From NCBI GenBank assembly GCA_001899255.1, contig MKVX01000006.1, positions 62,001 through 126,000 on the forward strand: DNA of 64,000 bases. The letters run 5' to 3'. The notes beneath the pieces were generated by a model. The model did not search any database. It was given only the letters and a program-made list of their open reading frames with translations, and had not been told where the DNA came from. This stretch comes from Rhizobiales bacterium 62-47 (lineage in GTDB: Bacteria > Pseudomonadota > Alphaproteobacteria > Rhizobiales > Xanthobacteraceae). The first letter of the stretch is position 1. Every line of letters begins with the position of its first letter. Positions 1 through 64,000 of the stretch are shown here, piece after piece. The position numbers and the translations under genes are program-made.

Positions 1-685
1 TCGAGGTGCCGCCGAGCGTGATCGCCATCATGTTGAAGCGCAGCGGAGCGGCGTGATACAGCGGCGCCGGCGACAGGTAGATGCTGTCGGCATTCATGCC
101 GCACATCTTTTCGCACAACAACCGCAGGAACGGATTCGGTACGTCGATCGGGCCGTGCTCGTGAGCGCGCTTGATGCCTTTGGGGCGGCCAGTGGTGCCG
201 GATGAATACAGCATGTCGTAGCCGGCGACTTCGTCGGCGATCGGCGTCTTCGGCTGCCTTGCGGTTTCGTCGTCCCACGAGCGGAAACCGAACGCCGGCT
301 GGTCGACCATGTAGAACAGCGGCGCGGCGGGATCTCGGCTAACCAGGCCTTCGATCTGTCCGGCGCATTTCGGCGAGGTGATGACGACGCGCGCGCCGCA
401 GTCCTTGACGATGTAGGCGATCTCGTCCTGCGTCAGGTAGCGGCTGATCGCGGTGTAATAGAGGCCGGCGCGCTGCGCGGCCCAGCAGATCTCCATGAAC
501 GCCAGCCGGTTTTCCATCAGCAGCGCGATGTGATCGCCGGCCTTCAGCCCGAGCGCGCGGAACAGTTGCGCGCCCTGATTGGATAGCTCGTCGAGTTCGC
601 GATAGGTGATGGCCTTGCCGGTGCCGGCCATCTGATAGGCGATCTTGTCGGGCTGGCTTTTAGCGTAATGCGTCGGATGCGTCAT
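1..685 (-). CDS. Acyl-CoA synthetase (AMP-binding), 3' end outside window
   Basis: This is the N-terminal 228 codons of an ANL-superfamily acyl-CoA ligase, which activates a carboxylic acid to its CoA thioester with ATP. The frame is open from an ATG at 685 to the window edge. It shows the family's early TYRELDELS segment and the phosphate-binding motif YSSGTTGRPKG at about residue 160. It lies downstream of the thiolase on the same strand, separated by a palindromic repeat, so the two are probably co-transcribed. The substrate cannot be told; the setting suggests an aromatic or medium-chain acid. The C-terminal adenylation and lysine motifs are beyond the window. Confidence 0.85.
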   Translation of the reverse strand, partial: MTHPTHYAKSQPDKIAYQMAGTGKAITYRELDELSNQGAQLFRALGLKAGDHIALLMENRLAFMEICWAAQRAGLYYTAISRYLTQDEIAYIVKDCGARVVITSPKCAGQIEGLVSRDPAAPLFYMVDQPAFGFRSWDDETARQPKTPIADEVAGYDMLYSSGTTGRPKGIKRAHEHGPIDVPNPFLRLLCEKMCGMNADSIYLSPAPLYHAAPLRFNMMAITLGGTS

Positions 686-741
686 ACCACTCCCTGGGCG
701 TTTCCAATTGCGTCATTCGGCGGATTTTTCCGCTCTGTCTG

Positions 742-873
742 CACCCTCTCCCCTTGCGGGAGAGGGTGGCGAAATCGAGCCTGGCGAGATTGAGCCGGGT
801 GAGGGGTTGCGATGATGTGACCCCTCACCCGCCCTCACTGCGTTCGGGCACCCTCTCCCGCAAGGGGAGAGGG
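742..873. repeat. Intergenic palindromic repeat, family R1
   Basis: CACCCTCTCCCCTTGCGGG-type ends face each other around a GGGTGAGGGG core, so the whole element can fold. Related copies or halves lie at 4710-4730, 7967-8110, 9407-9427, 22691-22712, 33001-33110 and 59082-59205. It sits between the thiolase and the acyl-CoA ligase. Confidence 0.8.
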
Positions 874-879
874 AAGAAG

Positions 880-2052
880 TTACAATCGCTCCACAATCGT
901 CACGTTGGCCATGCCGCCGCCTTCGCACATGGTCTGCAGGCCGTACCGCTTGTTGTTCTGCTTCAGCGCATGCAGCAGGGTCGTCATCAGCTTGGTGCCT
1001 GAGCCTCCGAGCGGATGGCCCAGCGCGATGGCGCCGCCGTTGACGTTGAGCCGTGCCGGATCGGCGCCCGTGGTCTTCAGCCACGCCGTCGGCACCGAGG
1101 CGAAGGCTTCGTTGACCTCGAACAGGTCGATGTCGTCAATCTTCATGCCGGCCTTTTGCAGCGCGCGCTGCGTCGCCGGCAGCGGTGCCTCCAGCATGAT
1201 GACCGGATCGCCGCCGATCATCGTCATGTGATGCACGCGCGCCATCGGCTTGACGCCGAGCGCCTTGAGACCCTTCTCGTTGACGATCATGACACCGGAC
1301 GCGCCGTCGCAGATCTGGCTGGCGCTGGCGGCGGTGAGCTTGCCGTTCTCGGCGATCAGCTTGACGCCCTTGATGCCGTCGAGCGTGGCGTCGAAGCGGA
1401 TACCCTCGTCGATATGATGCGTATCGGTCGAACCGTCGGCGCGGGTGATCTGCAGCGGGACGATTTCATCCTTGAACTTGCCGGCCTGCGTCGCGGCAAT
1501 CGCCTTCTGGTGGCTGTTGTAGGAGAACTCGTCGAGTTCGTCCTTCGAAAGCCCATACTTCTCGGCCATCATCTCGGCGCCGGTGAACTGGCTGAACTGG
1601 ATGTTGGGGTAGCGCCGTTCCATCTGCGGGCTTTTGTAGTGACCGAGCCCGGCCTTGGCGGCAAGAATGCTGGGCGAGCCCATCGGCACCCGCGTCATGC
1701 TTTCGACGCCGGCGGCGATCACCACATCCATCGCGCCCGACATCACCGCCTGCGCGGCGAAATGCAACGCCTGCTGCGACGAACCGCATTGGCGATCGAT
1801 CGACGTGGCGGGGACGCTCTCCGGCAGTTTCGAAGCAAGCACCGCGTTGCGCCCGATGTTGACCGCTTGTTCGCCACCCTGGCCGACGCAGCCCATGATG
1901 ACGTCTTCGATCTGCGCCGGATCGACGCCAGTACGCTCGACCAATGCATCGAGCACCGAGGCGGCGAGATCGGCCGGATGCCAGCCCGCGAGACGTCCTC
2001 CCTTGCGGCCACCTGCGGTGCGTGCTGCGGCTACGATGTAGGCTTCGGCCAT
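880..2052 (-). CDS. Acetyl-CoA acyltransferase (thiolase), thiolase II family
   Basis: A 390-residue thiolase that cleaves 3-ketoacyl-CoA with CoA to acetyl-CoA and a shortened acyl-CoA (or runs in reverse). The nucleophile is Cys89 in SIDRQCGSS, the catalytic His lies in GGAIALGHPLGG, and the second Cys is in MCEGGGM near the C-terminus. Length is normal for the family. The ATG at 2052 leaves a 105-bp gap to the divergent TetR gene, which probably controls it. Neighbours (ligase, SDR, hydratases, acyl-CoA dehydrogenases) make it the last step of a beta-oxidation-type pathway. It is a different paralogue from the thiolase at 45728. Confidence 0.93.
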   Translation of the reverse strand: MAEAYIVAAARTAGGRKGGRLAGWHPADLAASVLDALVERTGVDPAQIEDVIMGCVGQGGEQAVNIGRNAVLASKLPESVPATSIDRQCGSSQQALHFAAQAVMSGAMDVVIAAGVESMTRVPMGSPSILAAKAGLGHYKSPQMERRYPNIQFSQFTGAEMMAEKYGLSKDELDEFSYNSHQKAIAATQAGKFKDEIVPLQITRADGSTDTHHIDEGIRFDATLDGIKGVKLIAENGKLTAASASQICDGASGVMIVNEKGLKALGVKPMARVHHMTMIGGDPVIMLEAPLPATQRALQKAGMKIDDIDLFEVNEAFASVPTAWLKTTGADPARLNVNGGAIALGHPLGGSGTKLMTTLLHALKQNNKRYGLQTMCEGGGMANVTIVERL

Positions 2053-2120
2053 GAGCGGTCTCCATGATCTTGCGGAATGCGGTCGTATGATGAGCCGCGA
2101 TTTAAGAGACGCAATGCGAT

Positions 2121-2140
2121 TTAGTCAATCGATCAATTAA
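2121..2140. promoter_or_regulatory. Candidate TetR operator between thiolase and tetR
   Basis: An AT-rich 20-bp imperfect palindrome (TTAGTCAATCGATCAATTAA, 7 of 10 pairs match) in the divergent gap between the thiolase (start 2052) and the TetR gene (start 2158). Position and size fit an autoregulatory TetR operator. This is inference only. Confidence 0.35.
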
Positions 2141-2157
2141 CACTTGAGCGCGCACGC

Positions 2158-2856
2158 ATGATCGGGTTATCTGGATGCATGGCTCCGCATCCGAATACTG
2201 ACGTCAGCAATCGTACAGTGCCACGAAATTCCACCGCAGAGAAATTACTCGATGCGGCAAGCGAGTTGATGATCGCGCGCAACTCGATCGACGTGTCGCT
2301 GAGCGATATCGCCCAACAGTCCGGCGTCAATTCGGCGTTGGTGAAATACCATTTCGGCAACAAGGACGGGTTGCTGCTGGCGCTGCTGGCGCGCGACGCC
2401 GCCACCGAGATCGCCGGGCTGGACTATCTCTTGGCGCAACCGATCGCGCCGACCGCCAAGCTGAAGCTGCACATCGCCGGCATCATCAAGGCGTATCACC
2501 GCTTCCCGTATATGAACCGGCTGATTCATCTGCTGCTGCATGAAAGCAGCACCGAAGCCGCCGACGAGGTGTCGAAGTTCTTCGTCGCGCCGCTGCTCGA
2601 CTTTCATCGCCGGCTGCTGGCGGAAGGCATCGCGGCGGGCGAATTCCGCCCGGTCGATGCGGTGCTGTTTTACACCAGCCTGATCGGCGCCTGCGATCAC
2701 CTGTTCTTCGGCCGTCATGCGCTGTCGCGCGCCGTCGGCGTCGGTCCGGTGACCGACGACGTCTGCCGCCAGTACATCGCGCACATCGAAGCCATGCTGC
2801 TCGGCGGCATGTTGCGGGTGCCGATCGAACCTGCCGGGGAGGCCGCACGACAGTAA
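2158..2856 (+). CDS. TetR/AcrR family transcriptional regulator
   Basis: A 232-residue TetR-family repressor. The N-terminal helix-turn-helix is clear at about residues 30-75 (AEKLLDAASELM, then LSDIAQQSGVNSALVKYHF and NKDGLLLALL). The C-terminal two thirds form the ligand-binding half. It is divergent from the thiolase and 64 bp upstream of the SDR gene, so it probably controls both arms of the cluster. A natural ligand would be an acyl-CoA or the free acid. ATG 2158 gives the longest form; ATG 2179 is an alternative. The closest named relatives cannot be decided by eye. Confidence 0.9.
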   Translation: MIGLSGCMAPHPNTDVSNRTVPRNSTAEKLLDAASELMIARNSIDVSLSDIAQQSGVNSALVKYHFGNKDGLLLALLARDAATEIAGLDYLLAQPIAPTAKLKLHIAGIIKAYHRFPYMNRLIHLLLHESSTEAADEVSKFFVAPLLDFHRRLLAEGIAAGEFRPVDAVLFYTSLIGACDHLFFGRHALSRAVGVGPVTDDVCRQYIAHIEAMLLGGMLRVPIEPAGEAARQ

Positions 2857-2920
2857 CGCCTGCACGTCCCGGACCTGCCAACTCTGACAAAGACAAAATC
2901 CCAAGGAGAGAGGTTATCCC

Positions 2921-3682
2921 ATGCAGTTGAAAGACGTTGCGGTTGTCATCACCGGCGGCGGTTCGGGATTGGGCGCGGCGACCGCGCGCGCCATGGCGGC
3001 CAAGGGCGCCAAGATCGGCGTGCTCGATCAGAGCAAGGAGAACGCCGAGAAGGTCGCCGCCGAAGTGAAGGGCATCGCGCTGCATGCCGACGTCACCAAT
3101 GAAGAGCAGGTCAGAGCCGCTATCGCCAAGGCTGAAGCCGCGCACGGCGTCGCCCGCGTGCTGATGAACTGCGCCGGCATCGGCGGTTCGGCGCGCATCG
3201 TCAGCAAGGACGGCACCACCTATCCGCTGGAGAAGTTCGCCCGCGTCATCAACGTCAACCTGATCGGTACCTTCAACGTGCTGCGGCTGTTTGCCGAGCG
3301 GCTGATTCCGGCCGAACCAATTGGTGAAGAGCGCGGCGTCATCATCAACACCGCGTCGGTCGCCGCTTACGAAGGCCAGATCGGCCAGATCGCCTATTCG
3401 GCCTCGAAGGGCGGCGTGGTCGGCCTCACCTTGCCGGCGGCGCGCGATCTCGCGCAGCACCGCATTCGCGTCAACACCATCGCGCCGGGCCTGTTCCTGA
3501 CGCCGCTGCTGATGGGCCTCAACGAGGAAGCCCGCAAGAGCCTCGGCGCGCAGGTGCCGCATCCGGCGCGGCTCGGCGATGCCTCGGAATACGGCAACCT
3601 CGCGGTGCATATCGTCGAAAACCCGATGCTCAACGGCGAGACTATCCGCCTCGACGGCGCCATCCGCATGGCGCCGCGCTAG
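2921..3682 (+). CDS. SDR-family 3-hydroxyacyl-CoA dehydrogenase (type II, HSD10-like)
   Basis: A 253-residue short-chain dehydrogenase. It has the NAD-binding TGGGSGLGAA near residues 11-20, the NCAGI motif, and the catalytic YSASK preceded by the serine in INTASVAAY. The APGLFLTPL stretch and the overall pattern match the 3-hydroxyacyl-CoA dehydrogenase type II branch, which oxidises 3-hydroxyacyl-CoA to 3-ketoacyl-CoA. A strong ribosome binding site (AAGGAGAGAGG) fixes the ATG at 2921. It is a clear paralogue of the SDR at 25963 in the cou locus: same length, same motifs, same N-terminal MQLK. Confidence 0.9.
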   Translation: MQLKDVAVVITGGGSGLGAATARAMAAKGAKIGVLDQSKENAEKVAAEVKGIALHADVTNEEQVRAAIAKAEAAHGVARVLMNCAGIGGSARIVSKDGTTYPLEKFARVINVNLIGTFNVLRLFAERLIPAEPIGEERGVIINTASVAAYEGQIGQIAYSASKGGVVGLTLPAARDLAQHRIRVNTIAPGLFLTPLLMGLNEEARKSLGAQVPHPARLGDASEYGNLAVHIVENPMLNGETIRLDGAIRMAPR

Positions 3683-3708
3683 GCTGGGAGGAACATGTGA
3701 ACGAAGGC

Positions 3709-3806
3709 GTCATCCTGAGGTGCGAGCGGCGCAAGCTGCGAGCCTCGAAGGATGCGCCGTCGCCCTTCGAGGCTCCGCGCTCCGCGCGTCGCACCTCAGG
3801 GTGACG
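3709..3806. repeat. Intergenic palindromic repeat, family R3
   Basis: The element has GTCATCCTGAGGTGCGAG at one end and the complementary GCACCTCAGGGTGACG at the other, with CTCGAAGGATG inside. Related copies are at 10704-10794, 22770-22852, 28504-28662, 49571-49678, 50494-50588 and 57850-57943. It lies between the SDR and the hydratase gene. Confidence 0.8.
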
Positions 3807-3856
3807 CCTTCCTCACCGGTTGCGAAGTCGTTGGCCCTTTGAAGGGAGATCGCGTT

Positions 3857-4663
3857 TTGGCAAAGCCGCTCTTGATCGAACACGACGATGGCCTCGACCG
3901 CGTCACGCTCAATCGTCCCGACAGCCTCAATGCGCTCGACCCGAGCTTGATCGAGGCGCTGAACGATTACTTCGGCCAGTTGCAGCGTAACCGCGACACC
4001 CGCGTCGTATTGCTCAAGGGCGCCGGCAAGGCGTTCTGCGCCGGGCTCGACCTCAAGGCAGCGATGCAACGTCGCGCCGGGCAACAGGAGCCGCCTGGTG
4101 TTACGGAGTCGCTGGATTCGCAGCGGCGCATCGCCGACATCGTGATGCTGATGCGACGCTGTCCGCAGCCGATCATTTCGCTGATACATGGCGCGGCGGC
4201 AGGCGGCGGCTTCGCGCTGGCGCTGGCTTCGGATATCCGCATCGCGGCAAAAAGCGCGCGGATGAATTGCGCCTTCATCAAGCTGGGGCTGGGCGGCTGC
4301 GACATCGGAACCAGTTATTTCCTGCCGCGTCTGGTCGGCGTCTCGGTGGCGTCCGAACTGATCCTGACCGGGCGCTTCATCGGCGCGGAACGTGCGCTGG
4401 CGGTGGGCCTCGTCTCCGAAGTCGTCGACGACGCGCAACTCGAAGCCGCCGCCGAGCCCTACATCGATGCAATGCTGACCGCGTCGCCGGTGGGATTGCG
4501 GCTGTCGAAAGAGTGCCTCAACATGAGCGTCGATGCGGGCTCGCTCGAAGCCGCGATCGCCATGGAGGATCGCAACCAGGTGCTGTGCAGCCGCTCGGAA
4601 GAATTCAACGAAGGTATCCGCGCCTTCCTCGAAAAGCGAAAGCCGGTCTATGTTCGGCGCTAG
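3857..4663 (+). CDS. Enoyl-CoA hydratase/isomerase (crotonase) family protein
   Basis: A 268-residue crotonase-fold protein. Oxyanion-hole segments are AFCAGLDLKA and GAAAGGGFALALASD. Both glutamates of classical enoyl-CoA hydratase are missing: the GGGCELA position reads GGGFALA, and the PEI.LG position reads AFIKLG. An aspartate is present in GCDIGTS, a pattern I know from EchA-type proteins. It may therefore be an isomerase or a specialised hydratase. I take TTG 3857, preceded by GGGAG, as the start because the longer frame (from 3752) runs back into repeat R3. It sits between the SDR and the CoA ligase in a likely operon. Confidence 0.85.
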   Translation: MAKPLLIEHDDGLDRVTLNRPDSLNALDPSLIEALNDYFGQLQRNRDTRVVLLKGAGKAFCAGLDLKAAMQRRAGQQEPPGVTESLDSQRRIADIVMLMRRCPQPIISLIHGAAAGGGFALALASDIRIAAKSARMNCAFIKLGLGGCDIGTSYFLPRLVGVSVASELILTGRFIGAERALAVGLVSEVVDDAQLEAAAEPYIDAMLTASPVGLRLSKECLNMSVDAGSLEAAIAMEDRNQVLCSRSEEFNEGIRAFLEKRKPVYVRR

Positions 4664-4709
4664 AGTTCATTCGATGCAGACAAGAACATTGCGTGCGGCA
4701 TCGGGTTTC

Positions 4710-4730
4710 ACCTCTCCCATGGGGAGAGGT
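4710..4730. repeat. Hairpin, half of repeat family R1
   Basis: A near-perfect ACCTCTCCC/GGGAGAGGT hairpin with a 2-3-nt loop. It matches one arm of the R1 repeats and sits between the crotonase gene and the CoA ligase gene. It could act as a weak terminator or an mRNA 3' stabiliser, but there is no T-run. Confidence 0.55.
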
Positions 4731-4842
4731 CGCGCCGCAGGCGTCGTGGTGAGCTTTGCGTGTTGTCCGGCTACGGTGAAAGCACCGTAGCAATCTAACT
4801 GATTGAGGCCCGCCAAGAGGCCAACGAAACGGGAGACGGTTT

Positions 4843-6717
4843 ATGAGTGGAAACGCCGCCGCAATTCTGCAGAAGCCCGCCTTCCGCAAGGTCAACTGGC
4901 TGCCGCGCGATATCGCCGTGGAGCGAAGGCCGGACGGCGTCATTGTACTCAAATCGCGCATTCCGCTGCAGGACTACCTGCCGCACATTCCGGCGGCGCT
5001 GGCGCGCTGGGCGCAGGAGCGGCCCGAGCGCACCTGGCTGGCGCAGCGGCGTGGGCCGCAACGCGAGTGGCATCGGGTCAGCTATGCCGAGGCCAAGCGC
5101 ACGGTCGATGCGCTGACGCAGGCGATGCTCGACATGAAATTGCCGGACGGTGCTCCGGTCGCGATCCTGTCCGGCAATTCCATCGAGCACGCGCTGATGA
5201 CGCAGGCAGCGATGCAGGCGCGGCTTCCGGCAGCACCCGTGTCGCCGGCCTATTCGTTGATGAGTCAGGATCATGCCAAGCTGAAGTATCTTTTCGGTCT
5301 CATCAAGCCGAAGCTGGTGCTGGTGCAGGACGGCGCGACATTCGAGAAGGCGCTCAACGCGCTCGATCTCGACGGCGTCACGGTAGTGCATGTCGAACGG
5401 CCCGCGGACGGTATCGCCAGCGTGGCGTTTGCCGATCTCGCGGCAACCCAGGTAACGAGCGCCGTTGCGGATTCCATCGCCCAGATCACGCCCGACACCA
5501 TCGGCAAACTGTTGTTCACGTCGGGTTCGACGGGGATGCCGAAAGCCGTCATCAACACCCAGCGCATGATGTGCGCCAACGCGGCGATGATGATGCAGGT
5601 GCGGCCGCGCGATCCGAACGGACCGCTGCCGGTGTTCCTCGACTGGATGCCGTGGAACCACACCATGGGCGGCAACGCGCTGTTCAATCCGGCGCTGATC
5701 GAAGGCGGCACGCTTTACATCGACGACGGCCGTCCGGTGCCGGGCCTGTTCGAGGAAACGTTGCGCAACCTGCGCGAGATTTCGCCGACTTACTACGCCA
5801 ACGCGCCGGTCGGCTACGCGGTGCTGGCGGCAGCGATGGAAAAAGACGACGCGCTGTGCCGGTCGTTCTTCAAGAACCTGAGCATCGTTGCCTATGGCGG
5901 CGCGCGACTGCCGGACGATCTTTACGACCGTGTGCAGGCATTGGCGGTGCGCGCCACCGGCGAGCGCATGGTGTTCTACACCGGCTGGGGTTCGACGGAG
6001 ACCGGGCCGACCTCGACCGGCACATATTGGGACACCGAGCGCGTCGGCCTGATCGGCCTGCCGTTCCCCGGCGTCGAACTGAAGCTGGTTCCGGCGGGGC
6101 CGAAATACGAATTGCGGCTGCGCGGCATCAACGTCACGCCCGGCTATTACCGGCAGCCCGAACTGACTGAAGCGGCATTCGATGACGAAGGCTTCTACTG
6201 CATCGGCGACGCCGGGGTGTTCGTCGATCCCGACGATCCGGCACAGGGGTTGATCTTCGCGGGCCGCGTCGTCGAGGACTTCAAGCTGTTCACCGGCACC
6301 TTCGTTCAGGTCGGCCCGCTGCGCACCGATGCCATCGCCGCCGCGTCGCCGGTCGTTCACGATGCGTTGGTGGCGGGACAGGACCGCGCTTACGTCGGAT
6401 TGCTGGCATGGCCGAACTTGCATGCGTGCCGGCAATTGATCGGCAATGCCGAGGCGACCTTCGAGGATGTGGTGAAGCATCCCGCGGTGATCGATTGCCT
6501 GCGCAAGGGGCTCGAAGCGCACAACGCCGCGGCCAACGGCGCATCGAGCCTGCGTATTGCCCGCGCCATGCTGATGGCCGAGCCGCCGTCGATCGACGGC
6601 AATGAACTCACCGACAAGGGGTACATCAATCAGCGCGCCGGATTGGACCGCCGCGCCGCGCTGGTGGAGCGGCTCTATGCCGATCCGCCCGCCGACGACG
6701 TGATTGTGTTGCGATGA
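4843..6717 (+). CDS. Feruloyl-CoA synthase-like AMP-dependent acyl-CoA ligase
   Basis: A 624-residue ANL ligase of the long, feruloyl-CoA-synthase type. Motifs include the P-loop LLFTSGSTGMPKAV, GWGSTETGPTS, FYCIGDAG and the C-terminal lysine motif ELTDKGYINQ. It parallels couB (24044) along its whole length, including the VERRPDGVI N-terminal segment and the LPWNHT/MPWNHT block. It probably activates a hydroxycinnamate-like or aryl-alkanoic acid in the cytoplasm as the first step of this cluster. The ATG at 4843 follows GGGAGACGG. Substrate is inference; it differs from couB at many residues. Confidence 0.88.
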   Translation: MSGNAAAILQKPAFRKVNWLPRDIAVERRPDGVIVLKSRIPLQDYLPHIPAALARWAQERPERTWLAQRRGPQREWHRVSYAEAKRTVDALTQAMLDMKLPDGAPVAILSGNSIEHALMTQAAMQARLPAAPVSPAYSLMSQDHAKLKYLFGLIKPKLVLVQDGATFEKALNALDLDGVTVVHVERPADGIASVAFADLAATQVTSAVADSIAQITPDTIGKLLFTSGSTGMPKAVINTQRMMCANAAMMMQVRPRDPNGPLPVFLDWMPWNHTMGGNALFNPALIEGGTLYIDDGRPVPGLFEETLRNLREISPTYYANAPVGYAVLAAAMEKDDALCRSFFKNLSIVAYGGARLPDDLYDRVQALAVRATGERMVFYTGWGSTETGPTSTGTYWDTERVGLIGLPFPGVELKLVPAGPKYELRLRGINVTPGYYRQPELTEAAFDDEGFYCIGDAGVFVDPDDPAQGLIFAGRVVEDFKLFTGTFVQVGPLRTDAIAAASPVVHDALVAGQDRAYVGLLAWPNLHACRQLIGNAEATFEDVVKHPAVIDCLRKGLEAHNAAANGASSLRIARAMLMAEPPSIDGNELTDKGYINQRAGLDRRAALVERLYADPPADDVIVLR

Positions 6718-6725
6718 GACCAACT

Positions 6726-6808
6726 CGTCATTGCGAGCGAAGCGAAGCAATCCAGAAAGCCAAAAAGTAGGGACTGGATTGCTTCGTCGCTACGCTTCTC
6801 GCAATGAC
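6726..6808. repeat. Intergenic palindromic repeat, family R2
   Basis: CGTCATTGCGAGCGAAGCG at one end and the complementary CTTCTCGCAATGACG at the other, with AGCAATCCAG and CTGGATTGCTTCG inside. Related copies are at 23014-23129 and 46935-47016. It fills the gap between the CoA ligase and the acyl-CoA dehydrogenase. Confidence 0.8.
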
Positions 6809-6832
6809 GAAAACAAGTGAGAAAGGCAGTCC

Positions 6833-7960
6833 ATGAATTTCGAATTCTCCGACGACCAAAAGCAACTGCGCGATCAGGCCCGGCGATTCCTGGCGGAGAA
6901 GTGCCCGCCGAAAGCGGTGCGTGCGGTACTCGAAGGCAACGCGCTTTATGACAAGGCGCTGTGGCAGGGCCTCGCCGAGATGGGCTTCCTCGGCGTCGCC
7001 ATTCCGGAAGAATTCGGCGGCACCGGCGCGGGGCATCTCGAACTGTGCGTGATCGCCGAGGAGATGGGCCGCGCACTGGCGCCGGTGCCGTTTTCCTCGA
7101 CGGTGTATCTCGCCGCCGAAGCGCTGATGCTGGCCGGTAGCAGCGAACAGAAACAGAAGTGGCTGCCGAAGATCGCCTCGGGTGAGGCCATCGGGACGCT
7201 GGCGCTGTTCGAGGGCACCGGCAATCCGTCGCCGCAAGCGGTGAAGCTCAGCGCTGCAAACGGTGTGCTCAACGGCGTCAAGAAGCCGGTCGCGGATGGC
7301 GCCATCGCCGACTTCGCCATCGTAGCCGCGCGCAATGGATCGAGCGGGCGCGAGACCGACATCGCGCTGTATCTGGTCGACCTCAAGGCCGGCGGCGTCG
7401 AAGCTAAAACGTTGGCCAATCTCGATCCATCGCGCAATCAGGCCGAACTGCATTTCAAGGATTGCAAAGCCGAACCGCTCGGAGCCGCCAACGAAGGCTG
7501 GAGCATCCTGTCGCGCGTGCTGGATCGCGCCGCGGTGCTGATGGCGTTCGAGCAAGTCGGCGGCGCCGACCGCGCGCTGGAGATGGGCCGCGACTACGCG
7601 CTGGACCGCATCGCGTTCGGCCGGCCGATCGGTTCGTTCCAGGCGGTCAAGCATATGCTGGCCGACATGTATGTCTCGGCGACGCTGGCGCGTTCGAACT
7701 GCTACTACGGCGCGTGGGCGCTCTCGACCAATGCCGGCGAATTGCCGGAAGCCGCGGCGACGGCGCGCATCAGCGCCACGCAGGCGTTCCAGCATTGTGC
7801 CAAGAACAACATCCAGGTGCATGGCGGCATGGGCTTCACCTGGGAGTTCGATTGTCATCTCTATTATCGCCGCTCCAACGCGCTGGCGCTGGGGCTCGGC
7901 AGCCTGTCCTATTGGGAGGATCAGTTGATCGATCGCATGCGCAAGAAGAACGCGGCATGA
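6833..7960 (+). CDS. Acyl-CoA dehydrogenase (PimD-like small type)
   Basis: A 375-residue FAD acyl-CoA dehydrogenase that introduces a 2,3 double bond into an acyl-CoA and passes electrons to ETF. The N-terminal helical domain starts MNFEFSDDQKQLRDQARRFL. The middle beta domain is more divergent than usual, and the C-terminal domain contains IQVHGGMGFTWEFDCHLYY. It follows the CoA ligase after a palindromic repeat. Its overall pattern resembles pimD (48411) more than the two dehydrogenases that follow, so the cluster may use mixed dehydrogenase complexes. ATG 6833 is preceded by a purine-rich AGAAAGGCAG site. Confidence 0.9.
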   Translation: MNFEFSDDQKQLRDQARRFLAEKCPPKAVRAVLEGNALYDKALWQGLAEMGFLGVAIPEEFGGTGAGHLELCVIAEEMGRALAPVPFSSTVYLAAEALMLAGSSEQKQKWLPKIASGEAIGTLALFEGTGNPSPQAVKLSAANGVLNGVKKPVADGAIADFAIVAARNGSSGRETDIALYLVDLKAGGVEAKTLANLDPSRNQAELHFKDCKAEPLGAANEGWSILSRVLDRAAVLMAFEQVGGADRALEMGRDYALDRIAFGRPIGSFQAVKHMLADMYVSATLARSNCYYGAWALSTNAGELPEAAATARISATQAFQHCAKNNIQVHGGMGFTWEFDCHLYYRRSNALALGLGSLSYWEDQLIDRMRKKNAA

Positions 7961-7966
7961 ATTTTC

Positions 7967-8110
7967 TTCCCCTCTCCCCCTGCGGGAGAGGGTGCCCGAA
8001 CGAAGTGAGGGCGGGTGAGGGGTGTATGCACGCGAGACCACCGACCCCTCACCCGGCTCGAATTCGCAAGTGCTCATTCTCGCCACCCTCTCCCGCAAGG
8101 GGAGAGGGTG
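7967..8110. repeat. Intergenic palindromic repeat, family R1
   Basis: A full-length copy: CCCCTCTCCCCCTGCGGGAG at the left end, CACCCTCTCCCGCAAGGGG at the right, and GGGTGAGGGG in the core. It separates two acyl-CoA dehydrogenase genes. Confidence 0.8.
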
Positions 8111-8150
8111 ATACGGCCAACGCCGCGAGTGGAATTGGAGACTTCGTCAT

Positions 8151-9398
8151 ATGAACTTCGACGACACCCCGCAGGAAGCCGCGTTCCGCGCCGAGGCCAA
8201 GGCTTGGATCGCAGCGAATGCGCCGAAGCAATACGAAGACGAGTTGCGCAAGAGTTCGCTCGGTCGCCTCGTGCTGTCCGGCGCCAATGTGCTCGACGTC
8301 GCCAAGGCGTGGCAGAAGAAGAAGGCCGACGCCGGCTGGGCTTGCCTGCATTGGCCGAAGGAGTATGGCGGGCGCGGGTCGTCGCCCATCGAGCGCGTCA
8401 TCTGGCAGCAGGAAGAGGGCGAGTTCGGCAAGCTGAGCCGCGTGTTCATCATCGGTCACGGCATGTGCGGGCCGACCATGATGGCCTATGCCAGCGAGGA
8501 GCAGAAGCGCCACTATCTGCCGCCGCTGGCCTCCGGCGAAAACATCTGGTGCCAGTTGTTCTCCGAACCGGCGGGCGGCTCCGACGTCGCCGGGTTGCGC
8601 ACGCGCGCCGAGCGCGACGGCGACGACTGGATCGTCAACGGCCAGAAGATCTGGACCTCCGGCGCGCATTATTCCGATTACGGCATTCTTATCACGCGCA
8701 CCGATCCCACTGTGCCCAAGCACAAGGGGCTGACCATGTTCTTCCTCGACATGAAGAGCAAGGGCGTCGAGATCAAGCCGATCAAGCAGGCCAACGGCCA
8801 GTCGGAATTCAACGAGGTGTATTTCACCGACGTGCGGATTCCGGACAGCCAGCGGCTCGGCAAGGTCGACGACGGCTGGAACGTCTCGCTGACCACGCTG
8901 ATGAACGAACGCATGTCGATCGGCGCGAGCGTCGCCACCGGCTTCCCCGAACTGTTCGACTATTGCAGCAACCTGATGCTCGACGATGGCCTGGCCATCG
9001 ACGACCGCGCCGTGCGTGCGAAGCTTGCCAACTGGGCGGTGCGCGCCAGCGGCTTGAAATACACCGCGTTCCGGTCGATCTCGGCGCTGTCGCGCGGCGA
9101 ACGGCCGGGACCGGAGAATTCCATCGGCAAGCTGGTGGCAGGGTCGATGATTCAGGAGGTCGCGACCTATGCGCTCGATCTGCAGGGCGCGGCCGGCGTT
9201 GTCAGCGATCCGGCGCAGGCGGAGATCGAGGGCAAATTCCAGGCGATGCTGCTGCGCTCGCCGGCGACGCGCGTCGAAGGCGGCACCGACGAAATTCTGC
9301 GCAATATCATCGCCGAGCGCGTGCTGGGTCTGCCCGGCGATATCCGCGTCGACAAGGATGTGCCGTTCAACAAGATCCCGACCAAGGGGCGGGGGTGA
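8151..9398 (+). CDS. Acyl-CoA dehydrogenase, first copy of a tandem pair
   Basis: A 415-residue acyl-CoA dehydrogenase. It has the FAD/substrate segment QLFSEPAGGSDVAGL, the middle-domain NGQKIWTSGAHYSDY and the C-terminal GGTDEILRNIIAERVLGLP. The position of the catalytic Glu of medium-chain dehydrogenase (YEGT) is glycine (EGGT), as in many bacterial long-type enzymes that place the base elsewhere. It is strikingly similar to the next gene, beginning with the same MNFDDTPQEAAFRA, so the pair arose by duplication. ETF is the expected electron acceptor. Confidence 0.93.
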   Translation: MNFDDTPQEAAFRAEAKAWIAANAPKQYEDELRKSSLGRLVLSGANVLDVAKAWQKKKADAGWACLHWPKEYGGRGSSPIERVIWQQEEGEFGKLSRVFIIGHGMCGPTMMAYASEEQKRHYLPPLASGENIWCQLFSEPAGGSDVAGLRTRAERDGDDWIVNGQKIWTSGAHYSDYGILITRTDPTVPKHKGLTMFFLDMKSKGVEIKPIKQANGQSEFNEVYFTDVRIPDSQRLGKVDDGWNVSLTTLMNERMSIGASVATGFPELFDYCSNLMLDDGLAIDDRAVRAKLANWAVRASGLKYTAFRSISALSRGERPGPENSIGKLVAGSMIQEVATYALDLQGAAGVVSDPAQAEIEGKFQAMLLRSPATRVEGGTDEILRNIIAERVLGLPGDIRVDKDVPFNKIPTKGRG

Positions 9399-9406
9399 CT
9401 TTTTTA

Positions 9407-9427
9407 CTTCCCCCTTGCAGGGGGAGG
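9407..9427. repeat. Short hairpin related to repeat R1
   Basis: CTTCCCCC and GGGGGAGG flank a short TTGCA loop in the 49-bp gap between the tandem dehydrogenase genes. It could pause or partly terminate transcription. Confidence 0.45.
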
Positions 9428-9447
9428 GAGACAGTGGAGGACTTACC

Positions 9448-10692
9448 ATGAACTTCGACGATACCCCGCAGGAAGCCGCGTTTCGCGCGCAGGCGCGCAA
9501 GTGGGTCGATGCCAACGCGCCGAAGCAATTCGAGGCGGAGCTGTCGAAGGCCTCGCTCGGCCGCATCAGGCTGCAGTCGGGCGACATGGTCGAAGTCGGC
9601 AAGGCCTGGCAGAAGAAGAAGGCGGACGGCGGCTGGGCCTGCCTGCATTGGCCGAAGCAATATGGCGGCCGCGGCGCGACGCCGATCGAGCGCGTCATCT
9701 GGCAACAGGAAGAGGGCATCTACGGCAAGCTGACGCAGCCATTCCAGATCGGCGAGGGTATGTGCGGCCCCACCATGATGGCCTATGCCAGCGAAGAACA
9801 GAAGCAGCGCTATCTGCCGAAGATCGCATCCGGCGAGGAGATCTGGTGCCAGTTGTTCTCCGAACCGTCCGCCGGTTCGGATGTCGCAGGGCTGCGCACC
9901 CGCGCCGAACGCGACGGCGACGACTGGATCGTCAACGGCCAGAAGATCTGGACCTCCGGCGCGCACTACTCGGATTTCGGCCTGCTCATCACCCGCACCG
10001 ATCCCAACGTGCCGAAGCACAAGGGTCTCACCATGTTCTTCCTCGACATGAAGAGCCCCGGCGTCGAGGTGAAGCCGATCAAGCAGGCCAACGGCATGCA
10101 GGAATTCAACGAGGTGTTCTTCACCAACGTGCGGATTCCCGACAGTCAGCGGCTCGGCAATGTTGGCGATGGCTGGAACGTCTCGCTGACGACGCTGATG
10201 AACGAGCGCATGTCGATCGGCTCGCGGCTGGCGACGGGCTTCCCGGAAATCTTCGCGTTCTGCAGCGGCCTGATGACCGATGACGGTCCGGCGCTCGACG
10301 ATCGCGCCGTGCGCTCGAAACTCGCCAACTGGGCGGTGAAGGCCAGCGGACTGAAATACACCAACTATCGTTCGCTGTCGGCGCTGTCGCGCGGCGAGCG
10401 GCCGGGCCCGGAGAATTCCATCGGCAAGCTGGTGACCGGCACGATGATGCAGGACATCGCGTCCTATGCGCTCGATCTCGAAGGTGCGGCCGGCGTGCTG
10501 ACCGATCCCGCGACGGCGGACGCGGCCGGGCAATTCCAGGCCATGCTGCTGAGTTCGCCGTCGGTGCGGATCGCCGGCGGCACCGACGAGGTGCTGCGCA
10601 ACATCATCGCCGAGCGCGTGCTCGGCTTGCCGGGCGATATCCGCGTCGATAAGGACGTGCCGTTCAACAAGATCCCCGCCAAGGGGCGTTAA
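9448..10692 (+). CDS. Acyl-CoA dehydrogenase, second copy of a tandem pair
   Basis: A 414-residue paralogue of the preceding dehydrogenase, with the same domain order and nearly the same motifs: QLFSEPSAGSDVAGL, NGQKIWTSGAHYSDF and GGTDEVLRNIIAERVLGLP. Differences cluster in the N-terminal helices (residues 20-60) and in short stretches around the acyl-binding region, suggesting split substrate range or a hetero-oligomer. I place the start at ATG 9448, after GGAGGACTTACC, because the upstream extension runs through the end of the previous gene. The last residues (VDKDVPFNKIPAKGR) also mirror the first copy. Confidence 0.93.
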   Translation: MNFDDTPQEAAFRAQARKWVDANAPKQFEAELSKASLGRIRLQSGDMVEVGKAWQKKKADGGWACLHWPKQYGGRGATPIERVIWQQEEGIYGKLTQPFQIGEGMCGPTMMAYASEEQKQRYLPKIASGEEIWCQLFSEPSAGSDVAGLRTRAERDGDDWIVNGQKIWTSGAHYSDFGLLITRTDPNVPKHKGLTMFFLDMKSPGVEVKPIKQANGMQEFNEVFFTNVRIPDSQRLGNVGDGWNVSLTTLMNERMSIGSRLATGFPEIFAFCSGLMTDDGPALDDRAVRSKLANWAVKASGLKYTNYRSLSALSRGERPGPENSIGKLVTGTMMQDIASYALDLEGAAGVLTDPATADAAGQFQAMLLSSPSVRIAGGTDEVLRNIIAERVLGLPGDIRVDKDVPFNKIPAKGR

Positions 10693-10703
10693 GGAGTGCA
10701 AGC

Positions 10704-10794
10704 CTCATCCTGAGGAGCGGCGCTTTTGGCCGCGTCTCGAAGGATGAGGTGGCCTCATGGTTCGAGACGGCGTAAACGCCTCCTCACCATGAGG
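10704..10794. repeat. Intergenic palindromic repeat, family R3
   Basis: CTCATCCTGAGGAGCGGC and the CTCCTCACCATGAGG end flank GTCTCGAAGGATGAGG. It fills the gap between the second dehydrogenase and the nitroreductase and contains spurious upstream start codons in the nitroreductase frame. Confidence 0.75.
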
Positions 10795-10812
10795 AATAAA
10801 GGATCGATCGGG

Positions 10813-11523
10813 ATGACAAGCAACAAGATGACCCAGATTGACGAAACGCGCATCGCTGTCGTCGAGGAGCTGCTCAACGAGCGTTTCTCCTGCCGCGCCT
10901 TCAGGCCCGATCCGGTGCCGCGCCCGATCATCGAGCGCGTGCTCAATGCGGCGCAGCGCACCGCGTCGTGGTGCAACAGCCAGCCGTGGCAGGTGGTGAT
11001 CGTCAGCGGCGCGGAGAAGGAACGTTTTCGCGAGTTGATGTACAGCACAGCCGCCAACGCCAACGGCGCGCATCACGGCGATTTCCCGTTCCCGCGCGAA
11101 TATCGCGGCGTCTATCTCGAGCGCCGTCGCGAAAGCGGCTTCCAGCTTTACAACACGCTTGGCATCGCGCGCGGCGACCGCGCCGCCTATGCCAAGCAGG
11201 CGCTGGAGAATTTCAACTTCTTCGGCGCGCCGCACGTCGCGGTGATCCATACCGACGAGGCGCTCGGTGTTTACGGCGCGATCGATTGCGGCGGCTATGT
11301 CAGCAATTTCATGCTGGCAGCGCAGGCGCTTGGCCTGTCGACCGTGCCGCAGGCTGCGCTGGCGTTTCATTCCGATGTCATCCGCAAGCAGTTCGGGCTC
11401 GGTGACGACCGTCGCGTGGTGTGCGGCATCTCGTTCGGCTACGGCGACGTGGAGAACAAGGTCAATAGCTACCGGACCTCGCGCGCCGGCCTTGCTGAGA
11501 CGGTCACGTTCGTCGGCGAGTGA
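10813..11523 (+). CDS. Nitroreductase family flavoprotein
   Basis: A 236-residue nitroreductase-fold protein (FMN, NAD(P)H-dependent). The N-terminal RFSCRAFRPDPVPRP and ASWCNSQPWQ segments form the usual FMN-binding region, and GIDCGG-like and GISFGYGD segments lie in the C-terminal half. I prefer ATG 10813, just downstream of repeat R3; ATG 10828 (MTQIDETR) is possible. As the last gene on this strand of the acyl-CoA cluster it may reduce or oxidise a ring or enone intermediate rather than a nitro compound, but the substrate cannot be told. Confidence 0.88.
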   Translation: MTSNKMTQIDETRIAVVEELLNERFSCRAFRPDPVPRPIIERVLNAAQRTASWCNSQPWQVVIVSGAEKERFRELMYSTAANANGAHHGDFPFPREYRGVYLERRRESGFQLYNTLGIARGDRAAYAKQALENFNFFGAPHVAVIHTDEALGVYGAIDCGGYVSNFMLAAQALGLSTVPQAALAFHSDVIRKQFGLGDDRRVVCGISFGYGDVENKVNSYRTSRAGLAETVTFVGE

Positions 11524-11620
11524 AGCAATGCGCTCGGGATTCTGCTGAAGCCGCTCCGTCATTGCGCGCGTGGCGAAGCAGCGCGCGTCCTCGCGTGTTG
11601 GAGCGGAGACAGCGGCGTCT

Positions 11621-12406
11621 TCAAAACCGAGGCGGACGCTTTTCGGCAAAGGCGGCGACGCCTTCCTTGATTTCGTCCCCGCGCATGCTGTCGCGATGCC
11701 GCTGCTCGGCGGCGGCTTCGTCGAACTTGTCGCGGGCGATTTCGTTGATGGCGCGTTTCATGCCGCGCATCGCCAGCGGCGCGTTGTTGGCCAGCGTCGT
11801 CGCCAGCGCGTCGACCTCGGCGTCGAGCCGCTCCATCGGCACCATGGTCGTGAGATAGCCGATGCGCAGCATCTCGGCGGCGTCGATCTTCTGCGCGGTG
11901 AGGAATAGCTGCTTCGCGGCGTTGACGCCGAGCCGCGAGACGTAGCGGGCGATGCCGCTCTTGTAATAATGCAGCCCCAGCCGCGCCGCCGGCATGAACA
12001 TCTCGCAGCTATCGACGCCGACGCGGAAATCGCAGGCCAGCGCCAGATCGGTCGAGCCGCCATAGACGCCGCCGTTGAGCCGGCAGATGGTCGGCACCGG
12101 CAGGTCCTCGAGCCGGTTGGCGATGGCCTCGAACGCCGAGCCGGCGCTTGGCTCGCTCGTATCGCTTTTGGTTCGTTCGGCGATGGTGCCGAGATCGAAG
12201 CCGGCGCTGAAGGCGCGGCCGGTGCCGGTGAGCACAAGTACGCGAATGCGGGGATCCGCCTCGATCTGGTCGAACAATTGCAACAGGCGGTCAAGGTCGG
12301 AGCTTTGCAGCCGGTTCAGCAGCCGTGGCCGGTTGAGGCGGATGGTGGCACGGGCGCCGTCGATGGTGAGCAGCGGTTCGGATGCCGCATCGGCGGTCTC
12401 GGTCAT
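11621..12406 (-). CDS. Enoyl-CoA hydratase/isomerase family protein
   Basis: A 261-residue crotonase-fold protein, convergent with the nitroreductase. Oxyanion segments are AFSAGFDLGT and GGVYGGSTDLALACD. The first classical Glu position reads Asp (GGSTDLA instead of GGGCELA), and the second-Glu region (PAARLGLHYYKSGIARYVS) lacks the PEI.LG motif, so ordinary hydratase chemistry is uncertain. ATG 12406 (MTETADAA) is preferred; ATG 12421 would add five residues. It is a third type of crotonase in the window, different from those at 3857 and 23222. Confidence 0.86.
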   Translation of the reverse strand: MTETADAASEPLLTIDGARATIRLNRPRLLNRLQSSDLDRLLQLFDQIEADPRIRVLVLTGTGRAFSAGFDLGTIAERTKSDTSEPSAGSAFEAIANRLEDLPVPTICRLNGGVYGGSTDLALACDFRVGVDSCEMFMPAARLGLHYYKSGIARYVSRLGVNAAKQLFLTAQKIDAAEMLRIGYLTTMVPMERLDAEVDALATTLANNAPLAMRGMKRAINEIARDKFDEAAAEQRHRDSMRGDEIKEGVAAFAEKRPPRF

Positions 12407-12527
12407 GGTGGTCTCCATCAATGGCGCGGTCGGGGCAGTCGCCGCTTACAGAGCGCTGCGTGCAATTGCAATACGGCCAAGGCAACGGCGGCGGGACGCC
12501 GCCCGGCCGCGACCGCCGGGCGAATGT

Positions 12528-12557
12528 TTGCCCGGCCATCGGACTCTGGCGTACAAT
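12528..12557 (+). promoter_or_regulatory. Candidate sigma-70 promoter for the cNMP-binding membrane protein
   Basis: TTGCCC and TACAAT are separated by 18 bp in the 274-bp gap between the divergent crotonase gene (start 12406) and the membrane-protein gene (12681). The rest of this gap shows no other feature I can support. Confidence 0.3.
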
Positions 12558-12680
12558 TTGCGTAGCGGTCACGTATATTGTTGCGTGGCAGGTCCGGCGG
12601 CGCGGCAGGTTGTTCGACGCGACGTCGCGGCACGACGTCTTGGCACCAAGCTCATTTTCTCTGGCAACGGGTCGGCTCCC

Positions 12681-13349
12681 ATGGATGTTTCCCATCTTGC
12701 ACAGACCTTCGGCGGCCTGTTCGCGTCGATCTTCGTCGTCGCCACCTACACCATGACGACGATGATCCCGCTGCGGGTGTTCGGCATCCTCACCAACGTC
12801 ACGCTGATCGCGTTTGCCATTCCCACGCATCATTATCCGACGCTGGTGTTGCACGGACTGCTGCTGCCGCTCAACGTTTACCGGTTGCATCAGATGCTGC
12901 AACTGGTGCGCGACGTGAAGAAATCGGTGAACAGCGACCTGTCGATGGACTGGCTGAAGCCGTTCATGACCGAGCGCAAGTGCAATACCGACGATGTGCT
13001 GTTCTACAAGGGCGAGAAGGCCGAGGAGATGTTCTACATCGTCAGCGGCCGCTATCGTCTGGTGGAATCGGGCATCGATTTGCCGGTCGGCGCGCTTGTC
13101 GGCGAACTCGGCATGTTGTCGCCATCGAATGTGCGGACGCAGACGCTGGAATGCGTTGAGGCCGGCGTGGTGCTGAGCGTGACCTACAGTCAGGTCGAGC
13201 AGCTCTACGTGCAGAATCCGGAATTCGGTTTCTATTTCCTCAAGCTGGCGAGCGCGCGGCTGTTCGAGAATATCGGCAAGCTCGAGGACAAGCTGGCGGA
13301 ATACGCGCAGCCGCAGGTGGCGATGCCGCCGGGGCCGGCGCGCGCATGA
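12681..13349 (+). CDS. Membrane protein with C-terminal cyclic-nucleotide-binding domain (Popeye-like layout)
   Basis: A 222-residue protein. Three hydrophobic segments (about residues 9-30, 31-48 and 52-72) are followed by a cNMP-binding-like beta barrel (about 90-205) with FYKGEKAEEMFYIVSGRY and a phosphate-cassette-like GELGMLSPSNVRT (Gly141, Glu142, Arg152). No helix-turn-helix follows, so it is not a Crp-type regulator. Three membrane helices plus one cNMP domain is the layout of Popeye-domain proteins. The C-terminal tail is Ala/Pro-rich. I start at ATG 12681 because upstream codons read through the promoter gap. The 13369 gene follows 19 bp later, probably in the same operon. Ligand unknown. 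Confidence 0.8.
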   Translation: MDVSHLAQTFGGLFASIFVVATYTMTTMIPLRVFGILTNVTLIAFAIPTHHYPTLVLHGLLLPLNVYRLHQMLQLVRDVKKSVNSDLSMDWLKPFMTERKCNTDDVLFYKGEKAEEMFYIVSGRYRLVESGIDLPVGALVGELGMLSPSNVRTQTLECVEAGVVLSVTYSQVEQLYVQNPEFGFYFLKLASARLFENIGKLEDKLAEYAQPQVAMPPGPARA

Positions 13350-13368
13350 CCGCGAGGGGAGCGCCAAG

Positions 13369-14217
13369 GTGAAGGGCGTCGTTGCCTCGTTCCGGTTTCT
13401 GCTGTCCGATGTCATCGGCGCAGACGACAGTGCGCCTCCGGAGTTGCCGGAGCATTTGCCGTCGTCGGTGGTGCCGGTGGCAGGCGCCGCGGTGGACCGG
13501 CTGATCGATTTCCAGGGGCCCGGCTACGCCCAGCTCTATGTCGATCGCTTGCGGCGCTTCACGCGGCGGCGCGATGTCGGCGAGGCTTTGCTCTTCGATG
13601 TCACCGGGCTGATGGCGCAGCGCATGTGTTATGACGATCCGATCTGGCGCGCACAGCAGGTCATCGGCGGCACCGCGCGGCAATCGTCGTCCGGCGATAC
13701 GGCGGTGATGACGTTCCGGCTCGAGGATGTGCTGGCGTCGATGCCGGCGCAGATTTTCCAGATCCCCATCGTCGGCATCAACTGGGCGGAGTGGTGTCAT
13801 CGCGACAAGCCGCTGCGCTTCGATCCGGCGACACCAAGCGGGTACGCTCGCCTGAAAATGCTCGCCGGATTGCAGCGCTGGCGGCCGTTCTCGCAGCGTT
13901 ACGCCGCCGAGCGGGCATGGGTCGAGCGGTGGTTGCACATGATCGACCGTTGTCTCGCCAAGCAGCCGCTGGCCGCGCCGGTGGTGGCGCAGACGGCGAC
14001 CATGGTGCAGGGCGATGGCGACAACTACCGGCAAGGCGCCGCCGATTGGCGCTGCATTATCGACGGCCTGGTGAAGCCGGTCTGTGACGGCAGGCTGGCG
14101 TTGCCGGATCTGGCCGAGGCGGTTCAGGAAGCGCGCGCCGCGGCGGCGGCGTCGCCGCGCGACGGGGCTGCCCGCGCGGTGGCGGCGATCCGGGCGCGAG
14201 TGGCTGCCGCCGCATGA
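13369..14217 (+). CDS. Stand-alone domain resembling the C-terminus of indolepyruvate oxidoreductase beta homologues (DUF6537-like)
   Basis: A 282-residue soluble protein starting at GTG 13369 and ending in an Ala-rich helix. By memory it resembles the C-terminal helical domain of indolepyruvate-oxidoreductase beta-type proteins. The matching pattern is YAQLYVDRLRRF, then LMAQRMCYDDPIWRAQQV, RLKMLAGLQRWRPFSQRYA, WVERWL and VQGDGDNYRQG. The N-terminal gamma-like catalytic domain of those proteins is absent, so this is the domain alone and the role is unknown. It follows the cNMP-binding membrane protein directly. The match needs a profile search; without it the protein counts as hypothetical. 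Confidence 0.7.
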   Translation: MKGVVASFRFLLSDVIGADDSAPPELPEHLPSSVVPVAGAAVDRLIDFQGPGYAQLYVDRLRRFTRRRDVGEALLFDVTGLMAQRMCYDDPIWRAQQVIGGTARQSSSGDTAVMTFRLEDVLASMPAQIFQIPIVGINWAEWCHRDKPLRFDPATPSGYARLKMLAGLQRWRPFSQRYAAERAWVERWLHMIDRCLAKQPLAAPVVAQTATMVQGDGDNYRQGAADWRCIIDGLVKPVCDGRLALPDLAEAVQEARAAAAASPRDGAARAVAAIRARVAAAA

Positions 14218-14382
14218 CTGCGCTTGTCCAGTCCCGGGGCCAAACTAATCGGGCTTTGGAAAAGTTGGAAATGCCACTATTCTGGGAACCATGACGCCCG
14301 TTTCTGGATCAACACCATGCTGATTGCCGATACTGCAAGTCTGTCTTCCGATCCTGTTCAGCGCTAAGCGAAGGGCGTCATC

Positions 14383-14787
14383 TTGAGCCTCCCGCAAATG
14401 TCATCATCGGTCGTGGTCGGTGCGCTGGTGGGATGGATGCTATTGCTCACCGTCAAGCACGTCATCGCCGACTTCCTGCTGCAGAACCAGTGGATGGCTT
14501 TCGGCAAGGACAGCAAGACCGGATGGGCGCTGCCGCTATTGGTGCATTGTCTCATCCACGGCGTGCTGACCACGGCAATGGTCGCCGCCATCGCGCCGCG
14601 CTTCTGGTTCATCGGCCCGGTGGATTTCGTCATCCACATCATCATCGATCGCGCCAAGGGTTATTGTGTCGCGACCTTCGATGTGACGCCGGAAAAACAG
14701 TGGTTCTGGTGGCTGATCGGCATCGATCAGGCGCTGCATCATCTCACCGGCTTCGGCCTGTCGATCTTCCTCGCGGCCAACGTCTAG
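14383..14787 (+). CDS. DUF3307 family membrane protein
   Basis: A 134-residue integral membrane protein. The N-terminal helix carries the family's KHVIADFLLQNQWM block, followed by LLVHCLIHG, DFVIHIIIDRAKGY and, at the C-terminus, WWLIGIDQALHHLTGF. These histidine/aspartate-containing helices are typical of DUF3307, a family I know only by sequence; function unknown. TTG 14383 (after GAAGGGCG) or ATG 14398 are both possible starts. The dehalogenase gene follows after only 3 bp, so the two are probably translated from one message. Confidence 0.85.
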   Translation: MSLPQMSSSVVVGALVGWMLLLTVKHVIADFLLQNQWMAFGKDSKTGWALPLLVHCLIHGVLTTAMVAAIAPRFWFIGPVDFVIHIIIDRAKGYCVATFDVTPEKQWFWWLIGIDQALHHLTGFGLSIFLAANV

Positions 14788-14790
14788 CGT

Positions 14791-15672
14791 ATGAGCGACG
14801 CACCTCTCGCCAAATCGGCTGTCGAGGTGCGGGGCCAGCGCATGGCCTATCACGCGCGCGGCGAGGGGGCGCCGGTGCTGTTCCTGCACGGCAACCCGAC
14901 CTCGTCTTACCTCTGGCGCGATGTCATCCCCGAACTGGAAGGACGCGGCCGCCTCATCGCGCCGGATCTGATCGGCATGGGCGATTCCGCCAAGCTGCCG
15001 GATGTCGGCCCCGACACCTATCGTTACACCACGCATCGCGACTTCCTGTGGGCGTTCATCGATGCGGTGATCGGCAAGGACGAATCGGTGGTGCTGGTGG
15101 TGCACGACTGGGGTTCTGCGCTGGGCTTCGACTGGGCCAATCATCACCGCGACCGGGTGCGCGGCATTGCCTATATGGAAGCCATCGTCCGGCCGATTGC
15201 CGGCTGGGAGGAATGGAGCGCGGCGGCGACGCCGGTGTTTCAGGGCTTTCGCTCCGACAAGGGCGAGCAGATGATTCTCGACCGCAACCTGTTCGTCGAG
15301 CGGGTGCTACCGGGGTCGGTGCTGCGTCAACTGTCCGACGCGGAAATGGCGGTATATCGCCAGCCGTTCCTCGCGCGCGAGGATCGCTGGCCGACGTTGA
15401 CCTGGCCGCGGCAGATTCCCATCGCGGGCGAACCCGCCGACGTGGTGCGGATCGTTGCGGATTACGCGCAATGGATGGCGGCCAACGATGTGCCGAAGCT
15501 GTTCGTCAACGCCGAGCCGGGCGCGATCCTGATCGGCGCGCTGCGCGATTTCTGCCGGAGCTGGCGCAACCAGACCGAAGTCACGGTCAAGGGGTCGCAC
15601 TTCATCCAGGAGGATTCCGGCGCGGCGATCGGTCAGGCGATCGCCGGCTGGATGACGGCCAACTCCCTTTAA
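14791..15672 (+). CDS. Haloalkane dehalogenase, LinB-like (subfamily II)
   Basis: A 293-residue alpha/beta hydrolase that replaces a halogen on an alkyl carbon with a hydroxyl. All five residues of the HLD-II catalytic set are visible: Asn35 ([10 protein letters not shown]), nucleophile Asp106 and Trp107 ([14 protein letters not shown]), Glu130 (AYMEAI) and His270 (GSHFIQED). The stretches [28 protein letters not shown] and PADVV.I closely recall LinB of sphingomonads as I remember it. There is no signal peptide, so it is cytoplasmic. It overlaps no haloacid genes, and its natural halogenated substrate is unknown. Confidence 0.93.
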
Positions 15673-15744
15673 TCCTGCCATCTGATTCGCAGGGAACCGC
15701 GATTCCGATTCGCGGCGGCGGTGCAAGTCGTGCGTTGATGCGTT

Positions 15745-15770
15745 GTTAACCGTGGTTAACCAATCGTTAG
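15745..15770. promoter_or_regulatory. Palindrome with CtrA-like site upstream of the 15831 gene
   Basis: GTTAACCGTGGTTAAC (15745-15760) is a perfect inverted repeat with a 2-bp centre. It runs directly into TTAA-N7-TTAG (15756-15770), one base off the alphaproteobacterial CtrA box TTAA-N7-TTAA. It lies 61 bp before the start of the small gene downstream. Regulatory meaning is inferred. Confidence 0.35.
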
Positions 15771-15830
15771 GAATTTGCGGAGCATCTTGCCCATCGGGGG
15801 ACAATATTCGTCGATCAAGGGATTATTGCC

Positions 15831-16226
15831 ATGTGGTCGAGCCGTGAAGCATTTGAGAATGATTTTTGCCCAGTCCGGGATGAGTTGCTCGGACAAATGT
15901 ACCGCGCCAATGAAAACGGTCTGCCGCTGCTGGTCGAAAGCGTATCGTCCGACGTGCGCGCGATGCTGGCGCTGTTTTGCTATCGCCGCAGCCACCTGCA
16001 CGCACTGGCCCTGTCGATCGCGTCGAGTTGCAGCGAACGCGATCTGATCCAGTTGGGCGGCCGGGTTGGTTCGACGCTCTATGCACTGGCGCACGAAGCG
16101 CCGGCCGCGCGTCCTGCCGCACCGACGGGCGGTCGCAAGCCGGTGACGCTATCGACCAAGCCGCTCAGCGTGCTGGCGCCGCTGGACGATATCGAAGACG
16201 ATCTGCCGCAAGCCGCGCTCGCGTAA
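15831..16226 (+). CDS. Conserved-looking hypothetical protein, 131 aa
   Basis: A 131-residue soluble protein I do not recognise. The first 90 residues look folded and helical (WSSREAFENDF, then LLVESVSSDVRAMLALFCYRRSHLH and LIQLGGRVGSTLYALA). The last 40 are Pro/Ala-rich and end in an acidic DDIEDDLP segment. There is no signal peptide, membrane span or known motif. AAGGGA eight bases before ATG 15831 supports the start. The CtrA-like box upstream hints at cell-cycle control. It is convergent with the YkgJ gene, only 20 bp away. Confidence 0.7.
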   Translation: MWSSREAFENDFCPVRDELLGQMYRANENGLPLLVESVSSDVRAMLALFCYRRSHLHALALSIASSCSERDLIQLGGRVGSTLYALAHEAPAARPAAPTGGRKPVTLSTKPLSVLAPLDDIEDDLPQAALA

Positions 16227-16246
16227 CGCACGCAATGCGACGACGT

Positions 16247-16573
16247 TCAACCGCTTAACGGCGGCAGGCCGAACTTGCGCCGCGCCATGGTGCATTCCGG
16301 GTCGCCCGGCATGCAGGTACGGCAGACTTCCGGACGCACTGCATAGATGCCGCACGCCGTCGCCTGGCCGATGGTGCCTTTCAGCGCTGCGCAACGTTCG
16401 CCGTCGCAACGCATCCCCGACAATCGCTCGTTGACCAGCTGCGCCGGAATCAGGTCGAGCGCATCGTCATCCTCGATCGTGAACCGCGGCCAGTTGCGCG
16501 AGTAGGCGCAGCACGCGCCGCAACTCTGGCACGGGCTGGCAGTCGTGGCGGCGGTGTCGATGGCGATGCTCAT
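16247..16573 (-). CDS. YkgJ family cysteine-cluster protein
   Basis: A 108-residue protein with the CxxCGACC start (SCGACC near residue 20) and the later C.IY..RP..CR.C and GDPEC patterns. Together these make the conserved cysteine set of the YkgJ/UPF0153 zinc- or iron-binding family. Biochemical function of the family is not settled. The ATG at 16573 lies 48 bp from the stop of the PPOX gene on the same strand, so they may form one transcript. Confidence 0.88.
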   Translation of the reverse strand: MSIAIDTAATTASPCQSCGACCAYSRNWPRFTIEDDDALDLIPAQLVNERLSGMRCDGERCAALKGTIGQATACGIYAVRPEVCRTCMPGDPECTMARRKFGLPPLSG

Positions 16574-16621
16574 GGTCGCCCACTCTGTAGGCGACGGCAG
16601 GCGTTGCGTCGAGGCCGTTGA

Positions 16622-17251
16622 TCACACCGCGGGCGCGAGCTGGCCCTGCAACCGAGCCAACTGCTGTTCCAGTTCGGCGATGCGCGCGTCGCGGCTCTCC
16701 AGCGCGGTCTTGACGTCGGCGGCGTCGAACTTCTGCGGGATGTGCTGTTTGCAGTTGAAGTCGATGGCCTTGAGCTTGAACAGGATCACCTGTTCCGGCC
16801 GGGCGCGATAGCCGCGCGGCATCAGCGATTGCAGCAGGGACGGATCGTCCTCGACCACGCGTGCCTCGCCCCACAGTTTCACCCGTTGCCGATAGGCATA
16901 ATCGAGCAGGAAGATATTCGCCTTCGGGTTCTCAGACAGGTTGCCCTGGGTGATGAACTGACGGTTGCCGCTGAAATCGGCGAAGGCCAGCGTCGATTTG
17001 TCGAGCACGTGCAGGAATCCGGCGGGGCCGCCGCGATGCTGGATGTAGGGCTGGCCGTCGGCGCTGGCGGTGGCGAAGAAGAAGCTGGTCTGCGCGGCGA
17101 TGAAGGCGGCGAGATTGTCGTCGATTTCGGTGCGCCACCCGTGACCCTGCTCGACCTCGGCATAGGCCTCGCGCGACCCCTTGCGGGTCTGGATCGCCTT
17201 GACCGCGGGACTGAACGCGACGTCGCTCGGATAGGTTGGATTGTCGGACAT
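16622..17251 (-). CDS. Pyridoxamine 5'-phosphate oxidase-fold flavoprotein
   Basis: A 209-residue split-barrel FMN-binding protein. Key stretches are FFFATASADGQPYIQHRGG, FADFSGNRQFITQGNL, ANIFLLDYAYRQRVKLWGEA, and the C-terminal CKQHIPQKF followed by a short coiled coil (about residues 180-205, ESRDARIAELEQQLA). This is the PNPOx-like family often linked to phenazine or general flavin-dependent reduction, not the vitamin B6 enzyme itself. It is divergent from a LysR regulator 137 bp away, a common arrangement for a LysR-controlled target. Confidence 0.88.
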   Translation of the reverse strand: MSDNPTYPSDVAFSPAVKAIQTRKGSREAYAEVEQGHGWRTEIDDNLAAFIAAQTSFFFATASADGQPYIQHRGGPAGFLHVLDKSTLAFADFSGNRQFITQGNLSENPKANIFLLDYAYRQRVKLWGEARVVEDDPSLLQSLMPRGYRARPEQVILFKLKAIDFNCKQHIPQKFDAADVKTALESRDARIAELEQQLARLQGQLAPAV

Positions 17252-17388
17252 CGGGATGCTCCCAAACAGCCATAGCTGGCGGCTTGCGGCCGGGCTCTTT
17301 TCTGCTGTGAGAGGAATATGGAGCCCGCCGCCGATCTAAACAATTCTCCGAGTTGACACTTCATTGTTGCAATACCAGAAATAATCCG

Positions 17389-18288
17389 ATGGATCGCTTC
17401 GATGCCATGCAGGCCTTCGTCACCGTGGCCGACCTCAAGGGTTTCGCCCCCGCGGCGCGCAAGCTGGGACTGTCGGCCTCCGCCGTCACCCGGCTGGTGG
17501 CGGCGCTGGAAGAGCATGTCGGCGCGCGCCTGCTGCAACGAACCACGCGCTCGGTGACGCTGACCGACGTCGGCGTGCGCTTTCTCGAGCGCGCGCGGCG
17601 AATCCTCGCCGACCTCGAGGAGGCCGAAGGCTCGGCGCAGGCGGAGAGGACGCAACCGACCGGCCGCCTCGTCGTCTCGGCGCCGTTCGGGTTCGGGCGG
17701 CTCCATGTCAGTCCGTTGATGACCGCTTATCTGAAGCGCTATCCGGAGGTCACCGGCGAACTGCGACTGTCGGATCGCATGATCAATCTCGTCGAGGAGG
17801 GCGTCGACCTTGCCGTGCGTATCGGCCACCTCGCGGATTCCAGTCTGGTCGCGCGTGTTGTCGGCGATATGCGCCGGATGGTCGTCGTGTCGCCGGATTA
17901 CCTCGCACAACATGGCGAGCCGCAACGTCCCGGCGATATCGCCGCGCATCAGACCGTGCACTTCGGGGCGGTGAGCGCGGTTCCGGACTGGCGTTTCATC
18001 GAAGACGGACGCGAGGTACGCGTGACCTGCACGCCGCGCTTCGTCAGCAACAGTTCGGAAGCCGCGATCTGGCATGCCGAGCACGGCGGCGGGTTGACGC
18101 GCGTGCTGGCCTATCAGGCTGCCGACGCCATTGCCGCAGGACGCCTCAGGCCGGTTCTGACGGCGTTCGAGCCGCCGCCGCTGCCGATCCACATCATCTA
18201 TCCGACGTCGCGGCTGCTGTCGGCCAAGGTGCGTACCTTCGTCGACCTCGCGCTTGAGATCACCGACTGGCACTTCAGCGCGCGGTAG
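17389..18288 (+). CDS. LysR family transcriptional regulator
   Basis: A 299-residue LysR regulator. The N-terminal winged helix (residues 1-60) reads MDRFDAMQAFVTVADLKGFAP then LGLSASAVTRLVAALEEHVG. The periplasmic-binding-like effector domain begins near residue 90 (GRLVVSAPFGFGRLHVSPL). ATG 17389 is the family-typical start; an in-frame TTG at 17353 is less likely. It is divergent from the PPOX-fold gene and probably regulates it. The effector is unknown. Confidence 0.92.
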   Translation: MDRFDAMQAFVTVADLKGFAPAARKLGLSASAVTRLVAALEEHVGARLLQRTTRSVTLTDVGVRFLERARRILADLEEAEGSAQAERTQPTGRLVVSAPFGFGRLHVSPLMTAYLKRYPEVTGELRLSDRMINLVEEGVDLAVRIGHLADSSLVARVVGDMRRMVVVSPDYLAQHGEPQRPGDIAAHQTVHFGAVSAVPDWRFIEDGREVRVTCTPRFVSNSSEAAIWHAEHGGGLTRVLAYQAADAIAAGRLRPVLTAFEPPPLPIHIIYPTSRLLSAKVRTFVDLALEITDWHFSAR

Positions 18289-18338
18289 GACGAGCGGTTT
18301 TCTACGGCATTTCAAGTGTGGCTCATATTACCAACGCG

Positions 18339-18445
18339 GTCATTCCGGGCCGCGAGTTCTACACGGGCGAGCCCGGAATCCATAACCATCACCGTGCGTA
18401 TGGATTCCGGGCGTGCGCGGCAAGTGCGCGCATCCCGGAATGACG
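18339..18445. repeat. Intergenic palindromic repeat, family R4
   Basis: GTCATTCCGGG at the left and CCCGGAATGACG at the right, with the inner pair CCCGGAATCCAT and ATGGATTCCGGG. The second copy is at 48252-48355. It fills the convergent gap between the LysR and thioesterase genes. Confidence 0.8.
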
Positions 18446-18479
18446 GCTCGAACTGAAGTCTTGCGCTTGACCGTTATTG

Positions 18480-18896
18480 CTATGTCTTCTTCACGGCGCG
18501 AAACGTGGCGTTGGCGCGGGCGATCACTTCGCCATCGGCGGTGACGACGCATTGCACGAAGCAAATCGTGCTGCCGGTCTTCAGCACTTCGCTGTCGATC
18601 TGCAGCCACTGTCCGATTTTGGCGCTGCCGATGTAATCGACCGACAGGTTGACTGTGACCAGCGAAACCGTGCCGCCGAGCTTGTGACCGCAACTGTGGC
18701 CCATCGCCTTGTCGGCGAGCGCGGCGATTAGGCCGCCGTGGATCAGACCGCGCGCATTGGTATGCGGTTCCGCCAGGCGCAGGCCGAAGATCACGGCGTC
18801 GGCGGTCTGCTTCCAGTACAGCGGCTCCCACGGATCGGTGAGCGGACTGCGGCGCTGGTTGGGGCCGAAGCCGGGTGGAATGTTTGTATCGTTCAT
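18480..18896 (-). CDS. PaaI-type hotdog thioesterase
   Basis: A 138-residue hotdog-fold acyl-CoA thioesterase. The catalytic-region motif is ARGLIHGGLIAALADKAMGH, followed by VTVNLSVDYIG and the C-terminal GEVIARANATFR. I start at ATG 18896 because the longer form (from 18938) would run into the -35 box of the opposite tarP promoter. The gene is divergent from tarP, and the shared operator at 18955-18973 could control it together with the transporter. It may release CoA from accumulated phenylpropanoyl-CoA; the substrate is inference. Confidence 0.85.
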   Translation of the reverse strand: MNDTNIPPGFGPNQRRSPLTDPWEPLYWKQTADAVIFGLRLAEPHTNARGLIHGGLIAALADKAMGHSCGHKLGGTVSLVTVNLSVDYIGSAKIGQWLQIDSEVLKTGSTICFVQCVVTADGEVIARANATFRAVKKT

Positions 18897-18931
18897 CGCG
18901 ACTCCGGATCGGCGCGCCAGTCCGTTTTCGG

Positions 18932-18961
18932 TTGACACCGCGAGTTCTGCCAGATGATTAT
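18932..18961 (+). promoter_or_regulatory. Promoter candidate for tarPQM
   Basis: TTGACA (18932-18937) and GATTAT (18956-18961) are separated by 18 bp and read toward tarP. The -10 hexamer lies inside the inverted repeat at 18955-18973, so a bound repressor would block polymerase. The message would have a leader of about 160 nt. Confidence 0.5.
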
Positions 18962-18973
18962 ATCACATAATCA
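18955..18973. promoter_or_regulatory. Operator-like inverted repeat, site 1 of 3 (candidate CouR site)
   Basis: TGATTATatcacATAATCA: perfect 7-bp arms with a 5-bp spacer. The same pattern recurs at 23180-23198 (before couA) and 32337-32353 (before couR). It overlaps the tarP -10 box. Confidence 0.6.
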
Positions 18974-19132
18974 AATTTCGGCGGGGGGAAACCGAATGAT
19001 TGCGATCTCAACGCGATGCGATGCTTGCGTCAGCGCCAGCGGAGACGGCTTGCAATCGCGGACTCATTATATAACAAGTTAAGCAATAACATCGGGCAGG
19101 CAAACCTGCGCGTATCCACAGGGAGGACGTTC

Positions 19133-20167
19133 ATGAACAAAACCATTATGGCGATGCTGGTCGCCGCGAGCGCGACGACGGCCCTCACGGCTGCTGTCAC
19201 AGCTGCCTCGGCGCAGGACAAGACCGTCAATCTGAAAGTTTCGTTGTGGGTGCCGCCGGCGCATCCGCTGGTGCCGGCGACCATCGCCTGGGCCAAGGAT
19301 ATCGAGCAGGCCTCGGGCGGCAGCATCAAGCTGACGGTGTTCCCCTCGCAGCAGCTCGGCAAGGCGTTCGACCACTACGACATGGCGCGCGACGGTATCG
19401 CCGACATCACTTACGTCAATCCGGGTTATCAGCCGGGACGCTTCCCGATCGCCGCGGCGGGGCAGCTTCCGTTTGTGTTCAGCGACGGCAAGAAGGGCAC
19501 GCTGGCGCTCAACGAGTGGTATCACAAGTATGCACCGACCGAGATGAAGGACACCAAGTTGTGCTTCGCCTTCATCCACGATCCCGGCGCGCTGTTCGGC
19601 AAGAAGAAGGTTCTGGTGCCGGAAGATCTCAAGGGCCTGAAGGTCCGCCCGGCGCAATCGACCATCGGTGAAATGGTCAAGATGTTCGGCGGCACCAATG
19701 TGCAGGCTTCTGCGCCGGAAGCGCGCGACGCCATCGAGCGCGGCGTCGCCGATGAAATCACGTTCCCGTGGGGATCGATGTTCCTGTTCGGCATCGAGAA
19801 GGCCATCAAGTACGCGATGGACGTGCCGCTCTACACCACGGTGTTCACCTACAACATGAATCTCAAGAGCTACAACGCGATGTCTCCTGCGCAGAAGAAG
19901 ATCATCGACGATCACTGCACGCCGGAATGGGCCTCGAAGGTGACCGATCCGTGGAGCGAGTTCGAGTTCAACGGTCGCGCCAAGATGAAGGCGTTGGCCG
20001 ACCACGAGGTCTACACCCTGACGCCGGAACAGCTCGCGCAGTGGAAGGCTGCCGCGAAGCCGCTGCAGGACAGTTGGGCCGCCGACGTCAAGAAAGCCGG
20101 CGGCGATCCGGCCGCGATCGAGGCCGATCTGCAGGCCGCGATCAAGAAGTACAACGCGGGGCTGTGA
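19133..20167 (+). CDS. tarP: TRAP transporter substrate-binding protein for hydroxycinnamates (TarP-like)
   Basis: A 344-residue DctP-family periplasmic binding protein. Residues 1-27 are a signal peptide (cleavage after TAASA). The mature part shows the conserved LKVRPAQST arginine region and the RGVADEITFPWG segment that line the carboxylate pocket. GGGAGG ahead of ATG 19133 fixes the start. Gene order tarP-tarQ-tarM-UPF0311-couA-couB matches the R. palustris locus whose TarP binds p-coumarate, ferulate, caffeate and cinnamate. I infer the same substrates from context, not from residues. Confidence 0.88.
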   Translation: MNKTIMAMLVAASATTALTAAVTAASAQDKTVNLKVSLWVPPAHPLVPATIAWAKDIEQASGGSIKLTVFPSQQLGKAFDHYDMARDGIADITYVNPGYQPGRFPIAAAGQLPFVFSDGKKGTLALNEWYHKYAPTEMKDTKLCFAFIHDPGALFGKKKVLVPEDLKGLKVRPAQSTIGEMVKMFGGTNVQASAPEARDAIERGVADEITFPWGSMFLFGIEKAIKYAMDVPLYTTVFTYNMNLKSYNAMSPAQKKIIDDHCTPEWASKVTDPWSEFEFNGRAKMKALADHEVYTLTPEQLAQWKAAAKPLQDSWAADVKKAGGDPAAIEADLQAAIKKYNAGL

Positions 20168-20190
20168 CCGCGGCGCGCCTTCCATAGGAC

Positions 20191-20314
20191 GTCATGCCCG
20201 GCCTCGTGCCGGGCATCCACGCCTTCCTTCAACAGACGAAAACAAGACGTGGATGGTCGGGACCATAGGCGAGCGAAGCGACGCCGTTCCTCGAACGGCG
20301 ATGCCGGCCATCAC
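20191..20314. repeat. Intergenic palindromic repeat, family R5
   Basis: GTCATGCCCGGC with the local hairpin CCCGGCCTCGTGCCGGG, then ATCCACG and ACGTGGATGGTCGG, ending in GATGCCGGCCATCACGG. A second copy is at 22865-22945. It separates tarP from tarQM and could hold the binding-protein message at a higher level. Confidence 0.7.
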
Positions 20315-20346
20315 GGAAGCCACAAACCGGCATTCGGCAGGAAATC

Positions 20347-20910
20347 ATGAGCGCTGATCCCGAAGTCACTCCCGATGGCGCGTTGCGGCCGGCGATGACG
20401 CCGCCGACGAACTACATGGACAAGTTCATCGACTCGATCGAATGGGTCGCGGCCTTCTTCGTCGGCATCGTCGCGTTGAATACGTTCATCGCGGTGTTCA
20501 TGCGCAAGTTCTTCGCGGTGACGATTCCGGATTACTACAACATCGGTCAGTTCCTGCTCGGCATCCTGATCTTCTGGGGCATCGCGGCGACCAGCTATCG
20601 CGGCACTCACATCACCGTCGATCTGGTCTGGGCCAACGCCTCGCCGAAGTATCAGCGCTGGATCGACGTGTTCGCCACGCTGGTACTGCTGTTCGTGGTG
20701 ACGGTGCAGACCTACACGCTGCTCGACAAGGTCATCACCACGCGCGAGGACCATGTGCTGACCATGGATCTGCAATTGCCGATCTGGCCGTTCTATGCGG
20801 TGGCGTGGGTCGGCGACGTCTCCGCGGTGCTGCTGATCGCGATCCGAACCTGGCGGCTGGTGTTTCATCCTGAGCTGTTGCACGAGCCCAAGATCAAGGT
20901 GGCGGAGTAA
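20347..20910 (+). CDS. tarQ: TRAP transporter small membrane subunit (DctQ type)
   Basis: A 187-residue DctQ protein with four predicted membrane helices (about residues 32-52, 62-85, 100-122 and 140-165). Family features are GIVALNTFIAVFMRKF, YNIGQFLLGILIFWGIA and SYRGTHITVDLVW. It pairs with the large DctM subunit to form the transporter body in the inner membrane. It lies 179 bp after tarP, with a palindromic repeat in between, and 6 bp before tarM. The assignment to aromatic uptake rests on synteny with the known TarPQM system. Confidence 0.88.
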   Translation: MSADPEVTPDGALRPAMTPPTNYMDKFIDSIEWVAAFFVGIVALNTFIAVFMRKFFAVTIPDYYNIGQFLLGILIFWGIAATSYRGTHITVDLVWANASPKYQRWIDVFATLVLLFVVTVQTYTLLDKVITTREDHVLTMDLQLPIWPFYAVAWVGDVSAVLLIAIRTWRLVFHPELLHEPKIKVAE

Positions 20911-20916
20911 GCGGCG

Positions 20917-22221
20917 ATGAGCAATGAAGCAGTCGCCGTCATCGGATTCGTCAGCCTGTTCGCGATGATGCTGTTGCGCGTGCCGGTCGGCATGGCGATG
21001 GGCCTCGTCGGCGTCACCGGCTTCGGCTATCTCACCGGCATGGAGCCCGCGCTGAAACTGGTGGCGCAAACCGTGATGCGCACCGTCACCGACTATTCGT
21101 TCGGCGTGATCCCGATGTTCCTGCTGATGGGCGCGTTCGTGTCGGTGTCCGGCATCAGCCGCGAACTGTTCCGCGCCGCCAACACCTTCGTCGGGCACTG
21201 GAAGGGCGGCCTCGGCATCGCGACGATCGGCGCCTGCGGCGGCTTCGCGGCGATCTCAGGATCGTCGGTGGCGACCGCCGCGACGTTCTCGGCAGTGGCG
21301 TATCCGGAAATGCGCCGCTTCGGCTATCCGCAATCGTTTTCCGCCGGCGTCATCGCCGTCGGCGGCACCCTCGGCGCCATGCTGCCGCCGTCCACCGTGC
21401 TGGTGGTGTACGGCATCATCACCCAGCAGGACATCGGCAAGCTGTTCATTGCTGGCGTGGTGCCCGGCCTGCTGGCGATCACCATGCACATGATCACCAT
21501 CGGCATCATCGGCGTGGCGCGGCCGGGCTTCCTGCCCGCCGGTCCGCGTAGCCAATGGAAAGACCGCGTGGCGGCGCTGCGCGATGTGTGGTCGCCGCTG
21601 GCGCTGTTCCTGTTCGTCATCGGCGGGCTGTACGGCGGCTTCTTCATTCCGACCGAGGCCGGCGCGGTGGGCGCGGTGGGCGCCTTCATCATCGGCGTCA
21701 TGCGTCGCAAGCTGTCGCGCGACGGCATCCTCGAGGCGCTGTTGCAGGCCACGCGCACCACGGCAGCCGTCTTCACCGTGCTGATCGGCGCGCTGTGCTT
21801 CGGTTACTTCCTCACCATCACCCAGACGCCGCAGAACGTCACCGAGTTTCTCACCGGGCTCGGCATCGGCCGCTACGGCGTGCTGGCGCTGATCCTGCTG
21901 ATGTATCTGGTGCTTGGCTGTCTGATGGACGCCATGGCGATGATTATTCTCACCGTGCCGATCGTGTTTCCGGTGGTGACGGCACTCGGCTTCGATCCGA
22001 TCTGGTTCGGCATCATCATCGTCATGACGGTCGAACTGGGCTTGATCCACCCGCCGGTCGGCATGAACGTGTTCGTCATCAAGAGCGTCATCAAGGACGT
22101 CAGCATGTCGACGATCTTCGCCGGGGTGCTGCCGTTCGTGGCGACCGATCTGGTTCGCCTGGTGCTGCTGATCGCGTTCCCGGTAATCGCCACCTGGTTG
22201 CCGATGCATATGATGGGATAG
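20917..22221 (+). CDS. tarM: TRAP transporter large permease subunit (DctM type)
   Basis: A 434-residue polytopic membrane protein with about 11-12 helices. DctM signatures include FAAISGSSVATAATFSAVAYPEM, GTLGAMLPPSTVLVVYG, GGFFIPTEAGAVGAVGAF and ELGLIHPPVGMNVFVI. It carries the substrate together with sodium using the gradient. It starts 6 bp after tarQ, so the two are translationally linked. The UPF0311 gene begins 4 bp after its stop, making this a four-gene unit. Confidence 0.9.
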   Translation: MSNEAVAVIGFVSLFAMMLLRVPVGMAMGLVGVTGFGYLTGMEPALKLVAQTVMRTVTDYSFGVIPMFLLMGAFVSVSGISRELFRAANTFVGHWKGGLGIATIGACGGFAAISGSSVATAATFSAVAYPEMRRFGYPQSFSAGVIAVGGTLGAMLPPSTVLVVYGIITQQDIGKLFIAGVVPGLLAITMHMITIGIIGVARPGFLPAGPRSQWKDRVAALRDVWSPLALFLFVIGGLYGGFFIPTEAGAVGAVGAFIIGVMRRKLSRDGILEALLQATRTTAAVFTVLIGALCFGYFLTITQTPQNVTEFLTGLGIGRYGVLALILLMYLVLGCLMDAMAMIILTVPIVFPVVTALGFDPIWFGIIIVMTVELGLIHPPVGMNVFVIKSVIKDVSMSTIFAGVLPFVATDLVRLVLLIAFPVIATWLPMHMMG

Positions 22222-22225
22222 TCCG

Positions 22226-22687
22226 ATGACACCGGTTCTGGCCACCAAATACGTTTTCACCATCACCGTGCGGATTGGCGACGTCACCTCCGCCGGCGAT
22301 ATCGGTCATGGCACGCGGCGCATCATCCCGATCCTCGGCGGCGAAGTGCGTGGCGAGGGCGTCAACGGCAAGGTCTGTCCGTTTGGCGCCGACTTCCAGA
22401 TCATCCGGCCCGACGAACTGATCGAGCTCGAAGCCAAGTATGCCCTGGAGCTGGACGACGGCGCCGTTGTCTACGTCGCCAACACCGGTTTGCGTTTCGG
22501 GCCGAAAGACCTGCTCGAAAAGTTGAAGCGCAACGAGCCGGTCGATCCGGCGCTGATCTATTTCCGCACCACGCCGAAGTTCGAGACCGGCAGCCCGAAA
22601 TACCGCTGGCTGATGCAGCATTTGTTCGTCGCCTCCGCTGCGCGCCACGCCGACCGTGTCGTCATCGACGTGCATCAGGTGCTGTAG
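22226..22687 (+). CDS. UPF0311 (DUF3237) family protein
   Basis: A 153-residue beta-rich protein of the DUF3237 family, with GGEVRGEGVNGKVCPFGADFQ, ALELDDGAVVYVANTG and FRTTPKFETGSPKYRWL. The biochemical role is unknown. In R. palustris the orthologous gene (I recall it as UPF0311 protein RPA1785) lies at the same place between the TRAP transporter and couA, so the position is conserved. It may have a small-ligand barrel function in phenylpropanoid metabolism; that is inference. No signal peptide is visible. Confidence 0.88.
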   Translation: MTPVLATKYVFTITVRIGDVTSAGDIGHGTRRIIPILGGEVRGEGVNGKVCPFGADFQIIRPDELIELEAKYALELDDGAVVYVANTGLRFGPKDLLEKLKRNEPVDPALIYFRTTPKFETGSPKYRWLMQHLFVASAARHADRVVIDVHQVL

Positions 22688-22690
22688 GCC

Positions 22691-22712
22691 AACCCTCCCC
22701 TTGAGGGGGAGG
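22691..22712. repeat. Hairpin related to repeat R1
   Basis: AACCCTCCCC and GGGGGAGG flank a TTGA loop right after the UPF0311 stop. It may act as a weak terminator for the tar operon. Confidence 0.5.
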
Positions 22713-22769
22713 ATGAATTGGTTCGATGTCTTTCAAAAGTTTCGCGAGACGGCTCGCCGCAACGGAAGA

Positions 22770-22852
22770 CTCATTCTGAGGAGCGACCACTTGGTCGCGT
22801 CTCGAAGGATGATGCCCCTGGCCTCATGGTTCGAGACGCAGGGGTGCGCCCC
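22770..22852. repeat. Intergenic palindromic repeat, family R3
   Basis: CTCATTCTGAGGAGCGACC, CGTCTCGAAGGATGATG and CCTCATGGTTCGAGACG, as in the copy at 10704-10794. Confidence 0.7.
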
Positions 22853-22864
22853 GCTCAGACATTT

Positions 22865-22945
22865 GTCATGCCCGGGCTTCTGCGTCTTTACTGCGCTTGG
22901 GCAAGACAAAAGACGTGGATGGCCGGATTAAATCCGGCCATGACG
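22865..22945. repeat. Intergenic palindromic repeat, family R5
   Basis: GTCATGCCCGGGC at the left and GGCCGGATTAAATCCGGCC then ATGACGG at the right, with ACGTGGATGG inside. Pairs with the copy at 20191-20314. Confidence 0.7.
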
Positions 22946-23013
22946 GCGCAAGCGGTGGAGGTTCGCTGCTTCAGCGCAGGCGCAAAACTCTGACAAATTT
23001 TGTAACACCCCCT

Positions 23014-23129
23014 CGTCATTGCGAGGAGCACTCGGATCGGCGCTCCGCGCTGTCCGAGGACAGGCTCTACGACGAGCAATCCAGTTCTACCTTGGGGCGC
23101 TGGATTGCTTCGCTCCGCTCGCAATGACG
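23014..23129. repeat. Intergenic palindromic repeat, family R2
   Basis: CGTCATTGCGAGGAGC at the left, GCTCGCAATGACGG at the right, AGCAATCCAG and CTGGATTGCTTCG inside. Longer centre than the copies at 6726 and 46935. Confidence 0.75.
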
Positions 23130-23179
23130 GGGGCCGTGCGCGTTGAACCGTTCCCGGCGGCCATTGACTCTGTCCGATT

Positions 23180-23198
23180 TCGTTATAAAACATAATTA
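23180..23198. promoter_or_regulatory. Operator-like inverted repeat, site 2 of 3, before couA
   Basis: TCGTTATaaaacATAATTA: same arm and spacer geometry as the site at 18955-18973, with two arm mismatches. A TTGACT hexamer lies at 23164-23169. It ends 23 bp before the couA start, where a bound repressor would block transcription. Confidence 0.55.
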
Positions 23199-23221
23199 TT
23201 CTACCAAGGACATAATGACCC

Positions 23222-24025
23222 ATGGGAAACGCCGCCTCCGCCGCCACCGTCTCTGCGTCCGCGCTCCTTGCGACGGAACTGGTCGGCTCCGTCTTCACCA
23301 TCGGCCTCAATCGTCCCGCCAAGCGCAATGCGCTGAACGACGACATCATGGAAGAGATTCAGCACTGCTTCACGCACCTGCCCGAGGGCATCGGCGCGGT
23401 GGTGTTGCACGGCATCGGCGCGCACTTTTCCGCGGGCCTCGATCTGTCCGAACTGCGCGAGCGTGACGCCACCGAGGGCTTGCGGCATTCGCAGATGTGG
23501 CATCGGGTGTTCGACAAGATCCAGTATTGCCGGGTGCCGGTGATCGCGGCGCTGAAGGGCGCGGTGATCGGCGGCGGGCTTGAACTGGCCTGCGCCACGC
23601 ATATTCGCGTCGCCGAGCCGAGCACCTATTTCGCGCTGCCCGAAGGCCAGCGCGGCATTTTCGTTGGCGGTGGCGGTTCGGTGCGGCTGCCGCGCCTGAT
23701 CGGCGTCGCCCGCATGGCGGACATGATGCTGACCGGGCGCGTCTATTCCGCCAGCGAGGGCGTCAATTACGGCTTCACGCAGTACCTCACGGAAGAGGGC
23801 GGGGCCTTCGCCAAGGCGATGGAATTGGCGAGCCAAGTCGCCAGCAATGCGCCGCTGACCAACTTCGCGGTGTTGCAAGCGCTGCCGATGATCGCCGAAG
23901 CCAATCCGCAGACAGGACTGTTGATGGAATCGTTGATGGCAACCGTCGCGCAGAGTGATAACGAGGCGAAGTCGCGCATCCGCGCGTTTCTCGACCACAA
24001 GACCGCGAAGGTCCGTCCCACCTGA
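23222..24025 (+). CDS. couA: p-Coumaroyl-CoA hydratase/lyase (enoyl-CoA hydratase family)
   Basis: A 267-residue crotonase-fold enzyme. In the couAB pathway the hydroxycinnamoyl-CoA side chain is hydrated and cleaved to a hydroxybenzaldehyde and acetyl-CoA. Oxyanion segments are HFSAGLDLSEL and GAVIGGGLELACA. Unlike the crotonases at 3857 and 11621 it keeps both classical glutamates, Glu121 (GGGLELA) and Glu141 (LPEGQRG). It starts 23 bp after the shared operator and is followed 18 bp later by couB. Symbol from synteny and family; whether it performs lyase chemistry or only hydration is not decidable by eye. Confidence 0.87.
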   Translation: MGNAASAATVSASALLATELVGSVFTIGLNRPAKRNALNDDIMEEIQHCFTHLPEGIGAVVLHGIGAHFSAGLDLSELRERDATEGLRHSQMWHRVFDKIQYCRVPVIAALKGAVIGGGLELACATHIRVAEPSTYFALPEGQRGIFVGGGGSVRLPRLIGVARMADMMLTGRVYSASEGVNYGFTQYLTEEGGAFAKAMELASQVASNAPLTNFAVLQALPMIAEANPQTGLLMESLMATVAQSDNEAKSRIRAFLDHKTAKVRPT

Positions 24026-24043
24026 TTGAAGGCAAGGCGCGTC

Positions 24044-25927
24044 ATGACGTCGACGGCAAGCAGAAGCGACACCACGGTTCGGACGGACCAGTACCCGTTA
24101 CGGCCGATTTCGTTCGGCCGCCCCGCCGTCACCGTCGAGCGCCGCGCCGACGGCACCATTTACCTCCGTCCCAGGACAGCGCTCGGCGATTATCCGCAGC
24201 GGCTGACCGACCGGTTGCATCACTGGGCTGCGACCGCGCCGGATCGCGTGTTCATGGCCGAGCGCGATGCCATCGGCGGCTGGCGCAAGCTGACCTACGC
24301 GCAACTGCTGTCGGCCAGCCGGCACATCGCTTCGGCGCTGCTGTCGCGTGGACTGTCGGCGGAACGGCCGCTGATGATCCTGTCCGGCAATTCGATCGAT
24401 CACGCACTGCTGGCGTTCGGTGCGCTCTATGCCGGCGTGCCTTTCTGCCCGGTATCGCCGGCCTATTCGCTGGTCTCGAAGGACTACGGCAAGCTGGCCT
24501 TCGTCATCAAGCTGCTGACGCCGGGGCTGGTGTTTGCGGACGACGCCACGTTGTTCGCCGACGCCTTGCGCGCCAACGTGCCGGACGATGTCGAGATCGC
24601 CGCGACGCGCGGCAGCGTGCCGGGCCGCAGCGTGACGCCGTTGGCGGATCTGCTGGCGACGCCGGAGCATGCGCAATTGGATGCGACGCATGACGCCATC
24701 GGCCCGGACACCATTGCCAAGTTCCTGCTCACTTCGGGCTCGACCGGCAATCCCAAGGCCGTCATCAACACGCAGCGCATGATCTGCGCCAATCAGGTGA
24801 TGCTGCGCGACACGCTGGCCTTCCTCAAGGATGAGCCGCCGGTGATCGTCGACTGGCTGCCGTGGAATCACACCTTCGGCGGCAATCACAACATCGGGCT
24901 GACGCTGTTCAACGGCGGCTCGATGTATCTCGACGCCGGCAAGCCGACGCCCGGCGGCATCGAACAGACCGTGCGCAACCTGCGCGAGATTTCCCCGACG
25001 GTGTATTTCAACGTGCCGAAAGGCTACGAGTCGCTGCTGCCGTATTTGCGCGACGACGCAGCGTTACGGCAAAAATTCTTCGGCCGCTTGCACGCGATGT
25101 TCTTCAGCGGCGCGGCGCTGTCGCCCTATGTCTGGAACAGCCTCGATGAGATCGCAGTTGCGGTGACCGGCAAGCGAGTGCCGATGCTCACCGGACTGGG
25201 CGCCACCGAGACGGCGCCGTTCTTCATGTCGGTGACGCCGGAAACCAGCCGCTCCGGCCACGTCGGCCTGCCGGTGCTTGGCAACGACGCCAAGCTGGTG
25301 CCGAACAACGGCAAGATCGAAGTGCGCGCCAAGGGGCCGAACGTTACGCCGGGCTACTGGCGGCAACCCGAACTGACCGCCAAGGCGTTCGACGACGAGG
25401 GCTTCTATATTTTCGGCGACGCCATCAAGCCCGCCGACGCCAACAACTTCGACGCGGGCTTCGATTTCGATGGCCGCATTTCCGAGGATTTCAAGCTGGG
25501 CAGCGGCACCTGGGTCAGCGTCGGCCCATTGCGCGCGCGCTTCGTCGCGGCCTGTGCGCCGCTGGTGCGCGACGTGGTGATCGCCGGAATCAACCGCGAC
25601 GAACTGTCGGCGCTGGTGATGCTCGATCTCGACGGTTGCCGGGTCGTCAATCCGGCGCTGCCGCCCGACGATCTCGCAGCGGCGGCGTCGGATCCCAAGA
25701 TCCGGCAGGCCTTCGCCGAACGGCTGGCGCGTTTCGCTGCTGCCGCGACCGGCTCGTCGAACCGAATCACGCGCGCGATACTGATCGACACGCCATTGTC
25801 GATCGATCGCGGCGAAGTCACCGACAAGGGATCGATCAACCAGCGCGCGGTGCTCGAGCATCGCGCCGATGTGATCGAGGGACTTTATGCATCGCCACCT
25901 GCTCCGCAGGTGATTTCAGTCAGCTAG
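24044..25927 (+). CDS. couB: Hydroxycinnamate-CoA ligase (feruloyl-CoA synthase type)
   Basis: A 627-residue ANL ligase that activates p-coumarate, ferulate or similar acids to CoA thioesters with ATP. The characteristic N-terminal [17 protein letters not shown] block leads into the P-loop [45 protein letters not shown] and the C-terminal lysine motif [13 protein letters not shown] choose ATG 24044 over the in-frame TTG at 24026 because ATG is preceded by AAGGCAAGGCG. It is co-transcribed with couA, and its product is the likely inducer read by the CouR repressor. A paralogue sits at 4843. Confidence 0.9.
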
Positions 25928-25962
25928 GCCGCGATGCTCGCGGCGTATCACAGGAGACCATC

Positions 25963-26724
25963 ATGCAATTGAAGGGACAGGCCGCGATCGTCACTGGCGG
26001 CGCCTCGGGACTCGGTGCGGCGACGGCACGGCGGCTGGCGGCGCAGGGCGCCAAGGTCGCCATCGCCGACCTCAACACCAAGCTGGCGGAAGAACTCGCC
26101 AAGGAGATCGGTGGCGTCGCGGTGATGTGCGACGTATCCGACCCGGTGTCGGGCGAGGCTGCCATCGTTGCCGCCGCCAAGGCGCACGGTCCGGCGCGCG
26201 TGCTGGTCAATTGCGCCGGCATCGGCGTCGCCAAGCGCGTCGTCGGCCGCGAGGGTCCGCATCCGCTGGCGGATTTCGACAAGGTGATCCGCATTAACCT
26301 GATCGGTTCGTTCAACATGCTGCGGCTCGCCGCTACCGAGATGTCGAAGCTCGAACCGCTCGACGGTGGCGAGCGCGGCGTCATCATCAACACAGCGTCG
26401 GTCGCGGCCTATGACGGCCAGATCGGGCAGGCGGCGTATTCGGCATCGAAGGGCGGCATCGTCGGCATGACCCTGCCGATCGCGCGCGAACTGGCGCAGT
26501 TCGGCATTCGCGTGCTGACCATCGCGCCCGGCCTGTTCCTGACGCCGTTGCTCGGCGCGTTGCCGCAAGCGGCGCAGGATAGCCTCGCCACCGCGATCCC
26601 GTTCCCGCATCGGCTCGGTTCGCCGGACGAATACGCGTCGCTGGCGATGCACATGATCGACAATCCGTATCTTAACGGCGAAGTGGTGCGGCTCGACGCC
26701 TCGCTGCGCATGGCGCCGAAGTAA
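25963..26724 (+). CDS. SDR-family 3-hydroxyacyl-CoA dehydrogenase (HSD10-like)
   Basis: A 253-residue short-chain dehydrogenase with the [12 protein letters not shown] cofactor motif, [21 protein letters not shown] and catalytic YSASK. It parallels the SDR at 2921 in nearly every motif. AGGAGA before ATG 25963 sets the start, 35 bp after couB. A 3-hydroxyacyl-CoA dehydrogenase next to couAB is unexpected if the side chain is removed only by retro-aldol cleavage. It would fit oxidation of the hydrated CoA intermediate to a 3-keto thioester. The substrate remains inferred. Confidence 0.9.
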
Positions 26725-26746
26725 GTCCAACTTCTCGGGAGCCGGC

Positions 26747-27166
26747 ATGTTCGTTCATCGGCGCGACGTACAGATCCAGTGGGGCGATTGCGACCCCGCC
26801 AACATCGTCTATTATCCGCGCTATTTCGAGATGTTCGACGACAGCACCTCGATCATGTTCGAAGCTGCCGGCTTCTCCAAGCAGGATATCGTCCATCGCT
26901 ATGGCCTCGTCGGCATCCCGATGGTGGATACGCGGGCGAAATTTCATATTCCCTCGACGCACGGCGACTGGATCGCCATCGAGAGCCGGGTCGAGGCGTG
27001 GCGGCGCTCCAGCTTCGACGTGCGGCATAATGTCTTCAAGGGCGAGGCGCTCGCGATCGAAGCGTTCGAAACCCGCGTGCTGGTGGGCCGCGATCCCAAC
27101 AATACCGACAAACTGAAATCCGCGCCGGTCCCGGCGGAAATCATCGCGCGCTTCGAGCGGGGCTGA
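26747..27166 (+). CDS. 4-Hydroxybenzoyl-CoA thioesterase family protein
   Basis: A 139-residue hotdog thioesterase. The N-terminal IQWGDCDPANIVYYPRYFEM is the signature of the Pseudomonas CBS3-type 4-hydroxybenzoyl-CoA thioesterase, with the catalytic aspartate in GDCDPA. It hydrolyses aroyl-CoA to the free acid and CoA. It lies 22 bp after the SDR, so the operon runs couA-couB-SDR-thioesterase. Together with the SDR this suggests the pathway can yield an aroyl-CoA and release 4-hydroxybenzoate. That product assignment is inference. Confidence 0.88.
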   Translation: MFVHRRDVQIQWGDCDPANIVYYPRYFEMFDDSTSIMFEAAGFSKQDIVHRYGLVGIPMVDTRAKFHIPSTHGDWIAIESRVEAWRRSSFDVRHNVFKGEALAIEAFETRVLVGRDPNNTDKLKSAPVPAEIIARFERG

Positions 27167-27254
27167 CATTGTCAACGGCACCGCCTAAAGAAGGTGTCGG
27201 ATGAATATCGTGTGAACTGACTTGTCTTCTAGCAACTGCCTTTGGGAGGAATGA

Positions 27255-28409
27255 ATGAAGAAGGTGTCTCTGTTGATGGCTGCGGCCGCGGCGCTTGCAT
27301 TGCCGGGCCTGATGGCGCCGGCGCTGGCGCAAAGCAACGAAATCGTCATCGGCATTTCGGTGACGACGACCGGGCCTGCGGCCGCGCTCGGCATTCCGGA
27401 GCGCAACGCGCTGGAATTCGTCGCCAAGGAAATCGGCGGCGTACCGCTGAAGGTGATCGTGCTCGACGACGGCGGCGATCCGACCGCGGCGACCACCAAC
27501 GCGCGCCGCTTCGTGACGGAATCCAAGGCTGACATCATCATGGGATCGTCGACCACGCCGCCGAGCGTTGCGATGTCGACGGTTGCCAACGAAGCCGGCG
27601 TTCCGCATTTCGGCCTTGCGCCGTTCCCGATCACGCCGGAACGCGCCAAGTGGTCGGTTTCGATGCCGCAGCCGATTCCGATCATGGGCAAGGTGCTCTA
27701 CGAGCACATGAAGAAGAACAACGTGAAGACCGTCGGTTATATCGGCTACTCGGATTCCTACGGCGACCTGTGGTTCAACGACCTCAAGACGCAGGCGGTG
27801 CCGATGGGCATCAACATCGTCGACGAGGAACGTTTCGCGCGCCCGGATACGTCGGTCACCGGTCAGGTGTTGAAGCTGGTGGCGGCCAATCCTGACGCCA
27901 TCCTGGTCGGCGCTTCGGGCACCGCGGCCGCGTTGCCGCAGACCACGCTGCGCGAGCGCGGCTACAAGGGCCTGATCTATCAGACCCACGGCGCCGCCAG
28001 CATGGACTTCATCCGCATCGCCGGAAAGGCCGCTGAAGGCGTGCTGATGGCGTCGGGTCCGGTGATGGATCCGGAAGGGCAGGCCGACAGCGCGCTGACC
28101 AAGAAGCCGGGCCTCGAACTGAACAAGGCCTATGAAGCCAAGTACGGCGTCAACAGCCGCAGCCAGTTCGCCGGTCACTCGTTCGATGCCTTCAAGGTGC
28201 TCGAGCGTGTCGTTCCGGTGGCGCTGAAGAAGGCCAAGCCGGGCACGCCGGAATTCCGTGAGGCAATCCGTCAGGCCTTGCTGACCGAGCGCGATATCGC
28301 GGCGAGCCAGGGCGTCTACAATTTCACCGAGAAGGATCGCTTCGGTCTCGACGATCGTTCGCGCATCATCCTCACGGTGAAGGACGGCAAGTACGTCCAG
28401 GTGAAGTAA
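27255..28409 (+). CDS. couP: ABC transporter substrate-binding protein for phenylpropanoids (CouP-like)
   Basis: A 384-residue periplasmic Leu/Ile/Val-type binding protein. Residues 1-25 are a signal peptide (MKKVSLLMAAAAALALPGL, cleavage after PALAQ region). The mature fold begins NEIVIGISVTTTGPAAALG, with DGGDPTAATTNARR and the GHSFDAF segment near the end. GGGAGGA ahead of ATG 27255 supports the start. It follows the thioesterase by 88 bp on the same strand and ends in a strong terminator. The partner permease/ATPase genes lie downstream on the opposite strand, as in the R. palustris couPSTU locus. Substrate range inferred from synteny. Confidence 0.87.
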   Translation: MKKVSLLMAAAAALALPGLMAPALAQSNEIVIGISVTTTGPAAALGIPERNALEFVAKEIGGVPLKVIVLDDGGDPTAATTNARRFVTESKADIIMGSSTTPPSVAMSTVANEAGVPHFGLAPFPITPERAKWSVSMPQPIPIMGKVLYEHMKKNNVKTVGYIGYSDSYGDLWFNDLKTQAVPMGINIVDEERFARPDTSVTGQVLKLVAANPDAILVGASGTAAALPQTTLRERGYKGLIYQTHGAASMDFIRIAGKAAEGVLMASGPVMDPEGQADSALTKKPGLELNKAYEAKYGVNSRSQFAGHSFDAFKVLERVVPVALKKAKPGTPEFREAIRQALLTERDIAASQGVYNFTEKDRFGLDDRSRIILTVKDGKYVQVK

Positions 28410-28445
28410 GAGCCGACGTCAGCGTCTCGCGACGTTGAAACGATC

Positions 28446-28475
28446 AAGCCGGCCTCTCGTGAGGCCGGCTTTTTT
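28446..28475 (+). terminator. Rho-independent terminator after couP
   Basis: AAGCCGGCCTC and GAGGCCGGCTT form a perfect 11-bp stem with a TCGT loop, followed by six T. It closes the couA-to-couP unit. Confidence 0.85.
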
Positions 28476-28503
28476 CTTTCCTCGTAATGAACGGGGGGAC
28501 GCC

Positions 28504-28662
28504 GTCATCCTGAGGTGCGAGGCGCACTTCCGCGCCGAGCCATAGCAAGTTGGCTTGCCAGCCTGCGTTCTCCCAGTATCCCATCTTGGGCAAACCCAAG
28601 ACGGGTGGCGACGGCGATCCTTCGAGGCTCGCGACGTTCGTCGCTCGCACCTCAGGATGACG
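28504..28662. repeat. Intergenic palindromic repeat, family R3, long form
   Basis: GTCATCCTGAGGTGCGAGG and the matching CTCGCACCTCAGGATGACG ends enclose an extra central stretch (about 28545-28610) not seen in the other copies. It fills the convergent gap between couP and the ATPase gene. Confidence 0.75.
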
Positions 28663-28691
28663 CCATCGCACCAACCCGACTCATTGTGCCT

Positions 28692-29426
28692 TTAAACAGC
28701 GCTCGCGCCGGCGTGCTGGAAGCCGAGATAGCTGGCGACGACGCGCGGGTCGGCCGCGATGTCGGCGGCGGGGCCGTGCAGGATGAAGGCGCCCAGCTCC
28801 ATGACGTAAGCGCGGTCGGCAATCTGCAGTGCCGCCTTGGCGTTCTGCTCGACCAGCAGCACCGAGACGCCTGCCGCACGCAGCGCGCCGATGATCTTGA
28901 AGATATCGGCGACGATCAGCGGCGCGAGGCCGAGGCTCGGCTCGTCAAGCATCAACAACCGCGGTTCACCCATCAGCGCGCGACCCATCGCCAGCATCTG
29001 CTGTTCGCCGCCGGACAGCGTGCCGGCCAGTTGCTGCCGCCGCTCCTTGAGGCGCGGAAACAGCGCGTAGACACGCTCGAAGGATTGCGCGGCGGTCGCC
29101 TTGGCGATGCGGAAGGCGCCGAGCTGCAGGTTGTCCTCGACGCTCATGGTGCCGAACAATTCGCGATGCTCGGGCACAAGCGACAGGCCGGCGGCGACGC
29201 GATCCTCGATATCGAGACCGGCGAGATCCTGGCCGTTGAAGCTGATGCGGCCGTGTTGCGGCAGGATGCCCATAATGGCGTTGAGCAGCGTCGTCTTGCC
29301 AGCACCATTGGCGCCGACGATGGTAACGATCTCGTTGGCCTTGACCTCGAGCGAGACCGAACGCACCGCCTCGACCTTGCCGTAGGAGATCGAGGTATCG
29401 GCAACCGAAAGCAGCGTTGCACTCAT
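28692..29426 (-). CDS. ABC transporter ATP-binding protein, LivF type
   Basis: A 244-residue ATPase of the branched-chain/urea-type (HAAT) ABC family. Walker A is GANGAGKTTLLN, the signature is LSGGEQQMLAMGRAL, Walker B is LLMLDEPSLGLAP, followed by VLLVEQNAKAAL. Its ATG overlaps the stop of the fusion gene upstream by the ATGA arrangement, so both are translationally coupled. With the fusion gene, the LivH-type permease and CouP it completes a phenylpropanoid importer (one of the genes called couS, couT or couU in R. palustris; I cannot assign the letter). Confidence 0.9.
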   Translation of the reverse strand: MSATLLSVADTSISYGKVEAVRSVSLEVKANEIVTIVGANGAGKTTLLNAIMGILPQHGRISFNGQDLAGLDIEDRVAAGLSLVPEHRELFGTMSVEDNLQLGAFRIAKATAAQSFERVYALFPRLKERRQQLAGTLSGGEQQMLAMGRALMGEPRLLMLDEPSLGLAPLIVADIFKIIGALRAAGVSVLLVEQNAKAALQIADRAYVMELGAFILHGPAADIAADPRVVASYLGFQHAGASAV

Positions 29427-31198
29427 GCGGTGGCTCCGAGATAGGCGCGGATCACGTCCGGGTTGCTCTTGATGACGTCGGGCGTGCCCTCGGCGATTTT
29501 GGTCCCGAAATCGAGCACGACGATGCGGTCGGCGAGATCCATGACGAAGCCCATGTCGTGTTCGACCAGCAGCACCGACATGCCGCCGTCGCGCAATTGC
29601 CGCAGCAGCGCCGCGAGTTGCTGTTTCTCCATGTGCCGCAGTCCGGCAGCCGGCTCATCGAGCAGCAGCAGCACCGGATCGACGCACAGCGCGCGCGCGA
29701 TTTCGACGATGCGCTGCTGGCCGAGCGACAGACTGCCGGCCAGTTGATCGATCTGGTCGCTGAGGCCGACGCGGGCAATCTGCCGCGCCGCTTCGGCCAG
29801 CAATCCGGCTTCGTCGGCGCGATCGAGCCGCAGCATGCTGGCGATGGCGCCGGCATGGCCGCGCAGATGCGCGCCCATCGCGACGTTTTCCAGCACCGTC
29901 ATGTCGGGGATCAGCTTGACGTGCTGGAAGGTGCGGGCGACGCCAAGCTTGGCGATCTGTTGCGGCGTCGCGCCGTCGATATCGGTGCCGCACACTGTGA
30001 TGCGTCCCGCCGACGATTCCAGCACGCGGGTGACGAGATTGAAGGTGGTGCTCTTGCCGGCGCCGTTGGGACCGATCAGCGCCACGATCTCCCTGGTGCC
30101 GACGCTGAAGCTGACGTCGTTGACGGCGATGACGCCGCCGAATTGCTTGCGTGCGCCTTCCAGCTTCAGCAGCACCTCGGATGTCAGCGGTGCGGCAGCG
30201 CGCGGCGCGAGCTCGGCCGATGTATCGGTGCGCGTGGCGCTGCGCTTGAACGGCAGCAGGTTGGTGAGCCACGGCCACATGCCGGAGGGCGCGAAGTGCA
30301 GTAGCGCCACCAGCACAATGCCGAACACGATGATCTCGAGCTGGCCCTGTCCGCCGAAGATCAACGGCAGATAGCTTTGCAACACTTCCTTGAGGATCAC
30401 CACGACCGCCGCGCCGAGCACGCCGCCCCAGACATAACCGGCGCCGCCGACCACGGCGATGAACAGATATTCGATGCTGGCGTGAGCGCCAAACGGCGTC
30501 GGGTTGGCGGCGCGTTGCAGATGCGCGTAGAGCCAGCCGGACAATCCGGCCAGCACCGCGGCATAGATGAACACCAGGAGCTTGGCGCGCGCCGTCTGCA
30601 CGCCGAACGCTTCGGCGGCGACATGCCCGCGCCGCAGCGCGCGGATGGCGCGGCCGGTACGCGAATCCAGCAGGTTGGTGGTGAGCAGCGCGGCAAGGAT
30701 CACGGCGATCCAGATGACGTAATAGATCGTGCCCGGATCGAGCATGCGCAGGCTGCCGATCTGCAGCGGCGGAATCGCCGAGATGCCGTCGTTGCGGCCG
30801 AGGAATTCCAGCTTGCTGAAGAGGTAGAACAGCCCGAGGCCCCAGGCCAGGGTGCCGAGCGGCAGGTAGTGGCCGGACAGCCGCACTGTGACGATGCCGA
30901 GCACGACAGCGGCGAGGCCGCTGACCAAGAGCGACAGCGGCAGCGTCAGCCACGGAGACAGGCCGTAGTGGGTCGACAGCACGGCGGTGGTGTAGGCGCC
31001 GAAGCCGCAAAACGCCGCCTGGCCGAACGAGGTGAGGCCGCCGACGCCGGTCAGCAGCACCAGCCCCATGGCGACCAAAGCGGCAAGGCCGATATTGTCG
31101 AGCAGCACGATCCAGAATGGCGGGATGTTGGGGATCAGCGGCAGCACCGCCATGATCACCGCGAAAATGACGACCGGCAAACGTTGCGACATCGCCAT
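29423..31198 (-). CDS. LivM-LivG fusion: ABC permease plus ATP-binding protein
   Basis: A 591-residue fusion. The N-terminal 310 residues are a LivM-type permease with about nine helices (GLVLLTGVGGLTSFGQAAF, GRAIRALRRG.VAAEAFGV, YVWGGVLGAA). After a linker, residues 340-591 form a LivG ATPase with Walker A GPNGAGKSTTFNL, signature LSLGQQRIVEIARA and Walker B LLLLDEPAAGL. The two parts are separate genes in most such operons (compare 37430 and 40054 here). ATG 31198 overlaps the upstream permease stop (TGATG). It is part of the CouP importer. Confidence 0.9.
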   Translation of the reverse strand: MAMSQRLPVVIFAVIMAVLPLIPNIPPFWIVLLDNIGLAALVAMGLVLLTGVGGLTSFGQAAFCGFGAYTTAVLSTHYGLSPWLTLPLSLLVSGLAAVVLGIVTVRLSGHYLPLGTLAWGLGLFYLFSKLEFLGRNDGISAIPPLQIGSLRMLDPGTIYYVIWIAVILAALLTTNLLDSRTGRAIRALRRGHVAAEAFGVQTARAKLLVFIYAAVLAGLSGWLYAHLQRAANPTPFGAHASIEYLFIAVVGGAGYVWGGVLGAAVVVILKEVLQSYLPLIFGGQGQLEIIVFGIVLVALLHFAPSGMWPWLTNLLPFKRSATRTDTSAELAPRAAAPLTSEVLLKLEGARKQFGGVIAVNDVSFSVGTREIVALIGPNGAGKSTTFNLVTRVLESSAGRITVCGTDIDGATPQQIAKLGVARTFQHVKLIPDMTVLENVAMGAHLRGHAGAIASMLRLDRADEAGLLAEAARQIARVGLSDQIDQLAGSLSLGQQRIVEIARALCVDPVLLLLDEPAAGLRHMEKQQLAALLRQLRDGGMSVLLVEHDMGFVMDLADRIVVLDFGTKIAEGTPDVIKSNPDVIRAYLGATA

Positions 31199-32283
31199 CA
31201 ATCCTTCTCTTCTTCGACTTCAGGTGCGGCGAGCGAGCGCAGCACCAGCACCGGAATGATCAGGGTGAAGACGATGACCTCCTTATAGTTGCTGGCGTAG
31301 AACGACGAGAACGCTTCGACGATGCCGACGACCAGCGCCGCCACGGCGGTGAGCGGATAACTGATGAGGCCGCCGATGATGGCCGCGACGAAACCCTTGA
31401 GGCCGACGATGAATCCGGTGTCGTAATAGAGCGTCGTGATCGGCACGATCAGGATGCCGGAGATGGCGCCGATCACCGACGCCAGCAGGAAGGCGATCTG
31501 TCCCGACAGCGAGGTGCGGATGCCGACAAGGCGCGCCCCGAGCCGGTTCACCGCCGTGGCCCGCAGCGCCTTGCCATACAGCGTGAAATCGAAGAACAGC
31601 CACAGCGCGATAATCAGCGCGGCCGTGATGCCGTAGACGACGAGGCTTTGCCCCGAGATGCGCAGATCGCCGATGGTGATCGCGGCGTCGGAAATCGTCG
31701 GTCCGCGCAGGCCTTCGGCGCCGAAGAACACCAGGCCGAAACCCTGCATGGCGAGATGACATCCGACCGAGGCGATCAGCAGCACCAGCACCGAAGTGTG
31801 CGCGATCGGCTGGAATGCGATGCGGTAAAGGAACAGGCCGATGGCGGCGACGATCAGCAGCGACAGCGTGATGTTGACCGGGATGTTGTTCTGCCGTCCC
31901 GCCAGCCACATCGTCAGCAGCAGCACCACCACCGGAAAGACGATATTGACGGTGAAGGCCCGTAGCAGCGCGCGTGCATGAAGCGATTTGCGCGCGGCGA
32001 ACACATCGAAGCCGAAGGCGACGAGGCCCATCACCACGGCAAGGCGGGCCGTGCCCGGCACCTGCCCGGCGGCGAGCGTCGCGTAGCTCAATGCGCCATA
32101 GGTAATGAATTCGCCTTGCGGGATCAGGATCACGCGCGTGACCGCGAACACCAGCACGAGTGCCAGGCCCAGCAGTGCGTAGATCGCGCCGTTGGTGATG
32201 CCGTCCTGGATCAGGAACAGCAGGATTGTCGTATTCAAGCTCCGCCCCCCTTCGGCGTCGGCGCGCCCCCGTTTCGCCGCCAT
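31198..32283 (-). CDS. ABC transporter permease, LivH type
   Basis: A 361-residue permease from ATG 32283; TTG 32238, after a G-rich site, would give 345. LivH features are [51 protein letters not shown] and [22 protein letters not shown], in about nine helices. An unusual insert of extra helices lies between residues 70 and 130 compared with short LivH proteins. It is the first gene of the minus-strand importer unit, divergent from couR, with the shared operator at 32337-32353 in between. It works with the fusion protein, the LivF-type ATPase and CouP. Confidence 0.87.
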
Positions 32284-32336
32284 AATTCCATACCGACGGT
32301 TGAATTCCGCCGGTCGTATTTGATATGATCCATAAC

Positions 32337-32353
32337 GATTATCGACTATAATC
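32337..32353. promoter_or_regulatory. Operator-like inverted repeat, site 3 of 3, between the importer and couR
   Basis: GATTATcgactATAATC: perfect 6-bp arms, 5-bp spacer, the same consensus as sites 1 and 2. A perfect TATAAT hexamer (32347-32352) reading toward couR lies inside it. Position fits autoregulation and control of the divergent importer. Confidence 0.6.
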
Positions 32354-32416
32354 TCAAGATACGAATCAGGTTTTACGATCTTTCATTTGATTAACACCAA
32401 GAGCGAGTTTCGAGCG

Positions 32417-32938
32417 ATGACCGCGCACAAGACGACGCAACTGGACGCTTCAAGGCTGGCGCGATTGCCGCGTGAGGTCGCGATGGATGACGATGCCGAA
32501 GCGAGCGCGCTCAAGATGGGCGAGTTGTCGGACCTGCTGGGCTATTCGTTGAAGCGGGCGCAGCTCAAGGTGTTCGAGGATTTCCTGCGTTGCGTCTCGT
32601 CGCTGCAGCTGACGCCGGCGCAGTTCTCGGTGCTGCTTCTGATGGAGAAAAACCCCGGCCGCAATCAAACCGAGATCGCCAATACGCTCGGCATCCTGCG
32701 CCCGAACTTCGTGGCGATGCTGGATGGCCTCGAGAGCCGCGAATTGTGCATGCGGGTCCGCTCGGCGCACGATCGCCGCTCGCACAACCTGATGCTCACC
32801 GACAAGGGCCGCGCCACGCTGGCGCGTGCCAAGAAGCTGATCGCCACCAAGCACGAAGCGCGTCTCAACGAAGTGCTGGGCCCGGCCAATCGCGCCGCGC
32901 TGCTCGAAATGCTGGCGACGATCGCGCGGGATTTCTGA
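32417..32938 (+). CDS. couR: MarR family repressor of phenylpropanoid genes (CouR-like)
   Basis: A 173-residue MarR-family protein. The winged helix is at about residues 70-125 (LTPAQFSVLLLMEKNPGRNQTEIANTLGI, then LRPNFVAMLDGLESRELCMRVRSAHDRRSHNLMLTDKG). Synteny with R. palustris suggests it is CouR, a repressor released by p-coumaroyl-CoA. ATG 32417 is preferred; an in-frame TTG at 32387 would add 10 residues. It is divergent from the importer genes, with the operator 64 bp upstream of its start. Proposed targets are tarPQM, couAB and the importer; the DNA evidence is the repeated operator, not a measured binding. Confidence 0.85.
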   Translation: MTAHKTTQLDASRLARLPREVAMDDDAEASALKMGELSDLLGYSLKRAQLKVFEDFLRCVSSLQLTPAQFSVLLLMEKNPGRNQTEIANTLGILRPNFVAMLDGLESRELCMRVRSAHDRRSHNLMLTDKGRATLARAKKLIATKHEARLNEVLGPANRAALLEMLATIARDF

Positions 32939-33000
32939 CGGCCGTTCTGCCTACAGCAGGATCATGAGATTGAATGAGCCTCGCCGCAGGCGCGCTTTAC

Positions 33001-33110
33001 CTCCCCTATAGGGAGAGGTCGGATTGCGTAGCAATTCGGGTGAGGGGTGACAGGTGACAGGTGGGAGATGGAGCCCCCTCACCCCAGCCCATTCCCCGGT
33101 GGGGAGAGGG
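33001..33110. repeat. Intergenic palindromic repeat, family R1
   Basis: CCTCCCCTATAGGGAGAGG at the left, CCCCGGTGGGGAGAGGG at the right and GGGTGAGGGG in the core. Lies between couR and the glycerate kinase gene; no other feature is visible in this 0.2-kb gap. Confidence 0.75.
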
Positions 33111-33166
33111 AGCGCGCCGTCTGCTCCATGACCGTTTCGTTCCGAAGCGAGTGAGCAGGCTGATCT

Positions 33167-34471
33167 TTACACCCGATCCACCAGAATAACCCTGATGTCG
33201 TTGACGTTGGTCAGCGTCGGCCCGGTGACCAATAGATCGCAGGTCGCCGCGAAGAACGTCGTCGCATCGTTGTTGGCGAGATAGGCCGCTGGATCGAGAC
33301 CTTGCGCATGCATCGCCGCGAAGGTGCGCGCATCGATCATCGCGCCGGCCGGATCGGTGGCGCTGCCGGCGCCGCCGTCGGCGCCGTCGGTATCCGCCGC
33401 CAGTGCCGCGATGCCTTCGGCGTCGGCCAGATGCTGCGCCAGCGCGAGAGCGTACTCCTGGTTGGGGCCGCCGCGACCGGTGCCACGCACCGTCACGGTG
33501 AGTTCGCCGCCGGACAGGATTGCCAGCTTGCGGCCTTCGGTGCGGGCCTTCAGAGCCAGTTGCGCATGGGCATACGCGACGTCGCGCGCTTCGCCTTCGA
33601 GGTCGGAGCCGAGGTTGGCGATGTCGTAACCGGCCCGCGCCGCCGCGGCGACCGCTGCATCGAGCCCATCCTTTGGCGTTGCGATCAGCTTGAATTGCGC
33701 CCGTGCGAATGCGGCATCGCCAGGCTTGCAGCTCTCGTTACGTGGATCGTCGAGTGCCCGGCGCACCGCATCGTCGATGGTGAGGCTGTAGCGCGCGACG
33801 ATGGCGCGCGCATCCGCCAGCGTTGTCGGGTCGGGAACGGTGGGACCGGATGCGATGGCCGCCGGTTCGTCGCGCGGCACGTCGGAGATCGCCAGCGTGA
33901 CGATGCGCGCGCGCTGCCCGGCGCGGGCGAGGCGGCCGCCCTTGATCCGCGACAGATGTTTGCGCACGGCGTTGATCTCGCCGATCGGCGCGCCGGATCG
34001 CAACAGCGCGCGTGTCACCTGCTGTTTCTGCGCGAATGTGATGCCCTCGACCGGTGCGATCCAGTTGGCCGAGCCGCCGCCGGACAGCAGCACCAGCAGA
34101 AGATCGTCGGCGGTTGCCGTTGCGGCCAGGGCCAGCGTGTCCTCGGCAGCGCGTAGTCCGGCTTCGTCAGGCACCGGATGACCGGCTTCAATTACCTTGA
34201 TGCGACGCGTCGGCACGGCGTGACCGTGGCGCGTGGTTGCGAGACCGAGCAGGCGCTGCGGATCGAGCTCGAGCCGATCGAGATAATGGCGCTCGGCTGC
34301 CGCGGCCATCGCGGCGGCGCCCTTGCCGGCGGCGAGCACGATGACGCGGCCTCGCGGCGGGGGCGGCAGATGCGTGGCCAGCATACTGTCGGGATGTGCG
34401 GCGGCGACGGCGGCATCGAAGATCGAACGCAGAAGCTGGCGCGTGTCAGTCGTGAGCTTTGGGTCTTGCAT
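33167..34471 (-). CDS. Glycerate 2-kinase (DUF4147/MOFRL type)
   Basis: A 434-residue kinase that phosphorylates D-glycerate to 2-phosphoglycerate. Older annotation calls such genes hydroxypyruvate reductase (ttuD). The N-terminal DUF4147 part has VLAAGKGAAAMA, LLSGGGSANW and KHLSRIKGGRLA. The catalytic loop reads SDVPRDEPAAIASGPTVPDP, and the C-terminal MOFRL domain ends with TDGADGGAGSATDPAGA. I choose ATG 34471 (MQDPKL); a longer form would start at 34510. It is flanked by a repeat on one side and a terminator on the other, so it is likely monocistronic. Confidence 0.9.
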   Translation of the reverse strand: MQDPKLTTDTRQLLRSIFDAAVAAAHPDSMLATHLPPPPRGRVIVLAAGKGAAAMAAAAERHYLDRLELDPQRLLGLATTRHGHAVPTRRIKVIEAGHPVPDEAGLRAAEDTLALAATATADDLLLVLLSGGGSANWIAPVEGITFAQKQQVTRALLRSGAPIGEINAVRKHLSRIKGGRLARAGQRARIVTLAISDVPRDEPAAIASGPTVPDPTTLADARAIVARYSLTIDDAVRRALDDPRNESCKPGDAAFARAQFKLIATPKDGLDAAVAAAARAGYDIANLGSDLEGEARDVAYAHAQLALKARTEGRKLAILSGGELTVTVRGTGRGGPNQEYALALAQHLADAEGIAALAADTDGADGGAGSATDPAGAMIDARTFAAMHAQGLDPAAYLANNDATTFFAATCDLLVTGPTLTNVNDIRVILVDRV

Positions 34472-34617
34472 GAGATCGATGTCTGCCGGTTTGCAACAAA
34501 GCGTACGCAAGCCGCGCCCGCATCGCGACCTGCGTCCCGACGGGCGTTTTTAGCCGATATCGCGCCGCCGCGCCATGCAGCAGGCACGGCGTGTGGCGTG
34601 CACGGAGCGCAAAACAA

Positions 34618-34642
34618 AACCCCCGCAGTGACTGCGGGGGTT
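34618..34642 (-). terminator. Rho-independent terminator of the 34676 binding-protein gene
   Basis: AACCCCCGCAG and CTGCGGGGGTT form an 11-bp stem with a TGA loop. On the minus strand it is followed by TTTTGTTTTG. It ends the ABC transporter unit. Confidence 0.85.
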
Positions 34643-34675
34643 GTCGTTTCACATCCGAGACCGGCGCGCCGCGGA

Positions 34676-35902
34676 CTAGCCGCTGGTGTCGGCGCTGATG
34701 ATGTCGCCGAACAGCTCCCACTTCTCGCCCTTGAATTTCATCAGCTGCAACTGGCTGATGGGTGCGAAATCGGTGGCGCTGGTGTTGATCTTGATGCCCG
34801 GCAGCAGCACTTCGGTGTTGAAGTCCTTGAGGCTGGCAGCCTGCTTCATGATGTTTTCGCGGGTCAGGTTGTCCCCGCACTTCTTGAGCACCTCCACCAT
34901 GGTCTGGGCCACGCCGTAAGCCACGACCGAAGAGTTATCGAGCTTGTCGCCTTCGGGGAAATCCTTGGCGAGGAAGGCCAGGTAGTCCTTCATGCCCTTG
35001 TCGTTGTTCCACTGCGGATCGGACGGGTCTTTCAGGTAGGCCGCCGAGATGATGCCTTGCGAGTTGTCATATCCGGCAGGCTTGAGCACGCTGCCGACCG
35101 AGGCCGACACGTTGTTGAGGAAGTGCGTCGGCTTCCAGCCGATCTCGCCCATCTTCTTGATCGCCTGTGCCGCGAACTTCGGCGTCGCGATGTTGATGAA
35201 CACGTCGGCGCCGCTGGCCTTCAGCTTGACGATGTGGCTGTCGATGGTCGGCTCGGACGTTTCAAAACTCTCCTCGGCGATGATCATCGTCTTCTTGGCG
35301 CCCAGACCGTCGAGCAGTCCCTTGAGGTAGTCCTTGCCGTAATCGTCATTCTGATACATCACCGCGATCTTCGCGTTCGGCATGTTCTTCAGAATGTACT
35401 TGGCGTAGATCTGCGTCTCGCTCTGATAATTGGGCTGCCAGCCCATGGTCCACGGGAAGTTCTTCGGATCGTTCCACTTGGTTGCGCCGGTGGCGACGAA
35501 CAGTTGCGGCACCTTCTTGCTGTTCATGTATTTGTGGATCGCGGAGTTCGGCGGGGTTCCGAGCGAATTGAATATGAACAACACCTCGTCGCTCTCGACC
35601 AGCTTGCGCGCCTGCTCCACCGTTTTCGGCGGGCTGTAGGCGTCGTCGTAAGAGATGAAGTTGATCTTGCGGCCGTTGATGCCGCCTTCCGCATTGATCT
35701 TCTTGAAGTAGGCGGCCTCGGTCTTGCCGATCACGCCATAGGCGGACGCGGGGCCGCTGTAAGGCATGATGTTGCCGATCTTGATTTCGGTATCGGTGGC
35801 GCCGGGATCGTATTTCTTTTGCGCGAGTGCGGCGCCGCTGGTTGCGACGCTCAATGCGAGAACAGTCGACAAGGTGGCCACTCGCGATGCTATTGCGGGC
35901 AT
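34676..35902 (-). CDS. ABC transporter substrate-binding protein (HAAT type), second of two paralogues
   Basis: A 408-residue periplasmic binding protein with a signal peptide (MPAIASRVATLSTVLALSVA, cleavage after GAALA). The mature N-terminus KKYDPGATDTEIKIGNIMPYSG is almost the same as in the neighbour at 36185. Other segments include FISYDDAYSPPKTVEQARKL and PWTMGWQPNYQSE. ATG 35902, preceded by AGGGAGA, is the start; the longer frame adds non-signal sequence. A terminator-like hairpin separates it from the first paralogue. Proximity to the pim operon suggests dicarboxylates or fatty acids as ligands (inference). Confidence 0.9.
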   Translation of the reverse strand: MPAIASRVATLSTVLALSVATSGAALAQKKYDPGATDTEIKIGNIMPYSGPASAYGVIGKTEAAYFKKINAEGGINGRKINFISYDDAYSPPKTVEQARKLVESDEVLFIFNSLGTPPNSAIHKYMNSKKVPQLFVATGATKWNDPKNFPWTMGWQPNYQSETQIYAKYILKNMPNAKIAVMYQNDDYGKDYLKGLLDGLGAKKTMIIAEESFETSEPTIDSHIVKLKASGADVFINIATPKFAAQAIKKMGEIGWKPTHFLNNVSASVGSVLKPAGYDNSQGIISAAYLKDPSDPQWNNDKGMKDYLAFLAKDFPEGDKLDNSSVVAYGVAQTMVEVLKKCGDNLTRENIMKQAASLKDFNTEVLLPGIKINTSATDFAPISQLQLMKFKGEKWELFGDIISADTSG

Positions 35903-36102
35903 TTCAATTCTCCCTGTGCTTTGGTTGACTGTGTTGTTGCTTTTTTTGATTGCAGGCTCTGCGGCCCTGGGTGTCATTGAATACCATTTGCCGATTGTCA
36001 GCAAGGCAGGGCCGTGCGGCAGGAACCGCGGGACAGCGATTGCGCTACGGGCACGAAGCGGATGGCGCGTTGCGATGGCGGCCTGAATGGCGGCAGCAAA
36101 AA

Positions 36103-36129
36103 GCCCCCTGCGGCATTGCCGCGGGGGGC
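36103..36129 (-). terminator. Terminator or attenuator between the two binding-protein genes
   Basis: GCCCCCTGCGGC and GCCGCGGGGGGC form a 12-bp stem (one G-T pair) with an ATT loop. The minus strand continues with TTTTTGCTGCC. It follows the 36185 gene, so the 34676 gene needs readthrough or its own promoter in 35903-36102. Confidence 0.75.
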
Positions 36130-36184
36130 GAGTGAGATCGTTCAGTGGCGCTCGTTCGGTGGCGCCATTGTTATGCGGGGCGGC

Positions 36185-37420
36185 CTAGCTGCCCTTGATT
36201 TCGCCGTTGATGATGGGGCCGAACAGGTCCCACTTCTCGCCCTTGAAGCGCATCATCTGCAACTGCTCGATCGGATAGAAGTCCGTCGGGCTGGTGTTGA
36301 TGGTGACGCCCGGCAGCAGCGTGTCGGGAGCGAAGTTCTTGAGGTTGGCCGCTTCCTTCATGATGTTGGCGCGGGTCAGATTGTCGCCGGCTTGCTTCAG
36401 CACCTGCACGATGGTCTGCGCGTGGCCATAGCCGAACACGGTCGAGCCATCGGCCTTGTTGCCTTCCGGAACATACTTGGCGAGGAAGGCGTAGAATTTC
36501 TTCATGCCCTCGTCGTTGTCCCACTGCGCATCGGCGCCATCCTTGGCATAAGCCGCGGACAGGATGTCCTGTGCGTTCTCGAAGCCGGCCGGCTTGAGCA
36601 CGGAACCGACCGAGGCGCCGACGTTGCTCTGGAAGTACATCGGCTTCCAGCCGATCTCGGCAACCTTCTTGAGGCTCTGCGCGGCGAACTTCGGCGTCGT
36701 GATGCTGAAGTAGACGTCGGCGCCGGTCGACTTCAACTTGACGATGTGGGAGTCGATCGTCGGTTCCGAGACCTCGTAGCTCTCCTCGCCGACGATCATC
36801 GTCTTGGCCTTGTCGCCGAGACCGTCCTTGAGGCCCTTCAGCAGATCTTTGCCGAAGTCGTCGTTCTGATACATGATGGCGATCTTGGCATCCGGCTTCT
36901 CCTTGAGGAGATAGGCCGCGTAGATGCGCCCTTCGCTCTGGTAGGCCGGCTGCCAGCCCATGGTCCAGGGGAAGTCCTTGTAGTCGCCGAACTTGGTCGC
37001 GCCGGTCGACACGAAAATCTGCGGCACCTTCTTCGAGTTCAGATACTTCTGAATCGCCGAGTTCGACGGCGTGCCGAGCGGACTGGCGAGGAACAACACC
37101 TCGTCGCTCTCGACCAGCTTGCGCGCCTGTTCGACAGCCTTCGGCGGGCTGTAGCCGTCGTCGTAGCTGATGAAGTTGATCTTGCGGCCGTTGATGCCGC
37201 CCTGTTCGTTGATCATCTTGAAGTAGGCTGCTTCGACCTTGCCGATAATGCCATAGGCCGACGCGGGACCGCTGTACGGCATGATATTGCCGATCTTGAT
37301 CTCCGTGTCGCTGGCACCGGTATCGTACTTCTTCTGGGCAAAGGCGCTGCCGCTGGTGGCGGCGAAGGCAACGACCGCTGTCGTGATTGCAGCGATTCTT
37401 AGTTGTTGTCGCAACTTCAT
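36185..37420 (-). CDS. ABC transporter substrate-binding protein (HAAT type), first of two paralogues
   Basis: A 411-residue periplasmic binding protein. Signal peptide MKLRQQLRIAAITTAVVAFA with cleavage near GSAFA, then KKYDTGASDTEIKIGNIMPYSG. FISYDDGYSPPKAVEQARKL and PWTMGWQPAYQSEG closely match the second paralogue, so they arose by duplication. Two ATG codons are adjacent; the second (37420) is better spaced from AAGGAG. It lies 9 bp after the LivM permease stop and shares its operon. Two binding proteins on one transporter body would widen its substrate range. Confidence 0.92.
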   Translation of the reverse strand: MKLRQQLRIAAITTAVVAFAATSGSAFAQKKYDTGASDTEIKIGNIMPYSGPASAYGIIGKVEAAYFKMINEQGGINGRKINFISYDDGYSPPKAVEQARKLVESDEVLFLASPLGTPSNSAIQKYLNSKKVPQIFVSTGATKFGDYKDFPWTMGWQPAYQSEGRIYAAYLLKEKPDAKIAIMYQNDDFGKDLLKGLKDGLGDKAKTMIVGEESYEVSEPTIDSHIVKLKSTGADVYFSITTPKFAAQSLKKVAEIGWKPMYFQSNVGASVGSVLKPAGFENAQDILSAAYAKDGADAQWDNDEGMKKFYAFLAKYVPEGNKADGSTVFGYGHAQTIVQVLKQAGDNLTRANIMKEAANLKNFAPDTLLPGVTINTSPTDFYPIEQLQMMRFKGEKWDLFGPIINGEIKGS

Positions 37421-37429
37421 CATTTCTCC

Positions 37430-38452
37430 TTAGGGTTTCTTCATCTTATTGAACAGCGATTCGGCGAGGATCGCGACCTGCCTGGCCCCATGCGGAACAA
37501 GGTAGATGACAATGAAGAGCAGCACGCCAAAGAACGCGCCCGACAGGCCCTTCGAAATTCCTTCGGCGATATTCGGCACGAAGACGATGAATGCCGCGCC
37601 GGCGAACGAGCCCGGCAGCCAGCCGACGCCACCCACCACCATGCCGAGGAACAGCGCGATGGCCAATGTGAAGGTGTAGCTGTCCGGCGCCACGAACTGC
37701 ACCGCGATAGCGCCGAGCGCGCCAGCGACGCCGGTGATGCCGGCGCTGATTCCGAACGCCAGTGTCTTGTACAGCGAGATGTCGACCCCCATCGCAGACG
37801 CGGCGATTTCGTTGTCGCGGATCGCCATCATGGCGCGGCCGGATCGCGATTTCAGCAGATTGGTCGATGCGATGTAGATCGCGAGCGTTACGGCCAACGT
37901 GAAGTAGTACAGCCACATGTCCTGCGATATCGGCAGGCCGAACGGTGCATCCGGCTTGGTGACGACGAGGCCCTGCACGCCGCCGGTCCAATGCTCGATG
38001 ACGCCAAGCTTGAGCAACTGCGGCATCGCCACCGCCAGCGCGTAGGTCGCAAGCGCCAGATAGATGCCGGACAGTCGCAATGCCGGAAATCCGAACAGGA
38101 ATCCGAAGATGAAACAGATCACGCCGGCGATCGGCAGGGTCAGCGCGTAGTTGACGTTGCCGTGTTCGATCAGGATCGCGGCGGCATAGGCCCCGATGGC
38201 GAAAAACGCGCTCTGGCCGAGAGAGAACTGGCCGCTGCCACCGGTGAGGATATTCAACGCCAGCACGGCGATGCCATAGATCAGCACCATCGTGACCTGG
38301 AAGATGATGAAGTTCCGCACGAACAGCGGCATGATCAACATCACCGCCAGCACGATCAGCGATGTGGTGCGACCGAGCGTACTGGATTTGCGAGCCGTGG
38401 CGTTAACGGTCGGTACGGCCGCGGCGGGAACGCTTTCCTGAACCGTGCTCAT
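37430..38452 (-). CDS. ABC transporter permease, LivM type
   Basis: A 340-residue permease with about nine helices: IYGIAVLALNILTGGSGQFSLGQSAFF, GIYLALATYALAVAMPQL, SRSGRAMMAIRDNEIAASAMGVD and GVGWLPGSFAGAAF are LivM hallmarks. I start at ATG 38452, two bases after the stop of the LivH gene; a much longer open frame upstream overlaps that gene and is not real. With LivH, LivF and LivG it forms an inner-membrane importer next to the pim genes. Here the permease is separate from the ATPase, unlike the fusion at 29423. Confidence 0.92.
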   Translation of the reverse strand: MSTVQESVPAAAVPTVNATARKSSTLGRTTSLIVLAVMLIMPLFVRNFIIFQVTMVLIYGIAVLALNILTGGSGQFSLGQSAFFAIGAYAAAILIEHGNVNYALTLPIAGVICFIFGFLFGFPALRLSGIYLALATYALAVAMPQLLKLGVIEHWTGGVQGLVVTKPDAPFGLPISQDMWLYYFTLAVTLAIYIASTNLLKSRSGRAMMAIRDNEIAASAMGVDISLYKTLAFGISAGITGVAGALGAIAVQFVAPDSYTFTLAIALFLGMVVGGVGWLPGSFAGAAFIVFVPNIAEGISKGLSGAFFGVLLFIVIYLVPHGARQVAILAESLFNKMKKP

Positions 38453-38454
38453 GA

Positions 38455-39333
38455 TCAAACTCGCTTTACGACGGTATGGCCCATGAGGCCGGTGGGTTTG
38501 ACGACCAGAACGATGACGATCAGCGCCAGCGCGATCGGCAGTTTCAATTCGTTGCCGACGCCGGGGATGTAAGTGCCGACGAGATTTTCGAAGACGCCGA
38601 CGAGGAAGCCGCCGATCACCGCGCCGAGCGGGCTGGTCAGTCCGCCAAGCACCGCTGCAGCGAAGCCGTAAAGCAGAATGCCCAGCATCATGTTGGGCTC
38701 TAGGAACACCACCGGTGCTATCAGGATGCCGGCGATGGCGCCGATGGCGCTCGCCATACCCCAGCCTAGCGCGATCATCCAACTGGTGTTGATGCCGACC
38801 AGCCGGGCCGATTCTGGCAGTGTCGCAGCCGCGCGCATGGCGAGGCCGATCCGCGTGAAGCGGAAGAAGAAGAACAGAGCGATCAGCAGCGCAATCGTCA
38901 CCCCGATCATGCCGGCCTGATGCGTGCTGATCAGCTGGCTGCCGAGGAAAGGCGAGGAGCCGAACGGCGACGGGAACTGCTTGATAGTGAAATCCCAGAT
39001 CAGTCCGGCGACGCTGTTGATGATCGCGTACAGCGCGATGAAGCCGGCGACGTTGGTCAGGATTGGAGCCTTCGCCAGGGGCTTGAACAGCAAGCGCTCG
39101 ATCACAATGCCGGCGACGAAGGAAATGGCCAGCGTCAGCAGGAAAGCCCACCAGTACGGCACGCCCCACTGCATCAATTGCCATGCGATGAAGGTCGAGA
39201 ACATGGCCATTTCGCCCTGGGCGAAATTCAGATGGTCAATGGCCTGGAAGATCATGACGATGGCGAGCGCCATACAGGCGTAGATCGCGCCGGTCGCAAT
39301 CCCAGCCAGGACCTGATTGATGAATAGTTCCAT
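38455..39333 (-). CDS. ABC transporter permease, LivH type
   Basis: A 292-residue permease: MELFINQVLAGIATGAIYAC, MIFQAIDHLNFAQGEMAMFSTFIAW and GGLTSPLGAVIGGFLVGVFENL follow the LivH pattern, including the HLNFAQGEM loop. ATG 39333 follows AGGAGCC. It ends two bases before the LivM start and begins 10 bp after the LivF stop, so the operon is tightly packed. It is shorter than the LivH-type permease at 31198, which has extra helices. Confidence 0.92.
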   Translation of the reverse strand: MELFINQVLAGIATGAIYACMALAIVMIFQAIDHLNFAQGEMAMFSTFIAWQLMQWGVPYWWAFLLTLAISFVAGIVIERLLFKPLAKAPILTNVAGFIALYAIINSVAGLIWDFTIKQFPSPFGSSPFLGSQLISTHQAGMIGVTIALLIALFFFFRFTRIGLAMRAAATLPESARLVGINTSWMIALGWGMASAIGAIAGILIAPVVFLEPNMMLGILLYGFAAAVLGGLTSPLGAVIGGFLVGVFENLVGTYIPGVGNELKLPIALALIVIVLVVKPTGLMGHTVVKRV

Positions 39334-39343
39334 GGCTGGCTCC

Positions 39344-40057
39344 TTAGTAGCCGAGGTAGGATTTGCGGACGGCTTCGTTGCTCGCGATTTCACTCGCTGT
39401 GCCCGACATGACGATGCGCCCGGTTTCGATGACGTAGGCCTTGTCGGCGATCTCGAGTGCAAGCTGTGCGTTCTGTTCGACGACCAGGATGCTCACCTTG
39501 TCCTCGCGATTGATCTTGCCGAGAATCTTGAACAGATCGCGCACGACCAGCGGCGCCAATCCGAACGACGGTTCGTCGAGCAGCATCAGGCGTGGCCGCA
39601 GCATCAGCGCCCGCGCCACCGCAAGCATCTGCTGTTCGCCGCCGGACAATGTGCCGGCCTGTTGCGTGTGGCGCTGCTTGAGCACCGGGAAGTGATCGTA
39701 CATCCGCTCGATGTCGGAGGAGATCGCCTTGGTGTCCTTGCGGCTGATGGCGCCGAGCTGAAGATTCTCCTCGACGGTCATCGTCGTGAATGTGCCGCGG
39801 CCCTGCGGCACATGGGCGATACCAAGGCGTACGATGTTCTCGGTCGACTTGCCGGTCAGCGGCCGGCCTTCGAACTGGATCGTGCCGGTCGAGCGCACCA
39901 TGTTGCAGATGGCGCGCAAGGTGGTGGTCTTGCCGGCGCCGTTGGCGCCGAGCAGCGTCGTCATGCTGCCTTCGCTGAGGTGAAACTCCATGCCGTGAAG
40001 CGCCTGCACCTGGCCGTAATAGGCCCGCAGATCCTTGATATCGAGCATCGCTGTCAT
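39344..40057 (-). CDS. ABC transporter ATP-binding protein, LivF type
   Basis: A 237-residue ATPase with Walker A GANGAGKTTTLRA, Q-loop HVPQGRGTF, signature LSGGEQQMLAVARAL, Walker B LMLLDEPSFGLAP and VVEQNAQLAL. Its start overlaps the end of the LivG gene by four bases (ATGA type), showing translational coupling. It energises import together with LivG at 40054. Confidence 0.92.
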   Translation of the reverse strand: MTAMLDIKDLRAYYGQVQALHGMEFHLSEGSMTTLLGANGAGKTTTLRAICNMVRSTGTIQFEGRPLTGKSTENIVRLGIAHVPQGRGTFTTMTVEENLQLGAISRKDTKAISSDIERMYDHFPVLKQRHTQQAGTLSGGEQQMLAVARALMLRPRLMLLDEPSFGLAPLVVRDLFKILGKINREDKVSILVVEQNAQLALEIADKAYVIETGRIVMSGTASEIASNEAVRKSYLGY

Positions 40058-40860
40058 TGGTCTTTGCTCCCCAGATAGGCCTTGATCACATCCGGGTCGG
40101 ATTGCACTTGCGCGGGCGTGCCTTCAGCGAGCTTGCGGCCGAAATTGAGTGCCACGACGTGATCGGCAATCGACATCACCAGCCCCATGTGATGTTCGAC
40201 CAGCAGCACGGTGATGCCGCGATCGTCGCGGATGCGGCGGATCAGGTCGCCGAGGACGTAGACTTCCTCGTGATTGAGGCCGCCCGCAGGTTCGTCGAGC
40301 AACAGGATCTTCGGATCGGCGGCCAGCGCGCGCGCAAGCTCGACGCGCTTCTGGGTGCCGAACGGCAAACCCGAGACCGGTGCATGCGCCACGGCTGTCA
40401 GATCGAGATAGCCAAGGATTTCGGCGACCTTGGCGTTGAGTGCGGCTTCGACCTGAGTCGATCGCGGCAGCCTCAGCGAGTCGCTGATGATGTCGCCATT
40501 GGTGCGCGCATGGGTGCCGACGCGGACGTTATCGAGCACCGACATGTTCGGGAACAACGCGACGTTCTGAAAGGTGCGGCCGATGCCGATCTCGGCGATG
40601 CGATACGCCGGTCGTTTCAGGATGCTGACACCCTCCATCAGGATGTCGCCGTTGCTCGGCTGATAGAGCCGGCTCAGGCAATTGAACAGCGTCGTCTTGC
40701 CGGCGCCGTTGGGGCCGATCAGCCCGAGGATCTGGCCCTGCTTCATGTCGAACGAAACGCCATTGAGGGCGATGATGCCGCCGAACACGACGCTGACGTC
40801 GCGAACAGCGAGCAAAGGCGCGGCCGAACTGGCGCGCCCCGGCGCGAGCTGAGCCTGCAT
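40054..40860 (-). CDS. ABC transporter ATP-binding protein, LivG type
   Basis: A 268-residue ATPase from ATG 40860; a TTG at 40905 would give 283. Walker A is GPNGAGKTTLFN, the insertion typical of LivG includes GIGRTFQNVALFPNMSVLDNV, the signature region reads LPFGTQKRVELARALA (a variant of LSGGQ), and Walker B is KILLLDEPAGGLN. It is the first transporter gene after the IclR regulator, whose stop lies 28 bp before the longer start, so regulator and importer may share a transcript. Confidence 0.9.
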   Translation of the reverse strand: MQAQLAPGRASSAAPLLAVRDVSVVFGGIIALNGVSFDMKQGQILGLIGPNGAGKTTLFNCLSRLYQPSNGDILMEGVSILKRPAYRIAEIGIGRTFQNVALFPNMSVLDNVRVGTHARTNGDIISDSLRLPRSTQVEAALNAKVAEILGYLDLTAVAHAPVSGLPFGTQKRVELARALAADPKILLLDEPAGGLNHEEVYVLGDLIRRIRDDRGITVLLVEHHMGLVMSIADHVVALNFGRKLAEGTPAQVQSDPDVIKAYLGSKDQ

Positions 40861-40932
40861 CACTGCACGCCCGGTCGGCTGATTTTGCTGGAAGGGTCGT
40901 GCCAAACGTATCGTGGCTGGCGACCAAAATGA

Positions 40933-41841
40933 TTATCGAATCCCCACAATCTGGCGCGCACTTTTCCCTCCTTTGGATTTCTTGTTGTCTTCTTTTTTTA
41001 TAAACGGCGATGCTGTCCCACCAAGCGCCGCTTCTATGTTTCTTACCATCGTCACAAGACGAGGTCCAATGTCGTTGAGCAAGCGTTCTTCCGTGAAGCG
41101 GAATGCAGGCGCGCCGCAGTTGAACGCGTAGGGTCCTGTTCCGTCGTTCAACGTCAATGCAACGCCGGCTGCATGCACGTCGTCCTGCCATTCGCCGGCA
41201 GAGATCGCGAAGCCGCGCTTCGCCACCAGTTCGCCGGCGCGTTCGATGCCCTCGCGAATGCGCGGCCAGCGGCTGCCGTAGTGCTCGCGCAACTCACGCA
41301 GCAACTGCACGCGCTCGTCGTCTGGCAACGCCCAGATGTAAGCGCGGCCCATCGCCGTCGTCGCAATTGGAACTTTCGATCCGACGTCGAGCTGCACGCC
41401 GAGCGCCAGGCCCGAGCGGCTCTGGCCGAAATAGATCATGCTGAGCCGGTCGCGCGCGCCGACCGCGACCGCGCCGCCGGTGGCGCGCATCACCTCTTCG
41501 CGAAACGATTCAGACAGATGCTGCACGCCGAGATTGGCGAGCGCTGCATAACCGAGCGACATGGCTGCGGGTGCGAGTTGATACTTCTCGAACCTCGGAA
41601 CCTGTGTAAGATAGCCGAGCTTGGTCAGAGTGTAAGTCAGCCGGGAAACGGTCGGCTTGGGTAAATTTGTACGGGCCGCAATCTCCTGATTGCCGAGAAG
41701 CCCGTCGTTGGGTCGAAATGCGCGCAACACCTCGAGGCCGCGGGCAAGAGCGACGACGAAACTGCGATCGGTCGCCGCTTTCTTGGCTGGGCGTTTCATT
41801 GCTGGTGACGCAGACCTGTATGATACCGAACTCGTTGACAT
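40933..41841 (-). CDS. IclR family transcriptional regulator
   Basis: A 302-residue IclR-type regulator. The N-terminal winged helix (about residues 28-85) has VVALARGLEVLRAFR and NQEIAARTNLPKPTVSRLTYTLTKLGYL. The C-terminal effector domain includes GSKVPIATTAMGRAYIWAL and ISAGEWQDDVHAAGVAL. The C-terminus is Lys-rich. ATG 41841 is used; ATG 41799 (MKRPAKK) is possible. It is divergent from pimF, with two palindromes in the 97-bp gap, and upstream of the importer genes. It probably controls both pim genes and transport. The effector, perhaps a dicarboxylate or its CoA ester, is unknown. Confidence 0.92.
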   Translation of the reverse strand: MSTSSVSYRSASPAMKRPAKKAATDRSFVVALARGLEVLRAFRPNDGLLGNQEIAARTNLPKPTVSRLTYTLTKLGYLTQVPRFEKYQLAPAAMSLGYAALANLGVQHLSESFREEVMRATGGAVAVGARDRLSMIYFGQSRSGLALGVQLDVGSKVPIATTAMGRAYIWALPDDERVQLLRELREHYGSRWPRIREGIERAGELVAKRGFAISAGEWQDDVHAAGVALTLNDGTGPYAFNCGAPAFRFTEERLLNDIGPRLVTMVRNIEAALGGTASPFIKKEDNKKSKGGKSARQIVGIR

Positions 41842-41875
41842 CGGACGCTCTTCAAAATAACCCTCGTTGTCAAGA

Positions 41876-41894
41876 TGCGGAATTGAATTTCGCA
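41876..41894. promoter_or_regulatory. Palindrome 1 in the iclR-pimF gap (candidate IclR operator)
   Basis: TGCGGAATTGAATTTCGCA: 8 of 9 base pairs match around a central G. A second related site starts exactly 20 bp later, two helical turns, on the same face of the DNA. Confidence 0.55.
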
Positions 41895-41895
41895 G

Positions 41896-41908
41896 TGCGG
41901 AATACGCA
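41896..41908. promoter_or_regulatory. Palindrome 2 in the iclR-pimF gap
   Basis: TGCGGAATACGCA: TGCG/CGCA arms with a 5-bp centre, sharing TGCGGAAT with palindrome 1. It lies about 30 bp before the pimF start. Confidence 0.5.
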
Positions 41909-41938
41909 AAAATAATCCGATTTGTGAAGGAGAGTCGC

Positions 41939-44026
<2,088 letters not shown>

Positions 44027-44030
44027 CGCG

Positions 44031-45731
44031 ATGCCCCATCCGGGAGAGCAGTTCTATCCGGAAGGCGTATGTTGGGACGTACCGCTGCCGAGCGGCACGT
44101 TGCCCGATCTGTTGAGTCAGGCGGTCGCGAATTACGGTTCGCGGCCGGCACTGGAATTTCGCGATCGCCCGATCGGCTTTACCGAGCTTGAGGAGCGGGT
44201 CGAGCAGGCGGCGGCGGCGTTGCTGCGCGCCGGTTACGGCAAGGGCAGCACCATCGCGCTGTTTCTGGGCAATTCGCCGGATCATCCGATCAACTTCTTC
44301 GGTGCGTTGAAGGCGGGTGCACGGCTGGTGCATCTGTCGCCGCTCGATGGCGAGATCGCGCTGTCGCATAAACTCACCGACAGCGGCGCGCGCGTGCTGG
44401 TCACCAGCAATCTGGCGGCGCTGTTGCCGATGGCGCTGAAGTTCGTCGCCAAGGGGCTGCTGGACCGGCTGATCGTCTGCGAGGATGATGACTGGGGCGC
44501 AGTAGGCACGCCGCAGGCGGCGCTGCCGGACGATCCGCGCGTGGTGACGTTCAAGCAGTTCGTTGCCGGTGCGACGTCGCCGCATGCGTGGCCTGCGATC
44601 GACGCCGAAGAGGTCGCACTGCTGCAATACACCGGCGGCACCACCGGCCTGCCGAAAGGCGCCATGCTGAGCCACCGCAATCTCACCTCGGCGGTGTCGA
44701 TCTACGATGTCTGGGGCGCCAAGGCGCGCGCCGAGCGCAACACCATCGAGCGCGTCATCTGCGTGCTGCCGCTGTTTCACATCTATGCGCTGACGGTGAT
44801 CCTGCTGCGCTGCCTCAAATACGGCGACCTGATTTCGCTGCATCAGCGCTTCGACGTCAACGCGGTGCTGCGCGACATTGAAGTGAAGCGCGCCACGGCG
44901 TTTCCGGGCGTTCCGACGATGTGGATCGCGCTCGCCAACGATCCGACGCTGGAAAGCCGCGATCTGTCGTCGCTGGCGGCGGCAGGCTCCGGCGGCGCGC
45001 CGCTGCCGGTCGAAGTCGCCAAGGTGTTCGAACGCAAGACCGGCCTGACCTTGAAGAGCGGCTGGGGTATGACCGAAACCTGTTCGCCGGGCACTGGCCA
45101 TCCGCCGGTGGGGCCGGACAAGCCGGGCTCGATCGGCTTGATGTTGCCGGGCATCGAACTCGATGTGGTGGCGCTCGACGATCCGACGCGTACGTTGCCG
45201 CCGGGCGAGGTCGGAGAAATCCGCATCAAGGGGCCGAACGTCACGCGCGGCTACTGGAACCGGCCGCAGGAAACCGCCGAAGCCTTTGTCGGCGACCGTT
45301 TTCTCACCGGCGATATCGGCTACATGGATCCCGACGGTTATTTCTATCTGGTCGATCGCAAGAAGGACATGATCATCTCCGGCGGCTTCAACGTCTATCC
45401 GCAGATGATCGAGCAGGCGATCTACACCCATCCCGCCGTGCATGAAGTGCTGGTGATCGGCATTGCCGACGATTATCGCGGCGAGGCTGCCAAGGCCTTC
45501 ATCGCCTTGAAGCCGGGCGCCGCGCCCTTCACGCGGGACGAACTGCGCGGCTTCCTGACCGGCAAGCTCGGCAAGCACGAATTGCCGGCGGCGCTGGAAT
45601 TCGTCGATCAACTGCCGCGCACCGCGGTCGGCAAATTGTCACGCCACGAATTGCGCACGCAACAACCCGCCACGATATCCGCAAAGATATGCGAACACCC
45701 CCGTCAACATGCAACAGGAGGTCGCTCATGA
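44031..45731 (+). CDS. pimA: Dicarboxylate/fatty acid CoA ligase
   Basis: A 566-residue ANL ligase that makes the CoA thioester feeding the operon. Motifs are the P-loop [32 protein letters not shown], the A8-like [16 protein letters not shown] and the C-terminal lysine region [11 protein letters not shown]. It starts 4 bp after pimF and overlaps pimB by the ATGA arrangement. The last about 28 residues are low in conserved motifs and extend into the pimB ribosome binding site. It is closer in type to the FadD at 59211 than to the feruloyl-CoA-synthase-like enzymes. Confidence 0.9.
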
Positions 45732-46915
45732 CCGAAGCCGTTATCGTTTCCACCGCCCGCACACCGATCGGCAAGGCCTATCGCGGCGCCCTCAACAACA
45801 CCGAAGGCCCGACCATGCTGGGCCACGCCATCTCGCACGCGCTGTCGCGCGCCAAGGTCGATGGCGCCGAGGTCGAAGACGTGGTGATGGGCTGCGCGAT
45901 GCAGCAGGGCACCACCGGCGGCAACGTCGCGCGCAAGGCGCTGCTGCGCGCCGGCGTGCCGGTGACGGCGGGCGGCACCACGATCGATCGTCAATGCGCT
46001 TCCGGCCTGCAGGCCATTGCGCTGGCGGCGCGCTCGGTGCTGTTCGACGGCGTTGAGATCGCGGTCGGCGGCGGCGGTGAGTCCATCAGCCTGGTGCAAA
46101 ACGATCACGCCAACAAGTTCCACATCATTGATCCGGAACTGGTGGCGATCAAGAAAGACGTCTACATGCCGATGCTCGACACCGCCGAAGTGGTGGCGAA
46201 GCGCTACAATATTTCGCGCGAGGCGCAGGACGAGTATTCGCTGGAGAGTCAGCGCCGCACCGCGGCTGCGCAGCAGGGCGGCAAGTTCAACGACGAACTG
46301 GCGCCGATCTCGACCAAGATGGCGGTTGCCGACAAGGCCACCGGCGAGGTGTCGTTCAAGGACGTGACGCTGTCCAAGGACGAAGGTCCGCGCCCGGAAA
46401 CCACGGCGGAAGGTCTCGCCAGCCTGAAGGCAGTGCGCGGTGACGGCTTCACCATCACCGCCGGCAACGCCAGCCAGCTCTCCGATGGCGCCAGCGCCAC
46501 CGTCATCATGACCGACAAGCTGGCGGCGCAGCGCGGCCTCAAGCCGCTCGGCATTTTCCGCGGCTTCGTCGCCGCCGGTTGCGAGCCGGACGAGATGGGC
46601 ATCGGCCCGGTGTTCGCGATTCCGCGCCTGCTCAAGCGCCACGGTCTCAAGATCGACGACATCGATCTGTGGGAGCTCAACGAAGCCTTCGCCGTGCAGG
46701 TGCTGTATTGCCGCGACAAGCTCGGCATCGATCCGGAAAAACTCAACGTCAATGGCGGCTCGATTGCGGTCGGTCATCCGTATGGCATGACCGGCGCGCG
46801 CCTCACCGGCCACATCCTGTTCGAAGGCCGCCGCCGCAAGGCGAAGTACGGCGTCGTCACCATGTGCGTCGGCGGCGGCATGGGCGCGGCCGGCCTGTTC
46901 GAGTTCGTGCACTGA
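45728..46915 (+). CDS. pimB: Acetyl-CoA acyltransferase (thiolase)
   Basis: A 395-residue thiolase cleaving the 3-ketoacyl-CoA made by PimF. Cys90 sits in TIDRQCASG, the His in [16 protein letters not shown] and the second Cys in [13 protein letters not shown] 45728 follows AGGAGG and overlaps the pimA stop (ATGA). A palindromic repeat (R2) follows before pimC. It shares the family with, but is not closely similar to, the thiolase at 880. Confidence 0.93.
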
Positions 46916-46934
46916 TTTCGTTGCAACCTTTCTT

Positions 46935-47016
46935 CGTCATTGCGAGCGAAGCGAAGCAATCCAGAACCAGAAAACGAGAACCGGATTGCTTCGTCGCTTC
47001 GCTCCTCGCAATGACG
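46935..47016. repeat. Intergenic palindromic repeat, family R2
   Basis: CGTCATTGCGAGCGAAGCG and CGCTCCTCGCAATGACG ends, with AGCAATCCAG and CCGGATTGCTTCG inside; very close to the copy at 6726-6808. Lies in the pimB-pimC gap. Confidence 0.8.
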
Positions 47017-47050
47017 TTGTGAAAACCGACAGTATTTGAGGAGTCCCATC

Positions 47051-48241
47051 ATGGATCTCAGTCTCACCAAGGAAGAACAGGCATTTCGCGATGAAGTCCG
47101 CGCCTTCTTCCGCGACAACGTTCCTCCCGCCATCAAGAAGAAGCTGCAGGAGAACCGCCACACCACCAAGCAGGACATGGTCGACTGGACCCGCATCCTG
47201 CACAAGAAGGGCTGGGCGGTGGCGCATTGGCCCAAGGAATGGGGCGGCACAGGCTGGACCCCGGTGCAGCAGTACATCTTCAATGAAGAGCTGCAGGCCA
47301 CACCCGCACCTGCGCCGCTGCCGTTCGGCGTCAACATGGTCGGCCCGGTGATCTACACCTTCGGCAGCGAGGCGCAGAAGAAGCACTATCTGCCGCGTAT
47401 CGCCGATCTCACCGACTGGTGGTGTCAGGGCTTCTCCGAGCCGGGCTCGGGGTCGGACCTCGCGTCGCTGAAGACCAAGGCCGAGCGCAAGGGCGATAAA
47501 TACATCGTCAACGGTCAGAAGACCTGGACGACCCTGGCGCAGCATGCCGACTGGATCTTCTGCCTGGTGCGCACCGATCCGGCGGCGAAGAAGCAGCAGG
47601 GCATTTCGTTCCTGTTGATAGACATGAAGTCCAAGGGCATCACGGTGCGCCCGATCATCACCATCGAAGGCGGGCACGAGGTCAACGAGGTGTTCTTCGA
47701 TGACGTCGAGGTGCCGGTCGAAAATCTCGTCGGCGAAGAGAACAAGGGCTGGGATTACGCCAAGTTCCTGCTCGGCAACGAGCGTACCAACATCGCCCGC
47801 GTCGGTGCTTCCAAGGAACGCATCCGTCGTATCAAGGAATTGGCCGCGAGTGTGCAGTCCGGCGGCAAACCGGTGCTCGAGGACCAGAAGTTTCGCGAGA
47901 AGCTGGCGGCGGTCGAGATCGAGCTTAAGGCGCTCGAACTGACGCAGATGCGCGTCGTCGCCAACGAAGGCAAGCACGGCAAGGGCAAGCCGGATCCGGC
48001 GTCGTCGATCCTCAAGATCAAGGGCTCGGAAATCCAGCAGTCGACCACCGAGTTGCTGATGGATGTCATCGGTCCGTTCGCAGCGCCCTACGACGTGCAT
48101 GGCGACGACGGCAGCAACGAAACCATGGACTGGACCGCGCAGATCGCGCCGACCTATTTCAACTACCGCAAGGTGTCGATCTACGGCGGCTCCAACGAGA
48201 TCCAGCGCAACATCATCACCAAGGCAGTGCTGGGGCTGTAG
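47051..48241 (+). CDS. pimC: Acyl-CoA dehydrogenase, large-type subunit
   Basis: A 396-residue acyl-CoA dehydrogenase. It starts MDLSLTKEEQAFRDEVRAFF; the FAD region is QGFSEPGSGSDLASL, the middle domain NGQKTWTTLAQHADW, and the C-terminus SIYGGSNEIQRNIITKAVLGL. The position of the medium-chain catalytic Glu (YEGT) is Gly here (YGGS). In R. palustris, PimC and PimD are described as large and small dehydrogenase subunits that probably act together. ATG 47051 follows GAGGAG with repeat R2 upstream. Confidence 0.92.
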   Translation: MDLSLTKEEQAFRDEVRAFFRDNVPPAIKKKLQENRHTTKQDMVDWTRILHKKGWAVAHWPKEWGGTGWTPVQQYIFNEELQATPAPAPLPFGVNMVGPVIYTFGSEAQKKHYLPRIADLTDWWCQGFSEPGSGSDLASLKTKAERKGDKYIVNGQKTWTTLAQHADWIFCLVRTDPAAKKQQGISFLLIDMKSKGITVRPIITIEGGHEVNEVFFDDVEVPVENLVGEENKGWDYAKFLLGNERTNIARVGASKERIRRIKELAASVQSGGKPVLEDQKFREKLAAVEIELKALELTQMRVVANEGKHGKGKPDPASSILKIKGSEIQQSTTELLMDVIGPFAAPYDVHGDDGSNETMDWTAQIAPTYFNYRKVSIYGGSNEIQRNIITKAVLGL

Positions 48242-48251
48242 TCCCCACACC

Positions 48252-48355
48252 GTCATTCCGGGGCGCGAGTTCTTCACGAGCGAACCCGGAATCCATCACT
48301 ACCGCCGGGAGTATGGATTCCGGGCCTGCGCCAAGAGGGCGCATCCCGGAATGAC
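48252..48355. repeat. Intergenic palindromic repeat, family R4
   Basis: GTCATTCCGGGGCGCGAG at the left, CATCCCGGAATGAC at the right, and the inner CCCGGAATCCAT/ATGGATTCCGGG pair. It lies in the pimC-pimD gap and matches 18339-18445. Confidence 0.8.
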
Positions 48356-48410
48356 AGCCGGTCCGGATTTTTGGGGGCCTCGATCGCCCCAGTAGTTTGA
48401 GGAAAGCAAC

Positions 48411-49553
48411 ATGGATTTTGATCTGTCCGAGGAGCAACGGCTTCTCAAGGAAAGCATCGACGGTCTTCTCAAGGCGTCCTACGACTTCGATCAGCGCAAG
48501 AAATACGGCGCGGAGAAGGGCGGCTGGAGCAAGACGGTGTGGGGCAAGCTGGCGGAGCAGGGCCTGCTCGGTCTGCCGTTTTCCGAGGATGACGGCGGCT
48601 TCGGCGCCGGCGCAGTGGAAACCATGATCGTCATGGAAGCGCTGGGCCGCGCGCTGGTGCTCGAACCTTTTCTCGCCACAGTGGTGCTGGGCGGTGGCTT
48701 CCTGCGTCGTGGCGGTTCAGCCGCGCAGAAGGAAGCCTATATTCCGGGCATCATCGACGGCAGCAAGACACTGGCCTTCGCGCAGCTCGAGAAGAATTCG
48801 CGTTACGATCTCGGCGATGTCAGTACCACCGCCAAGAAAAAAGGCGACGGCTGGGTGATCGACGGCGAGAAGTACGTCGTGCTCAACGGCGAAACCGCCG
48901 ATACGCTGATCGTGACCGCGCGCACCAAGGGCCAGCAGACCGATCGCAACGGCATCGGCGTGTTCCTGGTGCCTCGCGATGTCAAGGGCGTCAGTGTCAA
49001 TGGCTATCCGACGCAGGATGGCATGCATGCCGCCGACATCACCTTCACCGGCGTCGAGGTCGGCGCCGATGCCGCGATCGGCGATCCGGACAACGGCCTG
49101 CCGCTGATCGAACAGGTGGTGGATGACGCGCGCATCGCGCTGTGTGCCGAAGCTGTCGGCGCCATGGAAGAGTCGTTGAAGATCACGGTCGAATATCTCA
49201 AGACGCGCAAGCAGTTCGGCGTGCCGATCGGCAGCTTCCAGACCCTGCAGCACCGTGCGGCCGATATGTTCGTCAATCTCGAACAGGCGCGAAGCATGGC
49301 GATGCTGGCGACGATGGCGAGCGATTTCGATGACGCCAAGGAGCGTGCGACGTCGGTGGCCGCCGCCAAGGTGCAGATCGGCAAATCGCTGAAGTTCGTC
49401 GGCCAGCAGTCGATCCAGCTGCATGGCGGCATCGGCATGACGATGGAAGCGTCGATCGGCCACTACTTCAAGCGGCTGTCGATCATCGAAAGCACGTTCG
49501 GCGACACGGACTATCACTTGAGCCGCGTCAGCGCCGCCGGCGGGTTGATCTAG
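48411..49553 (+). CDS. pimD: Acyl-CoA dehydrogenase, small-type subunit
   Basis: A 380-residue acyl-CoA dehydrogenase: MDFDLSEEQRLLKESIDGLL, GLPFSEDDGGFGAGAVET, the middle domain with GEKYVVLNGETADTLIVTAR and the C-terminal QLHGGIGMTMEASIGHYFKR. The canonical GGSDxxxL FAD segment is poorly kept, as in the 6833 enzyme, which fits a subunit partner of PimC. ATG 48411 follows GAGGAAAGC. It closes the recognised pim genes. A gene like pimE (enoyl-CoA hydratase in R. palustris as I recall) does not follow; an SDR does. Confidence 0.9.
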   Translation: MDFDLSEEQRLLKESIDGLLKASYDFDQRKKYGAEKGGWSKTVWGKLAEQGLLGLPFSEDDGGFGAGAVETMIVMEALGRALVLEPFLATVVLGGGFLRRGGSAAQKEAYIPGIIDGSKTLAFAQLEKNSRYDLGDVSTTAKKKGDGWVIDGEKYVVLNGETADTLIVTARTKGQQTDRNGIGVFLVPRDVKGVSVNGYPTQDGMHAADITFTGVEVGADAAIGDPDNGLPLIEQVVDDARIALCAEAVGAMEESLKITVEYLKTRKQFGVPIGSFQTLQHRAADMFVNLEQARSMAMLATMASDFDDAKERATSVAAAKVQIGKSLKFVGQQSIQLHGGIGMTMEASIGHYFKRLSIIESTFGDTDYHLSRVSAAGGLI

Positions 49554-49570
49554 GCGGCATGCGTGGCCCC

Positions 49571-49678
49571 CGTCACCCTGAGGTGCGCGCCCATTTGCGC
49601 GCCTCGAAGGGCGACGGCGGGAGGCCGCTTTCATAAACCATCCTTCGAGGCTCGCTTCGCTCGCACCTCAGGATGACG
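49571..49678. repeat. Intergenic palindromic repeat, family R3
   Basis: CGTCACCCTGAGGTGCG and CGCACCTCAGGATGACG ends with CTCGAAGGGCG and CATCCTTCGAGG inside. It lies between pimD and the SDR. Confidence 0.8.
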
Positions 49679-49701
49679 ATGTCCCGTGCGGAGAATATGA
49701 C

Positions 49702-50475
49702 ATGCACAACACGCCGTTCGATCTCACCGGCAAGGTTGCGGTTGTCACCGGATCGAGCCGCGGCATCGGTCGCGCCTCGGCCGAATTGCTGGCGCAGCTC
49801 GGCGCCAAGGTGGTGATTTCCAGCCGCAAGGCGGACGCATGCGAAGCGGTGGCGGAAGGAATCCGCAAGCAGGGCGGCGACGCGCACGTCATTGCCTGTA
49901 ATATCGCGCGGCGTAATGAGGTCGAAGCGCTGATCGATGGTTCGATCAGGCACTATGGCAAGATCGATATCCTGGTCTGCAATGCAGCGGTCAATCCCTA
50001 TTACGGCCCGCTGCTCGACATCACCGATGAAGCCTTCGACAAGATCATGGGCTCCAACGTCAAGAGCAACATCTGGCTGTGTGCGCTGGCGATCCCGCAG
50101 ATGGCGGCGCGGGGCAGTGGCTCGGTGGTCATCATCTCGTCGATCGGCGGCTTGCGCGGTTCGACGGTGATCGGCGCTTACGGCATTTCCAAAGCGGCGG
50201 ATTTCGCGCTGTGTCGCAGCCTCGCCGGGGAATGGGGGCCAAAGGGCGTCCGCGTCAATTGCATCGCGCCGGGCCTGGTGAAAACCGACTTCGCCCGCGC
50301 GCTGTGGGAGGACGAGGCCAACCTGAAGCGCCGCACGGCGACAACGCCGCTGCGCCGGATCGGCGAGCCGCACGAGATCGCCGGCGCGGTGGCATATCTC
50401 GGCTCCGATGCCTCGACGTTCATGACCGGCCAGACCATCGTCATCGACGGTGGCGTCACCACCGCGTCGGTGTGA
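49702..50475 (+). CDS. SDR family oxidoreductase
   Basis: A 257-residue classical short-chain dehydrogenase. It has the cofactor motif VVTGSSRGIGRA, CNAAVN, the catalytic serine in IISSIGG, YGISK as the YxxxK, and APGLVKTDFARAL. The Arg/Ser in the glycine motif favours neither NAD nor NADP clearly. It follows pimD after an R3 repeat and may be part of the operon, perhaps handling a hydroxyacyl intermediate; a stand-alone role is possible. It is not closely similar to the HSD10-like SDRs at 2921 and 25963. Confidence 0.9.
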   Translation: MHNTPFDLTGKVAVVTGSSRGIGRASAELLAQLGAKVVISSRKADACEAVAEGIRKQGGDAHVIACNIARRNEVEALIDGSIRHYGKIDILVCNAAVNPYYGPLLDITDEAFDKIMGSNVKSNIWLCALAIPQMAARGSGSVVIISSIGGLRGSTVIGAYGISKAADFALCRSLAGEWGPKGVRVNCIAPGLVKTDFARALWEDEANLKRRTATTPLRRIGEPHEIAGAVAYLGSDASTFMTGQTIVIDGGVTTASV

Positions 50476-50493
50476 AAAGACGCAAGGCTAAGC

Positions 50494-50588
50494 CTCATCC
50501 GGATGAGCGATCTGTCGGTCGGATCGCGTTGCGAAGGATGACAACTCATGGTTCGAGACGGCGCTATCGCGCCTCCTCACCATGAGGA
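50494..50588. repeat. Intergenic palindromic repeat, family R3
   Basis: CTCATCCGGATGAGC hairpin and the GTTCGAGACGGCG...CTCCTCACCATGAGG end as in 10704-10794. It lies between convergent genes. Confidence 0.7.
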
Positions 50589-50619
50589 GCATCGCTTCTG
50601 CCTCTACGAACGACTACGC

Positions 50620-50910
50620 CTACTGCACGTCGATCTTGGTGATGGTCTTGCTGCCGCCAGCCTCGTTGAAGGTGAACGTCACCTTGTCTCCGGCATGCAC
50701 GGTATTCGACAGGCTGTTCTGAATCTTGAATTGTTCGATCGTGGCGCCGCCATTTGCGCCGACCGTGCCGCTTTGCGGCTGCTGGATCGAAATGGTCCCG
50801 TTGATCCGATCGATCACCGTCACCGTGCCGGTCAGCGCTTGCTCGGCCAGCGCCATCGATCCGGCGACCGTGAGCATGATGCCGGTCAGGATCGTTCGCA
50901 TCGGTCTCAT
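50620..50910 (-). CDS. Small exported CusF-like OB-fold protein lacking metal ligands
   Basis: A 96-residue protein with a signal peptide (MRPMRTILTGIMLTVAGSM, cleavage after ALA). The mature part TGTVTVIDRINGTISIQQ, then IEQFKIQN and AGDKVTFTF then ITKIDVQ, follows the strand order of periplasmic CusF-type copper chaperones. The CusF copper ligands (one His, one Trp, two Met in the central strands) are not present; the region reads SGTVGANGGATIEQF. It may be a structural relative with another role. ATG 50910 or 50901 are possible starts. Confidence 0.7.
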   Translation of the reverse strand: MRPMRTILTGIMLTVAGSMALAEQALTGTVTVIDRINGTISIQQPQSGTVGANGGATIEQFKIQNSLSNTVHAGDKVTFTFNEAGGSKTITKIDVQ

Positions 50911-51093
50911 GACCACTCTCCCGGTTGTTACGCAGTCGAGGATAAGCGCCGGGCTGGCCGGTTCGTTCCACGTTCGATGCCGGCGTGCTGATGGCGCCGC
51001 AGGTTTGCCGCCGCAATGCCACATATTGACCTTCGCCGCGCAATCCGGTTGCCTTGGCCTCAACGCCAGGGTCAAATCACCGGGAAACGCCGC

Positions 51094-52602
51094 ATGTCGT
51101 CTCATGTCCTCGCCATCGATCAAGGCACTACGTCGTCGCGCGCCATTGTGTTTCGCGGCGATATTTCCATCGCGGCGACAGCGCAGCAGGAATTCCCGCA
51201 GCATTTTCCGGCGTCAGGCTGGGTCGAGCACGAGCCGGACGACATCTGGCATTCGACGCTGGCGACCTGCCGCGAGGCGATGCAGAAGGCCAATGTGACG
51301 GCTCGCGATATCGCCGCCATCGGTATCACCAATCAGCGCGAAACGACGGTGGTGTGGGATCGCGCCACCGGCAAGGCTGTGCATCGCGCCATCGTCTGGC
51401 AGGATCGCCGCACCGCCGACGTCTGTGCGCAATTGAAAGCCGAGGGGCACGAGCCGGAGATTTCGGCGCGGACAGGTCTCATCGTCGATCCGTACTTCTC
51501 CGGCACCAAGGTGGCCTGGATTCTGGATCACGTGCCCGGCGCGCGCGCGCGCGCCGAGCGCGGCGAACTGCTGTTCGGCACCGTCGATTGCTATTTGCTG
51601 TGGCGGCTGACCGGCGGCAAGGTCCACGCCACCGACGCCACCAATGCGTCGCGCACGCTCTTGTTCAACATCCACCAGGGTGTGTGGGACGATACGCTGT
51701 TGACGATCTTGCGCGTGCCGCGCGCGATGCTGCCGCAGGTCAAGGATTCGTCGGCGCATTTTGGCGATTGCATCGCCGATCTGTTCGGCGGGCCGATTGC
51801 CGTGCGCGGCATCGCCGGCGATCAGCAGGCGGCGACCATCGGTCAGGCTTGCTTCACGCCCGGCATGATGAAATCGACCTACGGCACCGGTTGCTTTGCG
51901 CTGCTCAATACCGGCACCACGCCGGTGACATCGAAGAATAAATTGCTGACGACGATCGCCTATCAGCTGGACGGCAAGCGCACTTACGCGCTGGAAGGTT
52001 CGATCTTCGTTGCCGGGTCGGCAGTGCAGTGGCTGCGCGATGGCCTCAAGATCATCAAGAACGCCGCCGAAACCGGTCCGCTGGCCGATCAATCCGATTC
52101 GACGCAAGCGGTGTATCTGGTGCCGGCTTTCGTGGGCCTCGGCGCGCCCTACTGGAATCCGCGCGTGCGTGGTGGCCTGTTCGGCCTGACGCGCAACACC
52201 GGTCCGGCCGAACTCGCGCATGCCGCGCTGGAAAGCGTGTGCTACCAGACGCACGATCTGTGGGCGGCGATGCGTGCCGATTGGCCGGAAGCCAAGGCCG
52301 CCAATACCGTGCTGCGCGTCGATGGCGGCATGACGGCATCGGACTGGACGATGCAGCGACTCGCCGATCTGCTCGACGCGCCGGTGGATCGTCCGATGAT
52401 TCAGGAAACCACCGCGCTGGGCGCGGCCTATCTGGCAGGCCTGTCGGCCGGTGTTTACCCGGAGCCCGCCAAGTTCGCGGACAACTGGCGGCTCGAGCAT
52501 CGCTTCAAGCCGAACATGAGCGACGCCACGCGAACGCGGAAGCTGAAAGGCTGGGCGGCTGCAGTGCGCGGCGTGCTGGCCAGCGACGAGGGTGAAGGCT
52601 GA
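51094..52602 (+). CDS. glpK: Glycerol kinase
   Basis: A 502-residue FGGY kinase that phosphorylates glycerol with ATP to sn-glycerol 3-phosphate. It has the N-terminal phosphate loop [15 protein letters not shown], the glycerol-binding [25 protein letters not shown], the [16 protein letters not shown] segment, [12 protein letters not shown] and the C-terminal [13 protein letters not shown]. Length is standard. ATG 51094 is the family-typical start; upstream in-frame codons lack family sequence. No facilitator or dehydrogenase gene is nearby, so it appears monocistronic. Confidence 0.95.
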
Positions 52603-52747
52603 ACACAGGAGTCACTTTGCCGCAGCTGCACCTATCGTTGTGGCAAGTATCGTGTGCGAACTCGCTTGATCCTTCGGCGGGAAGCTGTACCAGATTGCTG
52701 TGAGCACAACGTGTTGTCTGAACGTGATTGCCGGGGAGGGATTTGCC

Positions 52748-53455
52748 ATGCTGAGCCGTCGTGCCTTCTGCAACTGCGCTTCGCTTGCCTTGTTCGCTGC
52801 CGCGTCGGGAAAAGCTCACGCCGCGGTTGGGGAATGCGCCGTGCTTACGCCGGCCTTGCAGAAGAGCGTCAGCCCAGCGGACGCGATCGCGCGCCTGCAG
52901 GCGGGTAACACACGCTTTTCCAGCGGCAAGACGATCAATTGCGATCTGATGCAGCAGGTGAAGGAAACTGCCGCAGCACAGGCGCCATTCGCCGCCGTTG
53001 TCGGCTGCATCGACTCGCGCGTGCCGCCTGAATTGGTGTTCGATCAGCGTATCGGCGACATCTTCTGCGCGCGGGTCGCGGGTAATTTCATCAATAACGA
53101 TATCATTGGCAGCCTCGAATTCGCCACCAAGGTTTCTGGCGCGCGCGCCATCGTGGTGCTTGGCCACAACGATTGCGGCGCCATCAAGGGCGCCGTCGAT
53201 CACGTCAAACTCGGTCACCTCACTGCAATGCTGACCAACATTGCGCCGGCCGTGGTGTCGACCAGGACGAGCGGCGACCGCAATTCGAAGAATGCGGCAT
53301 TCGTTTAGGCGGTGGCCGAAAACAACGTCAAGCTGAGTGTGGCGGCGCTGACGTCGCGAAGCTCGATTCTGAAAGGGCTCGTGACGGCGGGACAACTTCG
53401 CATCGTGGGAGCGATGCACGATCTTGCCACCGGACGAGTGACTTTCATGAGTTGA
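52748..53455 (+). pseudogene. Beta-carbonic anhydrase with Tat-type signal, interrupted by an in-frame amber stop
   Basis: The frame starts at ATG 52748 after GGGGAGGG. A Tat-like signal (SRRAFCNCASLALF) is followed by a beta-carbonic anhydrase with all zinc and catalytic residues: CIDSRVPPE and GHNDCGAIKG. TAG at 53306-53308 ends the protein at 186 residues. Directly after it the same frame continues with clear family C-terminus (AVAENNVKLSVAAL, then GQLRIVGAMHDLATGRVTF) to TGA at 53453. A one-base nonsense change is the simplest reading. The truncated protein lacks the C-terminal helix/strand needed for dimer packing, so it may be inactive unless the codon is read through. Confidence 0.85.
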
Positions 53456-53471
53456 CAGGTAAGGCATGACA

Positions 53472-53500
53472 AAATGGCCGGGCACAATGCCCGGCCATTT
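53472..53500. terminator. Bidirectional terminator between carbonic anhydrase and the exported protein
   Basis: AAATGGCCGGGCA and TGCCCGGCCATTT form a perfect 13-bp stem with a CAA loop. The A/T-rich stem ends allow function for both convergent genes. Confidence 0.8.
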
Positions 53501-53548
53501 GTTATTTGTCTCGTGCAGGAATGGCCGCGCTTGGCCGTGCCTTACCAA

Positions 53549-54085
53549 TTACTGGCAGATCTGCATCCGGCCCGCCGAATTCTTGAACCAGGTGCCCGGC
53601 TGACAAACGAAGCCGTTTCGTGCGGCGTAGCTCGGCGAATATTGCAGCGCTGTACCATCATAACGATAGGGGTCGTTGTAGCCGTAGCCGTAGCCGTAGG
53701 CGTAGTCCGGTCCGCGTGGGCCGTACGAGCCGGCGGCATAAGGGCCTGCGCCGAACGGCGCCGCGGCGATCGCGCCAGCCGTGCCAACCGCCGTCCCGGC
53801 GATTGCGCCAGCGGTTCCGATGGCGCCGCCCACGATGTTGCCGGTCACGTCGAGCGGTGCAAAGCCGGTATTCATCGGCCGATTCCACGTGTCGCGGTAC
53901 GCAGCGTTGCTGTTGCGGTAGTCGTCGCGATGCGACATCCGGCCAGAATGCTTGTGCATGTGCTTATGCGACATGTGTTTGCGCATGCTGCTATGCTTGG
54001 CGTCCTTTGCGGCAGCAGGGGTGATGGCCGGTGCGGCAACGAGCGCCGACGCCGCCAACGCGGCAACGATGAAACTCGACTTCAT
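53549..54085 (-). CDS. Exported His/Met-rich, glycine-zipper protein of unknown function
   Basis: A 178-residue secreted protein. The signal peptide (about residues 1-26) ends near PAAA. Next comes a short basic segment with many His and Met (SSMRKHMSHKHMHKHSG, about 32-48), then a Gly/Ala zipper (VGGAIGTAGAIAGTAVGTAG, about 85-105), a Gly/Tyr-rich stretch (YAYGYGYGYNDPYRY) and a Cys-containing C-terminus (FVCQPGTWFKNSAGRMQICQ). AAAGGAGG precedes ATG 54085. The zipper suggests outer-membrane or envelope association, and the His/Met stretch could bind metal. I do not recognise a family. Confidence 0.75.
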   Translation of the reverse strand: MKSSFIVAALAASALVAAPAITPAAAKDAKHSSMRKHMSHKHMHKHSGRMSHRDDYRNSNAAYRDTWNRPMNTGFAPLDVTGNIVGGAIGTAGAIAGTAVGTAGAIAAAPFGAGPYAAGSYGPRGPDYAYGYGYGYNDPYRYDGTALQYSPSYAARNGFVCQPGTWFKNSAGRMQICQ

Positions 54086-54376
54086 GATGAGGGCCTCCTT
54101 TGCTTATCTCGGGATGCCTCACCAACGCCTCGCGCCGTCCACCGTTCCGTCAAATCGACGTGCATGACGTGCATGAATTTCGAGCCAGTTCCAGCGCGCG
54201 CGATTTGATTCAAATCACCGTGTTCGCACAGTCTTTGTTCCCTCGCGTGGCCATCAGAACAGATCCTGTCTTGCTTTCGACAACGAAAAGCCATGCCGAT
54301 CCGCATTGAAGCGGGTCACGCCGCGAACGATCGACAGGCGATAACGTCCTGACTCCATGACAGGCAGCCAAACAAA
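54086..54376. other. Intergenic stretch without recognised gene
   Basis: About 0.3 kb between the exported protein gene (start 54085) and the terminator of trcR. Both strands were read. It should hold the promoter of the exported protein. I find no convincing promoter boxes, RNA gene or repeat beyond a short GTGCATGAC/GTGCATGAA direct repeat near 54160. Confidence 0.5.
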
Positions 54377-54402
54377 AACGCGGCAGGAAAGCCCGCCGCG
54401 TT
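54377..54402 (-). terminator. Terminator of trcR
   Basis: AACGCGGC and GCCGCGTT form an 8-bp stem extended by a GG/CC pair beyond one mismatch. The minus strand continues with TTTTGTTTGG. Confidence 0.75.
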
Positions 54403-54431
54403 GATTGTTACCCTGCTGCGAAACGCAGATC

Positions 54432-55130
54432 CTATTCCTCGTCGTCGCTCGGCTTCTTGCCGCCGATGGTCTTCAGCTTGGCGAACACCGCATCGACATT
54501 GAGATCGTCGCGCTGTCTCTCGCTGGGCTCGAACTCGGCATCCTTGCGCGTGGTCTCGGAGGCCGGCAGCAGCGTCGCGCCGCCGTAAGCGGGGTCGGTC
54601 GGCTTCTCCTTGGCGGCGCGCTGCACTTCGAAGTCGAGTTCGATCTGCGAGCACAGGCCGAGCGTCACCGGATCCATCGGCGTCAGCGTCGAGGCATTCC
54701 AGTGGGTGCGGTCGCGGATCGATGCGATGGTGGTCTTGGTGGTGCCGACCAGCCGCATGATCTGGCTGTCCTTCAATTCCGGGTGGTTGCGCACCAGCCA
54801 GAGGATCGCGCTCGGCCGTTCGTGGCGGCGCGATACCGGCGTATAGCGCGGACCCTTCTTCTTCTTCGCCTCGGGCAGCACGACTTTGCTCTCGCTGAGC
54901 TTGAGGCGGTAGTTGATGTCCTTCTCGCCACGCTCGATTTCGTCGCGGGTGAGTTGTCCGGTGGAAATCGGGTCCATGCCCTTGATGCCCTGGGCGGCGT
55001 CGCCGTCGGCGATGGCGCGCACTTCCAGCGGGTGCATCTTGGTGAAATCCGCCACCTGGTCGAAGGACAGGGCAGTATTGTCGACGAGCCACACGGCGGT
55101 CGCTTTCGGCATCAGCGGTGCATTGCTCAT
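54432..55130 (-). CDS. trcR: Cell-cycle transcriptional regulator TrcR (DUF1013)
   Basis: A 232-residue DUF1013 protein, near-universal in alphaproteobacteria. Segments are MPKATAVWLVDNTALSFDQVADFTKMHPLEV, GMDPISTGQLTRDEI, a Lys-rich KKKKGPRYTPVSRRHERPSAILWLVRNHPEL, a helix-turn-helix-like DSQIMRLVGTTKTTIASIRDRTHWN and the MDPVTLGLCSQIEL block. It ends in an acidic SDDEE. In Caulobacter the family member is described as a cell-cycle transcription factor. The start ATG 55130 follows AAAGGAG. Divergent from ispH. Confidence 0.85.
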   Translation of the reverse strand: MSNAPLMPKATAVWLVDNTALSFDQVADFTKMHPLEVRAIADGDAAQGIKGMDPISTGQLTRDEIERGEKDINYRLKLSESKVVLPEAKKKKGPRYTPVSRRHERPSAILWLVRNHPELKDSQIMRLVGTTKTTIASIRDRTHWNASTLTPMDPVTLGLCSQIELDFEVQRAAKEKPTDPAYGGATLLPASETTRKDAEFEPSERQRDDLNVDAVFAKLKTIGGKKPSDDEE

Positions 55131-55351
55131 GGCAAATCTCCTTTATTCTCCGCCCACCTCGTTTATGGAGGCGAAGTCGCTAGGTCATCGGCGATGACTG
55201 GAATTATGCCCTATATAAGCTGTCATGGACTAACCGCGCAATGGGCTGGCCAAACGGCCTTGACAGGATCGCAAAGCCGTCCCAAGTCGTGGTAACTTAA
55301 ATCGTTCTTCGAATTCTCCGGACACGCGCCGATTGTCCGCGCCCGCGAACG

Positions 55352-56341
55352 ATGGGCGAACAGGTTCCGGATCGCCCAATGCAGGCCAAACCACAGCTCA
55401 AGATCGTCCTTTGTTCGCCGCGCGGCTTCTGTGCCGGAGTGGTCCGTGCCATCGATACCGTCGAACGGGCGCTCAAACTTTATGGCGCGCCGGTCTATGT
55501 CCGTCACGAAATCGTCCACAATCGCTACGTCGTGGACAGCCTGCGGGCAAAAGGGGCGATCTTCGTCGAGGAACTGTCGGAAATTCCGGATACCCAGGCA
55601 CCGGTGGTATTTTCCGCCCATGGCGTGCCGAAATCGGTTCCCGCCGAGGCGACCGAGAGGAATTTCTTCTCATTGGACGCCACCTGCCCGCTGGTCACCA
55701 AGGTGCATCGCGAGGCGGCAATCCATTTCAAGCGCGGCCGCGAGATCCTGCTGATCGGGCATTCGCATCACCCGGAGGTGGTGGGCACCGTGGGGCAGTT
55801 GCCGCCGGGCGCCGTCACCCTGATCGAAACCGCCAACGACGCCGCGACCTTCACCCCGAAGGACGCCAACAATCTGGCTTTCGTGACCCAGACCACGTTG
55901 TCGATCGATGACACCGCGGAGATCGTGGCGTTGCTCAAGCAGCGTTTCCCGAACATCTCCGGGCCGCACAAGGAAGACATCTGCTACGCCACCACCAATC
56001 GCCAGCTCGCGGTCAAGAAGGTGGCGCCGGTGGTCGATGCGCTGATCGTCGTCGGCGCGCCGAATTCATCCAACTCGCAGCGCCTGCGCGAGGTGGCCGA
56101 GCGCGAGGGTTGCCCGATCGCGGTGCTGGCGCAGCGCGCCTCCGACCTCGACTGGAGCAAGTTCGAAGGCATCAAGAGCCTCGGCATCACGGCGGGAGCT
56201 TCGGCGCCGGAGGTGATCGTCGAGGAGATCATGGGAGCGTTTGCGGCGCGCTACGAGTTGAACGTAGAGACGGTATCGGCTGCGGAGGAGAACGAGTTCT
56301 TCCCGTTGCCGCGCTCGCTGCGGCCTGACGCGGCGGAATAA
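55352..56341 (+). CDS. ispH: 4-Hydroxy-3-methylbut-2-enyl diphosphate reductase
   Basis: A 329-residue IspH (LytB), the last enzyme of the non-mevalonate isoprenoid pathway, converting HMBPP to IPP and DMAPP with a [4Fe-4S] cluster. Cluster cysteines are in [26 protein letters not shown] and [13 protein letters not shown]. Substrate residues lie in [22 protein letters not shown] and SSNSQRL. ATG 55352 gives a nine-residue longer form than ATG 55379. It is followed 2 bp later by thrB and then rnhA, an operon common in this order. Confidence 0.95.
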
Positions 56342-56343
56342 AG

Positions 56344-57324
56344 ATGGCCGTCTATACGGACGTCGCTGCCGAAGATCTTGCGGAATTCCTCAAGGCTTAC
56401 GACATCGGCGAACTGCTGTCTTACAAGGGCATCGCCGAAGGCGTCGAGAATTCCAACTTCCTGCTGCATACCAGCAAAGGCGCGTACATTCTCACGCTGT
56501 ACGAGAAGCGCGTCGCGGCCGACGATCTGCCGTTCTTCCTGTCGCTGATGGCGCATCTTGCAGCGCGCGGTGTGAGCTGCCCGCAGCCGGCGCGCAATCG
56601 GCGCGGCGAGGTCTACAGCACGCTTGCCGGTCGGCCGGCCGCGATCATCAATTTCCTCGAAGGCATGTGGCCGCGCCGGCCGAACGCCGTGCATTGCGCC
56701 GGCGTGGGCGAGGCGCTCGCGCGCATGCATCTCGCCGGACGCGATTTCCCGCTGGTGCGGCAAAATCCGCTGTCGGTCAAAGGCTGGCGGCCATTGTTCG
56801 ATGCGGCCGCGCCGCGCGCCGATGACGTGCAGCCGGGCTTGCGCGATTTCATCGCGCGCGAACTTGGTTACCTCGAAGCATCGTGGCCGAGCGATCTGCC
56901 GGTCGGCGTCATCCATGCCGACCTGTTTCCGGACAACGTCTTCTTCCTCGGCGACAAGGTGTCCGGGCTGATCGATTTCCCGTTCTCCTGCAACGATATC
57001 CTGGCTTACGACGTGGCGATCTGCCTCAACGCATGGTGTTTCGAGCCGGATCATTCCTTTAACGTCACCAAGGCGCGGGCGCTGCTCAATGGCTATGGCC
57101 GCGAGCGCCAGCTGTCTGCCGCCGAGCAGCAGGCATTGCCGTTGCTGGCACGCGGCGCGGCGTTGCGTTTCCTGCTGACGCGGCTGGTGGATTTCCTCAA
57201 CGTGCCGCCGGGTGCGCTGGTCAAGCCGAAAGATCCGCTCGAATACGTCCGCAAGCTGCGCTTCCATCAGTCGGTGCAGAGCATCGGCGATTACGGCGTC
57301 GCGCATTCGGGGCTGGTGGCGTGA
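56344..57324 (+). CDS. thrB: Homoserine kinase (ThrB, aminoglycoside-kinase fold)
   Basis: A 326-residue kinase phosphorylating homoserine in threonine synthesis. It is the APH/choline-kinase-fold ThrB of alphaproteobacteria, not the GHMP type. Signature regions are [24 protein letters not shown], the catalytic [14 protein letters not shown] and the [17 protein letters not shown] block. It begins 2 bp after ispH and overlaps rnhA by four bases (GTGA), so the three are one transcript. Confidence 0.94.
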
Positions 57325-57770
57325 GCGCGCCTGCGGTGGTCATTCACACCGATGGCGCCTGCTCGGGCAATCCGGGGCCGGGCGGCTGGGGTGCCATCCT
57401 GCAATTCGGCGATGCGCGCAGGGAGCTGAAGGGCGGCGAGCCGCACACCACCAACAACCGCATGGAATTGCTGGCGGCGATTTCCGCGCTCGAGGCGCTG
57501 AAGAAGCCATGCGACGTCGACCTGCATACCGACAGCCAGTATGTGCGGCAGGGCATCACGGCGTGGATTCACGGTTGGAAGAAAAACGGCTGGCGCACGG
57601 CCGACAAGAAGCCGGTGAAGAACATGGACTTGTGGCAGCGGCTCGACGCGGCGATGGCGCGGCACAAGGTGCGCTGGCACTGGGTCAAGGGCCACGCCGG
57701 TCACGACGATAACGAACGTGCCGATCAACTCGCGCGCGAAGGCGTGGCGATGGCGCGGCTGCAAGGCTGA
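57321..57770 (+). CDS. rnhA: Ribonuclease HI
   Basis: A 149-residue RNase HI that cuts RNA in RNA-DNA hybrids. The four metal-binding carboxylates are visible: Asp in [16 protein letters not shown], Glu in [11 protein letters not shown], Asp in LHTDSQYV and Asp in [11 protein letters not shown]. The start is GTG 57321, overlapping the thrB stop (GTGA). The length is normal. A palindromic repeat follows. Confidence 0.95.
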
Positions 57771-57849
57771 CGGCGGGCAGCATCTCGTTACGGGGATATC
57801 CTGCGTAAAGCGCGGCACCTCAGCGCAAGTACCCTCAGGTGGTGAACCC

Positions 57850-57943
57850 TCATGGTGAGGAGGCGCTCTTGCGCCGTCTCGAGCCATGAGGGGATTCGTG
57901 GCCCATCCTTCGCGACGCGCGCAGGCGCGCTCCTCAGGATGAG
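57850..57943. repeat. Intergenic palindromic repeat, family R3
   Basis: CTCATGGTGAGGAGGCG at the left and CTCCTCAGGATGAGG at the right, with CGTCTCGAGCCATGAGG inside. Between convergent rnhA and the peroxiredoxin gene. Confidence 0.7.
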
Positions 57944-57961
57944 GACTTTCCGTTGAGGGGA

Positions 57962-58447
57962 TTACAGCTGCCCGAGCAGGGTATCGCCGCCGGAGACTTC
58001 GACCTTGCCGGGATTGGCTTCGAGGTTGAGCTTCGTCACCACGCCGTCCTTGACCAGCATCGAATAGCGCTTGGAGCGGATGCCGAGCCCGTTACCGGAT
58101 GCATCCAGTTCCATGCCGATCGCCTTTGCGAAGTCCGCATTGCCGTCAGCAAGAAAGATCGCTTCGTCACGCTGATCGGTATCGCGCTTCCAGGCGCTCA
58201 TGACGAAAGCGTCATTGACCGACACCACGGCGATAGTGTCGACGCCCTTGTTCTTGATGGCGTAGGCGTTGAGGAAAATGCTCGGCATATGCATCTTGTG
58301 GCAGGTGCCGGTATAGGCGCCGGGTACCGCGAACAGCGCGACGGTCTTGCCTTTGAAGATGTCGTCGGTGGTTTTGACCTGCGGGCCTTCGCTGGTCATG
58401 ACGCGGAATTTCGCCTCGGGTAGCTTGTCGCCGACTTGAATTGTCAT
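57962..58447 (-). CDS. Peroxiredoxin (Prx5 type)
   Basis: A 161-residue thiol peroxidase reducing peroxides. The peroxidatic Cys lies in VPGAYTGTCHKMHMPS near residue 50, with Thr two residues before it (Prx5 pattern PGAxTxxC). The resolving step probably uses a partner thiol, since no other Cys is present. The C-terminal LNLEANPGKVEVSGG is typical. It is cytoplasmic. The start ATG 58447 follows GGAGAATGA. Single gene between a repeat and the DUF924 gene. Confidence 0.92.
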   Translation of the reverse strand: MTIQVGDKLPEAKFRVMTSEGPQVKTTDDIFKGKTVALFAVPGAYTGTCHKMHMPSIFLNAYAIKNKGVDTIAVVSVNDAFVMSAWKRDTDQRDEAIFLADGNADFAKAIGMELDASGNGLGIRSKRYSMLVKDGVVTKLNLEANPGKVEVSGGDTLLGQL

Positions 58448-58507
58448 TTCTCATTCTCCGTGAGGGTGTGGTGGAGTCTTAGCCCCGACGCGCGCGGGAC
58501 ACAATCG

Positions 58508-59059
58508 TCAGCCGGCGAAGCCGCCCTGATCGAGGAAGGCCTGCTCGTCGGCGGTCGTCGCTCTCCCCAGCACGGCGTTGCGATGAGGGAAGCGGCCGAA
58601 CCTGCGGATAATGTCGTCGTGAATCACGGCGTATTTAATGCCTTCGGCATCGCCGTGCGCGCGGAACAGCATGACGCTGCGCGCCTGATCGGCGGGGTCT
58701 TCCGAATGCTCGAACGGCAGATAGATGAACTCACGGAGGCGCACGTCGGTGCGCTGGTCAACGCCATTGGCGAGGGCGCGATCGGCAACGGCGCGCGCCA
58801 TCGCGTCGGTGGCGAAGGTCCGCGGATCGCCGCGAAACATGTTGCGGGGAAACTGGTCGAGCACGATGAGCAGCGCCAGCGTACCTTCGTCTGCCTCCTG
58901 CCATGCAGCGAGTTGACCTGCCGCCGCGTCCTGCCATGTCGTCAGAAACCTGCGGCGCAACTCGGCATCGAAGGCGAGATCCTTGGTGTACCAGCGGTCG
59001 GGGCCGGCTTCGCGCCAGAAGGCGATGATGTCTGCGGGGGTAATGGATGTGTGGAGCAC
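58508..59059 (-). CDS. DUF924 family protein
   Basis: A 183-residue all-helical protein. Family markers are ITPADIIAFWREAGPDRWYTKD, LALLIVLDQFPRNMFRGDPRTFATD, REFIYLPFEHSED and HDDIIRRFGRFPHRN (the family's HRxxIxRFGRFPHRN). Function is unknown; the fold is TPR-like. I choose GTG 59059 because the longer frame runs into the palindromic repeat upstream. It is downstream of the acyl-CoA ligase on the same strand. Confidence 0.88.
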   Translation of the reverse strand: MLHTSITPADIIAFWREAGPDRWYTKDLAFDAELRRRFLTTWQDAAAGQLAAWQEADEGTLALLIVLDQFPRNMFRGDPRTFATDAMARAVADRALANGVDQRTDVRLREFIYLPFEHSEDPADQARSVMLFRAHGDAEGIKYAVIHDDIIRRFGRFPHRNAVLGRATTADEQAFLDQGGFAG

Positions 59060-59081
59060 GGTGTTTTCCGGAGCGGGAATG

Positions 59082-59205
59082 CACCCTCCCCTGGAGGGGC
59101 AGGGTCGATCTGAGTGAAACGAAGATCGGGGTGGGGTGATATCGGTTGACACCCCACCCCGATGCTCACGGTGTTCGCATCGACCCTCCCCCTCAAGGGG
59201 AGGGT
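59082..59205. repeat. Intergenic palindromic repeat, R1-related
   Basis: CACCCTCCCCTGGAGGGGCAG at the left, CGACCCTCCCCCTCAAGGGG at the right, and GGGGTGGGGTG opposite CACCCCACCCC inside. Lies between the acyl-CoA ligase and the DUF924 gene. Confidence 0.75.
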
Positions 59206-59210
59206 TAAAG

Positions 59211-60896
59211 TCAAGCCGCGGCCTGCTTCTTCTCGTCGCGCAACTCGCGGCGCAGGATCTTGCCGACATTTGTCTTCGGCAGTTCGTTCCTGAACTCCAC
59301 GTGCTTCGGCACCTTGTAGGCGGTCAGCTGGGTCGCGCAGAATTTGACGATGTCCTCGGCGGTCAGGTTGGAATCCTTCTTCACCACGAAGGCTTTCACC
59401 GCTTCGGTCGATTTTGCATCGGGGACACCGATCACCGCGCATTCGAGCACGCCCGGGTGGCTCGCGATCACTTCCTCGATCTCGTTGGGATAGACGTTGA
59501 AGCCCGAGACCAGGATCATGTCCTTCTTGCGGTCGACGATCTTGGTGTAGCCTTGCTCGTCCATCACGCCGACGTCGCCGGTGCGGAAATAGCCATCGGC
59601 GGTCATCACCTTGGCGGTTTCGTCCGGCCGGTTCCAGTAGCCGGCCATCACCTGCGGTCCCTTGGCGCAAATTTCGCCGGCTTCGCCGAGCGGCAGCTCG
59701 TTGCCGTCATCGTCGCGGATCGACAGCCAGGTCGAAGGCACCGGCAGGCCGATGGTGCCTGTGAACTTGTCGGTGTCGGCCGGATTGCAGGTCAGCGTCG
59801 GTGAGGTCTCGGATAGGCCATAGCCTTCCGACAGCGCGCAGCCGGTGGCTTTGAGCCAGGCTTCTGCGACCGGCTTCTGGGTTGCCATGCCGCCGCCGAA
59901 CGAGGCCTTCAGCTTCGAAAAATCGATCTTGGCGAAGTCCGGATGGTTGACCAGCGCATTGTAAAGCGTGTTGACGGCCGGGAAGCTGTTAACCTGATAC
60001 TTCTGCAATTCCTTGATGAACCCGCCGATATCGCGCGGATTGGGGATCAGCAAGTTGACGCCGCCGGCACGCACGCCGAGCAGGAAGCAGGCCGTCAGCG
60101 CAAAGATGTGGTAGAGCGGCAGCGCGCAGACGATGAACAGTTGATCGACCACAGGCGGCTTCTTCAGCGCCGGCTGCAGCCAGGCGTCGTTCTGCAGCAT
60201 ATTGGCGATGATGTTGCGGTGGAGCAGCGTCGCGCCCTTTGAAACGCCCGTGGTGCCGCCGGTATATTGCAGGAAGGCGACATCCTCCCGTGTGATTGCC
60301 GGCTTTGTAAGCTTCATGCCGCGTCCCGCAGCGAGCGCGTCGTTGAAGGTGACTGCGCCCGGCAGCGAATAGGCCGGCACCATCTTCTTGACCTTGCGCA
60401 CCACCAGATTGACGATCACGCCTTTGAAGCCGAGCAGATCGCCCATGCTGCCGACGATGACGTGCTTGACGTTGGTTTTCGCGATCACTTTCTCGACAGT
60501 GGTGGCGAAGTTCTCCAGCACGATGATGGCTTCGGCGCCGGAATCCTTCAGTTGGTGTTCCAGTTCGCGCGGCGTGTAGAGCGGATTGACGTTGACCACG
60601 GCGTATCCGGCGCGCAGCACAGCCGCGGTGGCCACTGGATACTGCATGACGTTCGGCATCATCAGCGCGACGCGCGCACCCTTTGACATGCCCTTGCTCT
60701 GCAGATAGGCGGCGAGTGCCAGCGACATCTCGTCGAGTTCACGATAGGTGATCGACTTGTCCATGCAGATGAAGGCTTTGCGATCGCGGAATTTGGTGAA
60801 GCTCTCTTCGAGCAGTTCGACCAGCGAGCCGTATTGCGTGACATCGATATCCGCTGGCACGCCCGCCGGGTAATGTTTCAGCCAAATCCGCTCCAT
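59211..60896 (-). CDS. Long-chain fatty acid-CoA ligase (FadD type)
   Basis: A 561-residue ANL ligase. The P-loop is [19 protein letters not shown]; other motifs are GYGLSETSPTLTC, YFRTGDVGVMDEQGY, DRKKDMILVSGFNVYPNEIEEV and the catalytic lysine in KTNVGKILRREL. It activates long-chain fatty acids for beta-oxidation or lipid synthesis. It ends in KKQAAA. ATG 60896 follows AAGGGGAAATTGCC. Solitary; the cluster at 41-50 kb uses its own ligase. Confidence 0.9.
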   Translation of the reverse strand: MERIWLKHYPAGVPADIDVTQYGSLVELLEESFTKFRDRKAFICMDKSITYRELDEMSLALAAYLQSKGMSKGARVALMMPNVMQYPVATAAVLRAGYAVVNVNPLYTPRELEHQLKDSGAEAIIVLENFATTVEKVIAKTNVKHVIVGSMGDLLGFKGVIVNLVVRKVKKMVPAYSLPGAVTFNDALAAGRGMKLTKPAITREDVAFLQYTGGTTGVSKGATLLHRNIIANMLQNDAWLQPALKKPPVVDQLFIVCALPLYHIFALTACFLLGVRAGGVNLLIPNPRDIGGFIKELQKYQVNSFPAVNTLYNALVNHPDFAKIDFSKLKASFGGGMATQKPVAEAWLKATGCALSEGYGLSETSPTLTCNPADTDKFTGTIGLPVPSTWLSIRDDDGNELPLGEAGEICAKGPQVMAGYWNRPDETAKVMTADGYFRTGDVGVMDEQGYTKIVDRKKDMILVSGFNVYPNEIEEVIASHPGVLECAVIGVPDAKSTEAVKAFVVKKDSNLTAEDIVKFCATQLTAYKVPKHVEFRNELPKTNVGKILRRELRDEKKQAAA

Positions 60897-61099
60897 GGCA
60901 ATTTCCCCTTAGCTTGAAAACGGATCGCGCCGGCCGCAATCGACCCGCGGCGGTATCCGGTTGACCGAAAACCTTCCCGTTCTTGGTGCGGGCTGGCTGG
61001 TTAGGGGAAGTATCGGGCAAAGCTCAAGCGCTTGGCAAGCGGCTGCGCGTTATGACGCATGCTCCGCCGCGAGCCGCGTCGGGGTGCGCTCTGCGAGGT

Positions 61100-62554
61100 T
61101 CAGTTTTTTGCGGTGCTCGCGGCCTTGGGCTTGGTATCCGCATTGGCGCCTTGCTTCGCCGGTGCCGGTTTGCGCGTGGCCGGCTTGGCTGCGGATTTCT
61201 TTTCAGTGGCGGCTGGCTTCGCGGCCGGTTTTGGCGCGGCCGCCGGCTTGTCGCTGGCGTGAGCCGTCTTGGTACCTTTCTTCTTGTCTTTGGTGTCGAC
61301 CATGACGGTGATGCGCGCTTCGCTCTTCGCATCGGTCTTGGCATCCGCCGCCTGTGTCTTGGCGCCATGCTTGCCCTTGGCGGTGCGCGTCTTCTTGCTG
61401 CGCGGCGGGGTCTGGCTGGCGGTATCCGCGGCCACGGCGGCGATCAGGTCGGCGCCGGTCTTGGTCGGCCCGGTATAAACCACCACCGGCTCTGACGGCG
61501 CGGCAGCGGCAGCCAGCATGTCTTCCGGACGTAGCACTGGCGGCTTCACGCCGGTGGAGAAAAAAGCCAATGCGGGATTGTCGCTGGTGGTGCTGGCGAT
61601 GATGTCCTCGCCCGGATCGTCGCTGGCGGGACGCTTGCGTTTCGGACCGCAGACCTCGTCGCGCAGATCCGGCGGCGCGGCGTCAATCGGCACCAGATGG
61701 TCGACCGTACCCAGCGCCGGCCGCAGCCATGTCAGGTTGTTGCTGTTAAAGCCGCGGTCGAGCAGCTTGATCGCCTTGATCGAGCGCATCTGCGACGACG
61801 ACGCGCCGAGCACCACCGCAATCAGCCGACGGCCGTTCTGGGTGGCGGAGGCGATCAGATTGAATCCGGACGCGCAGATGAAGCCGGTCTTCATGCCATC
61901 AGCGCCGGGATAGCGGCCGATCAGCTTGTTGAAGTTCGGTGTCACCCGGCGGCCATAACGGATCGAGGGGATGTGAACGAAGTATTCGTATTCCGGCAGA
62001 TCGCGGATGATCGCGCGCGACAGGATCGCCATATCACGCGCTGACGTGATCTGCCGGTCATCCGGCAGTCCGTTCGGATTGACGAAATTGCTTTGCGTCA
62101 TGCCGAGCTGTTGCGCGGTTTGATTCATCATCGCCGAGAAGCCGTCGATCGAGCCGCCGACGCCTTCCGCCAGCACCACGGCCATGTCGTTGGCGGACTT
62201 CACCATCATCATCTTCAGGGCGTTATCGACGGTGACCTGCACGCCGGGGCGGAAGCCCATCTTGGATGGACTCTGCGCGGCGGCGGTCGGCGACACCGTC
62301 AACACCTTGTCGAGGCTGAGCCGGCCTTCCTTCACCGCCTTCAGCGTCACATAGGTGGTCATCAGCTTGGTCAAAGAGGCCGGGTGCCAGGGGAATGTCG
62401 CATTCTCCGCTTCCAGCACCTTGCCGCTGTCGGCTTCGATCAGCAGCGTCGCCTCGGCATGGGCCGCGGCCTGTGCGATCGATGACAGCGCAAATCCCGC
62501 GACGAGCAGCATGCAGCCGAGTGATTTGCGCAGTGTGATGCGGAACAGTGGCAC
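61100..62554 (-). CDS. D-alanyl-D-alanine carboxypeptidase (peptidase S11)
   Basis: A 484-residue penicillin-binding protein that trims peptidoglycan pentapeptides in the periplasm. A signal peptide (about residues 8-33, LRKSLGCMLLVAGFALSS) precedes the S11 domain. The three active-site motifs are in order: SLTK (HPASLTKLMT), SAN (KSANDMA) and KTG (DGMKTGFI). After about residue 300 comes a long low-complexity tail rich in Ala, Lys and Pro (for example DKKKGTKTAHASDKPAAAPK). I take GTG 62554; TTG 62590 is also possible. The basic tail may bind the cell wall. Confidence 0.92.
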   Translation of the reverse strand: MPLFRITLRKSLGCMLLVAGFALSSIAQAAAHAEATLLIEADSGKVLEAENATFPWHPASLTKLMTTYVTLKAVKEGRLSLDKVLTVSPTAAAQSPSKMGFRPGVQVTVDNALKMMMVKSANDMAVVLAEGVGGSIDGFSAMMNQTAQQLGMTQSNFVNPNGLPDDRQITSARDMAILSRAIIRDLPEYEYFVHIPSIRYGRRVTPNFNKLIGRYPGADGMKTGFICASGFNLIASATQNGRRLIAVVLGASSSQMRSIKAIKLLDRGFNSNNLTWLRPALGTVDHLVPIDAAPPDLRDEVCGPKRKRPASDDPGEDIIASTTSDNPALAFFSTGVKPPVLRPEDMLAAAAAPSEPVVVYTGPTKTGADLIAAVAADTASQTPPRSKKTRTAKGKHGAKTQAADAKTDAKSEARITVMVDTKDKKKGTKTAHASDKPAAAPKPAAKPAATEKKSAAKPATRKPAPAKQGANADTKPKAASTAKN

Positions 62555-62762
62555 GATCAGATATCCGGTCCTTTGCGGTCGACCCGCCAAGACGATCCAG
62601 CGATCATTCTTCGGTCGTCACGTTAGAAGGCTGTGGAGCGCCCCAGTGCTCGCAGGATGGCTCAACTTATACCGGCTCGATGCGTCAGAACAGAGGCGAT
62701 GCCGGTAAATCGTGGTTGAAAATCCTTGAAGCGGGAATGTTGAACGAGGCGCAGCTGTGGCG

Positions 62763-64000
62763 TCAGGCCGATGGAACCGCAGATCTTGAAGCATCTTCCT
62801 GCACCATGAATTGCGCTTTGGCCAAGTCGGCAAAGTGGCCGCCTTTGGCAACGAGTTCATCGAATGTTCCGTTCTCGATGACGCGGCCGTGCTCGAACAC
62901 CAGAATCCGCGTGGCGTTGCGGATCGTCGAGAGCCGGTGCGCGATGACGAAGGTGGTGCGTCCCTTCATGACTTCGTCGAGCGCGGCATTGACCCTGGTT
63001 TCGGTCACCGCGTCGAGCGCGCTGGTGGCTTCGTCGAGGATCAGGATCGGCGGATTTTTCAAGAGCGCACGCGCAATCGACAGACGCTGGCGTTCACCGC
63101 CGGACAGCATGCGGCCGCGCTCGCCGGCGCTGGTCTCGAATTTCTGATCGCTGCGCTCGATGAAATCGAGCGCCTGCGCGCGTGCCGCCGCGACACGCAT
63201 TTCTTCCTCGGTGGCGTCGGGCTTGCCGACGCGCAGATTGTCGGCGATCGAGCGGTTGAACAGCAGCGCTTCCTGAAACACCACGCCGATATTGCGGCGT
63301 AGCGCGGTCAGCGTCATGCCGCGCACATCCATGCCGTCGATGCGGATCACGCCGGATTGCGGATCGAAGGCGCGATGCAACAGCGCGATGGCGGTGGATT
63401 TGCCGGCCCCCGTCGACCCGACCAGCGCGATGGTCTGTCCCGGCAGCGCGGTGAACGATACGTCTTCCACCGCCGGCCGCTTGCCGTCGTAGGAGAACGA
63501 CACGTCGCAAAATTCGACCAGCCCTTGCAACCGGCCGGGGTCGATCGCGTCGGGGCGGTCGCGCACCGCGGGCACGGCGTCGAGCACATTGAAGAATTCC
63601 TGGAGCCGCGGCGCCTCCATGAACACGTTGTTGATGAAGCCGACCACCTGTTCCAGCTTTTGAATCAGCATGGTGGCGAACGACACGAACATCACGATTT
63701 CGCCGACGCTGGTCAGGCCCTGTTGATGCAGGAAGATGCCGACGGTGAAGATCGCCAGCACCGTGATGGTAGTCGAGGCGCGCGTCATGACTGTCACCAG
63801 CGCCCACCACGACAATACCGGCATCTGCACCGCGAGCAGCTTGTCGGCAATGCCGCGCAGGCCCTGCACCTCGGCGTCGATGCGCACGAAGCTCTGCACC
63901 AGCGCCACGTTGCCCAGCGCATCGGAGGCGCGGGCGGAGAGGTTGCTGTATTGCTCTTCGACCTCGTTTTGCATGCCGTAGGTCTTGCGCACCACCAGCG
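62763..64000 (-). CDS. ndvA: ABC transporter permease/ATPase, NdvA-like cyclic glucan exporter, 5' end outside window
   Basis: The C-terminal 412 residues of a half-size exporter. The end of the membrane domain (about 165 residues, with [23 protein letters not shown] and [14 protein letters not shown]) leads to an ATPase domain with Walker [10 protein letters not shown], signature [16 protein letters not shown], Walker [12 protein letters not shown] and the H-loop IAHRLSTI. The membrane part ([15 protein letters not shown], then [11 protein letters not shown]) recalls NdvA, which exports cyclic beta-1,2-glucan in rhizobia. The ndvA name is by memory and moderate. The start lies beyond 64000. 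Confidence 0.82.

Follow-up and report, generated by a model that had tools for sequence, protein, structure and literature searches.

The window, a stretch of 64,000 nucleotides from Rhizobiales bacterium 62-47, carries genes with which a soil bacterium would import and degrade a lignin compound, and it raises the question of whether the inverted repeats lying before its transport, catabolic and regulatory genes are sites of one repressor. A preliminary description made from the letters alone had proposed that three such repeats place a TRAP importer, couAB, an ABC importer and the MarR-family gene couR under the control of CouR. Our analyses make it very probable that the repeats are CouR operators, through which the cou cluster would be repressed in common with, most likely, two operons elsewhere in the genome, those of an amidohydrolase and of pcaHG.

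The repressor and its gene neighborhood

A phmmer comparison of the couR product with the R. palustris CouR structure 6c28 gave a match over residues 1–173 (E 5.6e-71), and the stretch ILRPNFVAML, which we take to be the recognition helix of the MarR protein, is identical between the two; the next-best match to CouR in the source genome has 27% identity. These data bear out the earlier assignment of the MarR gene as CouR. Nearby lie couAB and the genes of both importers, ABC and TRAP (Table 1), a layout that recurs in L418, an R. palustris-like locus whose couP-like protein matches the solved chain 3ukj.

Table 1. Genes of the cou cluster and predicted operator boxes in the window.
Feature	Position	Strand	Remarks
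Hotdog thioesterase divergent from tarP	18480..18896	-	Box 1 starts 58 bp before gene
Operator box 1 (predicted), TGATTAT-N5-ATAATCA	18955..18973	.	Between tarP and divergent thioesterase; read directly as TGATTATATCACATAATCA
tarP, TRAP substrate-binding protein	19133..20167	+	NF037995 TRAP_S1 above cut-off
tarQ, small TRAP membrane subunit	20347..20910	+	Orthologue in L418
tarM, large TRAP membrane subunit	20917..22221	+	Orthologue in L418
DUF3237 protein	22226..22687	+	Between tarM and couA also in L418 and L430
Operator box 2 (predicted), TCGTTAT-N5-ATAATTA	23180..23198	.	End 23 bp 5' of couA start codon; read directly as TCGTTATAAAACATAATTA
couA, enoyl-CoA hydratase family	23222..24025	+	Family match
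couB, acyl-CoA ligase	24044..25927	+	AMP-binding; NF009232 just below cut-off; start codon chosen by analyst
Short-chain dehydrogenase	25963..26724	+	Nearest solved chains mostly named 3-hydroxyacyl-CoA dehydrogenase
4HBT-type thioesterase	26747..27166	+	Family match
couP, ABC importer substrate-binding protein	27255..28409	+	Weak family match; 87% identical to L418 protein
Second ATPase, ABC importer	28692..29426	-	Named by likeness and context; orthologue in L418
Fused permease/ATPase, ABC importer	29423..31201	-	Named by likeness and context; orthologue in L418
Permease of ABC importer, leading gene of operon divergent from couR	31198..32283	-	Orthologue in L418
Second, tandem couR box (predicted), GATAT-N5-ATAAC	32322..32336	.	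Matches core at 9/10 letters; offset from box 3, 16 bp
Operator box 3 (predicted), main couR box, GATTAT-N5-ATAATC	32337..32353	.	Between divergent couR and importer operon; read directly as GATTATCGACTATAATC
couR, MarR-family repressor	32417..32938	+	Orthologue of R. palustris CouR (PDB 6c28)

Three inverted repeats and their consensus

The three inverted repeats are all present, and their letters and positions agree with the preliminary description. That they match one another holds under the core RTTATN5ATAAY but not under the literal motif GATTATN5ATAATC, from which the couA site differs by three mismatches, a likeness that is not significant given that the window holds 5 matches at up to three mismatches versus 6.8 expected. 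Because the window count of the literal motif at this tolerance does not exceed chance, the consensus was rebuilt, and the core was settled on after inspection of the sites of relatives. The consensus of the predicted operators is thus RTTATN5ATAAY, which had been missed before. It has exactly three matches in the window, namely boxes 1–3, and 100 dinucleotide shuffles of the window gave a mean of 0.00 matches, with 0 of 100 reaching three.

Allowing one mismatch adds a fourth and last match, which adjoins box 3. The couR region has two predicted boxes, the second likewise overlooked at first, and this second box lies at the same 16-bp offset in 96 of the 97 couR regions having a perfect main box; at couA, tarP, the amidohydrolase gene and pcaH, no second box was found within −50 to +60 of the perfect-core regions. 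As had been proposed, box 1 overlaps the predicted −10 element of the tarP promoter (TTGACA at 18932, N18, GATTAT), and the predicted −10 of couR (TATGAT, 32324–32329) falls inside the second couR box, the promoter predictions being weak (4 found versus 2.7 expected). A terminator scan was uninformative (12 found versus 9.4 expected).

Conservation upstream of orthologous genes

A perfect core box occupies 98 of the 100 couR upstream regions read in the family, all 66 of those before couA and 25 of the 31 before tarP, counts that include the source genome itself. The other tarP regions keep 9 of the 10 letters in five cases and lack the box in one, and the couA box has a median position of −41, with one match at −296. 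The motif is therefore conserved before the orthologues of all three genes, which argues for a shared inverted-repeat operator at the target promoters and, together with the orthology of CouR, supports the earlier reading of the boxes as sites of a single regulator. Perfect cores were also found in 16 of 30 amidohydrolase and 11 of 30 pcaH upstream regions. None of the pooled 262 regions before five control genes located within operons had a core box (couB 0/71, dehydrogenase 0/52, second thioesterase 0/52, couP 0/58, DUF3237 0/29). The reversed pattern was perfect in 3 of 100 couR regions and in none elsewhere except at the importer gene sharing the couR region; that region is AT-rich, and its reversed pattern scores 9 or 10 of 10 in 34/100, which counts against our reading. 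In the perfect-core regions, both half-sites and the 5-base gap are fixed and most flank letters variable.

Upstream stretches shorter than 200 or 250 bases, duplicate stretches, and alignments beginning past residue 40 or covering less than half were removed before counting, and the identity floors for orthologues were 60% for couR, 68% for couA, 74% for tarP, 80% for the amidohydrolase, 75% for pcaH and 60% for the others. The flank and second-box analyses used the perfect-core regions alone (couR 97, couA 70, tarP 25, amidohydrolase 16, pcaH 11). Since relatives are not independent, the counts overstate the evidence. In addition, the couA upstream was read in 13 genomes with no CouR match at E 1e-40, and six of them carry the core palindrome, at −70 to −78, one adjoining a TetR gene. 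The core alone is therefore no proof of CouR, and these six palindromes were excluded from the CouR sites.

The suggestion that box 1 may cover the thioesterase gene divergent from tarP receives some support. Four loci from other genera have pobA on the far side of the tarP box, and in two of the four loci read (L418 and L430) pobA, which is transcribed away from tarP across the intervening box, is followed by a relative of this thioesterase; the core is perfect upstream of 4 of 11 orthologues of the thioesterase gene.

Sites elsewhere in the genome and genus

The source genome (4,916,030 bp in 23 contigs) contains three perfect copies of the literal motif: sites 1 and 3, and a single other on contig 19 that precedes the amidohydrolase gene. 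Across eight genomes of the genus, source included, the 14 perfect copies fall by coordinates at couR (8), tarP (4) and the amidohydrolase gene (2), and the reversed literal pattern has 0 copies, a lenient control because CTA/TAG is rare in genomes of this sort. Perfect core sites number 41 in these eight genomes, versus 19 for the reversed core. By coordinates, 33 of the 41 precede five target genes (couR 8, couA 8, amidohydrolase 8, tarP 6, pcaH 3). Random placement of the motif, or a lack of conservation before orthologous tarP, couA and couR, had been named as refuting the proposal, which survived this test. The ten genomes tabulated have 3 to 7 core sites each, mostly before the genes of one pathway. 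Genome G012 has exactly three (couR, couA and tarP) and no reversed site; genome G056 has five, three of them at targets, and seven reversed sites, which counts against our reading.

Eight core sites lie away from the targets. The site on contig 18 (796722), with a further TRAP operon on one side and a CoA-transferase-like gene on the other, was set aside as chance or local, the TRAP protein being present in seven of the eight genus genomes, source included, and the core site absent beside its gene in the other six. The site on contig 11 (367897) was rejected as it lies inside a coding call, and six further sites (two in G002, three in G005, one in G006) were left as chance, three being inside coding calls and three intergenic. 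One of these intergenic sites (L427) lies ~60–75 bp before a transporter-binding-protein-like gene.

Distal boxes and alternative explanations

The CouR network seems to include unlinked genes, and CouR most likely also controls the amidohydrolase and pcaHG operons. The amidohydrolase gene is on contig 19, unlinked to the cou cluster on contig 6, and occurs in 49 of 53 genomes with CouR and 12 of 145 without. Its product matches PF04909 (E 7.5e-60), with no family found in PHROGs or NCBIfam, and six amidohydrolase sequences have invariant HxH, HxG and GSD positions, presumably the metal motif of the amidohydrolase superfamily. The enzyme is proposed to perform the last side-chain step, as CouO does in Rhodococcus. 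Of the 49 CouR genomes, 33 retain its box, which occurs in 8 of 10 genera, and 16 lack it (g27, 11/11; g6, 2/2; g43, 2/3; g26, 1/3). None of the 12 CouR-less genomes with the gene has the box (0/9 tabulated and 0/3 in L277–L279); couA, couB and the amidohydrolase gene form runs in L278 and L279, the latter gene lies beside couA at a contig end in L277, and the other nine have no couA match near it. The table of these boxes covers 58 of 61 genomes; the stretches retrieved for G120, G044 and G135, read separately, contain no core site, and G004 was scored as lacking the gene, its contig ending 60 residues into it with a box in front. The pcaHG box is present in 12 of 40 CouR genomes, source included, and missing in 28; among 46 genomes without CouR, one (G059) has a pcaH core site, at −128, which counts against our reading.

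An alternative that shares our account of the three window sites is that CouR acts in the cou cluster only and the two distal boxes serve another regulator with a similar site, such as a nearby second MarR protein. A different MarR gene does lie close to the amidohydrolase gene in the source genome (L003, 1974–2429), and a MarR relative with 31% identity to CouR, kept as a rival regulator, is ~4.5 kb from the pcaHG box, followed by genes resembling efflux genes by eye. Furthermore, 11 pcaHG boxes share a flank ending in ATAATGA that is absent from the couR and amidohydrolase boxes. However, in L063, L280 and L281 the box is present with no relative of CouR or of the second MarR protein beside the amidohydrolase gene, the distal boxes co-occur with CouR and hardly occur without it, and the amidohydrolase box was found by the motif of the preliminary description, before the consensus was widened. 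We consider this alternative unlikely.

It is very improbable that the palindromes are mainly conserved −10 elements, symmetrical by chance: TATAAT- or TTATAA-like letters do occur within the boxes, two of which are at predicted −10 elements, but a −10 element would account poorly for two fixed half-sites and a fixed gap amid variable flanks, or for so few sites per genome gathered mostly at one pathway. Chance AT-rich repeats with no function, a reading favored by the chance-level count of the literal motif at three mismatches and by the 8 of 41 genus-wide sites that have no shared target, are a negligible prospect given conservation across ten genera and zero counts at control genes.

Proposed mechanism

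On the reading of the boxes as CouR operators, we infer that a CouR dimer would sit on each RTTAT-N5-ATAAY palindrome, over or beside the −10 region, and block transcription, its own included. As p-coumarate enters, CouB would convert it to p-coumaroyl-CoA, which would pull CouR off the DNA and let all target operons open together. These would be tarPQM; couAB with the dehydrogenase, thioesterase and couP genes; the divergent couR/importer pair with its two boxes; and, most likely, at a distance, the amidohydrolase gene and pcaHG, for ring cleavage of protocatechuate. Repression by CouR and p-coumaroyl-CoA as its ligand in R. palustris are taken from the literature. With boxes at the amidohydrolase gene and pcaHG and facing pobA, the network may therefore run from uptake to ring cleavage.

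We rate at about even a broader proposal in two parts: that a single repressor sensing an acyl-CoA governs all of the p-coumarate route, from uptake to ring cleavage, through scattered operons that enter or quit the network as they gain or lose a single 15-base box, and that the unlinked amidohydrolase under such a box performs CouO-type deacetylation to 4-hydroxybenzoate, so that the route would not run only via 4-hydroxybenzaldehyde, the R. palustris group included.

Significance and comparison with known systems

A cluster-level regulon was already known in R. palustris, and our analyses add a precise operator rule and distant members. Among the matches listed, mostly titles and the starts of abstracts, no paper gave the operator or placed pobA, pcaH or the amidohydrolase under CouR, and the three operator strings had no match in the text of the papers searched. 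If CouR controls the amidohydrolase, the p-coumarate route of R. palustris becomes directly testable. That route is contested: excerpts of PMC3610893 and PMC12366328 describe a non-beta-oxidative (aldehyde) route, and one of PMC10458429 files R. palustris under beta-oxidative degradation. The presence or absence of a box at two unlinked operons also offers a good small system for studying regulon growth, and both lignin-conversion strains and sensors of p-coumaroyl-CoA can profit from the operators and targets.

The closest counterpart is the CouR regulon of R. palustris, which has an orthologous repressor and the same linked targets, couAB, the CouPSTU importer and the TarPQM importer. An excerpt of PMC3610893, citing two other papers, states that TRAP and ABC genes up-regulated by p-coumarate are under CouR control there. 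The placing of both uptake systems in one regulon, as in the preliminary description, is therefore already published for R. palustris. Our cluster differs in having the 3-hydroxyacyl-CoA-dehydrogenase-like gene, which L418 lacks, and the pcaHG and unlinked amidohydrolase boxes are reported here. As far as the consulted portions of the papers go, CouR of Rhodococcus jostii RHA1 is likewise a MarR repressor released by p-coumaroyl-CoA, with an inverted repeat having a 5-bp gap and a pathway ending in the amidohydrolase CouO (PMC4737184). However, its box is cATTGA-N5-TCAATg, its cou genes are in one cluster, and its identity to R. palustris CouR is given as about 25% (PMC4737184) or 36% (PMC9594313). 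HcaR of Agrobacterium fabrum, a MarR protein that represses the four beta-oxidative hydroxycinnamate genes along with its own, differs in having clustered targets, and the portion consulted names no importers or ring-cleavage genes (PMC7797058). FerC of Sphingobium SYK-6 is also described, in similarly partial text, as a MarR repressor released by hydroxycinnamoyl-CoA (PMC5487221), but it controls a ferulate operon and serves a non-beta-oxidative route (PMC10458429).

CouR and its proposed binding boxes

The couR gene encodes a 173-residue MarR protein that aligns over its full length with R. palustris CouR (structure 6c28), and the stretch at the expected place of the recognition helix is identical in the two; its next-closest relative within the source genome has 27% identity. 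Direct reading of the sequence confirmed the coordinates of the three inverted repeats (boxes) of the preliminary description, at tarP, couA and couR. The literal motif proposed there, GATTATN5ATAATC, does not accommodate the couA site; at a tolerance wide enough to include that site it gave five matches in the window versus 6.8 expected. A core, RTTATN5ATAAY (10 scored letters), was derived from relatives' upstream regions and matched the window three times, at the three boxes, and never in 100 shuffles. Since the core was picked after the sites had been seen, we place weight on comparisons across genomes and on results from the literal motif.

Coordinates of boxes, genes and neighboring features
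Feature	Sequence	Positions
tarP box	window	18955-18973
DUF3237 gene	window	22226-22687
Repeat-like stretch 5' of couA	window	23010-23130
couA box	window	23180-23198
couR/importer box	window	32337-32353
couR	window	32417-32938
Two substrate-binding-protein genes	window	34676-37423
O-antigen-ligase-like and amidohydrolase genes	L076 (source genome)	4830-6152 / 6149-7018
Core palindrome by second TRAP operon	L274	5723-5737
Core palindrome by transporter-binding-protein-like gene	L427 (genome G002)	2035-2049
Palindrome 5' of couA	L412	9175-9189
Palindrome 5' of couA	L413	8660-8674

The stretch upstream of the couA box has inverted arms, CGTCATTGCGAGGAGC ... GCTCGCAATGACGG, and resembles a dispersed palindromic element. 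The DUF3237 gene is flanked by tarM and couA, a placement shared by loci L418 and L430, and the two adjacent, similar substrate-binding-protein genes downstream of couR are apparently a tandem duplication.

Conservation and specificity of the boxes

Within 350 bp upstream of orthologues, which are related by descent and are not independent trials, a perfect core was present at 98 of 100 couR genes, all 66 couA genes (one with its first match at -296) and 25 of 31 tarP genes, with 9/10 letters in five more. The expectation that the boxes would be conserved upstream of these three genes, and not randomly placed, was borne out. Counts were 16/30 for the amidohydrolase, 11/30 for pcaH and 4/11 for the divergent thioesterase. 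No perfect core was found upstream of operon-internal control genes (couB, 0/71; dehydrogenase, 0/52; second thioesterase, 0/52; couP, 0/58; DUF3237, 0/29). In the couR regions, which are AT-rich, the reversed control pattern was perfect in 3/100 and had 9/10 letters in 31 more.

The genome-wide scan proposed earlier, run on the 4.9-Mb source genome, returned three perfect copies of the literal motif: the tarP site, the couR site and one on contig 19 ending 48 bp 5' of a gene for a 289-residue amidohydrolase, the last detected prior to any widening of the consensus. Eight genomes of the genus, the source included, hold 14 perfect copies (couR in all eight genomes, tarP in four, amidohydrolase in two). 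The core has 41 sites in these genomes versus 19 for the reversed pattern; 33 were assigned by coordinates to couR (8), couA (8), the amidohydrolase (8, counting G004, whose contig stops 60 residues into the gene), tarP (6) and pcaH (3), and the other eight fall elsewhere. The relative G012 has three core sites (couR, couA and tarP) and none reversed; G056, of the same genus, has five, three of them at those genes, and seven reversed.

The L274 palindrome is a perfect core match. On one side of it is a CoA-transferase-like gene, on the other a second TRAP operon with an acyl-CoA-ligase-like gene after it; in six congeners, this second TRAP gene has no adjoining core site. The L427 palindrome, shortly 5' of its gene, was left as chance.

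A second box at couR

A second box, GATAT-N5-ATAAC, lies 16 bp from the main box in 96 of the 97 couR regions whose main box is perfect; no such companion was seen within -50 to +60 of the boxes at couA (70), tarP (25), the amidohydrolase (16) or pcaH (11). The main couR box has one letter changed (TATAAG) in loci L418, L051 and L057. The predicted couR promoter (TTGAAT, N18, TATGAT; 9/12) has its -10 element inside the second box and the main box just past the likely start; promoter predictions of this kind are weak (four found versus 2.7 expected). Two CouR dimers could block both divergent promoters of the couR/importer region.

Boxes outside the cluster

From 198 genomes drawn across the family, upstream regions were examined for the amidohydrolase in 61 genomes and for pcaH in 86. 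The amidohydrolase box and the couR box, where on one contig, are about 137 kb (congener G001) and 128 kb (congener G006) apart. Among genomes with CouR, the amidohydrolase box was present in 33 of 49 and in 8 of 10 genera, at positions -40 to -75, and was missing in genera g27 (11/11 genomes), g6 (2/2), g43 (2/3) and g26 (1/3); among genomes without CouR it was found in none of nine, nor in three examined separately. The gene itself is present in 49/53 genomes with CouR versus 12/145 without, and in three of those 12 (L277, L278 and L279) it adjoins couA. L278 and L279 share the run couA-couB-amidohydrolase, followed in L279 by a dehydrogenase and preceded in L278 by a 41%-identical MarR gene; the sequence of L277 stops after couA.

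In the source genome, a downstream gene that by eye is O-antigen-ligase-like has a 4-base overlap with the amidohydrolase gene and may be transcribed from the same putative CouR-type promoter. A similar-looking gene in L063 lies in opposite orientation.

The pcaH box was present in 12 of 40 genomes with CouR (3/8 in the source genus, 9/10 in g25, 0/22 in the remainder) and in 1 of 46 without. In the sets of 30 upstream regions each described above, core scores at the amidohydrolase and pcaH were all-or-none, either 10/10 letters or between 6 and 8, the pattern expected if sites are gained or lost. In four hand-picked loci (L418, L429, L430 and L431), tarP and a divergent pobA (4-hydroxybenzoate 3-monooxygenase) flank the tarP box; pobA was named from NCBIfam in the first three and from 74% identity to the L429 protein in L431. 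In L418 and L430, pobA is followed by a gene related to the divergent thioesterase of the window. In the window, pobA is absent beside the tarP box and the thioesterase faces it, as might be expected of a pobA-thioesterase operon that has shrunk.

Side-chain route

The window cluster encodes a ligase, a hydratase, a relative of 3-hydroxyacyl-CoA dehydrogenases and a thioesterase; the dehydrogenase is present in 49 of 51 loci with couA, couB and couP, some being the same genome twice. Loci L412 and L413, whose genera gave no CouR match, have a thiolase gene between ligase and dehydrogenase. In Rhodococcus, PMC4737184 assigns the final side-chain step, yielding the aromatic acid, to an amidohydrolase, CouO. 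The simplest reading is that beta-oxidation would be ended by the thiolase in L412 and L413 and by the amidohydrolase in the source genome. That reading is less clear for G112, whose CouP matches solved chain 3ukj at 791 bits, whose CouR matches 6c28 and which has the amidohydrolase box (L417), but whose cou cluster (L418) lacks the dehydrogenase. For R. palustris, three papers disagree: PMC3610893 describes a non-beta-oxidation route, PMC12366328 has RPA1786 making 4-hydroxybenzaldehyde and RPA1206 oxidising it, and PMC10458429 describes beta-oxidative degradation.

L412 and L413 also have a TTGTTAT-N5-ATAACA-type palindrome 5' of couA, with a TetR gene adjoining in L412, which suggests a site of another regulator with a similar palindrome.

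Comparison with the R. palustris regulon

The proposal of a single repressor for transport and catabolism holds as a sequence-based reading, with a CouR orthologue and a box conserved at couR, couA and tarP. CouR occupying the boxes, two of which lie at predicted -10 elements, would block initiation; such repression of couAB is published for R. palustris, according to PMC3610893 and PMC10458429. Basal import would admit p-coumarate, which CouB would convert to p-coumaroyl-CoA, the published ligand. Release of CouR from every box would then open import, side-chain removal and, in the source genome, ring cleavage, until falling thioester levels shut the system again.

PMC3610893 places the up-regulation of both importers, TRAP and ABC, under CouR in R. 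palustris, from which it follows that joint control of import and catabolism is already published for that species. The within-cluster part is a further case of the known CouR regulon. Three features make the system a variant worth testing: the tandem box at couR, the amidohydrolase outside the cluster and the connection to pcaHG.
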